Positions 1 to 47,105 of a stretch of DNA of 47,105 nucleotides are shown piece by piece. Every line of letters starts with the position of its first letter. Position 1 is the stretch's first letter. The stretch comes from a virus, in the IMG/VR virus record IMGVR_UViG_3300020122_000171, positions 1 through 47,105 of that record. One strand, given 5' to 3'. The notes under the pieces were generated by a model. It searched no databases and was not told where the DNA came from. It saw only the letters and a list, made by a program, of their open reading frames with translations. Both the position numbers and the translations under genes were made by a program.

Positions 1-2
1 TA

Positions 3-572
3 TGGCAATGTGAAAAAGAGGAATTAAATAATTTAGAAATTTATTATGTAGAATTATTTAATTCTTTTAATTCTAAATTTGGATTAAATAGCAGGAATGG
101 AGGAGGTTCTAGAAGTCTATTTTCAGCAGAAAGTAGGTTAAAAATGTCTTTAGCTCATAAAGGAGTTAAACATAGTGATGAAAGAAATAAACAGAAAAGT
201 ATATATATGAAAGGTCATATAGTTTCTAAAGAAACAAGAAAAAAGATAGGATCAAAACATAAAGGTAAAATAGCTTCTAATGAATTAAAACTAAAACTAT
301 CATTAGCCCATAAAGGTAAAAATTTAGGTCATATCGTTTCAGAAGAAACAAGAAAAAAGATAGGGTTGAAACATAAAGGTAAAATAATACCAGATCATGT
401 TAAGAAAAAAATATCAGTATCTAAAAAAGGATATATAGCTTCACAAGAAACAAAAGATAAAATATCAAAATCTAATAAAGGACGTATTGTTTCTGAAGAA
501 ACTAGAAAAAAGATAAGTGAAGCCAATATGGGAAATCAATATGCTAAAGGAAAGAAATATAAAAAACTTTAA
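3..572 (+). CDS. GIY-YIG homing endonuclease, C-terminal part with NUMOD3 repeats (5' truncated by window edge)
   Basis: The reading frame is open from base 3, so the gene starts outside the window; the first in-window Met (base 144) is not the true start. The first visible residues include LEIYYVELFNSF and GLNSRNGGGS, which match the end of a GIY-YIG nuclease domain. After that come about six copies of the NUMOD3 DNA-binding repeat (SLAHKG, SEETRKKIG, KHKGK). Such proteins are free-standing or intron-borne homing endonucleases that nick phage DNA at a specific site. It is on the strand opposite the neighbouring lysis genes and ends 3' to 3' with the spanin-like gene (4-base overlap), typical of an inserted homing gene. 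The catalytic GIY and YIG residues are not in view, so activity cannot be judged. Confidence 0.85.
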   Translation, partial: WQCEKEELNNLEIYYVELFNSFNSKFGLNSRNGGGSRSLFSAESRLKMSLAHKGVKHSDERNKQKSIYMKGHIVSKETRKKIGSKHKGKIASNELKLKLSLAHKGKNLGHIVSEETRKKIGLKHKGKIIPDHVKKKISVSKKGYIASQETKDKISKSNKGRIVSEETRKKISEANMGNQYAKGKKYKKL

Positions 573-1243
573 AAAATAACTATTCCAAAGATAATGGCGA
601 CAGTAGCAGTAACACCGGCTATTGATCGCCATATTTTTTTTCTATGGATTTGTTTAACAAGTTTTTTATTCAAATCCATATTAAGTTCCTTCTCCTTAGT
701 AAGCACATTCTCCTGAACATCTACTTCTTTATAAATATCCTCAATAATAGCATTTTTTTTCACAATAATACTATCCTTCAGTTGGCATTCTTTTACCTGG
801 TTAAATAATAATAATTCAGCTTGATTGCCATCTTCTAAACATAGATTTATTTGTTTCAAATCTATACTGTCCCCAGTAGCAGGACATAAATATTTAGTAA
901 GATTAAATTGTTCACTATTAATATCAGGAACTGATAATATAGTATCTCGAATATGTTTATAGTGCACAATTATTTGGCTATCCTGATTTTGCAATGAAGA
1001 TATTTTATCGTTCAATATACTAATACTGTCTTTTTGTAGTTTAACAATAGAGTCAGTGTATTTTTTATAGGCTACTGCTTTACTGTATAAGGTATCAGCA
1101 GAATCCACAACATTAGGCTGTTTATGACATCCATTACAAGTGCTTATTCCTAACAATATAACCAATATGGCTATTGTAATAATAAAATAATCATACGTAT
1201 GAAATTTAATTACTGGCGGTTGTGGAGTCTCCATTAGGTGCAT
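569..1243 (-). CDS. candidate unimolecular spanin (two membrane anchors, coiled coil)
   Basis: The 224-residue product has a hydrophobic segment near residues 20-36 that ends in ISTCNGC, a long helical middle (about 55-200), and a second hydrophobic segment at the very C-terminus (about 205-224). N-terminal anchor or lipid-modified Cys plus C-terminal transmembrane helix is the layout of u-spanins, which fuse inner and outer membranes at the end of lysis. The Cys has Thr, not Gly or Ala, before it, so lipidation is uncertain. The gene overlaps the end of the holin-like gene; the start is either 1243 or the Met at 1234. It is the last gene of the lysis cassette. Function is inferred from topology and context only. 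Confidence 0.55.
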   Translation of the reverse strand: MHLMETPQPPVIKFHTYDYFIITIAILVILLGISTCNGCHKQPNVVDSADTLYSKAVAYKKYTDSIVKLQKDSISILNDKISSLQNQDSQIIVHYKHIRDTILSVPDINSEQFNLTKYLCPATGDSIDLKQINLCLEDGNQAELLLFNQVKECQLKDSIIVKKNAIIEDIYKEVDVQENVLTKEKELNMDLNKKLVKQIHRKKIWRSIAGVTATVAIIFGIVIF

Positions 1244-1508
1244 TATTAGAAATTACTTGTTTAGTTTTATTTACTTCTTTAATGTTTTTTTCTACTGCTC
1301 CTGTAACGATCAATGAAGTAGCAAAAGCTAACCATGTTCCTAGCACTACAACTAACATATCAGCAGTGGTAGTACGATATGTTAAAATCATCATATTGAC
1401 TACTACAAAGGCAAACATCATCTTCTTTACACTATACCCTTCATCATTAGGACAGAACCCTTTAAATGAGTTTCTTGTAACATCTTTTAGAAATTCAGGA
1501 ATTTGCAT
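1206..1508 (-). CDS. holin-like small membrane protein
   Basis: A 100-residue protein with two predicted transmembrane helices (about residues 29-45 and 51-72), a short basic stretch between them, and a polar, Asn/Lys/Thr-rich tail. Size, two-helix hairpin topology and position between an M15 endolysin and a spanin-like gene make a holin, which permeabilises the inner membrane at the time of lysis, the best guess. Its 3' end overlaps the next gene by 29-38 bases, suggesting translational coupling. No specific holin family is recognised. Confidence 0.6.
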   Translation of the reverse strand: MQIPEFLKDVTRNSFKGFCPNDEGYSVKKMMFAFVVVNMMILTYRTTTADMLVVVLGTWLAFATSLIVTGAVEKNIKEVNKTKQVISNNAPNGDSTTASN

Positions 1509-1574
1509 TTTTTTACAAGATTTTGTTATTTATAATAAAATACTTATTTTTGTTATGTGAAAGCTCTCGAAATC

Positions 1575-1641
1575 GTCATCTGGGGAATGACAACCGGCAA
1601 TTGAAATTTCAAGGCATCCTACAGCTAGACCCTGTGGGATG
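1575..1641. other. structured intergenic segment between endolysin and holin genes
   Basis: The 140-base gap between the endolysin and holin-like genes holds three inverted repeats in a row: GTCAT/ATGAC (1575-1579 with 1587-1591), the perfect palindrome TTGAAATTTCAA (1601-1612), and CATCCTACAG/CTGTGGGATG (1615-1624 with 1632-1641, one G-T pair). The last is followed on the plus strand by TTTTATTTT, as in an intrinsic terminator facing right, although no plus-strand gene ends here. It may instead be a fold in the minus-strand lysis mRNA. Confidence 0.4.
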
Positions 1642-1648
1642 TTTTATT

Positions 1649-2110
1649 TTAACAAGTATATGTGGGATGAGCATTATATATCTCATGCCATAATGATGGA
1701 TTATGAATATTTAATCCGTCATCAAAATGAACAACGTCTTTATTCTCAAATGTTCCTCCCCATCTTAATTCTTTATCAGCGTGGATAAGATTAATAAATT
1801 TATGGATAGTAGGACTTAATACTCCTTCCAATTTTTCTGAATTCCAAAAAGTTCCAGATTCAATAATATTAGCATCAATTGCATGACCAACTAAATGGTT
1901 GCTCATTTTGGCTGGTTCTACAATATGTCCTGGTACAATAGTGGTATCTCTTTTTGATGAATTAACAAATAAATGAATAGCACATTCTAAAGCGTATTTA
2001 CAAAGTCTATCCATTGCAGGTTTGAATGATTCCTCTATAAAGCATTCTTTAGCATTTACCCCTCCGTATTGCTTTACTAATACGTCATTTTCATATTTTA
2101 TTATTTTCAT
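1649..2110 (-). CDS. M15-family peptidase endolysin (L,D- or D,D-carboxypeptidase-like)
   Basis: The 153-residue protein has the M15/VanY zinc-peptidase signature: SNHLVGHAIDANI (H72, G75, D79) followed by ELRWGGTFENKDVVHFD (E114, R116-G118, D125, H128). H72, D79 and H128 fit the zinc ligands. M15 endolysins cut peptide bonds in the peptidoglycan stem or cross-bridge. The length equals a lone catalytic domain with no cell-wall-binding domain, normal for phages of Gram-negative hosts. There is no signal peptide, so export would need a holin; a holin-like gene follows and an XhlA-like gene precedes it by 4 bases. Confidence 0.88.
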   Translation of the reverse strand: MKIIKYENDVLVKQYGGVNAKECFIEESFKPAMDRLCKYALECAIHLFVNSSKRDTTIVPGHIVEPAKMSNHLVGHAIDANIIESGTFWNSEKLEGVLSPTIHKFINLIHADKELRWGGTFENKDVVHFDDGLNIHNPSLWHEIYNAHPTYTC

Positions 2111-2114
2111 AGCT

Positions 2115-2399
2115 TTAAATTATATCTTTATGTTTTAAATATGCCATTATCGATGCTATTATTCCTCCAATTAAGCCAGAACCTCCTATTAATCTTCCAA
2201 GCCATAAAGCCCCCTTTGCACGTAATTTTATTTCATTAAGTTCTGTAACATCCGGCTTCATATTTTTAATATCTGACTTCAAAACATTAATTTCTTCCAT
2301 AATCATATTATTACATGTATCCATAGCTTTGATCTCTCGATCTATTTTATGTCCTAAATCTAAAATAGCTTTATGTAATATCTGTTCAGCAGAAGTCAT
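2115..2399 (-). CDS. XhlA/holin-like protein: coiled coil plus C-terminal transmembrane helix
   Basis: A 94-residue protein with an N-terminal helical segment (about 1-60, heptad-like spacing of Leu/Ile/Met) and one glycine-rich transmembrane helix near the C-terminus (about 66-86, ALWLGRLIGGSGLIGGIIAS) ending in KHKD. This is the layout of XhlA-type lysis accessory proteins and of some one-helix holins. It lies 2 bases after the tip gene and 4 bases before the endolysin, inside the lysis cassette. The role is inferred from topology and position. Confidence 0.55.
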   Translation of the reverse strand: MTSAEQILHKAILDLGHKIDREIKAMDTCNNMIMEEINVLKSDIKNMKPDVTELNEIKLRAKGALWLGRLIGGSGLIGGIIASIMAYLKHKDII

Positions 2400-2401
2400 A
2401 A

Positions 2402-3316
2402 TTAATTCAATGTTAAAGGAGTTTGTAATATTTTTTCATATACTAATTTAGGGAGATATTTACGAGCCATACGGCGTATCTTTTCAATAACAGAACGTGC
2501 CATTTCTTCATCATACCAATTTTGATATTCCAATACTTTATATTTTGGATCTGTTATTGTTACTACAGCAGCAGTTGTTACTGGTAGAGGAATAGTATCA
2601 CTTCTAACAGGTCTTACTGGCCATGAAAATATTTTTTTATCATATCCATTAGCAACTCCAGGACCAGGACCTGATCCTTGAATAGCATAAGCAAAATTTG
2701 GTGGAGAACCAGGATATTGAGTTGATGTCCAAAAAAAGTTTTTTAATCCTCCTATAATATCTAATGCACTCATTAGTGCAGATCCTTCATCTTTAGAAGG
2801 CAAATACCAGTCAGTATAACCTCCTAATGATAATGTATCGCATGCCTTTGCAGCATACACATCAGATCCTCCAAGAGCATCTACAACTGCTAAAATATTA
2901 TTAGTGTTACTTTGTCCACTTCCAATAATTGTATTGGTAGATACAGTCATCCTTGGGAAGGTATCGGCTAACTTTGTCCAAGTATAAGTTCCTGTAAGAT
3001 TAGCAGGAGTGCATATTAATACATTTGTACCGCTAATATAGAATATATATCCTCCATTGTAAAAATCACCAATAACATATTTATGAGTAGTAGTATATTG
3101 AATTTGGCGAATTGAACCGTCTAAATTAAGTTCTTTTTGATCTTCGAGTCCGCGTATCCATCCCCATAATTTTCCTAAATCTTCAAATGAAGTTGTTCCT
3201 CTATCCCCGTTACTAACATCAACAGATATTCTATTACCTAATAATCCAGCAGTTGTTTTACCTAAGATTAAGGCTATATCAATATCATTTTGTTTTATGG
3301 GAATGTTGAATATCAT
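2402..3316 (-). CDS. tail tip / fibre protein with DUF1566 (Lcl, C-type-lectin-like) domain
   Basis: Residues about 75-245 form a DUF1566/Lcl-type domain: YNGGYIFYI near the start, GGYTDWYLPSKDE in the middle, FWTSTQY, and the closing WPVRPVR. DUF1566 is related to C-type-lectin and formylglycine-enzyme folds and is common at receptor-contacting ends of phage fibres. The N-terminal 70 residues probably attach it to the fibre, and the C-terminal 55 form a charged helical tail (YDEEMARSVIEKIRRMARKYL). It is the last of four fibre-type genes and lies just before lysis. A receptor-binding role is inferred. Confidence 0.7.
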   Translation of the reverse strand: MIFNIPIKQNDIDIALILGKTTAGLLGNRISVDVSNGDRGTTSFEDLGKLWGWIRGLEDQKELNLDGSIRQIQYTTTHKYVIGDFYNGGYIFYISGTNVLICTPANLTGTYTWTKLADTFPRMTVSTNTIIGSGQSNTNNILAVVDALGGSDVYAAKACDTLSLGGYTDWYLPSKDEGSALMSALDIIGGLKNFFWTSTQYPGSPPNFAYAIQGSGPGPGVANGYDKKIFSWPVRPVRSDTIPLPVTTAAVVTITDPKYKVLEYQNWYDEEMARSVIEKIRRMARKYLPKLVYEKILQTPLTLN

Positions 3317-3319
3317 ATA

Positions 3320-4369
3320 TTAGAATGCAACATTTGGATTTAAATTAACTAATCTATAATTAATACTAATAGTAATATCTGAATCTCCTGCTGTTGCATT
3401 ACCAGTCTGCACACCAATATATATATTTGAATTTGAACTTATCTGAGTAGAAAAGGCATCACTTACATACACTTTTTGAAAATGTATAGCTCTAGACACA
3501 GTTGATTGTAATAAATATGCATCCTGAAATAGTGTTCCAGACCCATCATATATCTGAAGAGTAGTATGCGTTGCGTAAGCTGTTGTATTATATATAATAT
3601 ATCCTGTTATACTAATTATTTCAATACCTAGTCCAACACCAGGAGCTGGAATGATAGTAACTGGAGGGGCATGCATTGTTAATACTGTGGCTGAAGGAAT
3701 AGTAAGATTTGCAACTAAAGGAACACCAATTGTAAATGATAACATTGCAGGAGTTATAACTCCATTACCAATAGAAGTTACTCCAGCATTATTAATTGAT
3801 ACAGGACCTGTTACTGATTTACTTCCTAATGTTGTACCATCACCTATTAATATTTTAGCATTACCGCTTGCATTTAATTGTCCCCATGATCCGGTTGACC
3901 CTCCAAGTATTAAATATCCTGGTCCAGTAGACGCTGCTAATTTGCCTAATGTTACATTTTGATTTGCTAATTTTGCAGTGGTAACAGATTGATCAATTAA
4001 ATCAGTTGTAGAAAATTTATTCCCGGTGTTTGATAAATCTAAAAACAATCTTACTTCCCATGCAGATCCGTTATAATATGCATTTACTTCTAATGGGAGC
4101 AATGCTTGAGCATCGGTTAATGCAGTTCCCATAAATGTAACGACAAATCCACTTCCTGTATTGGATGTTACACCTCCACTGTATAGGAATCTATATTCCA
4201 TCCCATTAAGAGGTGTTCCACTTGCAGTGAAATTCATTGATGCTGATAATGTAATTGCTCCACCAGTAGCTACTATCTTATATATATCTACATAAGTATT
4301 AACAGCAAATGATTTAGTGCCTCCTGTTGCAGGCATCGTATATAATTCTCTTGTCCTTATAACTGGCAT
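3320..4369 (-). CDS. tail fibre-like protein
   Basis: The 349-residue protein is rich in Thr, Ser, Gly and Asn with little charge, as in beta-structured fibre shafts. It carries the fibre-type repeat LIDQSVTTAKLANQNVTLGKL (two 'VTtaKLA'-like units) near residues 120-142 and further Gly/Asn/Thr turns up to about 215. The C-terminal part, with alternating hydrophobic residues, could be a jelly-roll head. It lies 3 bases after the collagen-like gene in a tightly packed set of surface proteins. No specific family is recognised. Confidence 0.6.
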   Translation of the reverse strand: MPVIRTRELYTMPATGGTKSFAVNTYVDIYKIVATGGAITLSASMNFTASGTPLNGMEYRFLYSGGVTSNTGSGFVVTFMGTALTDAQALLPLEVNAYYNGSAWEVRLFLDLSNTGNKFSTTDLIDQSVTTAKLANQNVTLGKLAASTGPGYLILGGSTGSWGQLNASGNAKILIGDGTTLGSKSVTGPVSINNAGVTSIGNGVITPAMLSFTIGVPLVANLTIPSATVLTMHAPPVTIIPAPGVGLGIEIISITGYIIYNTTAYATHTTLQIYDGSGTLFQDAYLLQSTVSRAIHFQKVYVSDAFSTQISSNSNIYIGVQTGNATAGDSDITISINYRLVNLNPNVAF

Positions 4370-4372
4370 GGC

Positions 4373-4951
4373 TTATTTTTTATAATATGTAACTATAAAT
4401 TCGTTAGCTGATAATACATCTCCTGCTCCACTAGCCTCGCCTTGAAAATCAATTAAACAAGCATTAGCTGTTAAATCTAATACAGTAAATCCTGTTTCGA
4501 AAAAACCAATTTCGTTAAGTAAAAAATATTCCTCATTATAAATTGACACTCGAAACTTTATAAATACGGTTGTTGTTGTTTGGCAAAATATATGAGCTTC
4601 GACATTCATGTATTTAGCTCCCTCTATCATAGAAAAAACAGGAACTTTAGTATGGCAAGTAGTGCCACCTAATTTAAGGATAACATTTTTTATTCCTGTA
4701 ACAATATCCACATCAAATGCACATGATGTTACAATTCCCGATCCTATTGTTTTTAACGTATCGGATAGCATATTATAAGAATGAAGTGAAGCGTAAGAAT
4801 TTACGCTTCTTGTAACAACCGTATTAGGATATGCTAATACTGAAACTCCATCAGCGCCATCAGCTCCAGGTAATCCATCAATCTCTGGTCCTATTGGACC
4901 TCGCGGTCCTGGAGGGCCTTGTTTATTTACAACTATTATATCTGTTGGCAT
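4373..4951 (-). CDS. collagen-like fibre protein
   Basis: Residues about 11-36 contain Gly-X-Y triplets (GPPGPRGPIGP, then GLPGADGADG), a short collagen-like trimerising stalk. The rest (about 40-192) is beta-rich with alternating hydrophobic residues, like the globular heads that follow collagen stalks in phage fibres. The triplet run is broken once (PEID). It lies between two other surface-type proteins. A fibre or head-decoration role is inferred from composition and neighbours. Confidence 0.62.
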   Translation of the reverse strand: MPTDIIVVNKQGPPGPRGPIGPEIDGLPGADGADGVSVLAYPNTVVTRSVNSYASLHSYNMLSDTLKTIGSGIVTSCAFDVDIVTGIKNVILKLGGTTCHTKVPVFSMIEGAKYMNVEAHIFCQTTTTVFIKFRVSIYNEEYFLLNEIGFFETGFTVLDLTANACLIDFQGEASGAGDVLSANEFIVTYYKK

Positions 4952-4959
4952 AGTATATT

Positions 4960-5613
4960 TTATTTACAAGATTGACAATCATTGTTAGCTAAATTAAAAG
5001 CATAGGCTAATGATTGCCCTGCTTTAATAGGCTCTCCATTCTCCATACACCATTTTGCGGAATCTAATATTACTTCTGATTTAAATACATCTAAATCCCT
5101 TGATGTTGTACAATCACAATCAGTTGTTTCAAGTGCTCCTGCTGCATTTTTAACAGCTCTGTCTACCTGACAAGTAATTAAAAAATCGTTAGCAGTATTA
5201 CCTACCATAGTAGCTCCTACATATACATAATATTCAATATGATAAGCTCCAAAATTTATTTCACTACTTACTCCATTTCCTAAATTGTCACCTATGAATA
5301 TAAATGGAGCAGTTTGTGTAAATGGAAAGACATTATATGTTAATGTAAGCGGAGCAGTTGTGCCATCAACATAAGTTATTGTACATCCTGTAATAACTAA
5401 GCTAACAATAGTAAATGTAAATACAATAGGTACAGTATATCCTTGAGGATAAACATTGATAACAGCTTTTGTAATTGTAGAAGTGACTACAGTAGTAGCA
5501 TCACCATAGCCGGTAGGATTAGTAGTAGCATCAAATGCACCTGTAATATCCCAAAAATTAATTTGACGACATCCACGTTGTTCTTCTATTGTATCTAATA
5601 TTACTAATGGCAT
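4960..5613 (-). CDS. hypothetical surface/fibre-associated protein, Cys-rich C-terminus
   Basis: No family is recognised. The 217-residue product has a Thr/Val/Ile-rich beta middle (about 35-130) and a Cys-rich C-terminal third with CDC, a single Cys in AKWCMEN and a final CQSCK. It is the first gene after the 2360-residue virion protein and is followed closely by the collagen-like gene. A TATATTTG element lies just upstream, so the fibre-lysis genes may form their own transcription unit. A virion role is inferred from position. Confidence 0.5.
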   Translation of the reverse strand: MPLVILDTIEEQRGCRQINFWDITGAFDATTNPTGYGDATTVVTSTITKAVINVYPQGYTVPIVFTFTIVSLVITGCTITYVDGTTAPLTLTYNVFPFTQTAPFIFIGDNLGNGVSSEINFGAYHIEYYVYVGATMVGNTANDFLITCQVDRAVKNAAGALETTDCDCTTSRDLDVFKSEVILDSAKWCMENGEPIKAGQSLAYAFNLANNDCQSCK

Positions 5614-5630
5614 CGTATCAAAGTTTAAAA

Positions 5631-5638
5631 CAAATATA
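5631..5638 (-). promoter_or_regulatory. Bacteroidota-type -7 element (TATATTTG) before fibre/lysis genes
   Basis: CAAATATA on the plus strand reads TATATTTG on the minus strand, an exact match to the TAnnTTTG -7 consensus, 18 bases before the start of the next gene. No clear TTTG at -33 is seen. Confidence 0.4.
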
Positions 5639-5643
5639 AAAAA

Positions 5644-8600
5644 TTATTCCTCATCAGGCATTAATTTTTCTCCAATTTGGATAAACTTTCCATATGGAAG
5701 TAATTTTGTACCTGTATTAAATGCTTTTAATTCTCCTGCTTCGTGTCCTTTACCGCTTGATTTATATTCTTCTAAGGTTATCACAGCGTTAATAACCTTT
5801 AATGCTTCAGTTATTGTTCCTAAAGAGGCTGCTGGTGTTCCTGCTAAAAATGATAGTTGATCGGTATTCATAACAAAACTCATATCTATAATAGCCTTAT
5901 GTAACACATCTGCATATTCTTTATTATCATCATCATCTGATGAGCCAAGCCATAAAGCAAATAAAGTAGTCATTGCCATTGCACTACGAAGATTGCGCCT
6001 TAATAATACATATTCAGGATCATTAGAGGTGAAAAACTTAGGATCTTTCATTTGCTGTATAATATCTTTAATTCCTTGTCGTTGTAAAGATGCTAATGTT
6101 CCCTCTTTAACATCACCATTAATATTGATATAACGTTTAGCAAAACGGTCTCTAATAGTATCAGGCATCCATGTTTTAAATTGCATCAACATACGACCCA
6201 ATTCAAAGTGAGAAAAGTTACGCTTCTCGTTTTCTGAATACTTACCTTGTATATCAGCAATGTTCTTTTTATAAACAATAAACTGTTTTCTAAGAATAGC
6301 CTCACGTTCTTTCACTTCTTTTGCATCTTTACCGGTAACATTACCCTCTTTATCTAGCCAGTTCCATTCTGTATCGGTCATCTGTCCAATAGTTCCCGAA
6401 GTTTGAATATAGTTCTCTCCTGCTTGTGTCATGCCAAAGGCTAATAAATTAAATAATTTACCAATATGCTTTTCTGGGGCCTCATTTTCTTCTAATGATA
6501 CAAGTCGATAGCGTTTAGCTACTGCCTGGGACTTTTTAAAGTCTTTCGTATAACGAATATCTCCTGTTTTATTAACCTTTAAAGATGATCCGCGATAGTT
6601 ATTATATTTACCAATAAGCACGTTAAAAGCTCCAGCAGGAATATTAAATGCCATTATACGCAATTGTGTCCATCTACGCATAAACTTCATTGTAGCATCA
6701 ATACCTTTACCTAAACTTTCTTGAGGAGTTTTTAATATCACCCCCTTCTTCCATATATCTAACCATTTTGTTAAATGTTCTCTTTCTTTACCAAATAACT
6801 TATTGAAATGCTCAATAGATTCAATCATTGGTATAACCGGTTGGATATTTTCAATGAATGTCATATCCTTCACAAACTCCCTTAATGCCATTCCGTGATC
6901 GCCTGAATATTCTCTACTATTGGAAAACGACTTATTGAACTTACTACGTATTTTACCATTAGATATATTAAATTGACCATTTTCGGTTACGTCATAACTT
7001 CCAATAGGCTCACCTTCGTGTTGTTTATTTCCTATTAACTCAGTAGCTTTTTTCTTATACCTGGTTAATTCATAGATGGCTTTTACTTTTGAAATTATAT
7101 TTTTATTTGACTGGTCAGCGATCCGTTGTTTTATTTCACTGAAAGGAAGTTTCTCAATTTGTCCTTTAGTATTAGTATAATACATACGAACACCGTCAAT
7201 AACCTCTGAAACCTCGCTTGAATATAATAGGTAAGCATTAAGTATTCCAGCATCGCTTTTATGATAAAATTCGTCAAAAGTTTTATTTACTTTAATAATC
7301 CCTTCTTCTCCAAAAATCTCTTCGCTTGCTAAGTTTTTAAATTTCTTTTTATATTTAGTATAAGTATCAATAAATTCTTTTTGTATATCGGTAAGTTTAT
7401 TGTATCCTTCTGATCCTTTTTCTATAACTCCATTTTTACCAACAACAAAGTTGTAATATTGAGAATTGTCAACAAATGGATTAAGATAATTTTTAGCGGC
7501 TTGTAGTATACCGTGTTGTTTATTGTATTCCCTTATAATCTTTTCTTCAACAGCAACAATCTCTTGCAATGCTTTTTGTTTCTCTTCAACAGAATTTTCG
7601 AAATGCTCATTAAATGACCTGGCAAGTTCCTGCATCTCAGGATGACTTTCCGAGAAGTCAGATAACGCTTTCATATAAATATCCACAATGGATATATCCT
7701 TACGCGGGATTATTGTATAATCAAATTCAGGATGTTTTTCACGTATCTTGGCTATGCCGATAGCTGCTATGATATTAGCATGTAAAGACTTTAAATCTTT
7801 AAGTGATAATTCTTCAAGGTCTTTCTCTTTATAAAGTTTTAACAAATCACCAACATCCTTAATATTTGCTTTCGATAAACCGTGAAACTTTTTAGCATTT
7901 AATATTTGTTCAATAACAACCTGTTTGCGCTCTGCTAAACTTTTACTTTTCTTTTCTTTAGGTTCGTCATGTAAGTCCTCATTAACTTCTTCAGATGCTT
8001 TTATCTTCTGCTCCTGTGTTTGTTCTGTTGGCTCAGGAGTAATGTTTAAATCTTTCTTTGACAACAATTGAGAAGCTAACTTTTTAGCTATGTTTTTATC
8101 AATTCCTAATGCTGATTTTAATTTATAGAAAAGACCACTAAGCCATGACACAAATTTGTTTTGCTTAGATTGATCAGTAAATAGTTTTGCTCCTTCACGT
8201 CCTATTGCTTCTGCTAACACTTCTTTAGCAAGCATATCTTCATCCAACTCAGGATACAAGGTTTTGGTATCAGCCCATAAAGTAGATTCTTTAAGCTGAT
8301 TAACCCCCTGGTTAATTAAAGCGTTTTTAGTGCCTCCCAGTGCATCTATAAGAATGTGCCCGTATTCATGTATTGGCGTATCTAATCCAGCATAATCAGG
8401 ATTGATAGTTATTGTTTTGCCATCAGCACTTAATTGTCCTGCTGATTTTAAATTCTTATCATAAATAATAGTAGCCTTTGGAATAGACTTTTGTAACTGA
8501 GCAATAATTTTATCAATATTTTTTTGGGAACGTGTTGATTTTTTTTGCTCTTGTGGAACTATCTTGCCTTTAGCAATATCTTTTTCATATCCTTTTTGCG

Positions 8601-11600
8601 CTTGTTCTGTTTTCTTACCTTCTATTTCAGTAGCTTTATTAATAGCTTCTTCATAGTTTTGATAATCACGTTTCTCTTCACGTGCTACAATTGTACGGGC
8701 TAGTTTAGGAGTTAGATCTTTACCGGTTAATCTTTCAAAGGTTTGTTTAAATGCAGATTGTAATGATTGTCCTTTTGTTTCGTTTCCTAGCGATTCATTT
8801 TTGATGTAATCGGCAATATCCTGAGTAGTTATTTCTATTTCAGGAGTTGATATTTCCTGGGCCGTAACATCTAATGGTTGTGCTTTTTCGCGGATAAACC
8901 GTTTAGCTACAGTTTTTGATTTTTCATTTTTATCAATATATTTATCGAAATCCTTATTGTTAATAAAAATATTCGACTCCCTTATTATCTTATTCTTTTC
9001 ATTTTCTTTTTTAGGCTGATTTTCTAATTTAAGATAATAAATAGCTAGCTCTAATGGGTTTTCAGATTCGTATGCGATATGTCGCATGGCCTCTTCTTCT
9101 TCATTAAAATCAATATTCTGCTCTGTTGCTTTCTGTTCAGAAGTTTTACCTTTAGAAAAATCCTCCTCTTTTATTTTTTCTTCACTCTTTTTGGTGGACG
9201 TTTTCCCTTGCTTGCCTTGTTCCACTCCTCCACGTTCACTCCCTTCTTTTCCAGTTCCTCCTTGTTTGCGTTGAAGAACTTCCTTTGTGCTTCCGATTTG
9301 TACATCTGTTTCAGTTTTTAATTGATTAATAATAGTATTTAACGGTTGTGTTAAATCTATTCCACGCAAATCCACAATAACATCTTTCGCATAACCATCT
9401 CTGAATTTTTTAGTAATATCTTTTAATATATGTTTAAATCCAGATGTAGAACCGCCTGAAAACCCTTTCCACCTAGAAGACTCTTTAGAATAGTCAGATT
9501 TAATAGATGGGTCTGTAATTAAAGTAACTCTATTATTATCTACTCCCTGATTAAAGTGCATTATTTCATCAGGCTTGTATCCTTTTAATTTTTCTGGTGA
9601 ATCAAAACTTATAATTCTGTTTTTGTTTTCAATATTATTATTTGTTTCAGTTTTAGATTTAACATTAATTATTTCTGCATTGCCAACTTTTCCTGCATTA
9701 ATAAAATCTTCACGTGCTTTTTTATCCCATACTCCATTGTTCGTCTGTAGAGCATTAAATAACTTTATATTTTCGCCATGAGTAACAATAGCACTACCTT
9801 TTTCATTCTTTGCAGCAATAGCATTATATGCTTTAATATTCCTATTTTTAAAGGTGTTAAATGATTCTCCGATTTTCCAAACTTTCCCTTTTTTATCAGT
9901 ATATTCAGTAGCATCAAAATTATCTACAAAATATTTCTTAGGAAATACTTCATCCTTTTGTTGTACATAGTCACCAATATCCCATACATCAAATCCTTTC
10001 ACTCCTTTAATAGTTAATCCTTTTACTTTAGCTGCAACGCGTTTTGATGTTTCTGCTGCACGTTCAGTAGGTGAAGTGTATATTTTAGTTATACCTTCTT
10101 TTTTAATTTGATCTGCTGCTTTATTTGATGCTTGTTTGCCTTCTTCATTAAGTGGTATATCTGTTGTTCCACTGATCTTACCTGCTTTATCTTCGGCAGT
10201 ATCTCCGTGATGTACTACTAATAACTTATGAGTTGGTTGTGCTAATGTTAGCTGTTTAGCAGTATGAAAATTAGTAACTTGCAAGTGACCTAAAAGGTGC
10301 TTATTACCTTTATCCATTGTCCTAATTTCAATCTTATCACCATAAGGCACACCCTCTTTATTCATTACCTTCCCTTCTGGATTCCATTCTTCTTTAGGGA
10401 CTAGTTTTAACGCTACTTTATTTCCGACACGTACTCTACTTACAACACCATGTTTCCCTACATTAATAGCTGAACTGGTAATAGGATGTACAACTTCTTT
10501 CCCATTAACATTTACCATTACTCCTAATTGATTGTTGTACAGCTTGCCCCTGTCAACAACAATCCCTGGCGTAATTTTACTTTTAGTGGCGCGAAGTTTA
10601 TCGGATATTTCTTTATGAGAAATAGCAATAGCGTGTTCTTGTTTATTTTGTTGTTCAGGAATAACTTCTTCTTCGAGAGGTGTTATTACCTTTTCTTTTG
10701 AAACAATTGAAGGATTAATTTCTTTTCGTTTTTGCGCAATAACATCTACTAAATCAGGAGTTGATAATCCTTTCTCATCAGCTTCTTTCAAAAATGCATC
10801 TAAATCCTTTTCAGTAGTAGCTGTTTGTATTTGTCCTAATAAAGCATCGTGTTTATCTCCTGCTGATTCTTTTTGGACAGATTTTGTCCTTTTTTTAACT
10901 GCCTTTTCTTTAGGCTGTTTTTCTTCTTTTAGCTTATCAGCAATTGCTCTTTGTTGTGATTCAATAGACTTGCCTGTAATGGCAGAAATCTCATCACTAT
11001 TAGCCCTTAATATTTTTTGAGTATCACGTAATGCAGCATGTGGAATAGTTCCTTCAATTTTACTATCAGGATCTAATTGTAAATTATCAATTTGAGCTTT
11101 TAAATTTTCATTGCTCCATGTTAAATCAAATACGCGTTTCTTTTGAGTATTGTCTAATTGAACACCTACATTTTCAACCTGCTTGTTATATTTACCAAAA
11201 GTGTTAATCTTTTGATTTGCTAAGTCATAATCATTTTGGGTAATAGTACCATTATCTTTAGCCCTTGCTAATTCCGCTTTGAGTCCTGATACATGCTCAT
11301 CACCTCTTATAACTGCTTCATAAGCACTTTGACTTTGCTCATTCTGTTTTTGCTTCATAGCGATATGCCCTCCACCGCCTGCCAACAATCCACCAATACC
11401 ACTATTAATCATTTCGCCAAACGACTCAGGAGAAAAGGCTTCCTTGCCGAACTTCCCTTCCCCTATTGCATGTCCTTCACCAAATAATTTATCATAAATC
11501 TCTGCTGAAGCATTTTGAGTTAATTGTTGTGCTACTTCTTCAGTTGCTTCTCCTGCTGCTGTTCCTGCTAATTTAGCTGCATATCTCTTACCGTATATAG

Positions 11601-12726
11601 TGCCCAATGACATTACTTCTTTATAGGCTTCATCAATGCCTTTTTGAGTAATATTGCCAGCTTCATCACGTTGTAACTTTTTAAGTACCTGGCGGCCTAT
11701 TAATTCCTTTTCTGTTTGAGCTGCCTCATTGCCAAGTATCTTACCTGAAAGACCAAGATTCATCTCAATAAATGCAAGTGGTAATGATACTAAACTACCA
11801 TACATAAATTTCTCTCTATCTTTTAATCCAGCAGCTTCGGCCATATCAAGTACATCTCCCATATTGATAGTAGCACTTGCTAAAACTTGTTTAGCAGTTA
11901 ATGCTGCTTTCTCTGATAGTACTGCTCCTTCTGCTACTGTTCCTAGCCCTCCTGTTAAAGCATTCGCTGCCACAAATTGTAATATGCTGCTTGCTGCTTG
12001 TGAAATATTTCCTGCTACATTGTCAGTAGTAAAATTAAAACGTGAAGGATCAAGTATATCTTTAAATGACTTAACTCCTTCAGTATTAAATAATGCTTCA
12101 TTTGATTTAGCACTTGTATTTGCTTCCAATGCTTTTAACCGTTCTTTCCCACTTTTATACCATTCAGGTTCTTTACCTGTAACAAATGTTTGACCCATCG
12201 CTCCTACATCTTCTATTGCCCCTATAAACTGAGGGATAGAATTAAGCAAGTTTTTGCTTATGGTAGTTAATGGATGGTCATCATCAGCAGATTGTTGACT
12301 TCCCCATACACTTTCTACATTAACACTTTTAGGTGGTTTTTCTCCTGGTTTTAGTGGAATAGGCAATCCAGTTTCAGGACTTTTATACCATGTCTGAAAC
12401 CCTTCTTGTAATGGATGTTCTCCCGATACAGTTTTGATAGCATCGTCCAATTTTGTTTCGTCAACATACGGCGCTATTGTTTTAAGATATTTTTTCTCAT
12501 CATCATTAACACCGCCAATAAAATCTAATGCTTCAATTTTATCATTTAATTTTTGAGTACGATCATCAATGAGTGTAGATAACTCATGCCCTTGTGATAA
12601 GGGTTCTAATACATTCGTATTCCCAACAGGAGTTATCTTACCAACTGGCTTTGGTTGTTCTTCTCCATTATCAGATAAGCTAACGGGAGTAATTCTTCCA
12701 ATAGGGCGTATTTTAATCTCTCTCAT
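5644..12726 (-). CDS. giant polyvalent virion protein with histidine-phosphatase and zinc-metallopeptidase domains
   Basis: The 2360-residue protein is the longest in the window. Two similar short motifs open it (IGRITPV, VGKITPV). Residues about 230-460 are Ala/Gly-rich with helical hydrophobic stretches. A histidine-phosphatase domain lies at about 832-1010: VVHHGDT (H839-H840-G841), PLNEEGK, TSPTERAAET, GESFNTF and VTHGEN (H983). The usual catalytic Arg before His is replaced by His. A low-complexity charged linker (about 1130-1200) follows. A zincin motif HEYGH (1453-1457) has downstream Glu residues in AKEVLAEAIG (1500-1509) as the possible third ligand. The C-terminal 500 residues are helical with no clear family. 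It follows two other cargo-type genes. Proteins like this ('polyvalent proteins') are packed in the head and injected with DNA; that role is inferred. Confidence 0.75.
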   Translation of the reverse strand: MREIKIRPIGRITPVSLSDNGEEQPKPVGKITPVGNTNVLEPLSQGHELSTLIDDRTQKLNDKIEALDFIGGVNDDEKKYLKTIAPYVDETKLDDAIKTVSGEHPLQEGFQTWYKSPETGLPIPLKPGEKPPKSVNVESVWGSQQSADDDHPLTTISKNLLNSIPQFIGAIEDVGAMGQTFVTGKEPEWYKSGKERLKALEANTSAKSNEALFNTEGVKSFKDILDPSRFNFTTDNVAGNISQAASSILQFVAANALTGGLGTVAEGAVLSEKAALTAKQVLASATINMGDVLDMAEAAGLKDREKFMYGSLVSLPLAFIEMNLGLSGKILGNEAAQTEKELIGRQVLKKLQRDEAGNITQKGIDEAYKEVMSLGTIYGKRYAAKLAGTAAGEATEEVAQQLTQNASAEIYDKLFGEGHAIGEGKFGKEAFSPESFGEMINSGIGGLLAGGGGHIAMKQKQNEQSQSAYEAVIRGDEHVSGLKAELARAKDNGTITQNDYDLANQKINTFGKYNKQVENVGVQLDNTQKKRVFDLTWSNENLKAQIDNLQLDPDSKIEGTIPHAALRDTQKILRANSDEISAITGKSIESQQRAIADKLKEEKQPKEKAVKKRTKSVQKESAGDKHDALLGQIQTATTEKDLDAFLKEADEKGLSTPDLVDVIAQKRKEINPSIVSKEKVITPLEEEVIPEQQNKQEHAIAISHKEISDKLRATKSKITPGIVVDRGKLYNNQLGVMVNVNGKEVVHPITSSAINVGKHGVVSRVRVGNKVALKLVPKEEWNPEGKVMNKEGVPYGDKIEIRTMDKGNKHLLGHLQVTNFHTAKQLTLAQPTHKLLVVHHGDTAEDKAGKISGTTDIPLNEEGKQASNKAADQIKKEGITKIYTSPTERAAETSKRVAAKVKGLTIKGVKGFDVWDIGDYVQQKDEVFPKKYFVDNFDATEYTDKKGKVWKIGESFNTFKNRNIKAYNAIAAKNEKGSAIVTHGENIKLFNALQTNNGVWDKKAREDFINAGKVGNAEIINVKSKTETNNNIENKNRIISFDSPEKLKGYKPDEIMHFNQGVDNNRVTLITDPSIKSDYSKESSRWKGFSGGSTSGFKHILKDITKKFRDGYAKDVIVDLRGIDLTQPLNTIINQLKTETDVQIGSTKEVLQRKQGGTGKEGSERGGVEQGKQGKTSTKKSEEKIKEEDFSKGKTSEQKATEQNIDFNEEEEAMRHIAYESENPLELAIYYLKLENQPKKENEKNKIIRESNIFINNKDFDKYIDKNEKSKTVAKRFIREKAQPLDVTAQEISTPEIEITTQDIADYIKNESLGNETKGQSLQSAFKQTFERLTGKDLTPKLARTIVAREEKRDYQNYEEAINKATEIEGKKTEQAQKGYEKDIAKGKIVPQEQKKSTRSQKNIDKIIAQLQKSIPKATIIYDKNLKSAGQLSADGKTITINPDYAGLDTPIHEYGHILIDALGGTKNALINQGVNQLKESTLWADTKTLYPELDEDMLAKEVLAEAIGREGAKLFTDQSKQNKFVSWLSGLFYKLKSALGIDKNIAKKLASQLLSKKDLNITPEPTEQTQEQKIKASEEVNEDLHDEPKEKKSKSLAERKQVVIEQILNAKKFHGLSKANIKDVGDLLKLYKEKDLEELSLKDLKSLHANIIAAIGIAKIREKHPEFDYTIIPRKDISIVDIYMKALSDFSESHPEMQELARSFNEHFENSVEEKQKALQEIVAVEEKIIREYNKQHGILQAAKNYLNPFVDNSQYYNFVVGKNGVIEKGSEGYNKLTDIQKEFIDTYTKYKKKFKNLASEEIFGEEGIIKVNKTFDEFYHKSDAGILNAYLLYSSEVSEVIDGVRMYYTNTKGQIEKLPFSEIKQRIADQSNKNIISKVKAIYELTRYKKKATELIGNKQHEGEPIGSYDVTENGQFNISNGKIRSKFNKSFSNSREYSGDHGMALREFVKDMTFIENIQPVIPMIESIEHFNKLFGKEREHLTKWLDIWKKGVILKTPQESLGKGIDATMKFMRRWTQLRIMAFNIPAGAFNVLIGKYNNYRGSSLKVNKTGDIRYTKDFKKSQAVAKRYRLVSLEENEAPEKHIGKLFNLLAFGMTQAGENYIQTSGTIGQMTDTEWNWLDKEGNVTGKDAKEVKEREAILRKQFIVYKKNIADIQGKYSENEKRNFSHFELGRMLMQFKTWMPDTIRDRFAKRYININGDVKEGTLASLQRQGIKDIIQQMKDPKFFTSNDPEYVLLRRNLRSAMAMTTLFALWLGSSDDDDNKEYADVLHKAIIDMSFVMNTDQLSFLAGTPAASLGTITEALKVINAVITLEEYKSSGKGHEAGELKAFNTGTKLLPYGKFIQIGEKLMPDEE

Positions 12727-12728
12727 AG

Positions 12729-14210
12729 TTATTGTTTATAAGGAGCAACAGCATTGCCATTAGCATCTAAAATCCATAAGTTACCTGCTTCATCTTTCCC
12801 TACTCTTTGATTTTCATCAGTAGAAATATATGGATCTTCTTTATGTGGACTTATATTATGAGCATTGCCATAATTATCAGCTAAGTTAATATTGCGTGGA
12901 TCATAATGATGTGATACAGGAAATTCTACAAAATCCCTTCCTTTCTCATCGGTATATTTCGAAAAATCTTTTTTGTATTCATTATGAATACTCCAATTTG
13001 TTGATCCATTACTTGGTCCGCCAGGTAATATTTGTCCAAATCCTCCTTCATCGATAACATCTTTATAATTATCCCCTAACTGATAAAAGTTCTCAATAGG
13101 CATACGTACCATTACTTTATGATTAGCAACAGGAACACCGCCAATATTATCAACAGTCACAATACCAGTAGAATTAGCTTTCATTAAACCTAAATCTTTA
13201 GGTTCGCCAAAAGGAGTTTTTACATTATTAAGATTCATTTGCCCGTAATCATTAGCAAACGTCTTATCCATTGCTGCCGGATTAAAATCTATCTCTGCGC
13301 CTGGTTGATGTAATGCCTTAACGTGCATTGTTGACCACATATCTTTAGCCTCTGCTGGAGTTTTACTACCTTTAGCATCCAAACGTGGAGCAAATCCGAT
13401 ATTAATCTCATCCTGTTTAAAATAAGGATTCATACGTTCTAATGTAAACTGATTAACAGTCTTAGCATTAGTTTTTTCATTGTCATTTAACTGATCGAGA
13501 TAATTATTGTAATCTTTTTTAAGATATTTCCCCCAATTTCCACTTGCTATTGCATGTTCAACAGCTTGTAATTTTCTTGTTTGAGAAATTTGTTTTTTAT
13601 AACCTCCATCCTGATAAGAAGAAACTTTATCATGCTCTACATTTTTAGCAAGGTTCATTAATATAGTTGCAGTGTCTTGTGCTGCTTCGGGAGGAACAAA
13701 ACTAAATGCTTTTAATCCTTGTTTTTTAGCTACCTCTTCTCCTGCTTGATGACCGAATTTTAAATAATTATCTCTGCCTGCTTGTATAGCTTTCCAATCA
13801 TTAGAATTGACAATATCAGCATTCTTTGGATCTGATTGATATTTATCCATATCCTTCATAGCCGTATCGGCAGCTATTCCTCTATTCAAATGTTCGTTGT
13901 CTTTTAATTCACGTAACATAACTCCATACTGAGCACGTTTCTGAACATTAGTTTGCCAATCAGGATTTTGATTTATATATGAACCGATACGTTTAATTTG
14001 AAATTGTGCTTGTTGCTTCACCATAGGGTTGTCAAAACTATTCATAGGTGTGGCAAACGCCATATCATCAGCAAGCATTTTTGCTTTTGCTGCTGCTTCA
14101 TTCTCTGCCCTACGTTGCGCTTCTTCGTTATAACGTAAATCGTTAATACGTTGATCGTATTGTAAATTAGCGGCGAGGCCGGTTCTGAGCCCAAATTCGA
14201 GTAATGGCAT
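12729..14210 (-). CDS. internal virion (cargo/ejection) protein
   Basis: The 493-residue protein starts with a long charged, Ala-rich helix (about 15-60, NEEAQRRAENEAAAKAKM) and continues mostly soluble and Asn/Asp/Lys-rich, with no membrane segment or signal peptide. It lies 2 bases from the giant protein and 10 bases from the 989-residue protein; all three form one block directly after the tail nozzle gene, where crAss-like phages keep their ejected cargo proteins. No catalytic motif is recognised. Confidence 0.55.
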   Translation of the reverse strand: MPLLEFGLRTGLAANLQYDQRINDLRYNEEAQRRAENEAAAKAKMLADDMAFATPMNSFDNPMVKQQAQFQIKRIGSYINQNPDWQTNVQKRAQYGVMLRELKDNEHLNRGIAADTAMKDMDKYQSDPKNADIVNSNDWKAIQAGRDNYLKFGHQAGEEVAKKQGLKAFSFVPPEAAQDTATILMNLAKNVEHDKVSSYQDGGYKKQISQTRKLQAVEHAIASGNWGKYLKKDYNNYLDQLNDNEKTNAKTVNQFTLERMNPYFKQDEINIGFAPRLDAKGSKTPAEAKDMWSTMHVKALHQPGAEIDFNPAAMDKTFANDYGQMNLNNVKTPFGEPKDLGLMKANSTGIVTVDNIGGVPVANHKVMVRMPIENFYQLGDNYKDVIDEGGFGQILPGGPSNGSTNWSIHNEYKKDFSKYTDEKGRDFVEFPVSHHYDPRNINLADNYGNAHNISPHKEDPYISTDENQRVGKDEAGNLWILDANGNAVAPYKQ

Positions 14211-14220
14211 ATTCTATAAA

Positions 14221-17190
14221 TTACTGATTATATGTTGCATTATACCAACTTGTAGCATTGGGATATTTAGCTTTTGTCGTTGGATGTTGTAAATCATATT
14301 GTGCTTGTATATCAGCAGGAGTTAATGTAGCTAATCCACTTGTTGTAGCATTAGCTGTATTATCTCTTTTATCTTTTGCTTTTAAAGCATCAGCATATCG
14401 TTGTGATCCAACTAAATTTTCAATACCGGCATTTGTTAATTGTGCACCGGTTCCTTGTCTTAATTGAAACAAATTCATTTTTTGATTAAAAGCCATATCT
14501 CTCTTCTGAGAAACAGCTTGATCTAATCCATAAGATTGTTGTTGTTTTTGTAATCTGAAATTTTCACTATCAGCAGCTAAATTTGATAATGAAGCATTGG
14601 CCTCTTGTGTTGCTGCTCCCTGATTTGCTAATTGAGTTCCTGCACTACCTCCACTTAATCCTTGTACTTGTTTGTTTTGCATCCTACGATTAAGTTCAAT
14701 ATCCCTTTTAACATTATTAATGTTAGAAGGATTATAACCAAACTGAGCGTTTTCTTTAGCTTGTTGTTGATCTGCTATTAATGCAGGGTCAATGGTATAT
14801 ACTGGTGCTGTGCCATCATTTATTAATGAACCTATACCAAGTCCTGTTTGAGCAATAGCTAATCCTTTCCCCCAATCAAACTGCTTATTTGTTCCGTTTG
14901 GAGAAGTAGGAGTATTTACTGGAGGATTTTGAGATGTAGTTGTTGTTCCTGCTGTTGGTATAGATGTTTTTGCAGCATTAACATCGTTAGCTAATTCAGA
15001 AGCCGTATATGGTTGTCCTGTTTTAGGATTAACAGTTTTTGTAAAATCAGGTGTTGCTCTTGCCGACATTGTTTCCATCGGTTGACGTGCTATTGATTCT
15101 TTTATTCCTGCACCATTAGGAGTTGTTGATCGTTGTGTAGCTGTATTAGCTGATTTGTTTGCAGATACGGGGGTATTATTTCCCACTCTTACTGATTCAG
15201 TACGTGCCGGAGTAGTAGCATAAGTTTGTGCTGTATTAGCAGCTATCTTTTTTGCAATGCCTCCATTTCTTCCTGTTACTTGTTTGTTAGCAATACCTGA
15301 TGTATCTACTTGCCCTGGGATAGGCTTATCTGTTTGTTTTATTGATTTTGATGCAGGAGTATTAGATGTGTTTCCATATTGTTTATCATATTGAGCTTGT
15401 AATGCCTTAGCATTATCATTAGCTTTTTTATAATAATCAATTAGGCCTCTATTCTTATAAACAGATGCTTGATTTTTAGCAGTATTAATTTGATCTAATA
15501 AATTATTCTTATCCTTTTCGGGTTGTTGCGCTTTACGTGCATTAGCTGTAGCTGTTGTAGCATCAATATTAGCCGTCCCTCCTAATTTAACTTTAGCATC
15601 AAATTCTTCTTGGCTTATCTTGCCATTAAGCAATTGTTGTTTCAAAGCATCCAATTGATCTTTACCTAAAGGTGTTCCTCCCTTCGCAAGTTTATTACTT
15701 GGTTTAGCATCAGGAGCAAGTTTATTTAAATCGACTCCTTTCTGAGTTAATATAGTTACTTCCTCCGGTGTAAAATAATGTTCACCATCTGATACTTTAA
15801 CATCAGTATCCCCTTCTTTTAATGGTGCTTTTTGCGCCTTTGAATCACCTAAAAATTGTTCACGTAAATGTTCCGCTATTGGTGCATTTATTGCCGGAAC
15901 TACAAATCCTCCTTCATGAGCTTCCATTTTAATAGCATCTTCTTTAGGTCCACCTTTACCAACTATCTTGCCTCCCTTTTTTCTTACTTGAGTTGTAATA
16001 GGATTCATAGCATTAACCGTTTCACTAGGATTGCTAATTGATAATGGGTTGTATAATGGTAAATTTTTGATTGTGTCCTTTTCTGCAACCGGTAGTTTCG
16101 TGGTGCTATCAGGAGGATAGAAATTATTTAAGTTAGCTAATGGCGTAACATATTTATTTATTTTACCCCCATCGGCTTTACCTTGCATGGGAATAAATTG
16201 GTCTCCATTCCAACTACCTCCTGTATTTTCAGGAATAGAATACAATGACTCATTACTAAAAGTTTCATGATTTGGACGTTTATATAAATCAGGAAAATGT
16301 GCATTAGGATTACTTAGTTCAGATTTAGGAGTATTCTTAAAATAAGAATACATATCATAATCTTGTTTATCCGAAATTGGTTCACCTCTTTGTCCTTCTA
16401 ATGTATTTTTAGAATACCATTCTTGAAATGGTTTATCATTTTTTGCAAGTGAAGGATTCCATAATTTATTTGTATCTGCCTTCTTTATCTTACCTCCATC
16501 AGCATAGTTAATCCCATAATTATTTAATACTTGTGCTTTAGTTGCATCATCTTGAGCATTATTGTAATCTGCCAATGCTTTAGGATTTGATTGTAAAACA
16601 GAAACATCAAATGAGGATGAATTAAATGGCTTCATCGAAACGGCATTACCACCAGTACTTGTTCCTGCAATTGTTCCAACGGGAGGCTGAGTGCTATTAT
16701 TTCCCATCCCGCCAAAAACTCCTTTAGGATTTGATTTAGAGATTCCGGTTGTAGATAATAGTGCATTTCCTTTAACAGCTAATGCACTAGCCGTATTCAT
16801 TTGACTTTTCTGTTTTCCTGTTAACGTATCATCTTGGCCTATAACTTGTCCAGCGATGCCTTGTACTCCTTGCATTGCTGTTCCAGCGCCAGGGGCTAAA
16901 TAATTTAATGCTGCATCTCCTATACCTTGCACAACAGGTGCAGCAACATCAACATCTCCATGTAGTTTTCTTCCTAATGCTGTATTATAATTTTTTCCTT
17001 TAATTAAATCTTGTCCTCCATATTGAGAAGCATATGCATCAATAGCTAATCTTCCAGCATCTTTAGCATAAGACATAAAATCTGTTTTGTCATTAGCAAA
17101 TGGATTAATAGCATTAGGAGCAACATAATCTTTAATAGTGCCACCCATTACATATCCTTTTCTTTTTTTAGGGGCTTTCTTCTTGGCCAT
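14221..17190 (-). CDS. internal virion (cargo) protein with basic N-terminus and repeated GGKI motifs
   Basis: The 989-residue protein begins with a strongly basic peptide (MAKKKAPKKRKG). Three short motifs recur: ADGGKIKKAD (about 232), ADGGKINKYV (about 342) and KKGGKIVGKG (about 403). Between the first two, FPDLYKRPNHETFSNES resembles a segment I recall from many large phage internal proteins. VSDGEHYFTPEEV follows at about 465. The rest is Thr/Asn/Gln-rich low complexity (about 560-800) and a Gln-rich helical C-terminus. No enzyme motif is seen. Position after the nozzle gene and before two other large soluble proteins suggests a DNA-associated cargo or ejection protein. Confidence 0.55.
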   Translation of the reverse strand: MAKKKAPKKRKGYVMGGTIKDYVAPNAINPFANDKTDFMSYAKDAGRLAIDAYASQYGGQDLIKGKNYNTALGRKLHGDVDVAAPVVQGIGDAALNYLAPGAGTAMQGVQGIAGQVIGQDDTLTGKQKSQMNTASALAVKGNALLSTTGISKSNPKGVFGGMGNNSTQPPVGTIAGTSTGGNAVSMKPFNSSSFDVSVLQSNPKALADYNNAQDDATKAQVLNNYGINYADGGKIKKADTNKLWNPSLAKNDKPFQEWYSKNTLEGQRGEPISDKQDYDMYSYFKNTPKSELSNPNAHFPDLYKRPNHETFSNESLYSIPENTGGSWNGDQFIPMQGKADGGKINKYVTPLANLNNFYPPDSTTKLPVAEKDTIKNLPLYNPLSISNPSETVNAMNPITTQVRKKGGKIVGKGGPKEDAIKMEAHEGGFVVPAINAPIAEHLREQFLGDSKAQKAPLKEGDTDVKVSDGEHYFTPEEVTILTQKGVDLNKLAPDAKPSNKLAKGGTPLGKDQLDALKQQLLNGKISQEEFDAKVKLGGTANIDATTATANARKAQQPEKDKNNLLDQINTAKNQASVYKNRGLIDYYKKANDNAKALQAQYDKQYGNTSNTPASKSIKQTDKPIPGQVDTSGIANKQVTGRNGGIAKKIAANTAQTYATTPARTESVRVGNNTPVSANKSANTATQRSTTPNGAGIKESIARQPMETMSARATPDFTKTVNPKTGQPYTASELANDVNAAKTSIPTAGTTTTSQNPPVNTPTSPNGTNKQFDWGKGLAIAQTGLGIGSLINDGTAPVYTIDPALIADQQQAKENAQFGYNPSNINNVKRDIELNRRMQNKQVQGLSGGSAGTQLANQGAATQEANASLSNLAADSENFRLQKQQQSYGLDQAVSQKRDMAFNQKMNLFQLRQGTGAQLTNAGIENLVGSQRYADALKAKDKRDNTANATTSGLATLTPADIQAQYDLQHPTTKAKYPNATSWYNATYNQ

Positions 17191-17192
17191 GA

Positions 17193-19850
17193 TTATAGTT
17201 TTTTACGGTAACGAGTTCTCAAATATACAATTCTTTTTACAGTATTTAATGATATAGTAGGATTAGATATGTAATTTTTAACAACTAGCTTAACTTTGAT
17301 ATAATGATCTAACATCCTTTCTTTACCTTTTGATAAGGCAACATTAAACCACCATGAATTATCAATATATCTAAAATTTTTATTATTAGATTGTATATTA
17401 TTATCGGATGCTATTCGTTTAGAATCAGTATAGATAACATCTGTAAATGCTGTATCGTTACCATATACTTCACAATTATCAAATACTTTTTCATCAATTG
17501 TATTATTGGCATCACGAGTTACAGCACCATTAGAAATAATCTCAATTTCATAAGGATAAGTTATACCAAAAAATTTACAAATATCTCCTTTCCAATGTTG
17601 CCAAACACTTGATTGGCTACCAGCTAATGCCCAATGTGTCGGATCTGATTCAGGAATAACAGGGCTTGGAGGTGTTGTAAAATTACTAATACAAACATAA
17701 TAATTGTTAATGTTAGTACTTGTTGGGATTGTACCATTATTTGAACCTAAAATCAATTGTCCTATAATATAATTAGTACTCCCTTGTATTTTTAATAAAT
17801 TATCATTAAACCCTGTACTATATAGTTTATTATTATGTTCTATATATAGTGCTGGGATAAATGAAAAAAATGACACAAATGCTTTTATTTTAGGATTCAT
17901 ACTAAATCCTATTGTAAAATCTAATACATCAACATTATTTGGCTTTATATTTTTAAATTTAAATGTCATTAATCCTAATTTATGACGAGCATCATATGTA
18001 CTAATAATACCATATCCATTTATAGTATCTTCTCTATTATAAATATTATTAGATGAATTCTCAACAGGAATAAAAATATTATTAAAAAATTGTGATAATC
18101 CTTTTACAATAGTTAAGTCTGCTGCTTGGCCATCAAAACTCATTATTAATAATGCTTTTCTTCTGAAATCAAAAAACGCAAAATGATCATCTCCTGTATA
18201 AACACTGAAAGTGTGTTGAGTACCATAAAACTTATCAAGATTATCAGCTCTTTGTCCTACTGTTCCTACTCCTAATTGTAATGCTTGACCTACAACACCA
18301 CCTGTCATTTCTCTCTCTTCAATAGGCATATAACCAACTCCTCGTTCTTGTAGATAGAAAAATCTATCATTGCCAATTAATCCTGCAACTAATTCACCAT
18401 GTAAAGCATCAACATTTTTAAAATTATTAATTAAAAATACACGCATATTATCAATATTTTCTCCTAAATTTTTCAACTCACTCCATCGTACCATAAATGG
18501 AAATCTATTTACATTTTTAAAATTAAGAGGTAATGCTGTATATGTAACTTGTGTTTTTTCAGATGAATAAACCCCATTATATATAAATTGTTCATCTCTA
18601 TAAGGATTGTAAATCCCTGGAGAGGCAAGAGCAGATGTATCTCTACTAATATGATCTCCCGCTCTTAATGACACATTAATATTACTTTCACATGGAAAGA
18701 TCAATGCATAAGACCATGTTCCTCGTCCTTTATCAGCTCCTCCAATCCCATTCCAATTATATACTGAAGCATCAATATCAGGAGTATCTCCTCCTGGATT
18801 TTCTCCAGGCTTAACATAATGTCTGGCTAATTCAACATGAGCTCTATCATATAAATTTATAAAACAATCTCCTCCAAATACTTGCATTCCATTTAATATA
18901 TATTTTCCGGTCGATGAATCATATATATCAGCAAGCAAATTTGCATTAATAGGAAGATAATGTCCTGTATATAAATATTGATTATTTGCTTTTGCTGCAT
19001 CTGATTGTCCTCCATATAATCCAGATATTCCTTTAGGTCTTACATAATTAATTAAAACATTGGTATACCCTGATGGATTAACATAATCAAGTTTATATTC
19101 AATTAATGTTCTAAATCCACCTGTTCCTACTCTTTTATCAAGTTCACTAGATGTATCTTGAACTGCTGGAATATCATAATTTTTAAAATATATACTAGAA
19201 AATGCTCCTTCTGCATTAGGGGCAAAAGAAAAATTTTGTTGTACTTCTGCTTTAAATTGATTAATAGGCAATGGATGTGTAAAAGCAAATTTATCCCAAA
19301 TATGTTCTGCCGATACACCATCATTATTTGGAATAGCATTAAGTACTGAAAGTCCAGCAACTGATTCTATATAATCACCTGATGTAGCAGGAGTAGATGT
19401 TAATTCAGAATAATTAAAATCTAATTCAGGGGACATTACAGAAATAATATTAGGCCCGAGTGACTCTCCTTTATTTTGATTGAAATCACTATAATAACCT
19501 CTAGGAAAACCAACTGGCACATATACATTAGCAGCATCACCATTTTTATGAATAATATCTAATAATAATCCCTGAGCAATAATTGTTTTATCTCTCTCAC
19601 ATCTCATTATAGAAATACCTGAAACTCTATCTTTAAATGCTGTAATATCAATACCTGAAACAATAACTGATAATACGTTTAATGATATTTGATATTGCGA
19701 ATCTACATTAGTTAAATTAAATCCTGTATCAGATTGAGAAGGCATAGTAACATCATCTAACCACTGTGCTCCAAATTGATTACCAAAATCATCAAAAAAT
19801 ACAGCAGCATAACGATATGTTTCTTTTCTCCAATGACCCTTAGCATACAT
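17193..19850 (-). CDS. tail nozzle/stabilisation protein, C-terminal part (downstream of an in-frame UGA)
   Basis: These 885 residues continue in the same frame as the 490-residue upstream piece; the frame is open from 20057, only the UGA at 20058-20060 separates them, and the joined protein would be 1445 residues. The bounds given start at the first Met (19850), which has no visible ribosome site and sits inside the motif YAKGHWRKETYRYAAVFFD. I recall that motif ('GE.YRFGIVFYD') from the middle of one-piece tail stabilisation proteins of crAss-like and related Bacteroidota phages. It contains no enzyme signature and is Asn/Tyr/Ile-rich and beta-like. It is therefore probably the C-terminal two-thirds of one large tail protein, not a separate gene. 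Confidence 0.7.
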   Translation of the reverse strand: MYAKGHWRKETYRYAAVFFDDFGNQFGAQWLDDVTMPSQSDTGFNLTNVDSQYQISLNVLSVIVSGIDITAFKDRVSGISIMRCERDKTIIAQGLLLDIIHKNGDAANVYVPVGFPRGYYSDFNQNKGESLGPNIISVMSPELDFNYSELTSTPATSGDYIESVAGLSVLNAIPNNDGVSAEHIWDKFAFTHPLPINQFKAEVQQNFSFAPNAEGAFSSIYFKNYDIPAVQDTSSELDKRVGTGGFRTLIEYKLDYVNPSGYTNVLINYVRPKGISGLYGGQSDAAKANNQYLYTGHYLPINANLLADIYDSSTGKYILNGMQVFGGDCFINLYDRAHVELARHYVKPGENPGGDTPDIDASVYNWNGIGGADKGRGTWSYALIFPCESNINVSLRAGDHISRDTSALASPGIYNPYRDEQFIYNGVYSSEKTQVTYTALPLNFKNVNRFPFMVRWSELKNLGENIDNMRVFLINNFKNVDALHGELVAGLIGNDRFFYLQERGVGYMPIEEREMTGGVVGQALQLGVGTVGQRADNLDKFYGTQHTFSVYTGDDHFAFFDFRRKALLIMSFDGQAADLTIVKGLSQFFNNIFIPVENSSNNIYNREDTINGYGIISTYDARHKLGLMTFKFKNIKPNNVDVLDFTIGFSMNPKIKAFVSFFSFIPALYIEHNNKLYSTGFNDNLLKIQGSTNYIIGQLILGSNNGTIPTSTNINNYYVCISNFTTPPSPVIPESDPTHWALAGSQSSVWQHWKGDICKFFGITYPYEIEIISNGAVTRDANNTIDEKVFDNCEVYGNDTAFTDVIYTDSKRIASDNNIQSNNKNFRYIDNSWWFNVALSKGKERMLDHYIKVKLVVKNYISNPTISLNTVKRIVYLRTRYRKKL

Positions 19851-20057
19851 TTGAGTTGCTGGAGATTTATAATCAAGATACTCATCATCTAATGGAATAA
19901 CTTTATAAACTGGTTGCCCACTATCTTTAATATATTGCTGAATACGAATGCATGCTCTTACTAATGAAGAGCCAGATATCGGTGTCCATCCACTTACTCC
20001 ATCAATACCTATAAATGTATCTCCTGTATTATAAGTAACTCCATGATATATTACAGG

Positions 20058-20060
20058 TCA
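20058..20060 (-). other. in-frame UGA stop in a leaky UGA-C context
   Basis: On the minus strand the codons read ATG ACT TGA CCT GTA. Upstream sequence encodes GGHYVVMT; downstream, in the same frame, PVIYHGVTYNTGDTF and more than 900 residues follow. The base after the stop is C, the context reported as weakest for termination at UGA. The UGA lies inside a small repeated domain and aligns with a Glu in the two paralogous copies. Confidence 0.75.
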
Positions 20061-21530
20061 AGTCATAACAACATAATGTCCTCCTGTTAATATACCAGAT
20101 GTGCTTATTCCTCCCGCATCTTGTAATGGGTGTCTAAATTTATAACCATCTGTTCCTGCACCTGAATTATCTGTTGGAATAGTATATATTGTTGGTGTTA
20201 TAATTGGAGTTCCAGCATATTTTGGTATTTCTTCTCTTTCTGATAAATTTAACATTAATTGACGTTGCTTCATTGTTACAATATCACGACATCGTATTAT
20301 AGAAGCATTAACATTTTGTAAATCAGAAGGTAATATTTTGGCTAAATCTTCTTGTCCTTGATGAACAATATACATTGATGATCCTGTAATTACATCATCA
20401 AATAATACATATCCTGCATCTATAGATTCATTTGGAGGGAAAAACGCACCTGTTGTATGTGATTCCAAAACAGCTACTCTTATTTTATCAAAAAAGGTAT
20501 CAATATTATTAATTTGTAAAATAATAGATTTAGTAGAATTAGCAACATCAGAACTGCTACCAACACCTTGATATTGTTGATACCCATCTCCTAGATATTT
20601 ATCAGTACTATGTATTAAATTACTTAATGGGGACCATGATGAATAATAACCATCATTAGTATATAATTGATAAGAATATTGATTTACACCCGTTATTACA
20701 GCCCCCGAATTTTTCATCCAAGATGTCCTAAAATAATCAACTGTTCCTAATTGTTTTGCTGGTGTATAATTTAAAAGATTATAATTTAAATATTTAACTA
20801 TTTTTATTTCAACGCTACCGGCAGAATAAGTTCCAATATATAAAACGGTAGATACACCATCATAAGTAAAAATATTATCTCCTCCATATGTAAACCCACC
20901 CCAAAACGTACTAAAATATGACATATTAGGCTTTATTCCATAAAATATATTTGATACAGATACTGCTGATGTTCCAGTAGTATTTAATACCATATATTGT
21001 TGTCCGGCAATTAAATTTGGAACAATAAATATTGTTGGAGGACTAGCAGGTGCATGTACTGTATCAATATCATCTAATAATGTTGATGCTAAATTTAATG
21101 ATCTGGGTTGATTGAAATAATCGGTCCAATATGCTCTATGATAAGCATCATTTTCTACCAATCCATATCCTCTTATAAGATGTGATTTGCTGAAATTTAA
21201 TTTAGAACTATGATATTTTATTTGATATGTTCCCTGACCACCATCAGTAAATGTTACTAATCCTATTTGAGATTGACCATTATTATCACAAGAAAACACT
21301 AATAAATCCATTCCCAATGCAAACCATCCGATAATAACCATCATATCAGCAGCATCGTAAAACGGAATAGTAAAGGCTGTTATTGTACCGTTTACACTTT
21401 CATGTGAATAGTTATTTCCTCCTTGAGCTATAAGATTTCCGTTTTTAGCCTCTCTATATGAATTAGCTGGTTGTAATGCTGGATCGGAATCGGAATCCAT
21501 CCCATTTTGAAGATAAATAATATCGTCCAT
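20058..21530 (-). CDS. tail nozzle/stabilisation protein, N-terminal part (ends at UGA)
   Basis: The 490-residue reading frame opens with MDDIIYLQNGMDSDSDPALQ followed by SYREAKNGN, like the 'NGM(D)SD.DP....GSYR.A.N' start I recall from tail stabilisation/tubular proteins of crAss-like phages. The body is beta-rich, Tyr/Asn/Ser-heavy. It ends with LTGGHYVVMT in the middle of a small domain, not at a natural domain boundary. The ring-protein gene 244 residues long lies 3 bases upstream. If translation stops here the product lacks two-thirds of the tail protein; if the UGA is read through, the full 1445 residues are made. Confidence 0.72.
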   Translation of the reverse strand: MDDIIYLQNGMDSDSDPALQPANSYREAKNGNLIAQGGNNYSHESVNGTITAFTIPFYDAADMMVIIGWFALGMDLLVFSCDNNGQSQIGLVTFTDGGQGTYQIKYHSSKLNFSKSHLIRGYGLVENDAYHRAYWTDYFNQPRSLNLASTLLDDIDTVHAPASPPTIFIVPNLIAGQQYMVLNTTGTSAVSVSNIFYGIKPNMSYFSTFWGGFTYGGDNIFTYDGVSTVLYIGTYSAGSVEIKIVKYLNYNLLNYTPAKQLGTVDYFRTSWMKNSGAVITGVNQYSYQLYTNDGYYSSWSPLSNLIHSTDKYLGDGYQQYQGVGSSSDVANSTKSIILQINNIDTFFDKIRVAVLESHTTGAFFPPNESIDAGYVLFDDVITGSSMYIVHQGQEDLAKILPSDLQNVNASIIRCRDIVTMKQRQLMLNLSEREEIPKYAGTPIITPTIYTIPTDNSGAGTDGYKFRHPLQDAGGISTSGILTGGHYVVMT

Positions 21531-21533
21531 ATT

Positions 21534-22268
21534 TTACGGATAAAATGGATTAGCACTATTATTAGTCATTCCTAAACCAAATCCTATCCACGGATCATTA
21601 AGTCCATGAACTATATGTTGTCTTTCGGTGTCTGATAAATAAGAATCATCAGCAATAGCAATAGCTCTATTTTTTAGCCATTCAGATTCATTCAACTGTA
21701 TATCTCCATATTCCATTTTAATAGCAGAATATCTACTCCTTTTAGCAAAATTCCACTTAATATAACTTACTATTGCCGGTATATGATTTTCATTAACTTC
21801 TAAAAATCCATCTTTATCCTCAGCATAACCAAGATATTGTATAGTTACTTTTTGACCATCAAAATCACTCTTGAAAATCAAACTATTATTCTGTACTTCC
21901 CAATTATGTCCATAACCACAAAAATTTTGCTTATCAGGAAAATCCACAGCCAAAAATATTTCATTAGAAGCAGGATTAAAATTTTGAGCCCAATTGCTTA
22001 TGCAATTCATTAAATCAGCACATCCACAACCATAATCTCCAAACATAACATATTGAACAGTCATTGCTCCACATGGCAATTCAGCACGACAATTATTTAC
22101 GTCTAATACAGCTCTGTGTTTTGTCCATCCATAATAACTACCAATACGTTTTTCAGCATCATAAGCCCAACGAGTTAATGTTGGTATCTGTGATGTGGTC
22201 TCAATACCCATATCTTCACAGGCATTATAAATAGCATCTCGTATGGTAACTAATTTATTTATTGACAT
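21534..22268 (-). CDS. tail ring/adaptor protein (crAss-like)
   Basis: The 244-residue protein starts with a helical N-terminal half containing IRDAIYNACEDMG and LTRWAYDAEKRIGSYYGW, a helical-bundle pattern seen in head-tail connector and ring proteins of short-tailed phages. It has several Cys (CGAM, GCGCADLMNC, FCGYG). It overlaps the IHF/HU-like gene by 14 bases and is 3 bases from the nozzle gene. In crAss-like phages ring proteins sit between portal and nozzle; this role is inferred from order and size. Confidence 0.58.
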   Translation of the reverse strand: MSINKLVTIRDAIYNACEDMGIETTSQIPTLTRWAYDAEKRIGSYYGWTKHRAVLDVNNCRAELPCGAMTVQYVMFGDYGCGCADLMNCISNWAQNFNPASNEIFLAVDFPDKQNFCGYGHNWEVQNNSLIFKSDFDGQKVTIQYLGYAEDKDGFLEVNENHIPAIVSYIKWNFAKRSRYSAIKMEYGDIQLNESEWLKNRAIAIADDSYLSDTERQHIVHGLNDPWIGFGLGMTNNSANPFYP

Positions 22269-22602
22269 GTGGATATAATCTTTTACTGTTTATTGCTTTG
22301 TCTTTCAATTTCCTGCTAAATTCTACCAACATTGTTTTATCTTTTATTTTTACATGATCGCAAACAAGTGTTAACCTGTAATCCAATCTGTCAAAATTCC
22401 CTTTATTAATCTTTACAATAATGCCTTTCTTATCCGATACCCGAGCTATTTGTATTGATTTTAAATGTCCTGGGAAGTATATTTTCTCGCCTTTCAGTAA
22501 TTGCTCTTCTAAAACTTTTAAAAACTCAATAGCGACAATCTTTGTCTTTGCTTTATTACCATATTTTTTCCTATCTATTACCTTTTTAAGAACATCATTC
22601 AT
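22255..22602 (-). CDS. IHF/HU-like DNA-binding protein in the tail module
   Basis: The 115-residue product (start at MNDVLKK, 22602, chosen because it overlaps the previous stop by 8 bases; an upstream in-frame Met at 22671 would read through coding sequence) carries IVAIEFLKVLEEQLLKGEKIYFPG, matching the helix-turn, 'L..G..v.lPg.G' core of the HU/IHF fold. The family's DNA-bending arm is not obvious. IHF-like genes are a known oddity of crAss-like tail modules, so the context supports the call. It may shape packaged DNA or act as a structural part of the tail. Confidence 0.55.
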   Translation of the reverse strand: MNDVLKKVIDRKKYGNKAKTKIVAIEFLKVLEEQLLKGEKIYFPGHLKSIQIARVSDKKGIIVKINKGNFDRLDYRLTLVCDHVKIKDKTMLVEFSRKLKDKAINSKRLYPHVNK

Positions 22603-23449
22603 TCTGTTGCTGATTAACAAATAAAGAATCCTTAGAATTATTTTTAATATCAGCCACTTGTTGTTGTTCAAGTTGTAATTCCTGAGTTAATATTTTCATA
22701 ATAACTACCTCACACATTGTAAAAGACATTGGATAATTATCTTCAACAGTCATTGGTCGTTTCTGATTAACTAATTGAACTTTACCTGAACCGGTAAATG
22801 TTGTATTAACTGCAACAAATGTATTATTCTTAATATAAGCGATCCCGTTATGAATAATCATTTCACTCATTACAATATACGAAACACCTATAATTAAATT
22901 CCCTGAAGGTATATTTTCAGAACTATTAACAAATCCCTCAAGTGGTTTTTCTAATATTGCCATTGCTCTGATATTGTCAGGACCATTAGGAATATAATAT
23001 GAATCTCCTATTTTAGTATAAAAACCAAAACGTTTTGCTACATGATTCGGAGATAGTTCAGCAACATTAAGAAGTTGTGAAGTATGCATAAAATAAAACT
23101 CTCGATGAGAATTAATACTTCTTATGCTTTGAACACCTAAATTATTTGCAGATGCTAATGGGCTAATTATTGAAACCACAGGTGGCAATGTAAACTTTGC
23201 TAATTTACCATTTAGGTAATTATATTGTTTATCATCTGCTTGATTTACTATGGTAGTGTTAATAGTTCCTAAATCTTGAATCCATACAGGATCAATAAGA
23301 GTATTTCTTTTATATGTGTCACGGATTTCTTTAGCCCTTTTTTCATCAATCTTATACCCCAAATAATCCTCATCCAACTTTTGATCATCGGTATAGCCTC
23401 CTTTAGTTGCTATGGTTATAATGTCATATATAATTTCCTGCTTAGTCAT
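22595..23449 (-). CDS. tail ring/adaptor protein with inserted 'G..Y.V...HNG..Y' domain
   Basis: The 284-residue product starts at MTKQEII (23449); an in-frame Met at 23488 lies inside a terminator and upstream of the promoter element, so it is rejected. Residues about 185-230 hold a small beta domain, LIIGVSYIVM then IIHNGIAY then NTFVAVNTTF, which recurs in the 261-residue adaptor protein and across the UGA of the nozzle gene. The C-terminus is helical and Gln-rich (ELQLEQQQVADIKNN). It is the first gene after a strong bidirectional terminator, heading the ring-IHF-ring-nozzle unit. Confidence 0.55.
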   Translation of the reverse strand: MTKQEIIYDIITIATKGGYTDDQKLDEDYLGYKIDEKRAKEIRDTYKRNTLIDPVWIQDLGTINTTIVNQADDKQYNYLNGKLAKFTLPPVVSIISPLASANNLGVQSIRSINSHREFYFMHTSQLLNVAELSPNHVAKRFGFYTKIGDSYYIPNGPDNIRAMAILEKPLEGFVNSSENIPSGNLIIGVSYIVMSEMIIHNGIAYIKNNTFVAVNTTFTGSGKVQLVNQKRPMTVEDNYPMSFTMCEVVIMKILTQELQLEQQQVADIKNNSKDSLFVNQQQNE

Positions 23450-23465
23450 AACATAAAGGTTTAGA

Positions 23466-23473
23466 CAAATATA
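23466..23473 (-). promoter_or_regulatory. -7 element (TATATTTG) before tail ring gene
   Basis: TATATTTG on the minus strand, 17 bases before the chosen start and directly after a terminator, so a new transcript probably begins here. No clear -33 TTTG is visible. Confidence 0.42.
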
Positions 23474-23475
23474 TA

Positions 23476-23513
23476 AAAAAAACACCAACCATATTTCAGA
23501 TTGGTGTTTTTTT
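23476..23513. terminator. bidirectional intrinsic terminator
   Basis: A perfect 13-bp stem of the form A7-CACCAA / TTGGTG-T7 with a 12-base loop. T runs on both strands. It ends the 539-residue virion protein transcript on the minus strand. Confidence 0.85.
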
Positions 23514-23535
23514 GCACTTGACTAAAACAGTTAAA

Positions 23536-25155
23536 TTATATTCTCCAATAATTAGTTGGAAGAGAGGCTAATTCTAGGATGTTTACATTAGCTGCAACAT
23601 CTGCTGTTTGTAATTCTACAACAAATGGTATTACTACTGCTGCTGCTGCAAAAGCATAAGCTGTACCTGCCAATACTTGTTGACCATCTACATACCATGT
23701 TACATTACCACCAATATCAACACGAGTTTCTAACTCATGTGTTTCAGTATCTGCCCATGTTTTAGTCGTATCAGTAGTTGTTTGCCCACCACTTGCTACT
23801 TGTGTTGCTGTTTGTATTTTTTGAGTTGCAGCAGTACCAATAATGCCTATTGCAGCATAATCAGTATTTGTTGCTACAGCAGCAGCATAAGCTGCTTTAA
23901 CTCTGAAACCTGCCAACATTGGATTAACACCACTAACATCATCAACATAGATACGTGTATAAAGTGAAAATACATCTTTACCTATAATATATTCTCTGTT
24001 AATCTTCGCACTCAAATGTGCTGATAATTCAGATCCTTTTCCACTTGCTGCATCGTGGGCCAAATTTAGACCGCCAACAGTAGTATCAATTATTGGCATT
24101 GCAACGGCTGCACTTGTTGCTATAATAGATGGAGTAAATGACAATGTTGTTCCTTCTCCTAAATCAATAGTATTTTCTGCTAATGCTGTTGTTGGTATAA
24201 CTGACAATCCAGTTAACGTAGCATAAGTAGGTAAACTGTCAAAGGTAGAAGTCATTGCTTTTACATTCCCTTTATATAAAGCAAAAATCTCCCTTAACAT
24301 TGCTCTTTGGAACGTTGCAAATCCTGCTGCGTTTGTAGTTGCTGCACCTGTACCGTTATCTACAAATACTACAAATTCTTGTGGTACTAATGCAAATTGA
24401 TCTGATACTGCATGTGCTGCTGCAATAGTCAATGAAGAAATAACAAAAGCATCATAAAACTGACCAGCAGTTGCATATTTATTATCAATAGTTACTGGAG
24501 CTTGTAAACTACCTTGTACTAAGTTTTGGAAATAAGCAGAAACAATTGGAGTGTCTGCATTTAATTTAGTTCCATCACCGAAACTATAAACAGCAGCAGT
24601 TGTAAGAGATACATCTCCTGCAACAAAACCTGTTCCATCAGAATTAGTAACTGGGAAAATTTGATTTGCTCCTTTGCGAAGACCTGATCCACCATTTGTA
24701 TTTGCTGGAAAATAACCTGCTGTATCAGTAATGGTAAATCCTGTACCTGTCAATAATGATGCAGCAACAGCATGATTAGCACCTGTATCAGCATTAATTT
24801 TAGCAATAATAGCAAGATGAATAAATTCACGTTGTAATGCGGCTGTTGATCCAATAGTAGTAATTACAGGAGGTGTTAAATAGCCATACACATGAGTTCT
24901 TCCTGTGAAGCCTTCACGTTTTGCCTGTACGTCAACAATTTCTACTTTATAAAGTGTACTTGCGGTAGGAGTGTAACTTGATGCTCCTACTGTTACGACT
25001 TGTGAAACTTCAGCTTTATATTTTATCTGCTTAATGTCGCGGACAAAATTAAAATTGATAGAGTCCAAACCTGTGATGTTCAATGAACGACCACTGCGTT
25101 GTACATCATTCTGAGATGATGTTAATAGCAACGCTGATTTTCTAATTGCTCTCAT
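23536..25155 (-). CDS. major virion structural protein (head decoration or fibre), function not assigned
   Basis: The 539-residue protein is Ala/Thr/Val-rich, nearly free of repeats, and has no signal peptide. Its C-terminal 70 residues (HELETRVDIGGNVTWYVDGQ onward) look like a ConA/LamG-type beta sandwich with the 'WYVDGQQV' turn. Strong terminator just downstream and an A-rich leader (AACAAACAAAAAAA before ATG) suggest high expression as in abundant capsid-associated proteins. The N-terminus (SLNITGLDSINFNFVRDIKQIKYKAEV) could be a capsid-binding strand. An auxiliary capsid or head-fibre role is inferred. Confidence 0.5.
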   Translation of the reverse strand: MRAIRKSALLLTSSQNDVQRSGRSLNITGLDSINFNFVRDIKQIKYKAEVSQVVTVGASSYTPTASTLYKVEIVDVQAKREGFTGRTHVYGYLTPPVITTIGSTAALQREFIHLAIIAKINADTGANHAVAASLLTGTGFTITDTAGYFPANTNGGSGLRKGANQIFPVTNSDGTGFVAGDVSLTTAAVYSFGDGTKLNADTPIVSAYFQNLVQGSLQAPVTIDNKYATAGQFYDAFVISSLTIAAAHAVSDQFALVPQEFVVFVDNGTGAATTNAAGFATFQRAMLREIFALYKGNVKAMTSTFDSLPTYATLTGLSVIPTTALAENTIDLGEGTTLSFTPSIIATSAAVAMPIIDTTVGGLNLAHDAASGKGSELSAHLSAKINREYIIGKDVFSLYTRIYVDDVSGVNPMLAGFRVKAAYAAAVATNTDYAAIGIIGTAATQKIQTATQVASGGQTTTDTTKTWADTETHELETRVDIGGNVTWYVDGQQVLAGTAYAFAAAAVVIPFVVELQTADVAANVNILELASLPTNYWRI

Positions 25156-25181
25156 TTTTTTTGTTTGTTTTTAGTTAATTA

Positions 25182-25613
25182 TTAATTGTTTAGTGTAAAA
25201 ATATGAAATATCTTAATATAAATACTTTCTAATATACTTTTTATTTTATATCTACTCTCATATACCATTAAAGATAATACTACTATATTAGATATAAATA
25301 ACAATCCAATCCGATATACTTGTACATATTCCTCATGTAAGTTGTTCCTAAAGATTATATTAAAAATACAGCCTGACATCAAACCAATAACACTTGCAAA
25401 AAACCATTTGCATTTTTTTTGATACATTCCATCAATAAATACAATGGATAATAATACTACCCCTGACCCAAATAAATTATCTAATATTATAAACCAATCT
25501 TTATATTCTGGATAATAAACAAATAAAGAACAAAAAAAGGCTATTAATAATAGCCCAGGTAAACAGTAATTAGATAGTTTAACCAATTGCAATATTAATA
25601 GCCTTTTTTTCAC
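25182..25613 (-). CDS. four-helix membrane protein, unknown function
   Basis: A 143-residue hydrophobic protein with about four transmembrane segments (near residues 13-31, 41-59, 68-86 and 103-119) and Lys-rich ends. The start is GTG at 25613, overlapping the stop of the 26-residue peptide (GTGA), so the two are likely translationally coupled. It could be a holin-type or superinfection-exclusion membrane protein, but no family is recognised, and the window's other lysis genes are 23 kb away. Confidence 0.5.
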   Translation of the reverse strand: MKKRLLILQLVKLSNYCLPGLLLIAFFCSLFVYYPEYKDWFIILDNLFGSGVVLLSIVFIDGMYQKKCKWFFASVIGLMSGCIFNIIFRNNLHEEYVQVYRIGLLFISNIVVLSLMVYESRYKIKSILESIYIKIFHIFTLNN

Positions 25614-25690
25614 TTTTTAACCGGTTTTTTAACTGGTTTTTTTGGTGTTGCTGGCATTGGAATGCCTCCTTTGTTTCCTTTTCCTGACAT
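25610..25690 (-). CDS. 26-residue basic peptide (Lys/Pro repeats)
   Basis: The short frame encodes MSGKGNKGGIPMPATPKKPV plus KKPVKK: a Gly/Lys head and a KKPV repeat tail. It starts at 25690 behind an A-rich leader (AATTTAAAATAAAATC) and its TGA overlaps the GTG of the next gene. Very small basic peptides like this occur in virion modules of crAss-like phages. It may bind DNA or simply couple translation of the membrane protein. Confidence 0.5.
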   Translation of the reverse strand: MSGKGNKGGIPMPATPKKPVKKPVKK

Positions 25691-25710
25691 GATGATTTTA
25701 TTTTAAATTA

Positions 25711-26106
25711 TTATTTTGTTAATTTATTGATAATGTTATTATCAATGTCTTCTTGTTTAAATGATTTATCTGAACATTGAATTAATATCCAAGCAAATAA
25801 TTTCCCAAATTTAGTCATTGTGCCAGCATAATAATTAAATGCTGTAATATGAGATACGGTAACATAAATATTATCTTTCACAGTGCCATACAAATAAGTG
25901 CTTGCTTTATTTAAAAAGCATAGATTCATTACATACTGCATAAGAATATTCCCATATAAATCTTTAGCATATGCAAGATGATCGTTATATGTATTTATTT
26001 CTCCTTTACATAACGCAAAAACAGAATTAATAACATACATTAATGGTGCTAACAGCCACTTTAAAAGGCTTGCTAATATATTATGTACAATTCCTAGTAT
26101 TTTCAT
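25711..26106 (-). CDS. hypothetical protein with hydrophobic N-terminus
   Basis: A 131-residue protein whose first 35 residues are strongly hydrophobic (IVHNILASLLKWLLAPLMYVINSVFAL), like a membrane-associated helix, followed by a Tyr/Asn-rich helical part with a second hydrophobic segment near 103-111 (LFAWILIQC). The start overlaps the previous stop by one base (TAATG), which supports coupling. No family recognised. Confidence 0.45.
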   Translation of the reverse strand: MKILGIVHNILASLLKWLLAPLMYVINSVFALCKGEINTYNDHLAYAKDLYGNILMQYVMNLCFLNKASTYLYGTVKDNIYVTVSHITAFNYYAGTMTKFGKLFAWILIQCSDKSFKQEDIDNNIINKLTK

Positions 26107-26618
26107 TATTGATTGAATAAATCTATTACTAATTGTGTTGCATTAGATAGTACTGATCCAGATGCTGTGCTAATTGTTGTATAATTCATTGTTGTTCCAT
26201 TTATAACTACTGTATTTGTTCCAAATGGGGCACTTAATGATATTAATGAATTACTTGTTGCAGATAATACAAAAGAATATAAATTATCAGATACTTGTTT
26301 TTGTGTTAATGATGTTCCTGTTACTAAAACAGTAGTTGATAAATCAGCTATTTTATGACTTTGTGGAGGATATGATTCTCCTTGTATAAAGAATATACTA
26401 TCTAATAATAAAACATTAAAAACTTTAGCTTTAATTTTTATTAAATTATTTAAATCTGTTTGAATATCATTTGACAATGATGTTAAATGTGATAGTTCAT
26501 CTGATGTTAAATCACTTACAGATTTAGTTATTTGTTGTAAATTACCAATATCATCAAAATAATTTATTTTAATTGTATTGGTAGTTTTATTATATAAAAT
26601 ATCTGTTAGTGTTTTCAT
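26106..26618 (-). CDS. hypothetical virion-type protein
   Basis: A 170-residue protein with a beta-like first 30 residues, a helical stretch (about 38-70) and a Ser/Thr-rich beta C-terminal half (LVTGTSLTQKQVSDNLYSF onward). No signal peptide or catalytic motif. It is downstream of the signal-peptide fibre-like gene and coupled to the next gene. Function unknown. Confidence 0.45.
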   Translation of the reverse strand: MKTLTDILYNKTTNTIKINYFDDIGNLQQITKSVSDLTSDELSHLTSLSNDIQTDLNNLIKIKAKVFNVLLLDSIFFIQGESYPPQSHKIADLSTTVLVTGTSLTQKQVSDNLYSFVLSATSNSLISLSAPFGTNTVVINGTTMNYTTISTASGSVLSNATQLVIDLFNQ

Positions 26619-26656
26619 GTTTTTATTTTAATGATTGATATTTCCTATATTAAAAT

Positions 26657-27517
26657 TTAAGGTTGATTAATTATAACCCAAGTAAATCCAACGTCAGAAC
26701 CAGCACCAAGCGACGACATTACATCGAACGATACACCGTCTATTATATTGCCATATTTAACCCAATCATTAGCCCCGCTGTTGTTAGGAGTTAAAACTAT
26801 TATCGAGTTACTATGTACTTTATTTGTGTTTATTGTAACTACTCCTGAACTACCGGTTGTACTTAAGTTGGCCATTGAGTTTGCGCCTGTGACTATTTTT
26901 AACTCTTTAATAGTTAAAGACTCATCTACTATAACATTGCCAGCTACTTGCAATTTAGCGAATGGAGTCGTTGTGCCAATACCAATATTTCCATTGGCTA
27001 ATGTGCGCATTGTTTCAATGTTGTTAGCGCCGAAAATTAAAGGCTTTGCTGTAAGTGTACCAACCATCATTCCCTCGCTACTTGCACCATCTGAAAAGAA
27101 CACCGTCTTGTCTTTACCTAAATTTCCAAAAAGACTATAAGACCAATTGCTTCCCGGATGCAAAAATCCACCATAAGAAGCAAGACTCCCTCTATCATTT
27201 TGTGTAATAACGGAAGCATATCCATTAATATTCGTATTTTGTAAATTTATATTAAGACTGCGCCAATTATCTTTTTTTATAGAAATTGCATTTGTCAGAT
27301 CTGGCGTAGTATCACCAATTCCTAAATTTCCATTTTTTGATAATGTCATCTGCACAACTCCGCTAGTCATAAGTGATAATGCTTGATCGTCTGTCGTTCC
27401 TATAAAATTTGTAGCTGGATTTGTTCCCGCATTACCTGTAAGGCTCCACTGAGCGTTTACGGTAGTTTGTGCAATTAGTACAATTGCAATAAATAAACTT
27501 GTTTTTAGTGTTTTCAT
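26657..27517 (-). CDS. fibre-like protein with N-terminal signal peptide
   Basis: The 286-residue protein begins with a typical Sec signal peptide (MKTLKTSLFIAIVLIAQTTVNAQ, cut probably after VNA-Q). It continues with GTNPATNFIGTTDDQAL, GNLGIGDTTP and GNIGIGTTTPFAKLQVAGNV, the repeat style of secreted fibre- or adhesin-like proteins of Bacteroidota that often precede S74 chaperone domains. The S74 domain itself is absent; the C-terminus (VKYGNIIDGVSFDV, GFTWVIINQP) is a small beta domain. A signal peptide is out of place in a virion protein, so this may be host-derived or may act at the host surface. Confidence 0.65.
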   Translation of the reverse strand: MKTLKTSLFIAIVLIAQTTVNAQWSLTGNAGTNPATNFIGTTDDQALSLMTSGVVQMTLSKNGNLGIGDTTPDLTNAISIKKDNWRSLNINLQNTNINGYASVITQNDRGSLASYGGFLHPGSNWSYSLFGNLGKDKTVFFSDGASSEGMMVGTLTAKPLIFGANNIETMRTLANGNIGIGTTTPFAKLQVAGNVIVDESLTIKELKIVTGANSMANLSTTGSSGVVTINTNKVHSNSIIVLTPNNSGANDWVKYGNIIDGVSFDVMSSLGAGSDVGFTWVIINQP

Positions 27518-27535
27518 GATTTTTTTAGTATTAGT

Positions 27536-29578
27536 TTAATGATTTGTATTGATATTTCCTTGCGCATCTGATATGTTTGCCACATTTATGTATTGTATCA
27601 CATTAGCCGATACTGGAGATGTTGCACCACTATATGAGTTAAGGGCATATCTTACATTAGCTGTTGCAGTAGCATCAATACATACAGTATTATAAGTAAT
27701 TTCTATATTACAATTTATTATTACAGATGTTGTATTGTCCACATATATTCCTGTGCCATATACTGTATTTGTCTTATTAATTATATGAGCCTTTGTTACA
27801 TCATAAGATCTTGAAACACATGTTCCACCTCCAGTGCATATAAATGTGCCTCCGCTTATTTTTCTACAATAATCTGCACAACCTACTATTGATGAAGATG
27901 CTGCACTTGTTCCATCACTATTTATTAAACTTATTACGTCTGAATAAGCCGATGTTCCTGCGTTACTTACACATCTATCACATAGTGTTACACTAAAAAA
28001 TCCGCGATATCCTAAACAGTTTACGGTGCATTTTATATAACTACCACCTATTGCACACTGATCACCTACTGAGTAAAACTCACAATCAGTCGCAGTTCCG
28101 GTATTATATATTGCCCACAAATTAGTGCCTGTGCTTCCATTATTTCTTTTAGCTGTGCAATTTTCAATTATTCCCGCATTATTAATTGATGCCGTTACTC
28201 CATCGTATGTGGATAAAGTTGATTCAGCATAAACATTAGTTGCATACGAAGTATTGGCTACGTTAAGAGCTGTAAGATTTGTAACAAAATTGCCTCCAAA
28301 AAGCTTTCCTCCGCTTGTTATGCTATATCCTTCTCCATTAGTTGAAATAATATTAACACCCGTAAAATATGTTGTTCCTGAACTTGAAAATGAAAATCCT
28401 GTATAAGTAGTAACAACAATGTTTAAATTATAAATATGAATAGTTGGAGCTGTTAATGAATCGTAAAATGGAATAACTGTATTATTTGTAAATGTATATG
28501 TATGACCATGCCCATCTATATTAACGCCTGTTTTTGGTTGTATAGTAATAGCTCCACTTTCTGTAACATCTACAAACATTTCTATACATTGTCCAGTAGT
28601 TGCTGCTGCCATTGCCAATGTTAATGTATTATAATAGGTGTATAATCCACTAGAATTAGCTATTCCCCATATACCACTAGTATTTAAAATAGAAGGATTA
28701 ATATTAGTAAATGTTATATTACCACTAATGCCAATATTAGCATTTACTAGAGTTTTATTGTTTTGTTGATAAATAGCACTTTTTAAATTTCCAGCTAACA
28801 CTTCTATTAATACAGGATAGAATTGACTTCCTGTAAAAAATATACGTCTTAATTGCCATTTTGTTGAAACACTACCTAATGTTATTAATTGATAATTACC
28901 ATTTTTAGTTTGATCTGCTTCATTTGTAATTAACACTTTCATTCCAACAAATGGAGTAAGTCCTTGTAATGTTGGAAATACTGTATTAGTTGAAGATGTA
29001 TAAGTTGCTAAATACCCAGGATTTCCTACTAAGGTTGTACCACTTAAATAAGTTGGAGTATTTGGTAATGCACTGTCAGCAACTGTATCAACAAATGCTA
29101 AAGGTAAATAAATTCCAGATTGTGATTGAGATATTGTAATATAAGTAATTGGGTCTGTTCCTATTATTGGATTAGCTGTTGTCTCTAAAAAATATTTCCC
29201 AGCTTGTGTTGTTCCGTGTAGGACGTTTACTTGACTTGGATAAATTTCAGAGGTTTCGTCATAATTCAATGGTCTTGTTAATATAAATGGTGTGCTTATA
29301 GATCCTAAATCTGTTACTTCATATAATCCATTCTGTAATTTTGATATTTGATTTTGAACAAGTAGTAATTGACCATTAGTTAATATAATACCATCTTGAC
29401 TTGGTAATACTCCATTTGAAGAGGCTGTTATAACATTAGCAGAATATGTTGATGCTGGTAATGCTGATATGGTTGTAGCATCAGCAAAAAACGTAGCAAC
29501 AGAATTACCACTACCTGTAGTGGTTATAGGAGGATTTGCCGGAGAAAATTCAGTTCTATATGTTCTTAATTTGCTCAT
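27536..29578 (-). CDS. tail fibre/spike with duplicated N-terminal domain and beta-helix
   Basis: The 680-residue protein has two tandem copies of a fibre domain: ILTNGQLLLVQNQISKLQNG then LILTRPLNYDE-type ending (about 30-155), and VGMKVLITNEADQTKNGNYQ with WQLRRIFF (about 165-295). From about 330 to 640 short repeats with Asn/Cys at turns (IENCTAKRNN, TDCEFYSVGD, IVGCADYC, VIINCNIEI) indicate a right-handed parallel beta-helix as in phage spikes. No catalytic residues can be assigned. It lies 1 base after the 112-residue gene. Confidence 0.68.
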   Translation of the reverse strand: MSKLRTYRTEFSPANPPITTTGSGNSVATFFADATTISALPASTYSANVITASSNGVLPSQDGIILTNGQLLLVQNQISKLQNGLYEVTDLGSISTPFILTRPLNYDETSEIYPSQVNVLHGTTQAGKYFLETTANPIIGTDPITYITISQSQSGIYLPLAFVDTVADSALPNTPTYLSGTTLVGNPGYLATYTSSTNTVFPTLQGLTPFVGMKVLITNEADQTKNGNYQLITLGSVSTKWQLRRIFFTGSQFYPVLIEVLAGNLKSAIYQQNNKTLVNANIGISGNITFTNINPSILNTSGIWGIANSSGLYTYYNTLTLAMAAATTGQCIEMFVDVTESGAITIQPKTGVNIDGHGHTYTFTNNTVIPFYDSLTAPTIHIYNLNIVVTTYTGFSFSSSGTTYFTGVNIISTNGEGYSITSGGKLFGGNFVTNLTALNVANTSYATNVYAESTLSTYDGVTASINNAGIIENCTAKRNNGSTGTNLWAIYNTGTATDCEFYSVGDQCAIGGSYIKCTVNCLGYRGFFSVTLCDRCVSNAGTSAYSDVISLINSDGTSAASSSIVGCADYCRKISGGTFICTGGGTCVSRSYDVTKAHIINKTNTVYGTGIYVDNTTSVIINCNIEITYNTVCIDATATANVRYALNSYSGATSPVSANVIQYINVANISDAQGNINTNH

Positions 29579-29579
29579 A

Positions 29580-29918
29580 TTATTTAAAGTATTGAACTCT
29601 TAATACATGATTTCCTGCATTACTTTGAATAGCTCTAAATAAAGCTATATTTTCTGCTCCATCAATTTCAAAATAATCTCCCCAGCATAAAAATATTCCA
29701 GTTGTTGCTGTTGGAACTATTGAATCTCCTAGCATAAGATAATTTAATACATCTCCACTTGTAACATCTGAAAATACCCTTATTTGACAAAAATTAGCTG
29801 TTGCAGGAGGAGTCAATTTTACAACTGATCCAGCAACGACTAATTCTTCTTTATTTACAGCAGGTCGTTTTGATGCCGATGAGGCTATTGCTAAAAAATT
29901 CTGAGTTTGGTCTGACAT
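29580..29918 (-). CDS. small beta-rich virion protein (decoration-like)
   Basis: A 112-residue protein with alternating hydrophobic residues over residues 25-112 and no helix-rich segment, ending HVLRVQYFK. Size and composition suit a capsid-decoration or fibre-attachment protein. A TATATTTG element precedes it and the spike gene follows by one base, so the two probably share a transcript. No family recognised. Confidence 0.45.
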   Translation of the reverse strand: MSDQTQNFLAIASSASKRPAVNKEELVVAGSVVKLTPPATANFCQIRVFSDVTSGDVLNYLMLGDSIVPTATTGIFLCWGDYFEIDGAENIALFRAIQSNAGNHVLRVQYFK

Positions 29919-29936
29919 GATATTTTATTTATAAAA

Positions 29937-29944
29937 CAAATATA
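29937..29944 (-). promoter_or_regulatory. -7 element (TATATTTG) before decoration-like gene
   Basis: TATATTTG on the minus strand, 19 bases before the start of the 112-residue gene. It overlaps the end of no gene; no clear -33 box. Confidence 0.4.
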
Positions 29945-29951
29945 AGTATTT

Positions 29952-30737
29952 TTAACTCTCTTCATTAGTTTGTTTAAGATTATTCTCTTTTTCATATTCA
30001 TCGACAGTGCCATCCATAATAGCTGCTGATAATCTTATTATCTCTTCATGTAATTGTGAAGGCATATCACTATCAATAACAAAAGATGAATTAATGACAG
30101 TTCCGCTGGTAAGTATAGTATTAACCGCCACAAACGTTGCTCCATCAATATATGTTATACCATTGTGCACAGCTTCATCATATACATAATATGTTTGTCC
30201 TATGACTAATGTTCCTGGCCCTGTAATTTTATTACTTTCCTGACCAATAGTTACAACAACAGGGGTGGCAATATAAAACATATTATATTGAGTAAAATTT
30301 CCACCTGTAGGCAAAAGAATAGTCCATCCTGTTAAACTGTCATTGAAATATGTTTTATCTGATTTAGGTCGCCTAAAAGGATTTCTGTTGATTAGCCCTT
30401 GTTCGTTATATGTTACTGGGCGGCAAGCATTGGTGATACCATCTACTGTGTTTTCTATTGAAAGGAGATAATAATATTGTGTAGGGTACGGTATAAAAGA
30501 TCCTGCTGGCGCTCCTGTGGCTCTGCGTATTAATGTAGATAATTCATTGCGTAATCGTTGTGATGTTTGTACTCCAAAACTACGTTGACGTTTAATGTTT
30601 TCAGTGCGATCATCTAATACTTTTTTTTGTGCTTGATTAATAGCATCATAATATCTGCTATCAGTGAAACGAGGCGACTTGACCCTATCAATAAGGTTGT
30701 CTATTGCCATTCGCATCTGTATCGCATTGTAGAACAT
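29952..30737 (-). CDS. head-tail adaptor/ring protein with inserted 'G..Y.V...HNG..Y' domain
   Basis: A 261-residue protein with a helical N-terminus (MRMAIDNLIDRVKSPRFTDS, YYDAINQAQKKVLDDRTE) like connector or ring proteins, then a beta part, and at about 172-215 the small domain TLVIGQTYYVY, AVHNGITY, ATFVAVNTIL shared with the 284-residue ring protein and the nozzle. The C-terminus is helical (HEEIIRLSAAIMDGTVDEYEKENN). Start could be 30737 or the Mets at 30716/30710, because a -7 element lies only 5 bases upstream of 30737. Confidence 0.55.
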   Translation of the reverse strand: MFYNAIQMRMAIDNLIDRVKSPRFTDSRYYDAINQAQKKVLDDRTENIKRQRSFGVQTSQRLRNELSTLIRRATGAPAGSFIPYPTQYYYLLSIENTVDGITNACRPVTYNEQGLINRNPFRRPKSDKTYFNDSLTGWTILLPTGGNFTQYNMFYIATPVVVTIGQESNKITGPGTLVIGQTYYVYDEAVHNGITYIDGATFVAVNTILTSGTVINSSFVIDSDMPSQLHEEIIRLSAAIMDGTVDEYEKENNLKQTNEES

Positions 30738-30741
30738 AAAA

Positions 30742-30749
30742 CAAAGATA
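30742..30749 (-). promoter_or_regulatory. possible -7 element (TATCTTTG)
   Basis: TATCTTTG on the minus strand fits TAnnTTTG and lies between a terminator and the adaptor gene. It is very close to the annotated start, so the transcript would be leaderless or use an internal Met. Confidence 0.3.
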
Positions 30750-30753
30750 AAAA

Positions 30754-30781
30754 AAAAACGAGACTGTTACATCTCGTTTTT
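30754..30781 (-). terminator. intrinsic terminator after the Acb2/Tad1-like gene
   Basis: AAAAACGAGA and TCTCGTTTTT form a 10-bp stem with an 8-base loop; on the minus strand it is followed by a run of T. It closes the transcript carrying the 391-residue protein and the Acb2-like gene. Confidence 0.85.
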
Positions 30782-30803
30782 AAATAGTTTTAATATATTT
30801 TAT

Positions 30804-31076
30804 TTAAAGTTTCAATCCATCAGCCGTTGGCTCAATTTTAGTTCCTGTACTGACATCTTTAGAAGAGGGATAAGGATTTGCTTCACCAAGCCTTTTTAAA
30901 TCCATACCTAGCCACATTACGCCTTCTTGAAGTTTAGTTATTGCTAAACTTCTTTCTCTGCTGTTTGGTAAATTTTTAATTCGTTGGATAATATCGTCTG
31001 TATCCTTACGTAATTGTTTATCATTTAATACCTCTTCTTCATAAGTAAAAGGTCTTTCATCTTTTTGAATTTCCAT
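30804..31076 (-). CDS. acb2: Acb2/Tad1-like cyclic-nucleotide sponge (anti-CBASS/anti-Thoeris)
   Basis: The 90-residue protein contains LPNSRERSLAITKLQEGVMW followed by LGMDLKRL and ends IEPTADGLKL. The 'SRERSLAITKLQE..MW' helix is the hallmark of the Acb2/Tad1 hairpin family (also T4 Vs.4). Proteins of this family bind cyclic di- and trinucleotides or gcADPR made by bacterial CBASS and Thoeris systems and so block the defence signal. The residues before it (DTDDIIQRIKN) would form the first helix. It follows the 391-residue gene by 24 bases and is followed by a strong terminator, so it shares a short transcript in the head module and would be expressed with virion genes. Family recognition is from memory of the motif; ligand choice cannot be told. 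Confidence 0.8.
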   Translation of the reverse strand: MEIQKDERPFTYEEEVLNDKQLRKDTDDIIQRIKNLPNSRERSLAITKLQEGVMWLGMDLKRLGEANPYPSSKDVSTGTKIEPTADGLKL

Positions 31077-31100
31077 GTTTTTTTAGTTTTTAGTTATTAA

Positions 31101-32276
31101 TTATTTACCTTTTTTGTGATCTTCAATTTTTTGAATAAGTAGTTTTTTATTTGTTGTTGTTTTAGCTAGCGCAAACCCAATTTCAAATGCCATATTCTGT
31201 AATTTCTCTAATGAATAATCATGTAAATTAACAACAGATTCAACCATCTCAGGTTTTTTATTTGATTCTAAAAAAGCCTCCAACTTGTCATTTAATGCCT
31301 TAGTTTTAACTTTTTCTTCTTCAACTTCTTTTGTAAGTTTGTCTAATTTATTTAACTTCTCGTCTAAATCTTTATCAAGCACAAATCCTTTATCTTTCTG
31401 TTCCTGATTACGAGCAGTTTCTCCTTGTCCTGGATTAAGTTGAATAGGTTGTTTCTGTTCTTCTGTTGCGTGTTGTTTAAAGAATTGACTACGTTGTTTA
31501 GATTCTAAATCCATATTCATTAACAATGTAGGATTTTCAATCAATTTCTTTACTGCCATTGCCTCTGTAGATCCTAATGCATAAGTATCTTTCCACATAT
31601 ACCCATTAGTTACATCTAATGTGATTAATCCTGTGGCACGGGCACGATTAAATGCTGTTAACACATTCCTATTAGCATTATCATAAATATCTAAAAACTC
31701 ATTCGGCTCTTTTTCTGCTTTCTCAATAACGGCAGCTAATAAAGTATTTAAATTATTGTGCTCACTGGATACACCTAAATTAGTAGCCATATCATAAAGC
31801 TCTGCACCGATCATATTTTCTGCTATCTCAGAAGCCCTACGTCTTGCCTTAGACATACGTATAATTTTATTCGCTTCTTTATCCTTATCAATTTGTTTAT
31901 ACTTAGGTGTTCCTGATTGAAATGGTGAGCCCATCATACAAGGATGATGAGATATTACACACCACAATTTTCTATCACGTGGAATAGATAAATCAAATTG
32001 CATCATATCAGTTAATACGATACGATCAAATTTTAATTCACCGGTTTCTTTTTCAGTTCCTAAAGGAATACCAAATACTACTCCTGTTTCAGGATCAGTA
32101 ACTCGGCTAAAAGAAATTCTCGGTTGTTTTATCTGAGAGCGTTTAAGTGCTTCAATCAGAATGATGCCTGTTTGTTGGCATACTTTAGGGTTTTCAAAAT
32201 TTACAATCTTGTATTCAAAATTGTTGCCATCTATCATCTTGGTGAATAGAGGCATTTCTTCTGCTTGTTTTTCCAT
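31101..32276 (-). CDS. hypothetical head-module protein with coiled coil and SAP/HeH-like C-terminus
   Basis: A 391-residue protein. Residues 1-130 are mixed alpha/beta (FSRVTDPETGVVFGIPLG), 140-255 helical (SKARRRASEIAENMIGAELYD), 300-340 form a Lys/Glu-rich coiled coil, and the last 37 residues (YSLEKLQNMAFEIGF, TTNKKLLIQKIEDHKKG) resemble a SAP/HeH-type nucleic-acid-binding helix-extension-helix. It has its own consensus promoter after the capsid terminator and is followed by the Acb2-like gene. No known family name; a DNA- or RNA-associated head protein is possible. Confidence 0.45.
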   Translation of the reverse strand: MEKQAEEMPLFTKMIDGNNFEYKIVNFENPKVCQQTGIILIEALKRSQIKQPRISFSRVTDPETGVVFGIPLGTEKETGELKFDRIVLTDMMQFDLSIPRDRKLWCVISHHPCMMGSPFQSGTPKYKQIDKDKEANKIIRMSKARRRASEIAENMIGAELYDMATNLGVSSEHNNLNTLLAAVIEKAEKEPNEFLDIYDNANRNVLTAFNRARATGLITLDVTNGYMWKDTYALGSTEAMAVKKLIENPTLLMNMDLESKQRSQFFKQHATEEQKQPIQLNPGQGETARNQEQKDKGFVLDKDLDEKLNKLDKLTKEVEEEKVKTKALNDKLEAFLESNKKPEMVESVVNLHDYSLEKLQNMAFEIGFALAKTTTNKKLLIQKIEDHKKGK

Positions 32277-32327
32277 TAAATTTATTTTTATAGTTTATAC
32301 TAAAGGAGGATCTCCGCTCCTGTAATA

Positions 32328-32360
32328 CAAATATATAAAAATAAATCATTGCAAAACAAA
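32328..32360 (-). promoter_or_regulatory. Bacteroidota-type promoter for the Acb2-like unit
   Basis: On the minus strand TTTG (32360-32357), 21 bases, then TATATTTG (32335-32328), an exact fit to the -33/-7 consensus. It lies right after the capsid-gene terminator and 52 bases before the 391-residue gene. Confidence 0.65.
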
Positions 32361-32385
32361 AAGCCCTAGATTTCTCCAGGGCTTT
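32360..32385 (-). terminator. intrinsic terminator after major capsid gene
   Basis: AAAGCCCT and AGGGCTTT form an 8-bp stem with a 10-base loop, followed on the minus strand by TTGTTTTG. It isolates the capsid transcript from the next unit. Confidence 0.82.
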
Positions 32386-32417
32386 CCGAACCAAACTATA
32401 CACACCTAACCTAATAC

Positions 32418-33896
32418 TTATGAGTGGTTTATAATACCACAAGAAGTAGTATTATAAACAATTGCTAAGTCTTCTTTAAGATACATATATTTCACTGCAT
32501 CTTCTTCTGACATGATTGTTTCCGGTGAACCGGTCATACCATTAATGTAACCTGTGATATTACCACGGCTGATACCATTAGCTCCTTTTGTCAACACATC
32601 AACATTTCTTTCGTTATCTGTTCCCATGTTTAAGAACAAATACATTGACGATTGTAAAAGTTTACCATTAGCACCACGAGCAGTAAACCTTGATTCATCA
32701 TCCCACATTGGATGTTTAATGAACCAAACAGTATTACCATTAACGTTAAATGATTTGTAATGGAATCCTACATTTACCTCTTGACCTCCAATATCAGAAG
32801 TTTGATTTGTTGGCTGAGTAATATAAACATGTTGATTACCGGCTAATTTTTGCATTTGAATTTGTGCATTAGCATAACCATCAGTTCCTGTAATACATAC
32901 CCATGACATACCAGTATATTTATTGGATTTTTTCTCCAACTGAATCATCATATCGGTAAAGTCATCGGCTGTTGCTTCACCAGAAGCTCCTGATCCGTAA
33001 GTTTCATTACCACCTGATATTTGTTCAATGATACCATCACCTTGAATAATTGGCAATCCAGTTTCTTTATCAATCAAACGAGATTGAGTCAATAACTGTC
33101 CTGTCAATGATTTCATAGTTGATTTACCATGAATTTTTTGGAACTCATCTTCCATCGTTGACTGAGCTGTAGCTTGACGTATTTGTTCATACATCCATCC
33201 TTTAGCTGCTCCTTTAGGCCCTTCATATTCTAACCACAGAATATTAGATGCAGCAGTACCGGTAATCTTTTCAGATTTACGTTGGATAGTAGTATGGTTA
33301 ATGAAGCTGTCAGGGAAATGACTACGAGAATAACCACGTAATGAACCTTCAGAATATGAAGTATAGCCTCCCATCACTGTTTTTACAGAACCTTGTCCTG
33401 CAACATGAGTGGTCCAGTTAAATACTGCACCGTCTGGTGATTTGAATTCATAAACATAATTACCTGCACTACCTGTTGGCAATCCCATAACGCGAGCTTG
33501 GAATCCTTGTCCATTGAATAAAGCATTCATACCTGGTACAAGATAATTATCCATTAAGGATAAAAAGAATGTACCATCAGCAGCAGTTGCACCAACTTGA
33601 GAGTTAATAACTGTATTTTTTTGAATACGACCCATAACATCAAATTGGTAAGCGTTGTTACCAATATTTTTGCTAGAATCTAAACGGTTTAATTTTGTAG
33701 GTACATTTTGAATACCATAAGGTCCAACAGCACCTGAAACAAGTAATGTTGTTACTGCACGTTGATCTACGTACTCTAATACTTTACGAATAGCTGGATA
33801 TTTAGCCTGATTTGCAATCAAATCGGCATCGGTGGTACATGTTTCTGTCCATTTACCACTTTTGATTTGTATTTTCCCTGGATTAAAAGTTGCCAT
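32418..33896 (-). CDS. major capsid protein (HK97-type, crAss-like)
   Basis: The 492-residue protein follows portal and scaffold-like genes and precedes a strong terminator, the usual place and isolation of a major capsid gene. Length and order agree with crAss-like capsid proteins. Features include a charged N-terminal arm region (KIQIKSGKWTETCTTDADLI), a long helix-rich middle with GWMYEQIRQATAQSTMEDEF, and VGFHYKSFNVNGNTVWFIKHPMWD, the long beta hairpin-like stretch typical of HK97 fold P-domains, and an aromatic C-terminus. No cleavage site is evident. Assignment rests on order, size and motif feel, not on a search. Confidence 0.78.
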   Translation of the reverse strand: MATFNPGKIQIKSGKWTETCTTDADLIANQAKYPAIRKVLEYVDQRAVTTLLVSGAVGPYGIQNVPTKLNRLDSSKNIGNNAYQFDVMGRIQKNTVINSQVGATAADGTFFLSLMDNYLVPGMNALFNGQGFQARVMGLPTGSAGNYVYEFKSPDGAVFNWTTHVAGQGSVKTVMGGYTSYSEGSLRGYSRSHFPDSFINHTTIQRKSEKITGTAASNILWLEYEGPKGAAKGWMYEQIRQATAQSTMEDEFQKIHGKSTMKSLTGQLLTQSRLIDKETGLPIIQGDGIIEQISGGNETYGSGASGEATADDFTDMMIQLEKKSNKYTGMSWVCITGTDGYANAQIQMQKLAGNQHVYITQPTNQTSDIGGQEVNVGFHYKSFNVNGNTVWFIKHPMWDDESRFTARGANGKLLQSSMYLFLNMGTDNERNVDVLTKGANGISRGNITGYINGMTGSPETIMSEEDAVKYMYLKEDLAIVYNTTSCGIINHS

Positions 33897-33921
33897 GATT
33901 TTTGTTTATTTTTAAATAAGT

Positions 33922-35067
33922 TTATTCCGATTCGACAAGGTGATCGAATGCGCTGAAATTCCCAACTGGGTCTTTTACAGAATTTTGATTGCTTCCCGAA
34001 TGAGAACCAGATTTTATGACAGGAGGGATGTTGTGAAGCTTATTCACTTTTTCATCTCGACCTTTCTCATACATCTTATTCTTTAGATTAGCAATCCCTT
34101 TCTCTCCAAACTCTACAAAAAGTGCAAACTGAGCAATAACTTTTGGGTCGCGCATAGCATCGTTGTATGCGCCTGCCAACAATTTTTCAGCTACAAATTT
34201 TTTATTATTCTTAGAAAGTGGTGCTTCCATAAACTTCTCAACGGTGTCGAGTTGTTGTACTATGATAGCAGCTTCTTCCTTCATCTTTGTTTGGTGAGCT
34301 AATGTAATATTTTGCTCTAACTCTTTTACTTCATTAAGTTTTTGAGTTAGCAGATTGTTTTCATTTATATCAAGTATGGTGCGAAGTTCTTTAGCTTCAA
34401 TTTCAAGTTTACCATCCTCTGTAAGTTTCTCAATTTTGTTATTAATAACATCATCCTCAAAACCTTTTAATTTTAAATCCTCCGCTACCAAATCAGCATC
34501 TTCTAATCCTTTATAGAAAGCAATCTGTTTAAACGGTGCTTCTATTTGATCTTGCGTAAGCCCTGATTTAAGTCCTATAATTAATAATTGCGATTCAGGA
34601 GGCAATGTTTCAATATGTTTTTTAAAGTCAACATCCTGATATGTTTTTAAAGCCTCTTGTTTTTGTAATTCTATATAAGATTTTTGAGCTTCTTTATAAG
34701 CTTCAAAAGTGTCTTCTTTAATTTCAAATCCACTTTCTTTAGCAAGATCTACCCATTTAAGTTCTTCTTCCAACTCATCACTTTCAGATGCAGGAATTTG
34801 AAAAACATCTTCTTCCTCTGCTGGCTTTTCTCCTTCTTTAGGCTTGTCATCAGTTTTTGGTTTATCTTCTCCTGGGATAGTTACTGTTTCTGTTTTTTCT
34901 TCAACAGGTGGTTGTTCACTTCCCTCAGTTTTTGCTGTTGGTGTTTCAGTAGTCGATTTAGATTGTGTTCCAAAATCTATAATATCGTTCTCTGATAATC
35001 CTGCGAAACCAGCTAACCCACTTGGGGTGTCATTGCTTTTAGTTTCTATTGTCGCTTGTTCAGCCAT
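33922..35067 (-). CDS. scaffold-like protein
   Basis: The 381-residue product is very acidic and low complexity in its first 110 residues (Thr, Glu, Lys, Pro; GEDKPKTDDKPKEGEKPAEE), then long charged helices with coiled-coil character (about 115-340). It is 25 bases upstream of the capsid gene and downstream of the portal, the classic place for a capsid scaffold. No protease domain is seen. Confidence 0.6.
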   Translation of the reverse strand: MAEQATIETKSNDTPSGLAGFAGLSENDIIDFGTQSKSTTETPTAKTEGSEQPPVEEKTETVTIPGEDKPKTDDKPKEGEKPAEEEDVFQIPASESDELEEELKWVDLAKESGFEIKEDTFEAYKEAQKSYIELQKQEALKTYQDVDFKKHIETLPPESQLLIIGLKSGLTQDQIEAPFKQIAFYKGLEDADLVAEDLKLKGFEDDVINNKIEKLTEDGKLEIEAKELRTILDINENNLLTQKLNEVKELEQNITLAHQTKMKEEAAIIVQQLDTVEKFMEAPLSKNNKKFVAEKLLAGAYNDAMRDPKVIAQFALFVEFGEKGIANLKNKMYEKGRDEKVNKLHNIPPVIKSGSHSGSNQNSVKDPVGNFSAFDHLVESE

Positions 35068-35085
35068 GATTATATTAGTTTAAAA

Positions 35086-35436
35086 TTATTTTTTCTTTAC
35101 TGTCATTCCTTTTGGAAATTCACTTTCCTCTTCTTCATCATTAGCAATACCAATGATTTTGAAAGTACCGATCATCTGCCCTTTCTTATCTCCGTAATCA
35201 CAAATACGTGAACCGGTTTGTAATATTTTAACATCCACCATATATTCCTCTCCTGTCTTCCAGTTTTTAATCTCAGGAAAATCATCTCCCGACAATTCAA
35301 ATTCAGGACGTGGATCATAAGTTCTTTCAATAGGAGGCGATTTCATCTCCTGTAACTCTCTCGATATTTCTTCTTTAGGAACTGTTTTTGTTGCAGGAAT
35401 AACAGTCATCTTTGGTGGTTTAGAATATTTAGCCAT
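35086..35436 (-). CDS. small head-module protein
   Basis: A 116-residue protein with a Pro/Lys-rich N-terminus (SKPPKMTVIPATKTVPKEE), a short beta part (MVDVKILQTGSRICDYGDKK, GTFKIIGIA) and an acidic-then-basic tail (NDEEEESEFPKGMTVKKK). It lies between portal and scaffold and has a TATATTTG element upstream. A capsid assembly or decoration role is possible. Confidence 0.5.
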   Translation of the reverse strand: MAKYSKPPKMTVIPATKTVPKEEISRELQEMKSPPIERTYDPRPEFELSGDDFPEIKNWKTGEEYMVDVKILQTGSRICDYGDKKGQMIGTFKIIGIANDEEEESEFPKGMTVKKK

Positions 35437-35471
35437 TTTGTTATTTATAATGATTCTAAATTAGTTGATAA

Positions 35472-35506
35472 CAAATATAAAAAAGTTTTTTGAATAAATT
35501 AACAAA
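35472..35506 (-). promoter_or_regulatory. promoter-like -33/-7 pair before head genes
   Basis: On the minus strand TTTG (35506-35503) and TATATTTG (35479-35472) are separated by 23 bases, slightly longer than the usual 19-21. It lies 36 bases before the small head gene and may drive the scaffold-capsid transcript. Confidence 0.45.
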
Positions 35507-37729
35507 TTATGCTTGACCATTATAAAATTCATTATCGTGTTTATTCTGGTCGAGTATCAATTTGTCCATACTCTTTGATGAGTGAACTTCTTTCTCTACA
35601 CGTATTTTTTCATCAGCTTCCAAAATAATGTTTTGTTTAACGTTTTCTTCATTGGCTGCTCGATCTTCTGCTGCTATCTGACGTTGCATTTGTAATGCTG
35701 CCTGTTGTTGTGCTGCTGCTGCTTGTTGTTCAGATGTTTGATTTTGTTGACGTATCTTCTCCATCTCAGCGAATGCTTTATTTAATACTTTGTTAGCATC
35801 AGCTAATGTAGGGGATAATTCAAATGCAACCAAATCTTTATAACGTATATCTTTAGCATTTAATGCTGCCTCAGCATATCTATCCATCTTATCCCTAATA
35901 TCCAATTGCCGTCCACCATCTGTTAAATGGATACCGTAATCCTGAAATGCTATATCCTTAGTGATCTGCATAAACTTAAACTTATCATCACCAAGAATAA
36001 TTTTAGCTTTTTCAGTTTTATAAAGTCCCCAGGTAAGTTTAGTTGTTTCTACAACTTTTAATAATACTCGTTCCGTATATAGGGCCATCAAGAAAAACAT
36101 ACCTTCGGTAATAGTACGAGATGCTTGTATGGATGATTGTGCATTAGTAGCTGTTGATGTAGCCGCAATCTGACCTTCTCTATTCTCATTGATACCGGTA
36201 AGCCTATCAATACTATCCATTATTTCTCTCTTTAATGCAATAAGTTGAGGAAATGATGAAGACAAACCTAAATCAAATTCTTTAAGCATATCCGTGATCT
36301 GCAAATCTCTTCCTGCCATATTTGATTGGCCAGAAGCATCATAATCAATGAAACTATCATTAAATGCATTATACATTATATCTCTGATAGTTTTACCTTT
36401 AGGAAGTGCACCACGATTAAAGGCCAACACCTTTCCTTTGTTTTTATTCAAATCTTTTAAAATTTGAAACATAACGATATCAAACATATTGGAAAAGTTC
36501 TCCATTATCTCCATTAACGAAATGCGTTCACCTTGTACGGTATTAAACAAACATCCTGTATAAGAAAACCCAATGACCTCTGCGGGGTTGTCTGTTCTTC
36601 GCATGGTGAAATGCTTCTTTCTGCAATATGGCATTATAACGTGCCCTATTCTTACCCCTTCCCATATAACCTCTTTAAATTTTGTTTCTATTTGATATTT
36701 GCCAGCCGCGACATCTTTATCAATAAGTTCTTTGTTTTTCTCATACCATTCAGTATTAAGTTCTATCCGATATGAATCTGAACTGCTATCAAAGTCTAAT
36801 TGTGATTTTGTTTTAGGAGATATTTTATAGTATTCAGGCTCTACTGATTTCCATTCAAGGTAAATTACATTACAGCAAACATGACCATTGCGATAAAAAT
36901 ATTGATTACGATAAATTCCATTGTTAATAAAAGCATCTCCATTTTGGCGAATACTTTCAAGTAACTGTTGATCGGCTGGTGTTAATGAAAATGACATTAA
37001 TATATCGTGCACCGGCATTTCTTCAGCGTGGCCCATTAATGGACTACGTTCTAAAAAATAGTCGTCATCAATCTCTTCATAAATAGCAAATTTAGGATCT
37101 AATCGACGATAATTCTCATCACCATTATATTTAACCTCTACCTTTCCATAGCACATAGAAGCGATTTCTATATCCTGAAAATTCTTTGCTAGTTTATATT
37201 TAAGGTTTAAGGCAGGTATCTGTTCATCAAGTATTGTCTGCATCAATACTACATTCTTATCCTTAGTTGACAATTCAGCCCATTCAGAGTCTTCCATTGT
37301 ATTAGGGATACTCATCCCTTCTAGTGGATCAACGCCTACTTCATTAAGTTTACCAATAGCATCTTTAGCATGATAAGCTCCAAGCATCATCTCATAATTA
37401 TCTAATGCTGCTGTACGTGCTGATTCATTAGTGCAATAAACTTGTGCTTCTAATGGCCTACGTAAAAACTCGTTATTGAGTAAGTCTATTTTAGTACGGG
37501 AAACGCGATAAGAAATGTATTTAGTTCGGTTTTTCTTCCCGTATTGGGAAGTAAGATATGCTATTGAGGCAGGAGTAGTTTTACCATTATACACATTGTA
37601 TAATCTAACATATTTCTCTACTCTGTAATTTGCAAATTTTAATAACTGCTCGGCATATACAAAATGCTTTAAGCACCAATCTTTATCTTTTTGTATTTCG
37701 GGAATATTCTGATTCGGGAAATTTGCCAT
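35507..37729 (-). CDS. portal protein (crAss-like)
   Basis: The 740-residue protein directly follows TerL and precedes scaffold and capsid genes. Its N-terminal half has YVRLYNVYNG, YISYRVSRTKIDLLNNEFL and GLEMEDSEW-type helices, and the centre has MEIMENFSNMFDIVMFQILKDLNKNKG and LTGINENREGQIAATSTATNAQSSIQASR, the stem-helix and conserved 'R..G' element common in large portals of short-tailed phages. The last 90 residues are Gln/Ala-rich coiled coil (QQNQTSEQQAAAAQQQAAL), a barrel-like helix. No protease fusion. Confidence 0.85.
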   Translation of the reverse strand: MANFPNQNIPEIQKDKDWCLKHFVYAEQLLKFANYRVEKYVRLYNVYNGKTTPASIAYLTSQYGKKNRTKYISYRVSRTKIDLLNNEFLRRPLEAQVYCTNESARTAALDNYEMMLGAYHAKDAIGKLNEVGVDPLEGMSIPNTMEDSEWAELSTKDKNVVLMQTILDEQIPALNLKYKLAKNFQDIEIASMCYGKVEVKYNGDENYRRLDPKFAIYEEIDDDYFLERSPLMGHAEEMPVHDILMSFSLTPADQQLLESIRQNGDAFINNGIYRNQYFYRNGHVCCNVIYLEWKSVEPEYYKISPKTKSQLDFDSSSDSYRIELNTEWYEKNKELIDKDVAAGKYQIETKFKEVIWEGVRIGHVIMPYCRKKHFTMRRTDNPAEVIGFSYTGCLFNTVQGERISLMEIMENFSNMFDIVMFQILKDLNKNKGKVLAFNRGALPKGKTIRDIMYNAFNDSFIDYDASGQSNMAGRDLQITDMLKEFDLGLSSSFPQLIALKREIMDSIDRLTGINENREGQIAATSTATNAQSSIQASRTITEGMFFLMALYTERVLLKVVETTKLTWGLYKTEKAKIILGDDKFKFMQITKDIAFQDYGIHLTDGGRQLDIRDKMDRYAEAALNAKDIRYKDLVAFELSPTLADANKVLNKAFAEMEKIRQQNQTSEQQAAAAQQQAALQMQRQIAAEDRAANEENVKQNIILEADEKIRVEKEVHSSKSMDKLILDQNKHDNEFYNGQA

Positions 37730-37754
37730 TATTTGACTTGCATTATAGGTTATG

Positions 37755-37762
37755 CAAATCTA
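37755..37762 (-). promoter_or_regulatory. -7 element (TAGATTTG) before portal gene
   Basis: TAGATTTG on the minus strand fits TAnnTTTG and lies 26 bases before the portal start in the 60-base gap after terL. Confidence 0.35.
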
Positions 37763-37789
37763 TAAAAAAAAATGATATGATGTTATAGT

Positions 37790-39892
37790 CTATTCAAAGT
37801 TGTCTTCAACTTCATAATTTTCATCATTCATTTGTTCATTCATCATTTTTAATTCTAGGGCCCGCAAATCAGGATCTCCATGTTTCATATACTCCTCTTT
37901 CAACTTCCCTTTCATAACAATATTACCCTCTGCATCTTCATCATACTCAGGATAAGCATAAGGATCATGTTTTTGCAATCTGGCTTCATCATACACTTCC
38001 ATCCCATTGGACATGTGTTGCATCAACGCTATACCTAAAGCATCAACACTATCATTATCGCTATCCTTTTCTAATACATCATAATTTAATGCCTCTTCCA
38101 ATATCTGAGGAAACCATATCGTTCTTCCGTGATCTATCAAATACGACTGTAACAATGATACCATGATAGGTTTGGAGTAACTATTAAGTGATACCCAATA
38201 TTCATGTTGCTGCTCTGAATTTTCACTTTCAAACTTTTTCGGGCGTTTAGCTAAATATATTTCACATCCCGCCTCTTTGAAATATTGTATGATACCTGGC
38301 GTTCTAACGTCACCCAATGTGTTATATTTTAAATCATAATAGATAGCTGACTTCATACACATCTCATAAAACTTTTCCTTACGTGCCGGTCTACAACGTA
38401 TCAATAATACAGGAGTCATTTTATCAATATCATTAATATTGTGATTCCTTCTTAGAACGACCATTGAGCCAAGAGATTTTGAGGTTAACGACTTGTCTAA
38501 ATCGTAACTGTCGATCCCTGCAACGTCAAGATTTCTGTATCCTCCTCTTGGATGACCTGTATGCAATATCATTACACATTCATTCTCATCATCATCTTCT
38601 TTTGCCGGAATAGCTATCACCTGACGTGGTAATACTATTTGATTATTTTCAATTTTATATTCTAACCTGTATTTACCGTACCTTTTATCTTGAGATAAAA
38701 TATCGTACATCTGATTGTTTAATACCTCAACAGGAAAATCATTGGAAGCCGCACGTCTGAACACCTCCTTAATATCTATTGGATTATCTTTACAATATTC
38801 CCAATAGTTGGTCATATTCTTTGACTTTAATAAAATTTTCTTCTCCTGTTCAATTATCTGTAATGCCCTCTTCTCATCTTCCATTCCAACTCGCTGGTAA
38901 TCAGGTATATGTGAAATATTGGGAACGTCCTCTATTAAGTTTCCACTTCCATCAGTTGAACCTGCAACACATGGTCTAAAATATTTAGTTCCACTGATAA
39001 AATAACGCAAGGCATTGAAGTGTTCATAGTTATGCCAAACTTCTTCAAAACCCTTACTACCACTCTTTATATTACCACCTGTTCCATACCAGAATTCAGT
39101 TCCATATTGGATGTTCCCATCCATCACACAGGCCTTAGTTGCTTGATGAGTTTTAATTAAATTATCAAATTCTCCTGACTCCTCATAAACAACATCATTT
39201 AAATATTTTCCTTTAAACACTTCCGGATCTTTAAACATAGTCCTAACATAAATAGAATTTTTAGTTCCCATATCGGTCCAATCACCATCTTCTCCCTTTT
39301 GTTCCCATCCGGCTATAATATCATCATACGTCTTTGATAATTTACGGACCTTAAACTCTGGGCACATTAAAGAATCAATATAAAGCCATTTATCCAAAAA
39401 GTCTTCTGAGTATTCTTTCTTACCTGCTGCTATGCCAGCATGGTAATTTGGAAGGAATCTATATCCATGATCTATAATACCGCTCATTACAACTGACACT
39501 CCTTTACGTCTTCCTTTAGGAGCTATAATATTTTTACGCAACCTCTTTGCTTCTTCTACCAATAAGAAAAACTCATACTGATAATCTACATATTCAGGAT
39601 AGAATGCTCCCCCACCTTTCACAGATGATGTTTTACAAAAATTTAAAAAATGGTAATATCTGCCAGGTATAAATACTCCTGCGGTGGTATATCCATTAAT
39701 ACAATAATATACTTGCTCTTCCCAATACTCTCTCCATGCCGGTGTTCCTATTACTGATTTATTAACTGAGCTATCGGCGTATGCGGGTATTCCCCACTTG
39801 GGAATAGGGGCCGCACAGAAACCCTTTGGCTTTAAAAATGGGCGAACTAATGGATAAGATGATATTATAGGGGGTGATAATATTAATGTCAT
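37790..39892 (-). CDS. terL: terminase large subunit
   Basis: The 700-residue protein is the packaging motor: ATPase plus headful nuclease. An Arg-rich Walker A-like loop NIIAPKGRRKGVS lies at 121-133 and Walker B LNDVVYEESGEF at 231-242 (E237/E238 catalytic). The RNase-H-like nuclease begins near NLDVAGIDSYDLD (about 453-465, Asp ligands) and its last Asp motif is DSVDALGIALMQHM (about 613). The P-loop lacks the usual GKS/T and reads KGVS, as I recall for crAss-like terminases. The gene ends with TAG, so TAG is a true stop in this genome. It abuts the upstream gene with no gap. Confidence 0.92.
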   Translation of the reverse strand: MTLILSPPIISSYPLVRPFLKPKGFCAAPIPKWGIPAYADSSVNKSVIGTPAWREYWEEQVYYCINGYTTAGVFIPGRYYHFLNFCKTSSVKGGGAFYPEYVDYQYEFFLLVEEAKRLRKNIIAPKGRRKGVSVVMSGIIDHGYRFLPNYHAGIAAGKKEYSEDFLDKWLYIDSLMCPEFKVRKLSKTYDDIIAGWEQKGEDGDWTDMGTKNSIYVRTMFKDPEVFKGKYLNDVVYEESGEFDNLIKTHQATKACVMDGNIQYGTEFWYGTGGNIKSGSKGFEEVWHNYEHFNALRYFISGTKYFRPCVAGSTDGSGNLIEDVPNISHIPDYQRVGMEDEKRALQIIEQEKKILLKSKNMTNYWEYCKDNPIDIKEVFRRAASNDFPVEVLNNQMYDILSQDKRYGKYRLEYKIENNQIVLPRQVIAIPAKEDDDENECVMILHTGHPRGGYRNLDVAGIDSYDLDKSLTSKSLGSMVVLRRNHNINDIDKMTPVLLIRCRPARKEKFYEMCMKSAIYYDLKYNTLGDVRTPGIIQYFKEAGCEIYLAKRPKKFESENSEQQHEYWVSLNSYSKPIMVSLLQSYLIDHGRTIWFPQILEEALNYDVLEKDSDNDSVDALGIALMQHMSNGMEVYDEARLQKHDPYAYPEYDEDAEGNIVMKGKLKEEYMKHGDPDLRALELKMMNEQMNDENYEVEDNFE

Positions 39893-40423
39893 CTATTTCT
39901 TTTTAGTAACACGTTCGTATGCTTCTTTATTCTGCATCAGTTCATCTAAGAATGATAACTTTCCACCTCCGCGCACATCAACTTTCGCTTCCCGTACATT
40001 AATAATGTCATTGCTTATCTCTTCAATAGCAACTCTCATTTTTGCCTGAGAGTTTAATATATCACTAACAGCCTTGCTAGATTGCGTTCCAACTAAATCC
40101 CGCGACAACTGTTCAATCTTATCCTGGTAAACTTTTAACAGTTCCCTTTTTGGATCATATTGTAAACTCTTATACGCCTCAATAGCGTTTTTTATTACCT
40201 GCCTTTCGAAAAACTTATTATCGGCTTTGCCGAATACCTGGTTACTTGCTTTGTGCCGGCGGTCCTGTTCAGGTAACTGATTGTATGGTGAAGCATAATC
40301 AACTACTAATACCACGCATAACTTCTCATCATCAGTTAACACTGATAATTCAGGACATAAACTCATCGCATCAGGATGAAAAATAAGCGTACCTCTCTTA
40401 TTAATTGAAAACAAATAATCCAT
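39893..40423 (-). CDS. hypothetical, possible terminase small subunit
   Basis: A 176-residue protein directly in front of terL with no spacing. The first 90 residues are mixed with a helix-rich part; 100-150 is a coiled-coil-like helix (LLKVYQDKIEQLSRDLVG, ISNDIINVREAKVDV). A small terminase is expected here, but no helix-turn-helix is obvious, so the label rests on position alone. The start overlaps the previous stop (TAATG). Confidence 0.4.
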   Translation of the reverse strand: MDYLFSINKRGTLIFHPDAMSLCPELSVLTDDEKLCVVLVVDYASPYNQLPEQDRRHKASNQVFGKADNKFFERQVIKNAIEAYKSLQYDPKRELLKVYQDKIEQLSRDLVGTQSSKAVSDILNSQAKMRVAIEEISNDIINVREAKVDVRGGGKLSFLDELMQNKEAYERVTKKK

Positions 40424-40719
40424 TATAATTGCGCTAGTTTTTGTAAGCGTTCCTTTTCATTATCTTGATTTATGTCAAGCACATATAAGTTGTCTCCCAC
40501 AATAGGACTTTTTGCGTTTATATCAAGGATAGGAAATACTCTATTTACATATACCATACGGATAAACTGTTTATATGCCTCAATATTGTAATATTTGCTA
40601 TGCATACGTATGCGATGCTTATACCACTTTCCTAAGTGAAGTTTTCGTAATTGAGTTCCAAAGATAACTCCATCCGATACCATCTCTGTCTCTACCTCTG
40701 GAAATATTGCCTTAATCAT
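40423..40719 (-). CDS. hypothetical protein
   Basis: A 98-residue basic protein (KLHLGKWYKHRIRMHSKYY) with no recognised family. It overlaps the upstream gene by 4 bases (ATGA) and the downstream gene by 1, so it is translated as part of the terminase operon. Confidence 0.5.
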   Translation of the reverse strand: MIKAIFPEVETEMVSDGVIFGTQLRKLHLGKWYKHRIRMHSKYYNIEAYKQFIRMVYVNRVFPILDINAKSPIVGDNLYVLDINQDNEKERLQKLAQL

Positions 40720-41123
40720 ATATCCAAAAATTTAAGTATTTGTTTTAATTCGTTTTTGCTTTTACATTTACCTGAAAATATCGGAATAGAATTACCAAAA
40801 CTTACTCTCGTTATGTATAATGCTAAAGGTAATAACTTATTATCAATGGTATGATATAGTAACCTATAATCACCTTTCTCCATTGATACAATATCTTCTC
40901 CGGCGTTTTTTAATTTCCAACCTAAACTTTCGAAATCTTCTTTATCAATATAAGGAATACGGACGGTATCAATATTGTAAACAAAACGATCAAGATTTAA
41001 CTCAATATTATCTTTCAATACTGTTAACGGCATCCATTTATCATCCATTACATTTACTCTTGCTTCGTATTCTAATCCTACCTGATAGTCCTCAATAGTT
41101 GGTTGATAATATTTTTTTTCCAT
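40716..41123 (-). CDS. hypothetical phage protein
   Basis: A 135-residue beta-rich protein with VRIPYIDKEDFESLGWKLK, a 'ylDkEDiESLGW' type motif I recall from many small uncharacterised phage proteins of Bacteroidota. It is coupled by an ATGA overlap to the next gene. Function unknown. Confidence 0.5.
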   Translation of the reverse strand: MEKKYYQPTIEDYQVGLEYEARVNVMDDKWMPLTVLKDNIELNLDRFVYNIDTVRIPYIDKEDFESLGWKLKNAGEDIVSMEKGDYRLLYHTIDNKLLPLALYITRVSFGNSIPIFSGKCKSKNELKQILKFLDI

Positions 41124-41133
41124 AATTTATAAA

Positions 41134-41919
41134 TTAAAAGTCATCATCCTCAACTACTGTTGAAGATACAGGTATTTGTAATGTTTGATTAATTGTTTGT
41201 CTGCGATATTCAAACATAGCCTCCACCTCTGCCTTTAAATAAGGAGTTGGTATGCGTTTGTATCCTAACATATCCGTTGGTGGTATAAACATCAAATTAA
41301 GTGCTCCTATCTTTCTGCCTGTTTTCTTTTGAAACAAATAGGCATAAATCGAGAGCTGTAAGGCGTACTTGTTATAGTTGCAATCCATCAAGTGAGATAC
41401 CGGCCCTAGCATATAATTACCGTACTCATTCTTATACTGTATTCCCTTTTTTAGATTTGTTTTAAAATCATCAAAGTCAATAACACAATTTTTATGCGAT
41501 GTGGTCTGTAATAGCTTATCAGTAGTGCCCGCAATTAATTCTTCGCTATCATATAATATCACCTCAGCATGTCTTCTATAATAATCTTTATATACAGAAT
41601 TAACACTTAATATCATTGGTCTTAAATCTTCATTTGATGGATCTATAAGAGTTGTCTTTTCAAACTTTTCAAGTGCATCGTGGATCCTATTACCGTGATC
41701 TATTGAGTCATCTCTTTTCTTATCCCATTCTGCCAATAAAGAATCTTGACTAACGCCTTTCTTTTTCGCGGACATACGAGATATAAGTTCTCTGTCAAAG
41801 GGTTTACTGAACCTCCCAATAAATCTACTCACCGATTCATATTCACGCCCATCACGATCATAATACCGATGTGATTCTTTATCTAAATAAACGTAATTGT
41901 CGATACCCTCAATACTCAT
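41134..41919 (-). CDS. PD-(D/E)XK (RecB/Cas4-like) exonuclease
   Basis: The 261-residue protein has the RecB-family nuclease motifs in order: HGNRIHDALEKFEKT (75-89), GTTDKL (131-136, motif with D134), VIDFDDFKTN (147-155, D151-x-K153) and YALQLSIYAYLF (186-196, QLSIY). Such enzymes resect double-stranded DNA for recombination or end processing. The last residues VVEDDDF form an acidic tail ending in Phe, like the partner-docking tails of single-strand-binding proteins. It lies downstream of a 130-base structured gap and heads the terminase operon. Confidence 0.85.
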   Translation of the reverse strand: MSIEGIDNYVYLDKESHRYYDRDGREYESVSRFIGRFSKPFDRELISRMSAKKKGVSQDSLLAEWDKKRDDSIDHGNRIHDALEKFEKTTLIDPSNEDLRPMILSVNSVYKDYYRRHAEVILYDSEELIAGTTDKLLQTTSHKNCVIDFDDFKTNLKKGIQYKNEYGNYMLGPVSHLMDCNYNKYALQLSIYAYLFQKKTGRKIGALNLMFIPPTDMLGYKRIPTPYLKAEVEAMFEYRRQTINQTLQIPVSSTVVEDDDF

Positions 41920-41942
41920 ATTTTTTTTATTTTAATAAATAT

Positions 41943-42037
41943 GAACAATAACCCTCCTTTATGCTACCCCCAAGCAGTCCCATGTTTGCCGGTTAAGAGT
42001 TAGGTACATCTCATAGTCACCCAGAAAGTTATTGTTC
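41943..42037 (-). ncRNA. candidate structured RNA / leader before the nuclease gene
   Basis: GAACAATAAC (41943-41952) and GTTATTGTTC (42028-42037) are exact reverse complements and close a 75-base segment. Inside, on the minus strand, TGCT-TGGGGGT-AGCA is a second small hairpin, and AAAGGAGG lies next to the closing stem. GC content is higher than in its surroundings. It lacks tRNA features. A peptide of 18 codons (ATGGGACTGCTTGG start, TAA end) could also be read. It may be a leader that controls the nuclease-terminase transcript. Confidence 0.4.
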
Positions 42038-42048
42038 AAGAAGTTTAA

Positions 42049-42861
42049 TTATATACCAAAATCATCATCGTCATTTGTAGCTGATACCTCTGCTATGGGG
42101 GCTGCTTTACCTATAGAGAAATCATCTCCATCCTCCACAACCACCATCTTCGCCTTCTCAGGTATCACTGCTACCTTACTATGCTTGGGTATTGGCTCTA
42201 ACGCTACCACTTTCTCTCCAGTGCCATCCATCTCCTCATTCTTCAACACCATACATCCTGCATTCTCGGCAAACTCTATTGCCAACGCCAACTGATCCTG
42301 ATATGGCATCCTCTTAAATTCCTCTACATCAAATCCCTCAATGGCCTTCTTAGCATTTATCCCCTCTACCATCTCCACCGCATTCAGCCTCTTCCTTCCT
42401 GAGATATATTCCTTAGTTTCCTGGAACACTTTCTGTATAGACACTCCTATCTCTCCATAACCAGGATACTCTTCTTCACTTCCAATCAATGGTGTATTCA
42501 ATGAAATCTTCTTACTCCCATCCAACACTCCCAACTTACCACTTAACACAAACCCCCTCTCCATACTATAAGAAATACCCGTAAGCTCCAAATTGTTCAT
42601 CAACATTTCGCGGTCTGTTCCTTCCATAGGATAACCACAAATATCTAACAAGTGGCCCTTCATCCCATCAAACCCATTTATCATATCGCCGGTCGCCGGT
42701 GCTCCAAACGTCACACCCTTATACAAATTCTGATAGTTCATATCCCTACTGTCATCTCTCTCACTATAACTGATCTCCACCCCCTTAATACCTCCATATA
42801 AAAGTTTTACACTTTTTAATTCCTTCGTATCCATTGATACTTCTGTTTTCTTTTTTGACAT
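42049..42861 (-). CDS. phage DNA-metabolism-associated protein with acidic C-terminal tail (SSB-like tail)
   Basis: The 270-residue protein has a beta-rich first half (KSVKLLYGGIKGVEISY, GFVLSGKLGVL, KISLNTPLIGSEEEYPG) of a type I recall next to exonucleases in Bacteroidota phages, and helical and linker parts after 165. The C-terminus ends DGDDFSIGKAAPIAE then NDDDDFGI, two acidic-hydrophobic patches like the tail of single-strand DNA-binding proteins. The neighbouring nuclease also ends EDDDF. A single-strand-binding or recombination-mediator role is inferred. The gene is visibly G/purine-richer than its neighbours. Confidence 0.5.
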   Translation of the reverse strand: MSKKKTEVSMDTKELKSVKLLYGGIKGVEISYSERDDSRDMNYQNLYKGVTFGAPATGDMINGFDGMKGHLLDICGYPMEGTDREMLMNNLELTGISYSMERGFVLSGKLGVLDGSKKISLNTPLIGSEEEYPGYGEIGVSIQKVFQETKEYISGRKRLNAVEMVEGINAKKAIEGFDVEEFKRMPYQDQLALAIEFAENAGCMVLKNEEMDGTGEKVVALEPIPKHSKVAVIPEKAKMVVVEDGDDFSIGKAAPIAEVSATNDDDDFGI

Positions 42862-42880
42862 GATTATTATTTTTTAGTTT

Positions 42881-43270
42881 TTAATTGTTTATAAAGTAAG
42901 TCATTAATATTATTACTACAGCATGAAGATACTGATCGAAACCAAATACAACCCAATGTAATTTATTTGCCGGATTTGTTAATGATGGAAACAATACATT
43001 CATCCTCCCTTTCCATATATCAATTAACCAATGTGTTGACAACTGAAATAAAAATAATTCCATACACATAATACTTGATATGTTATAAAATAACCTTAAA
43101 AATACTAACATTAAACTAGCATGTATAAACGCATGAATAAATATAGGATATATAGGTTTCCCAAATCTTTTAGCGTTTAACATCCACGGAGTGGATAACC
43201 ATGTGTAATCTGCCAAATAATGGCAAAAAAATAATCCAAGTAGAATAAGTGTCGAGTTCATATTTATCAT
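42881..43270 (-). CDS. DUF3307 membrane protein
   Basis: A 129-residue membrane protein with the DUF3307 pattern: FFCHYLADYTWLSTPWMLNAK near the N-terminus, two HAFIHAS-type His, HWLIDIWKGR, and the closing FGFDQYLHAVVIILM. Four helices are likely. DUF3307 is common in phages; its role is unknown. The start MINM is kept because its ATG overlaps the previous stop (ATGA). Confidence 0.8.
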   Translation of the reverse strand: MINMNSTLILLGLFFCHYLADYTWLSTPWMLNAKRFGKPIYPIFIHAFIHASLMLVFLRLFYNISSIMCMELFLFQLSTHWLIDIWKGRMNVLFPSLTNPANKLHWVVFGFDQYLHAVVIILMTYFINN

Positions 43271-43503
43271 TTTATATATTTTATTATTTCCCTATATGGT
43301 GTTTTTATCTCAAAACTGTGACCGAAACTACAATAAATAATACATCGATCTTTACTTAATTCGTTTTCACCAACTACCATTACCTCTCTTGCTCCTTTTA
43401 TATCATCACTATCAATAGTTAAGCTCGCCTCAATATCATCGTGCTCAATATCCATATCTGCTAATTTCTTATCATACAAAAAACATATCAATTCTAATTT
43501 CAT
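43267..43503 (-). CDS. small hypothetical protein
   Basis: A 78-residue protein with two acidic stretches and a C-terminal 'IIYCSFGHSFEIKTPYREIIKYIK' pattern, a beta-hairpin-plus-helix shape shared by many tiny phage proteins. It overlaps the DUF3307 gene by 4 bases. Function unknown. Confidence 0.5.
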   Translation of the reverse strand: MKLELICFLYDKKLADMDIEHDDIEASLTIDSDDIKGAREVMVVGENELSKDRCIIYCSFGHSFEIKTPYREIIKYIK

Positions 43504-43525
43504 ATTGCCCGGTTATTTCTTGTTA

Positions 43526-43639
43526 TCAAAACTCCTTTAACTTATCACTTAAATATAATGCTCTCCTTACGCCTATCACATTCCCATCCCAATGACTCCT
43601 CCTCCACAATAAGCTTAAAAAGTAATACCACTTCCTCAT
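43526..43639 (-). CDS. 37-residue peptide gene, basic and aromatic
   Basis: The frame encodes MRKWYYFLSLLWRRSHWDGN and then VIGVRRALYLSDKLKEF. The ATG overlaps the stop of the upstream gene (ATGA), the typical coupling in this operon, and the purine-rich base composition continues from the upstream gene. No family recognised. Confidence 0.5.
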   Translation of the reverse strand: MRKWYYFLSLLWRRSHWDGNVIGVRRALYLSDKLKEF

Positions 43640-43995
43640 AACTCTACCTCCCTCAAAACCTCCAAATTCTCCAACCACAAATACCTATCCCCCTTCTCCC
43701 ACCTCTCCTTACTCTCCTCATCCTTAAACACCAACACATCACTCTGTACTACCATCCTCAACTTCTTCCCATACATCCTCGCATCTTCCATCATCTCCAC
43801 CTCCCTGTCAAACCCCCTCACCACATACAAACTCATTTGTACCCCATAAGGATTACCTCCACATAATCCTAACCCATCTATATCCCCCTCTTCCTCCACC
43901 TTCTCATAATCCATCCCAGTCCTACTATACATCCCCAACAATCCATACTTATCCTTCATCTCCTTCCATCTTTCCTGCTTACTCACATCTTTCAT
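43636..43995 (-). CDS. hypothetical protein, purine-rich gene
   Basis: A 119-residue charged protein (KDVSKQERWKEMKDKYGLLG, REVEMMEDARMYGKKLRMVV). Start taken at MKDVSKQ (43995) because a TATATTTG promoter element (44018-44011) lies just upstream; the earlier Met (44025) would lie upstream of the expected transcript start. Codons are unusually rich in GAG/AGG/GGA compared with the virion genes. It would be the first gene of the leftward transcript. Function unknown. Confidence 0.5.
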   Translation of the reverse strand: MKDVSKQERWKEMKDKYGLLGMYSRTGMDYEKVEEEGDIDGLGLCGGNPYGVQMSLYVVRGFDREVEMMEDARMYGKKLRMVVQSDVLVFKDEESKERWEKGDRYLWLENLEVLREVEL

Positions 43996-44010
43996 ATACT
44001 TAATTTTCCA

Positions 44011-44018
44011 CAAATATA
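44011..44018 (-). promoter_or_regulatory. leftward promoter -7 element (TATATTTG)
   Basis: TATATTTG on the minus strand, with CTTG at the -33 place (20 bases away) instead of TTTG, 16 bases before the chosen start of the first leftward gene. It faces away from the rightward early promoter at 44483-44515. Confidence 0.45.
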
Positions 44019-44080
44019 ATATCACTTGTTAAAAAATGCAAGCGATTCCTAAACTATTTATAAATTTTTTATATTGCTGA

Positions 44081-44207
44081 TACTGAAAAATTATTTTAAA
44101 AAATTTTTTATTCAGACATATAACCGTAAAAAAATTATTTGTAAAAATTTTTCTCCGAGATACATACTGTTAAAAAAAATTATATCTGAAAATTTTTCTC
44201 CGAGATA
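44081..44207. repeat. three degenerate tandem repeats (about 40-45 bases)
   Basis: Units 44081-44120, 44121-44162 and 44163-44207. The last two share AAAATTTTTCTCCGAGATA exactly (44144-44162 and 44189-44207); each unit starts with a TAAC/TACTG-type end and has an A-run then a T-run. Similar to iteron arrays. Confidence 0.7.
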
Positions 44208-44240
44208 GTGTCACCAGTATTCGAGTTTATAAAAGTAGTC

Positions 44241-44258
44241 AGGGGGTGCAGGGGGTGC
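44241..44258. repeat. tandem 9-base repeat AGGGGGTGC
   Basis: AGGGGGTGC occurs twice back to back, a G-rich patch in an otherwise very AT-rich region. Confidence 0.6.
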
Positions 44259-44441
44259 TATGTATTGTGATAGGTGTATAGTAATTCTTTTTATTGGATA
44301 TGATGTGTAATGTATTCCTTATTTAGAATGATTATTGATAATGAGTGATGATCGATCAATTGATATAATAATAGTAGGTGCATAATAAATATTATTAATA
44401 TAGTGGTTTGGCATGGTATTATTTATGGTGTTATTGTATAA

Positions 44442-44459
44442 ATGTAACCTATGTTACAT
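44442..44459. promoter_or_regulatory. inverted repeat, possible operator
   Basis: ATGTAAC, 4 bases, GTTACAT: a perfect 7-base inverted repeat of operator size, 24 bases upstream of the -33 box of the rightward promoter. Confidence 0.5.
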
Positions 44460-44469
44460 AATGATAAAT

Positions 44470-44499
44470 AAGTGTAAATATATTTGACAAGTGTAAATA
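44470..44499. repeat. 11-base direct repeat around the -33 box
   Basis: AAGTGTAAATA at 44470-44480 and 44489-44499, flanking the TTTGAC of the rightward promoter. A protein bound here would block or recruit polymerase. Confidence 0.6.
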
Positions 44500-44515
44500 A
44501 TCTTTACTATATTTG
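44483..44515 (+). promoter_or_regulatory. rightward Bacteroidota-type promoter
   Basis: TTTG (44483-44486), 21 bases, TATATTTG (44508-44515). Both boxes match the consensus and the spacing equals that of the promoter at 32360-32328. The first rightward ATG follows 26 bases downstream. Confidence 0.7.
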
Positions 44516-44541
44516 TTGTGTAATAATTAATAGATGTAATC

Positions 44542-44706
44542 ATGAAAAAAGAATTTAAGATATACAAAGAAGGAACAACTACAGACGGTAAGGTTGTTAT
44601 ACTTTCAAAAAATGGCGAAGCATTCAACAGAGGAGCTAAGATTTCCAAGTATTTATTTTTAGGATATAGCATTTATGATATGAACGACAATCAAATAACA
44701 AACTAA
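44542..44706 (+). CDS. small early protein (54 residues)
   Basis: Encodes MKKEFKIYKEGTTTDGKVVI and so on to NDNQITN, a charged, probably beta-rich mini-protein. It is the first gene behind the consensus rightward promoter, with a 20-base leader. The opposite strand has a longer frame here, but no promoter or leader fits it. Early phage genes in this position are often host-takeover or anti-defence proteins; function unknown. Confidence 0.6.
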   Translation: MKKEFKIYKEGTTTDGKVVILSKNGEAFNRGAKISKYLFLGYSIYDMNDNQITN

Positions 44707-44734
44707 TATTAACAACAATTTAAAACACCACACT

Positions 44735-44839
44735 ATGAGCACAACAGAACTAATGGCCACGATTCGTTTTTGGGAACAAAGCGGACACTTTGACTTGAGT
44801 CTTTATGAAAGGATTTTAGCAGCCAAAGAAAATAAATAA
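44735..44839 (+). CDS. micro-ORF (34 residues)
   Basis: Encodes MSTTELMATIRFWEQSGHFD plus LSLYERILAAKENK, a small helical peptide. It is preceded by AACAATTTAAAACACC, a leader shared with two other genes in this run, which supports translation. Function unknown. Confidence 0.55.
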   Translation: MSTTELMATIRFWEQSGHFDLSLYERILAAKENK

Positions 44840-44859
44840 TATAAACAACTAAAAACACC

Positions 44860-45042
44860 ATGACAACTACAACAACACAACCAACTAAAACAACCTACAC
44901 AGAAATACACAAGTACTACAGTGTAGGAGATCAAGATTACAAATACTTGGCAACGGTATTTGATGGGCCCGTTAAAGGATCGGATATATTATCCGTACGA
45001 TGGCTAAAGACATTACAACTGGCAGCAATGGACCACGTATAG
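44860..45042 (+). CDS. small protein (60 residues)
   Basis: A 60-residue protein with a Thr-rich start (MTTTTTQPTKTTYTEIHKYY) and a folded-looking rest (DQDYKYLATVFDGPVKG, SVRWLKTLQLAAMD). The leader AACAACTAAAAACACC directly abuts ATG. A strong hairpin follows the stop. Function unknown. Confidence 0.6.
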   Translation: MTTTTTQPTKTTYTEIHKYYSVGDQDYKYLATVFDGPVKGSDILSVRWLKTLQLAAMDHV

Positions 45043-45050
45043 TTGTTTGC

Positions 45051-45108
45051 AATAGCGGAGGTGTTAATGTGGTGTTTCACCTCCGCTATTTATTATTAAC
45101 ACCACATT
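45051..45108 (+). promoter_or_regulatory. hairpin with loop complementary to downstream sequence (terminator/attenuator)
   Basis: AATAGCGGAGGTG (45051-45063) pairs perfectly with CACCTCCGCTATT (45078-45090). The loop segment AATGTGGTGTT (45066-45076) is the exact complement of AACACCACATT (45098-45108). The two pairings could alternate or form a pseudoknot. Only a weak T-run follows (TATTATTAAC). It lies before the lipoprotein gene. Confidence 0.6.
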
Positions 45109-45131
45109 CTATTTAACTAATACTTATAACA

Positions 45132-45470
45132 ATGAAAAATATAATAACTATAATTGCAATGCTGTTAATGATAACATCTTGCCGGACTATTACAACATAT
45201 CACTATGAAGATACACCGAGCGGAGGTAAGATGTTTAAAGATGACGGATCGAATGAGGTGAGCGCATTATGGATTAATACCAGTAAGAAACACTTATCAC
45301 ATGATAACTGGTTATTGCTTCAGAAGGAAAAGAACTATTTCCCTGCAGGTTATAACTATATTATCTACGATACATTGTATAGTCACAACAATAAAACATA
45401 TCATTTGCTGAAGGCTATCAATAATAATGATACTATTGTAAAATACTTTTTAATTCACACTAAAAAATAA
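45132..45470 (+). CDS. phage-encoded lipoprotein
   Basis: A 112-residue protein with a lipoprotein signal peptide: basic start, hydrophobic core, lipobox MITSC (Cys17). The mature part (RTITTYHYEDTPSGGKMF, SALWINTSKKHLSHDNWLLL) is soluble and Tyr/Asn-rich. Phage lipoproteins often block superinfection at the outer membrane. It lies just after the switch-like hairpin and before a membrane-protein gene (5-base gap). The role is inferred. Confidence 0.65.
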   Translation: MKNIITIIAMLLMITSCRTITTYHYEDTPSGGKMFKDDGSNEVSALWINTSKKHLSHDNWLLLQKEKNYFPAGYNYIIYDTLYSHNNKTYHLLKAINNNDTIVKYFLIHTKK

Positions 45471-45475
45471 ACGTC

Positions 45476-45676
45476 ATGCAAATACACATAATAATATCAT
45501 TAATCATATTAGTAATAAGTTACCTATCATTTAGGAACTATGTTATCGATCTATATGAGCAAGGTAAGTTAACAAAACAAAAACATTATGACTATATTGT
45601 CTGGGCTATGGTTATACTAGTAGTATTATTCTTGGGACTGTTTTATTTACTAATTGAAATACTTGGATACAAATGA
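45476..45676 (+). CDS. small membrane protein (two helices)
   Basis: A 66-residue protein with hydrophobic helices at about 4-22 and 41-62 and a charged loop with YEQGKLTKQKHYD. It follows the lipoprotein gene by 5 bases and overlaps the next micro-ORF by 4 (ATGA). It might act with the lipoprotein at the cell envelope. Function unknown. Confidence 0.6.
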   Translation: MQIHIIISLIILVISYLSFRNYVIDLYEQGKLTKQKHYDYIVWAMVILVVLFLGLFYLLIEILGYK

Positions 45677-45786
45677 AGATAGATATACTAAATATTATGC
45701 CGGCGCTAATAGTTTTTAAAAAACGATCCGTTAGCACAACAGCTAATTACTTAATAATATTAGAAAACTATCCAGTAGCTAACTAA
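45673..45786 (+). CDS. micro-ORF (37 residues)
   Basis: Encodes MKIDILNIMPALIVFKKRSV plus STTANYLIILENYPVAN. Its ATG overlaps the previous stop (ATGA), suggesting coupling. No family recognised. Confidence 0.45.
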   Translation: MKIDILNIMPALIVFKKRSVSTTANYLIILENYPVAN

Positions 45787-45808
45787 TAACAACTAAAACC
45801 TAAACACC

Positions 45809-45859
45809 ATGAAAAAATTCAACAAACTTTCTATCAATGGTAGATTTCTATTTAACTAA
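45809..45859 (+). CDS. possible micro-ORF (16 residues)
   Basis: Encodes MKKFNKLSINGRFLFN. The leader TAACAACTAAAACCTAAACACC before ATG matches the leader of other genes here, but the coding part ends within the repeated motif TTCTATTTAAC, so it may be only a leader peptide. Confidence 0.3.
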   Translation: MKKFNKLSINGRFLFN

Positions 45860-45873
45860 ATTTTTATATAGAA

Positions 45874-46011
45874 ATGGAAAAGCCTAATAATAAATCATTA
45901 AAATATCTACTAATCAAATTGGCGATATTGGAAGAACTTAATAAACTGCCTGCTGAAGAATTAAATAATAAATTAGTAACATGGAAAAGCCTAAACCAAA
46001 AGAGGAAATAA
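45874..46011 (+). CDS. micro-ORF (45 residues), helical
   Basis: Encodes MEKPNNKSLKYLLIKLAILE plus ELNKLPAEELNNKLVTWKSL and NQKRK, a likely amphipathic helix. Its end overlaps the next micro-ORF, which starts with nearly the same residues (MEKPK). Confidence 0.45.
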   Translation: MEKPNNKSLKYLLIKLAILEELNKLPAEELNNKLVTWKSLNQKRK

Positions 46012-46061
46012 TAATATTGCTATTGGTAACTATCATTGTTGTATTGTCAATAATACTATAA
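45981..46061 (+). CDS. 26-residue single-helix membrane peptide
   Basis: Encodes MEKPKPKEE followed by a hydrophobic helix IIILLLVTIIVVLSIIL. It starts inside the previous gene in another frame. Small one-helix peptides like this may modulate membrane enzymes or lysis. Confidence 0.5.
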   Translation: MEKPKPKEEIIILLLVTIIVVLSIIL

Positions 46062-46064
46062 CTC

Positions 46065-46199
46065 ATGGATAACATAAAACTAATACATTACTATAAACGC
46101 CTAGCAAAGATAATAGGTGACAAGCCGGCAACTCCAGAGCGAGTTAAACTACATTTAAAAATTCAATCAGCCATAGACCGACTTTATAAGAGTGCATAA
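46065..46199 (+). CDS. micro-ORF (44 residues), basic helical
   Basis: Encodes MDNIKLIHYYKRLAKIIGDK plus PATPERVKLHLKIQSAIDRL and YKSA, a basic two-helix mini-protein. It follows the membrane peptide by 3 bases and is the last gene of the rightward run. It could bind nucleic acid; unknown. Confidence 0.5.
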   Translation: MDNIKLIHYYKRLAKIIGDKPATPERVKLHLKIQSAIDRLYKSA

Positions 46200-46202
46200 T
46201 TA

Positions 46203-46246
46203 TTATGCTATGTGGTATTTTTAGTGCATGTTTTTTATGCTATGTG
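46203..46246. repeat. 12-base direct repeat TTATGCTATGTG
   Basis: Exact copies at 46203-46214 and 46235-46246, 32 bases apart, directly after the last rightward gene. Confidence 0.6.
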
Positions 46247-46390
46247 AAAAATTGACTTTTTGATGTATTGATATAAAGGAAGGTGACTGCCAGGAGATGA
46301 GGACCTAAGAGCAGCATAACAATGAGAGCGGAATAGTAAACTAAACGATTTAAGGTTTTTATAAGCATCCGCAATACATTTGCCTAAAAT
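46247..46390 (+). ncRNA. possible small RNA upstream of a terminator
   Basis: No credible gene lies in 46200-46571. The segment has a purine-rich, higher-GC core (46278-46340, GGAAGGTGACTGCCAGGAG onward) between a weak TTGACT/TATAAA pair (spacing 14) and the intrinsic terminator at 46391-46430. That suits a short noncoding RNA, or merely the 3' untranslated end of the rightward transcript. Confidence 0.3.
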
Positions 46391-46431
46391 ACACCCGATA
46401 TGGTATCGTAAACCTGTCGGGTGTTCCTTTT
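46391..46431 (+). terminator. intrinsic terminator of the rightward transcript
   Basis: ACACCCGA (46391-46398) and TCGGGTGT (46417-46424) form an 8-bp GC-rich stem with an 18-base loop followed by TCCTTTTATT. Confidence 0.72.
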
Positions 46432-46544
46432 ATTACACAACCTACTATAAAGCCGCCTAAAAAGCATGAATTTTTACTATAAATACACCACATTGAGTGA
46501 TACCTGTCCACCGTAAAGACAAACGTCTAACTAGCAAAGCGTCT

Positions 46545-46565
46545 TATTTAGAATCATTCTAAATA
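46545..46565. promoter_or_regulatory. perfect 10-base inverted repeat, possible operator or terminator
   Basis: TATTTAGAAT, one base, ATTCTAAATA, lying just beyond the stop of the winged-helix-like gene. A 16-base match with one difference (CTTATTTAGAATGATT) lies in the divergent control region near 44318-44333, which favours an operator. Confidence 0.45.
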
Positions 46566-46571
46566 GTAATA

Positions 46572-46907
46572 TCATTTTATCGCTTCTATTTCTATCCTTA
46601 CTACCGGATCTGCCCAGTTTACCTGATACTTATCCGACAACCTCAGCATATTCCCTTCCAACTTTTCTATTATCCCTGCTTTAATAAGCTTCCCCTTACA
46701 ATATCCATATTGTCCCCTGCTAATCTTCAAATGTTGCTTTATCTTATACGCTGCAACCCTCTCACTTCTTATTATCCCATTATCACTCATATTAATCAAG
46801 CCCCACAATACGTCAAACATCACCCCTAAGCCTATATCTCTCATGTAATGATATGATATATCATCTTTGATTAAATTATGCTGCTTAATAGCGTATTTCT
46901 TTTCCAT
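46572..46907 (-). CDS. winged-helix-like DNA-binding protein (regulator or replication protein)
   Basis: A 111-residue protein whose residues about 35-95 read like a winged helix: GVMFDVLWGLINMSDNGIIR, ERVAAYKIKQHLKISRGQY (helix-turn-helix), GKLIKAGIIEKLEGNMLRLS (wing). It is the only leftward gene right of the control region. Repeats TATGTTAAATAG precede it, and copies of part of the repeat occur twice in the rightward gene run, so it may regulate those genes. The family is not recognised exactly. Confidence 0.5.
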   Translation of the reverse strand: MEKKYAIKQHNLIKDDISYHYMRDIGLGVMFDVLWGLINMSDNGIIRSERVAAYKIKQHLKISRGQYGYCKGKLIKAGIIEKLEGNMLRLSDKYQVNWADPVVRIEIEAIK

Positions 46908-46918
46908 TGTTTTAATAT

Positions 46919-47068
46919 ATTATGTTAAATAGAATCCTCTACAACTATCATTAACAATCAATTCTTATTTTTTAAAAACATTATGTTAAATAGAAACGTG
47001 TAACAATGGCAAGTATAGGTATTATCTTTAGCATTACAATGTATATTATATTTTGATATGTTGAATAG
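46919..47068. repeat. iterated repeats upstream of the winged-helix-like gene
   Basis: ATTATGTTAAATAGAA occurs exactly at 46919-46934 and 46980-46995, and a variant ATATGTTGAATAG at 47056-47068. Spacings are 61 and 76 bases. They lie in the promoter region of the leftward gene and continue to near the window end. Confidence 0.65.
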
Positions 47069-47105
47069 TGTTATTATGTATTATTGATAGATATTTTTAA
47101 TTAGA

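Follow-up and report, generated by a model that had tools for sequence, protein, structure and literature searches.

The usual picture of sponges for nucleotide immune signals is of genes expressed early, ahead of the host defense. The locus analyzed here raises the question of what a gene resembling such sponges does among the head genes of a phage, and when it is made. The window, meaning the whole stretch of DNA analyzed, is one IMG/VR record of class linear and 47,105 bases, and it carries a single hairpin gene. The reading we favor, which we consider fairly likely, is that its 90-residue product is a phage anti-defense sponge of the Acb2/Tad1 hairpin family that is made late. The hairpin sponge family is known, and the protein represents a subfamily that combines the hairpin with a tail of its own; what is noteworthy is that late head and packaging transcripts have captured such genes repeatedly.

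The 90-residue protein belongs to the Acb2/Tad1 hairpin family

30804–31076, minus strand: putative nucleotide-signal sponge, an Acb2/Tad1-hairpin protein of 90 aa (PF24729 at 36 bits, 61 IMG/VR relatives, purifying selection, AlphaFold2 hairpin)

The open reading frame starts with ATG and encodes 90 residues. The single Pfam-A family matched by the protein is PF24729 (Acb2_Tad1_hairpin), at 36 bits (E 7.9e-9) and above the curated cut-off of 27 bits. The first-pass annotation had placed the protein in this family and named a profile comparison as the check; that comparison found the family. The protein also matches phrog_1454 and phrog_15810 in PHROGs, the subfamily profile matches the solved Tad1 structure 8kbb (E 3.4e-5), and searches of PADLOC and NCBIfam with the protein gave no match. 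Relatives are encoded at 61 IMG/VR loci (numbered L here), with identities of up to 87%, and in four annotated phages: cr111_1, ctcc615, Bacteroides phage BK735P4 and Tenacibaculum phage Gundel_1. PF24729 scores over its cut-off in 44 of 50 related records.

Comparison of the window protein with its L001 homolog gives pS = 0.74 and pN = 0.14, and the reading frame is under strong purifying selection. The 84–89% identity to the L001 and L002 proteins reflects constraint; a recent exchange of the gene among these phages was rejected as its cause because synonymous sites are saturated.

The hairpin is joined to a conserved tail

30915–30959, minus strand: R40-x6-T47-x6-M54 hairpin motif, common to Tad1 and Acb2 and near invariant among relatives
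30807–30878, minus strand: subfamily tail, residues 67–90, NPYPxSKD...IEPTADGLKL, with conservation equal to that of helix 2

AlphaFold2 predicts two long antiparallel helices at residues 12–34 and 40–62 (block pLDDT 91–98, mostly >90), with residues 1–11 unstructured and the tail uncertain. A Foldseek search of the PDB with this model returned nothing significant, a bare hairpin being uninformative as a query. The helix and tail sequences quoted in the first-pass annotation are both present in the product. Among 55 distinct relatives, R40 is conserved in 50, T47 in 52 and M54 in all 55. The R-x6-T-x6-M pattern is exact in the window protein, Tad1 chains 8kbb and 7uav, SBSphiJ7 Tad1, Acb2 8h2j (R67, T74 and M81 in chain numbering) and a Curtobacterium protein annotated as 'cyclic nucleotide sequestering protein'. 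We take the arginine and threonine of helix 2 (R40 and T47) to be the contacts for cyclic trinucleotides.

Helix 2 and the tail each have a mean conservation of 0.85, compared with 0.68 for helix 1. The 24-residue tail is absent from Vs.4 and from the C-termini of the solved Acb2 and Tad1 chains; the IEPTADGLKL ending that had been offered as a family feature is thus present but marks a Bacteroidota-phage subfamily, not Acb2 or Tad1 generally. At the other end, the N-terminal IKGY motif of Acb2 is absent from the window protein and all other members extracted, and a Tad1-type N-terminal β-sheet domain is also absent, the window protein beginning 11 residues before helix 1. The hairpin proteins of L060 and L061 have lost the R and T and retain the tail as NPYPSSKD...EPTSDGLKM, a pattern that points to a separate tail function, one that may be independent of the hairpin.

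The gene is an addition to a crassvirus head module

37790–39892, minus strand: terminase large subunit, TerL (phrog_6681, E 1.9e-64)
35507–37729, minus strand: portal protein (phrog_6547, E 1.6e-51)
32418–33896, minus strand: major capsid protein, crassvirus type (PF23898, 82.9 bits)
31101–32276, minus strand: 391-aa protein at the crAss001 gp33 position (L067 homolog, synteny, weak profile)
29952–30737, minus strand: ring/adaptor protein of 261 aa, crAss ring 3/4 like (15.6 bits, below the cut-off of 27; crAss001 gp34 position)

The window phage, a crAss-like phage of the gut type, is a member of the Crassvirales: the order of its capsid, portal, TerL, muzzle and ring genes is that of crassviruses (markers PF23898, phrog_6547, phrog_6681, PF25731, PF24228 and PF25702). 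The crassvirus-type block also holds ring proteins 1 and 2 and the muzzle. The gene order is capsid, 391-aa protein, sponge and ring-like 261-aa protein, which bears out the earlier placement of the gene inside the head module. The corresponding crAss001 genes are gp32 (capsid), gp33 and gp34 (ring); the last two lie 4 bases apart and have no counterpart of the sponge between them. By this comparison, the putative sponge gene is an addition that separates the ring gene from the gene at the gp33 position.

The nearest phage is L067 (capsid 69%, TerL 68% and 391-aa homolog 43% identical). The profile match of the 391-aa protein for the gp33 role is weak (E 0.06). Its AlphaFold model, for which two sequences were available, scores poorly (pLDDT 57), and a fold search with it gave no informative match. 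A pattern search for its relatives found none, although L067 encodes one. Assignment as the crAss001 auxiliary capsid protein gp36 was rejected because there was no match; the gp33 position fits better, with a weak profile only. A portal-based search for further relatives of the window phage added one weak fragment only, and a genome scan for hosts gave three MAG contigs with a match, two of them Bacteroidales.

Two other features of the window were observed. Two ORFs separated by a 207-nt gap appear to encode the muzzle protein (window 17193–21530; N part 20058–21530, C part 17193–19850), which may reflect a frameshift, a true split or an assembly error. A 2360-aa protein (5644–12726) encoded downstream of the muzzle, at the cargo-gene position, has a histidine phosphatase domain at residues 836–990 (PF00300, 87.9 bits).

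The gene lies on a short predicted transcript that is probably late

32357–32388, minus strand: terminator of the capsid transcript (fold −21.0 kcal/mol), its T-run overlapping the −33 box of the next promoter
32328–32360, minus strand: Bacteroidota-type promoter TTTG-N21-TATATTTG for the transcript of the 391-aa protein and sponge (pattern match, junction, gap enrichment)
30754–30781, minus strand: terminator ending the two-gene transcript, its T-run leading straight into TATCTTTG
30742–30749, minus strand: promoter box TATCTTTG of the ring gene, directly after the terminator

The first-pass annotation had described a short transcript common to the 391-aa protein and the sponge, bounded by a promoter and a terminator. 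Promoter and terminator anatomy and crAss001 synteny support this predicted unit; the terminator at 30754–30781 was confirmed, and a second terminator, at 32357–32388, had been missed. The 24 bases preceding the sponge gene lack a promoter box. The promoter at 32360–32328 matches TTTG-N21-TAnnTTTG, and TAnnTTTG occurs six times on the coding strand of the late intergenic gaps (1048 nt) and never on the other, with 0.9 expected; 0 of 2000 dinucleotide shuffles reach six. The full promoter pattern in a scan of the whole window was found 5 times versus 2.8 expected, which is not significant. Terminators follow the capsid gene in L067 (−20.8 kcal/mol), the divergent crAss-like fragment L036 (−21.4) and crAss001 (−23.4), and the terminator-promoter junction behind the capsid gene recurs in L067 and L036. 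The TAnnTTTG box of the ring gene ends 4 bases before the ATG in the window (30737–30749) and in L067 (9880–9892), which suggests that the late mRNA of the ring gene is leaderless or nearly so in both phages.

Late genes of the Crassvirales (terminase, structural and most cargo genes) are thought to be read by the host RNA polymerase and early genes by a virion RNA polymerase (PMC10136315). A host-type promoter and host reading of crassvirus late genes together suggest late expression, so the gene is probably a late gene transcribed by the host RNA polymerase; the junctions and the TAnnTTTG enrichment likewise support the late timing that had been proposed. The cr111_1 and ctcc615 copies sit in replication/nucleotide modules, and late timing therefore does not extend to every member of the subfamily.

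Sponge genes vary in type and position among phages

In L067 the slot is empty: 66 bases without a gene separate the ring gene from the 391-aa homolog, and a PF24729 search over the whole 20-kb record found no hairpin gene. The L067 phage instead encodes Tad2, with a clear match of 50 bits (L077 4354–4752; G046:C1:17353–17751), at a distance of about 3.3 kb on the upstream side of TerL; no Tad2 was found in the window record. Sponge type thus appears to have been swapped between these sister phages. L036 has the order TerL, portal, scaffold, capsid, 322-aa protein, sponge and Tad2-like gene; its slot sponge has 78 aa and is 71% identical, and the Tad2-like gene directly after it (7805–8050) scores 23.6 bits for PF11195, under the cut-off of 25. 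Two sponge types are adjacent within this head module.

Counting L036 itself, 35 loci encode a capsid related to that of L036, and in most of them the slot is empty. The L111 slot holds a different hairpin protein (38 bits) whose start codon is ambiguous because a stop follows MEQTQ, and L086 and L087 encode a degenerate hairpin-like protein two genes beyond the slot. Ten other records of this set have same-strand hairpin genes 1.8–3.0 kb upstream of TerL (L092, L094, L095, L098–L100, L102, L103, L108 and L112; records G058–G078), nine above cut-off and L103 below it at 16 bits. These belong to a different subfamily, with an N-terminus containing ..FNP.. in the six that were read.

Outside this set, close relatives of the window protein adjoin or lie a few genes from terminase, portal or major head genes in L017, L023, L046, L052 and L063; in L024 and L026 they precede TerL by about 1.1–1.2 kb. 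The cultured phage BK735P4, which infects Bacteroides ovatus, encodes a copy with 70% identity immediately behind the terminase gene. Others are beside replication or nucleotide genes (L011, L029, cr111_1 and ctcc615). Head/packaging placement is recurrent, neither unique nor universal, and such genes have been placed there repeatedly, in unrelated phages. A shared origin for the head-slot copies of the window and L036 is not favored, as each groups with copies from other contexts (support in a short alignment: window with L001, 99/81; L036 with L026 and L031, 96/87). None of the relatives has neighbor genes in common with the window, bar a few weak matches, mostly to divergent TerL or portal proteins, and each neighbor family occurs in at most 3 of 104 neighbor proteins. 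Neighbors that vary in almost every relative are what a mobile moron would be expected to have.

The TerL frame of the crAss-like L028 record (G023:C1:4265–5776) contains 11 in-frame TAG codons, which suggests TAG recoding. In cr111_1 (MT774387, W02) capsid and TerL matches each fall in two pieces about 0.9–1 kb apart, as if intron-interrupted.

This distribution bears on two other roles for the protein. It could be a small virion or assembly component whose tail docks on head or connector proteins and whose hairpin is a structural remnant. The head-module position, the transcript common with the gp33-position protein, a tail conserved as well as the hairpin and its retention in L060 and L061 without the hairpin R and T would all fit; we nevertheless regard this role as unlikely, for the gene is missing in the nearest relative, most close homologs lie in unrelated modules with no partner in common, and nothing equivalent lies between gp33 and gp34 of crAss001. 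Alternatively, the protein could bind nucleotides in phage metabolism or its regulation (dNTP or NAD+), and not in anti-defense, which would account for relatives that adjoin dUTPase, anaerobic ribonucleotide reductase, PAPS reductase and primase genes. The patchy presence of the gene, the adjacency of hairpin genes to Tad2 in L036 and Gundel_1, and site hopping are typical of anti-defense genes and make that role similarly improbable. To our knowledge, every characterized member of the hairpin family is a sponge.

Proposed function of the sponge

As an anti-defense sponge, the protein probably soaks up the alarm molecules that bacteria use for anti-phage suicide. Host RNA polymerase would read the unit of promoter, 391-aa gene, sponge gene and terminator while the capsid genes are expressed. 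The sponge would assemble through its hairpins into a hexamer, as in Acb2 and Tad1, and bind cyclic oligonucleotides without cleaving them. CBASS or Thoeris effectors would then stay off while capsid proteins, known triggers, accumulate. Since the Acb2 N-terminal motif and the Tad1 β domain are missing, the hairpin-core (channel) site for cyclic trinucleotides is the one expected to be retained, and the ligand range is not transferable from Acb2 and Tad1. The family-specific tail is a candidate to supply or replace the second (dinucleotide/gcADPR) site.

Thoeris is directly triggered by capsid proteins (PMC11312562), and loss of acb2 under CBASS selects capsid mutants (PMC10419184); producing sponge and capsid together would pair the antidote with its trigger. 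The recurrent placement among packaging and head genes suggests such a second strategy, in which the antidote is made when the trigger is made. Bacteria sense sponges through Panoptes (PMC12657218), which could explain both the patchy presence of the gene and the Tad2 swap.

A sponge made alongside the capsid might also be loaded into the virion of crass-like phages with the cargo proteins, through its conserved tail, and injected at the start of infection, disarming the next host before any phage gene is expressed; late expression and the roughly 5.5 MDa of cargo protein in crassviruses (PMC10172136) are compatible with this, but it is very improbable, as the published crAss001 cargo consists of large proteins from another gene block, there is no known packaging signal and the sequence does not single the protein out.

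Comparison with characterized sponges

A0A345BP16 of crAssphage ctcc615 is a member of the same subfamily (56% identity) that UniProt already names an Acb2/Tad1 hairpin domain protein; its gene is in a replication/nucleotide module, whereas the window gene is in the head module. Tad2 (DUF2829, PF11195) is also a sponge, of an unrelated fold and family, and replaces the hairpin gene in L067 and accompanies it in L036.

Acb2 (PaMx33 p26, PDB 8h2j) and T4 Vs.4 (PDB 7uq2) are, like the window protein, about 90 aa long with two long helices, and the R67-x6-T74-x6-M81 spacing of Acb2 equals that of the window protein. Acb2 has a short N-terminal helix with IKGY that contributes to its CDN pocket and that the window protein lacks, Vs.4 has D in place of the motif R, and the conserved tail is extra in the window protein relative to both. 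Tad1 (Thoeris anti-defense 1; PDB 8kbb and 7uav, SBSphiJ7) is the nearest solved structure by profile, with a near-identical hairpin motif, (C/S)REN..AITKL(Q/E)E..MW. The N-terminal β domain of Tad1, about 85 residues that help build the gcADPR/CDN pocket, is missing in the window protein, and the PTADGLKL tail of the window protein is not in Tad1. The subfamily is thereby a natural test of which parts of Acb2 and Tad1 are needed, having kept the hairpin only, with a short and extremely conserved tail in place of everything else.
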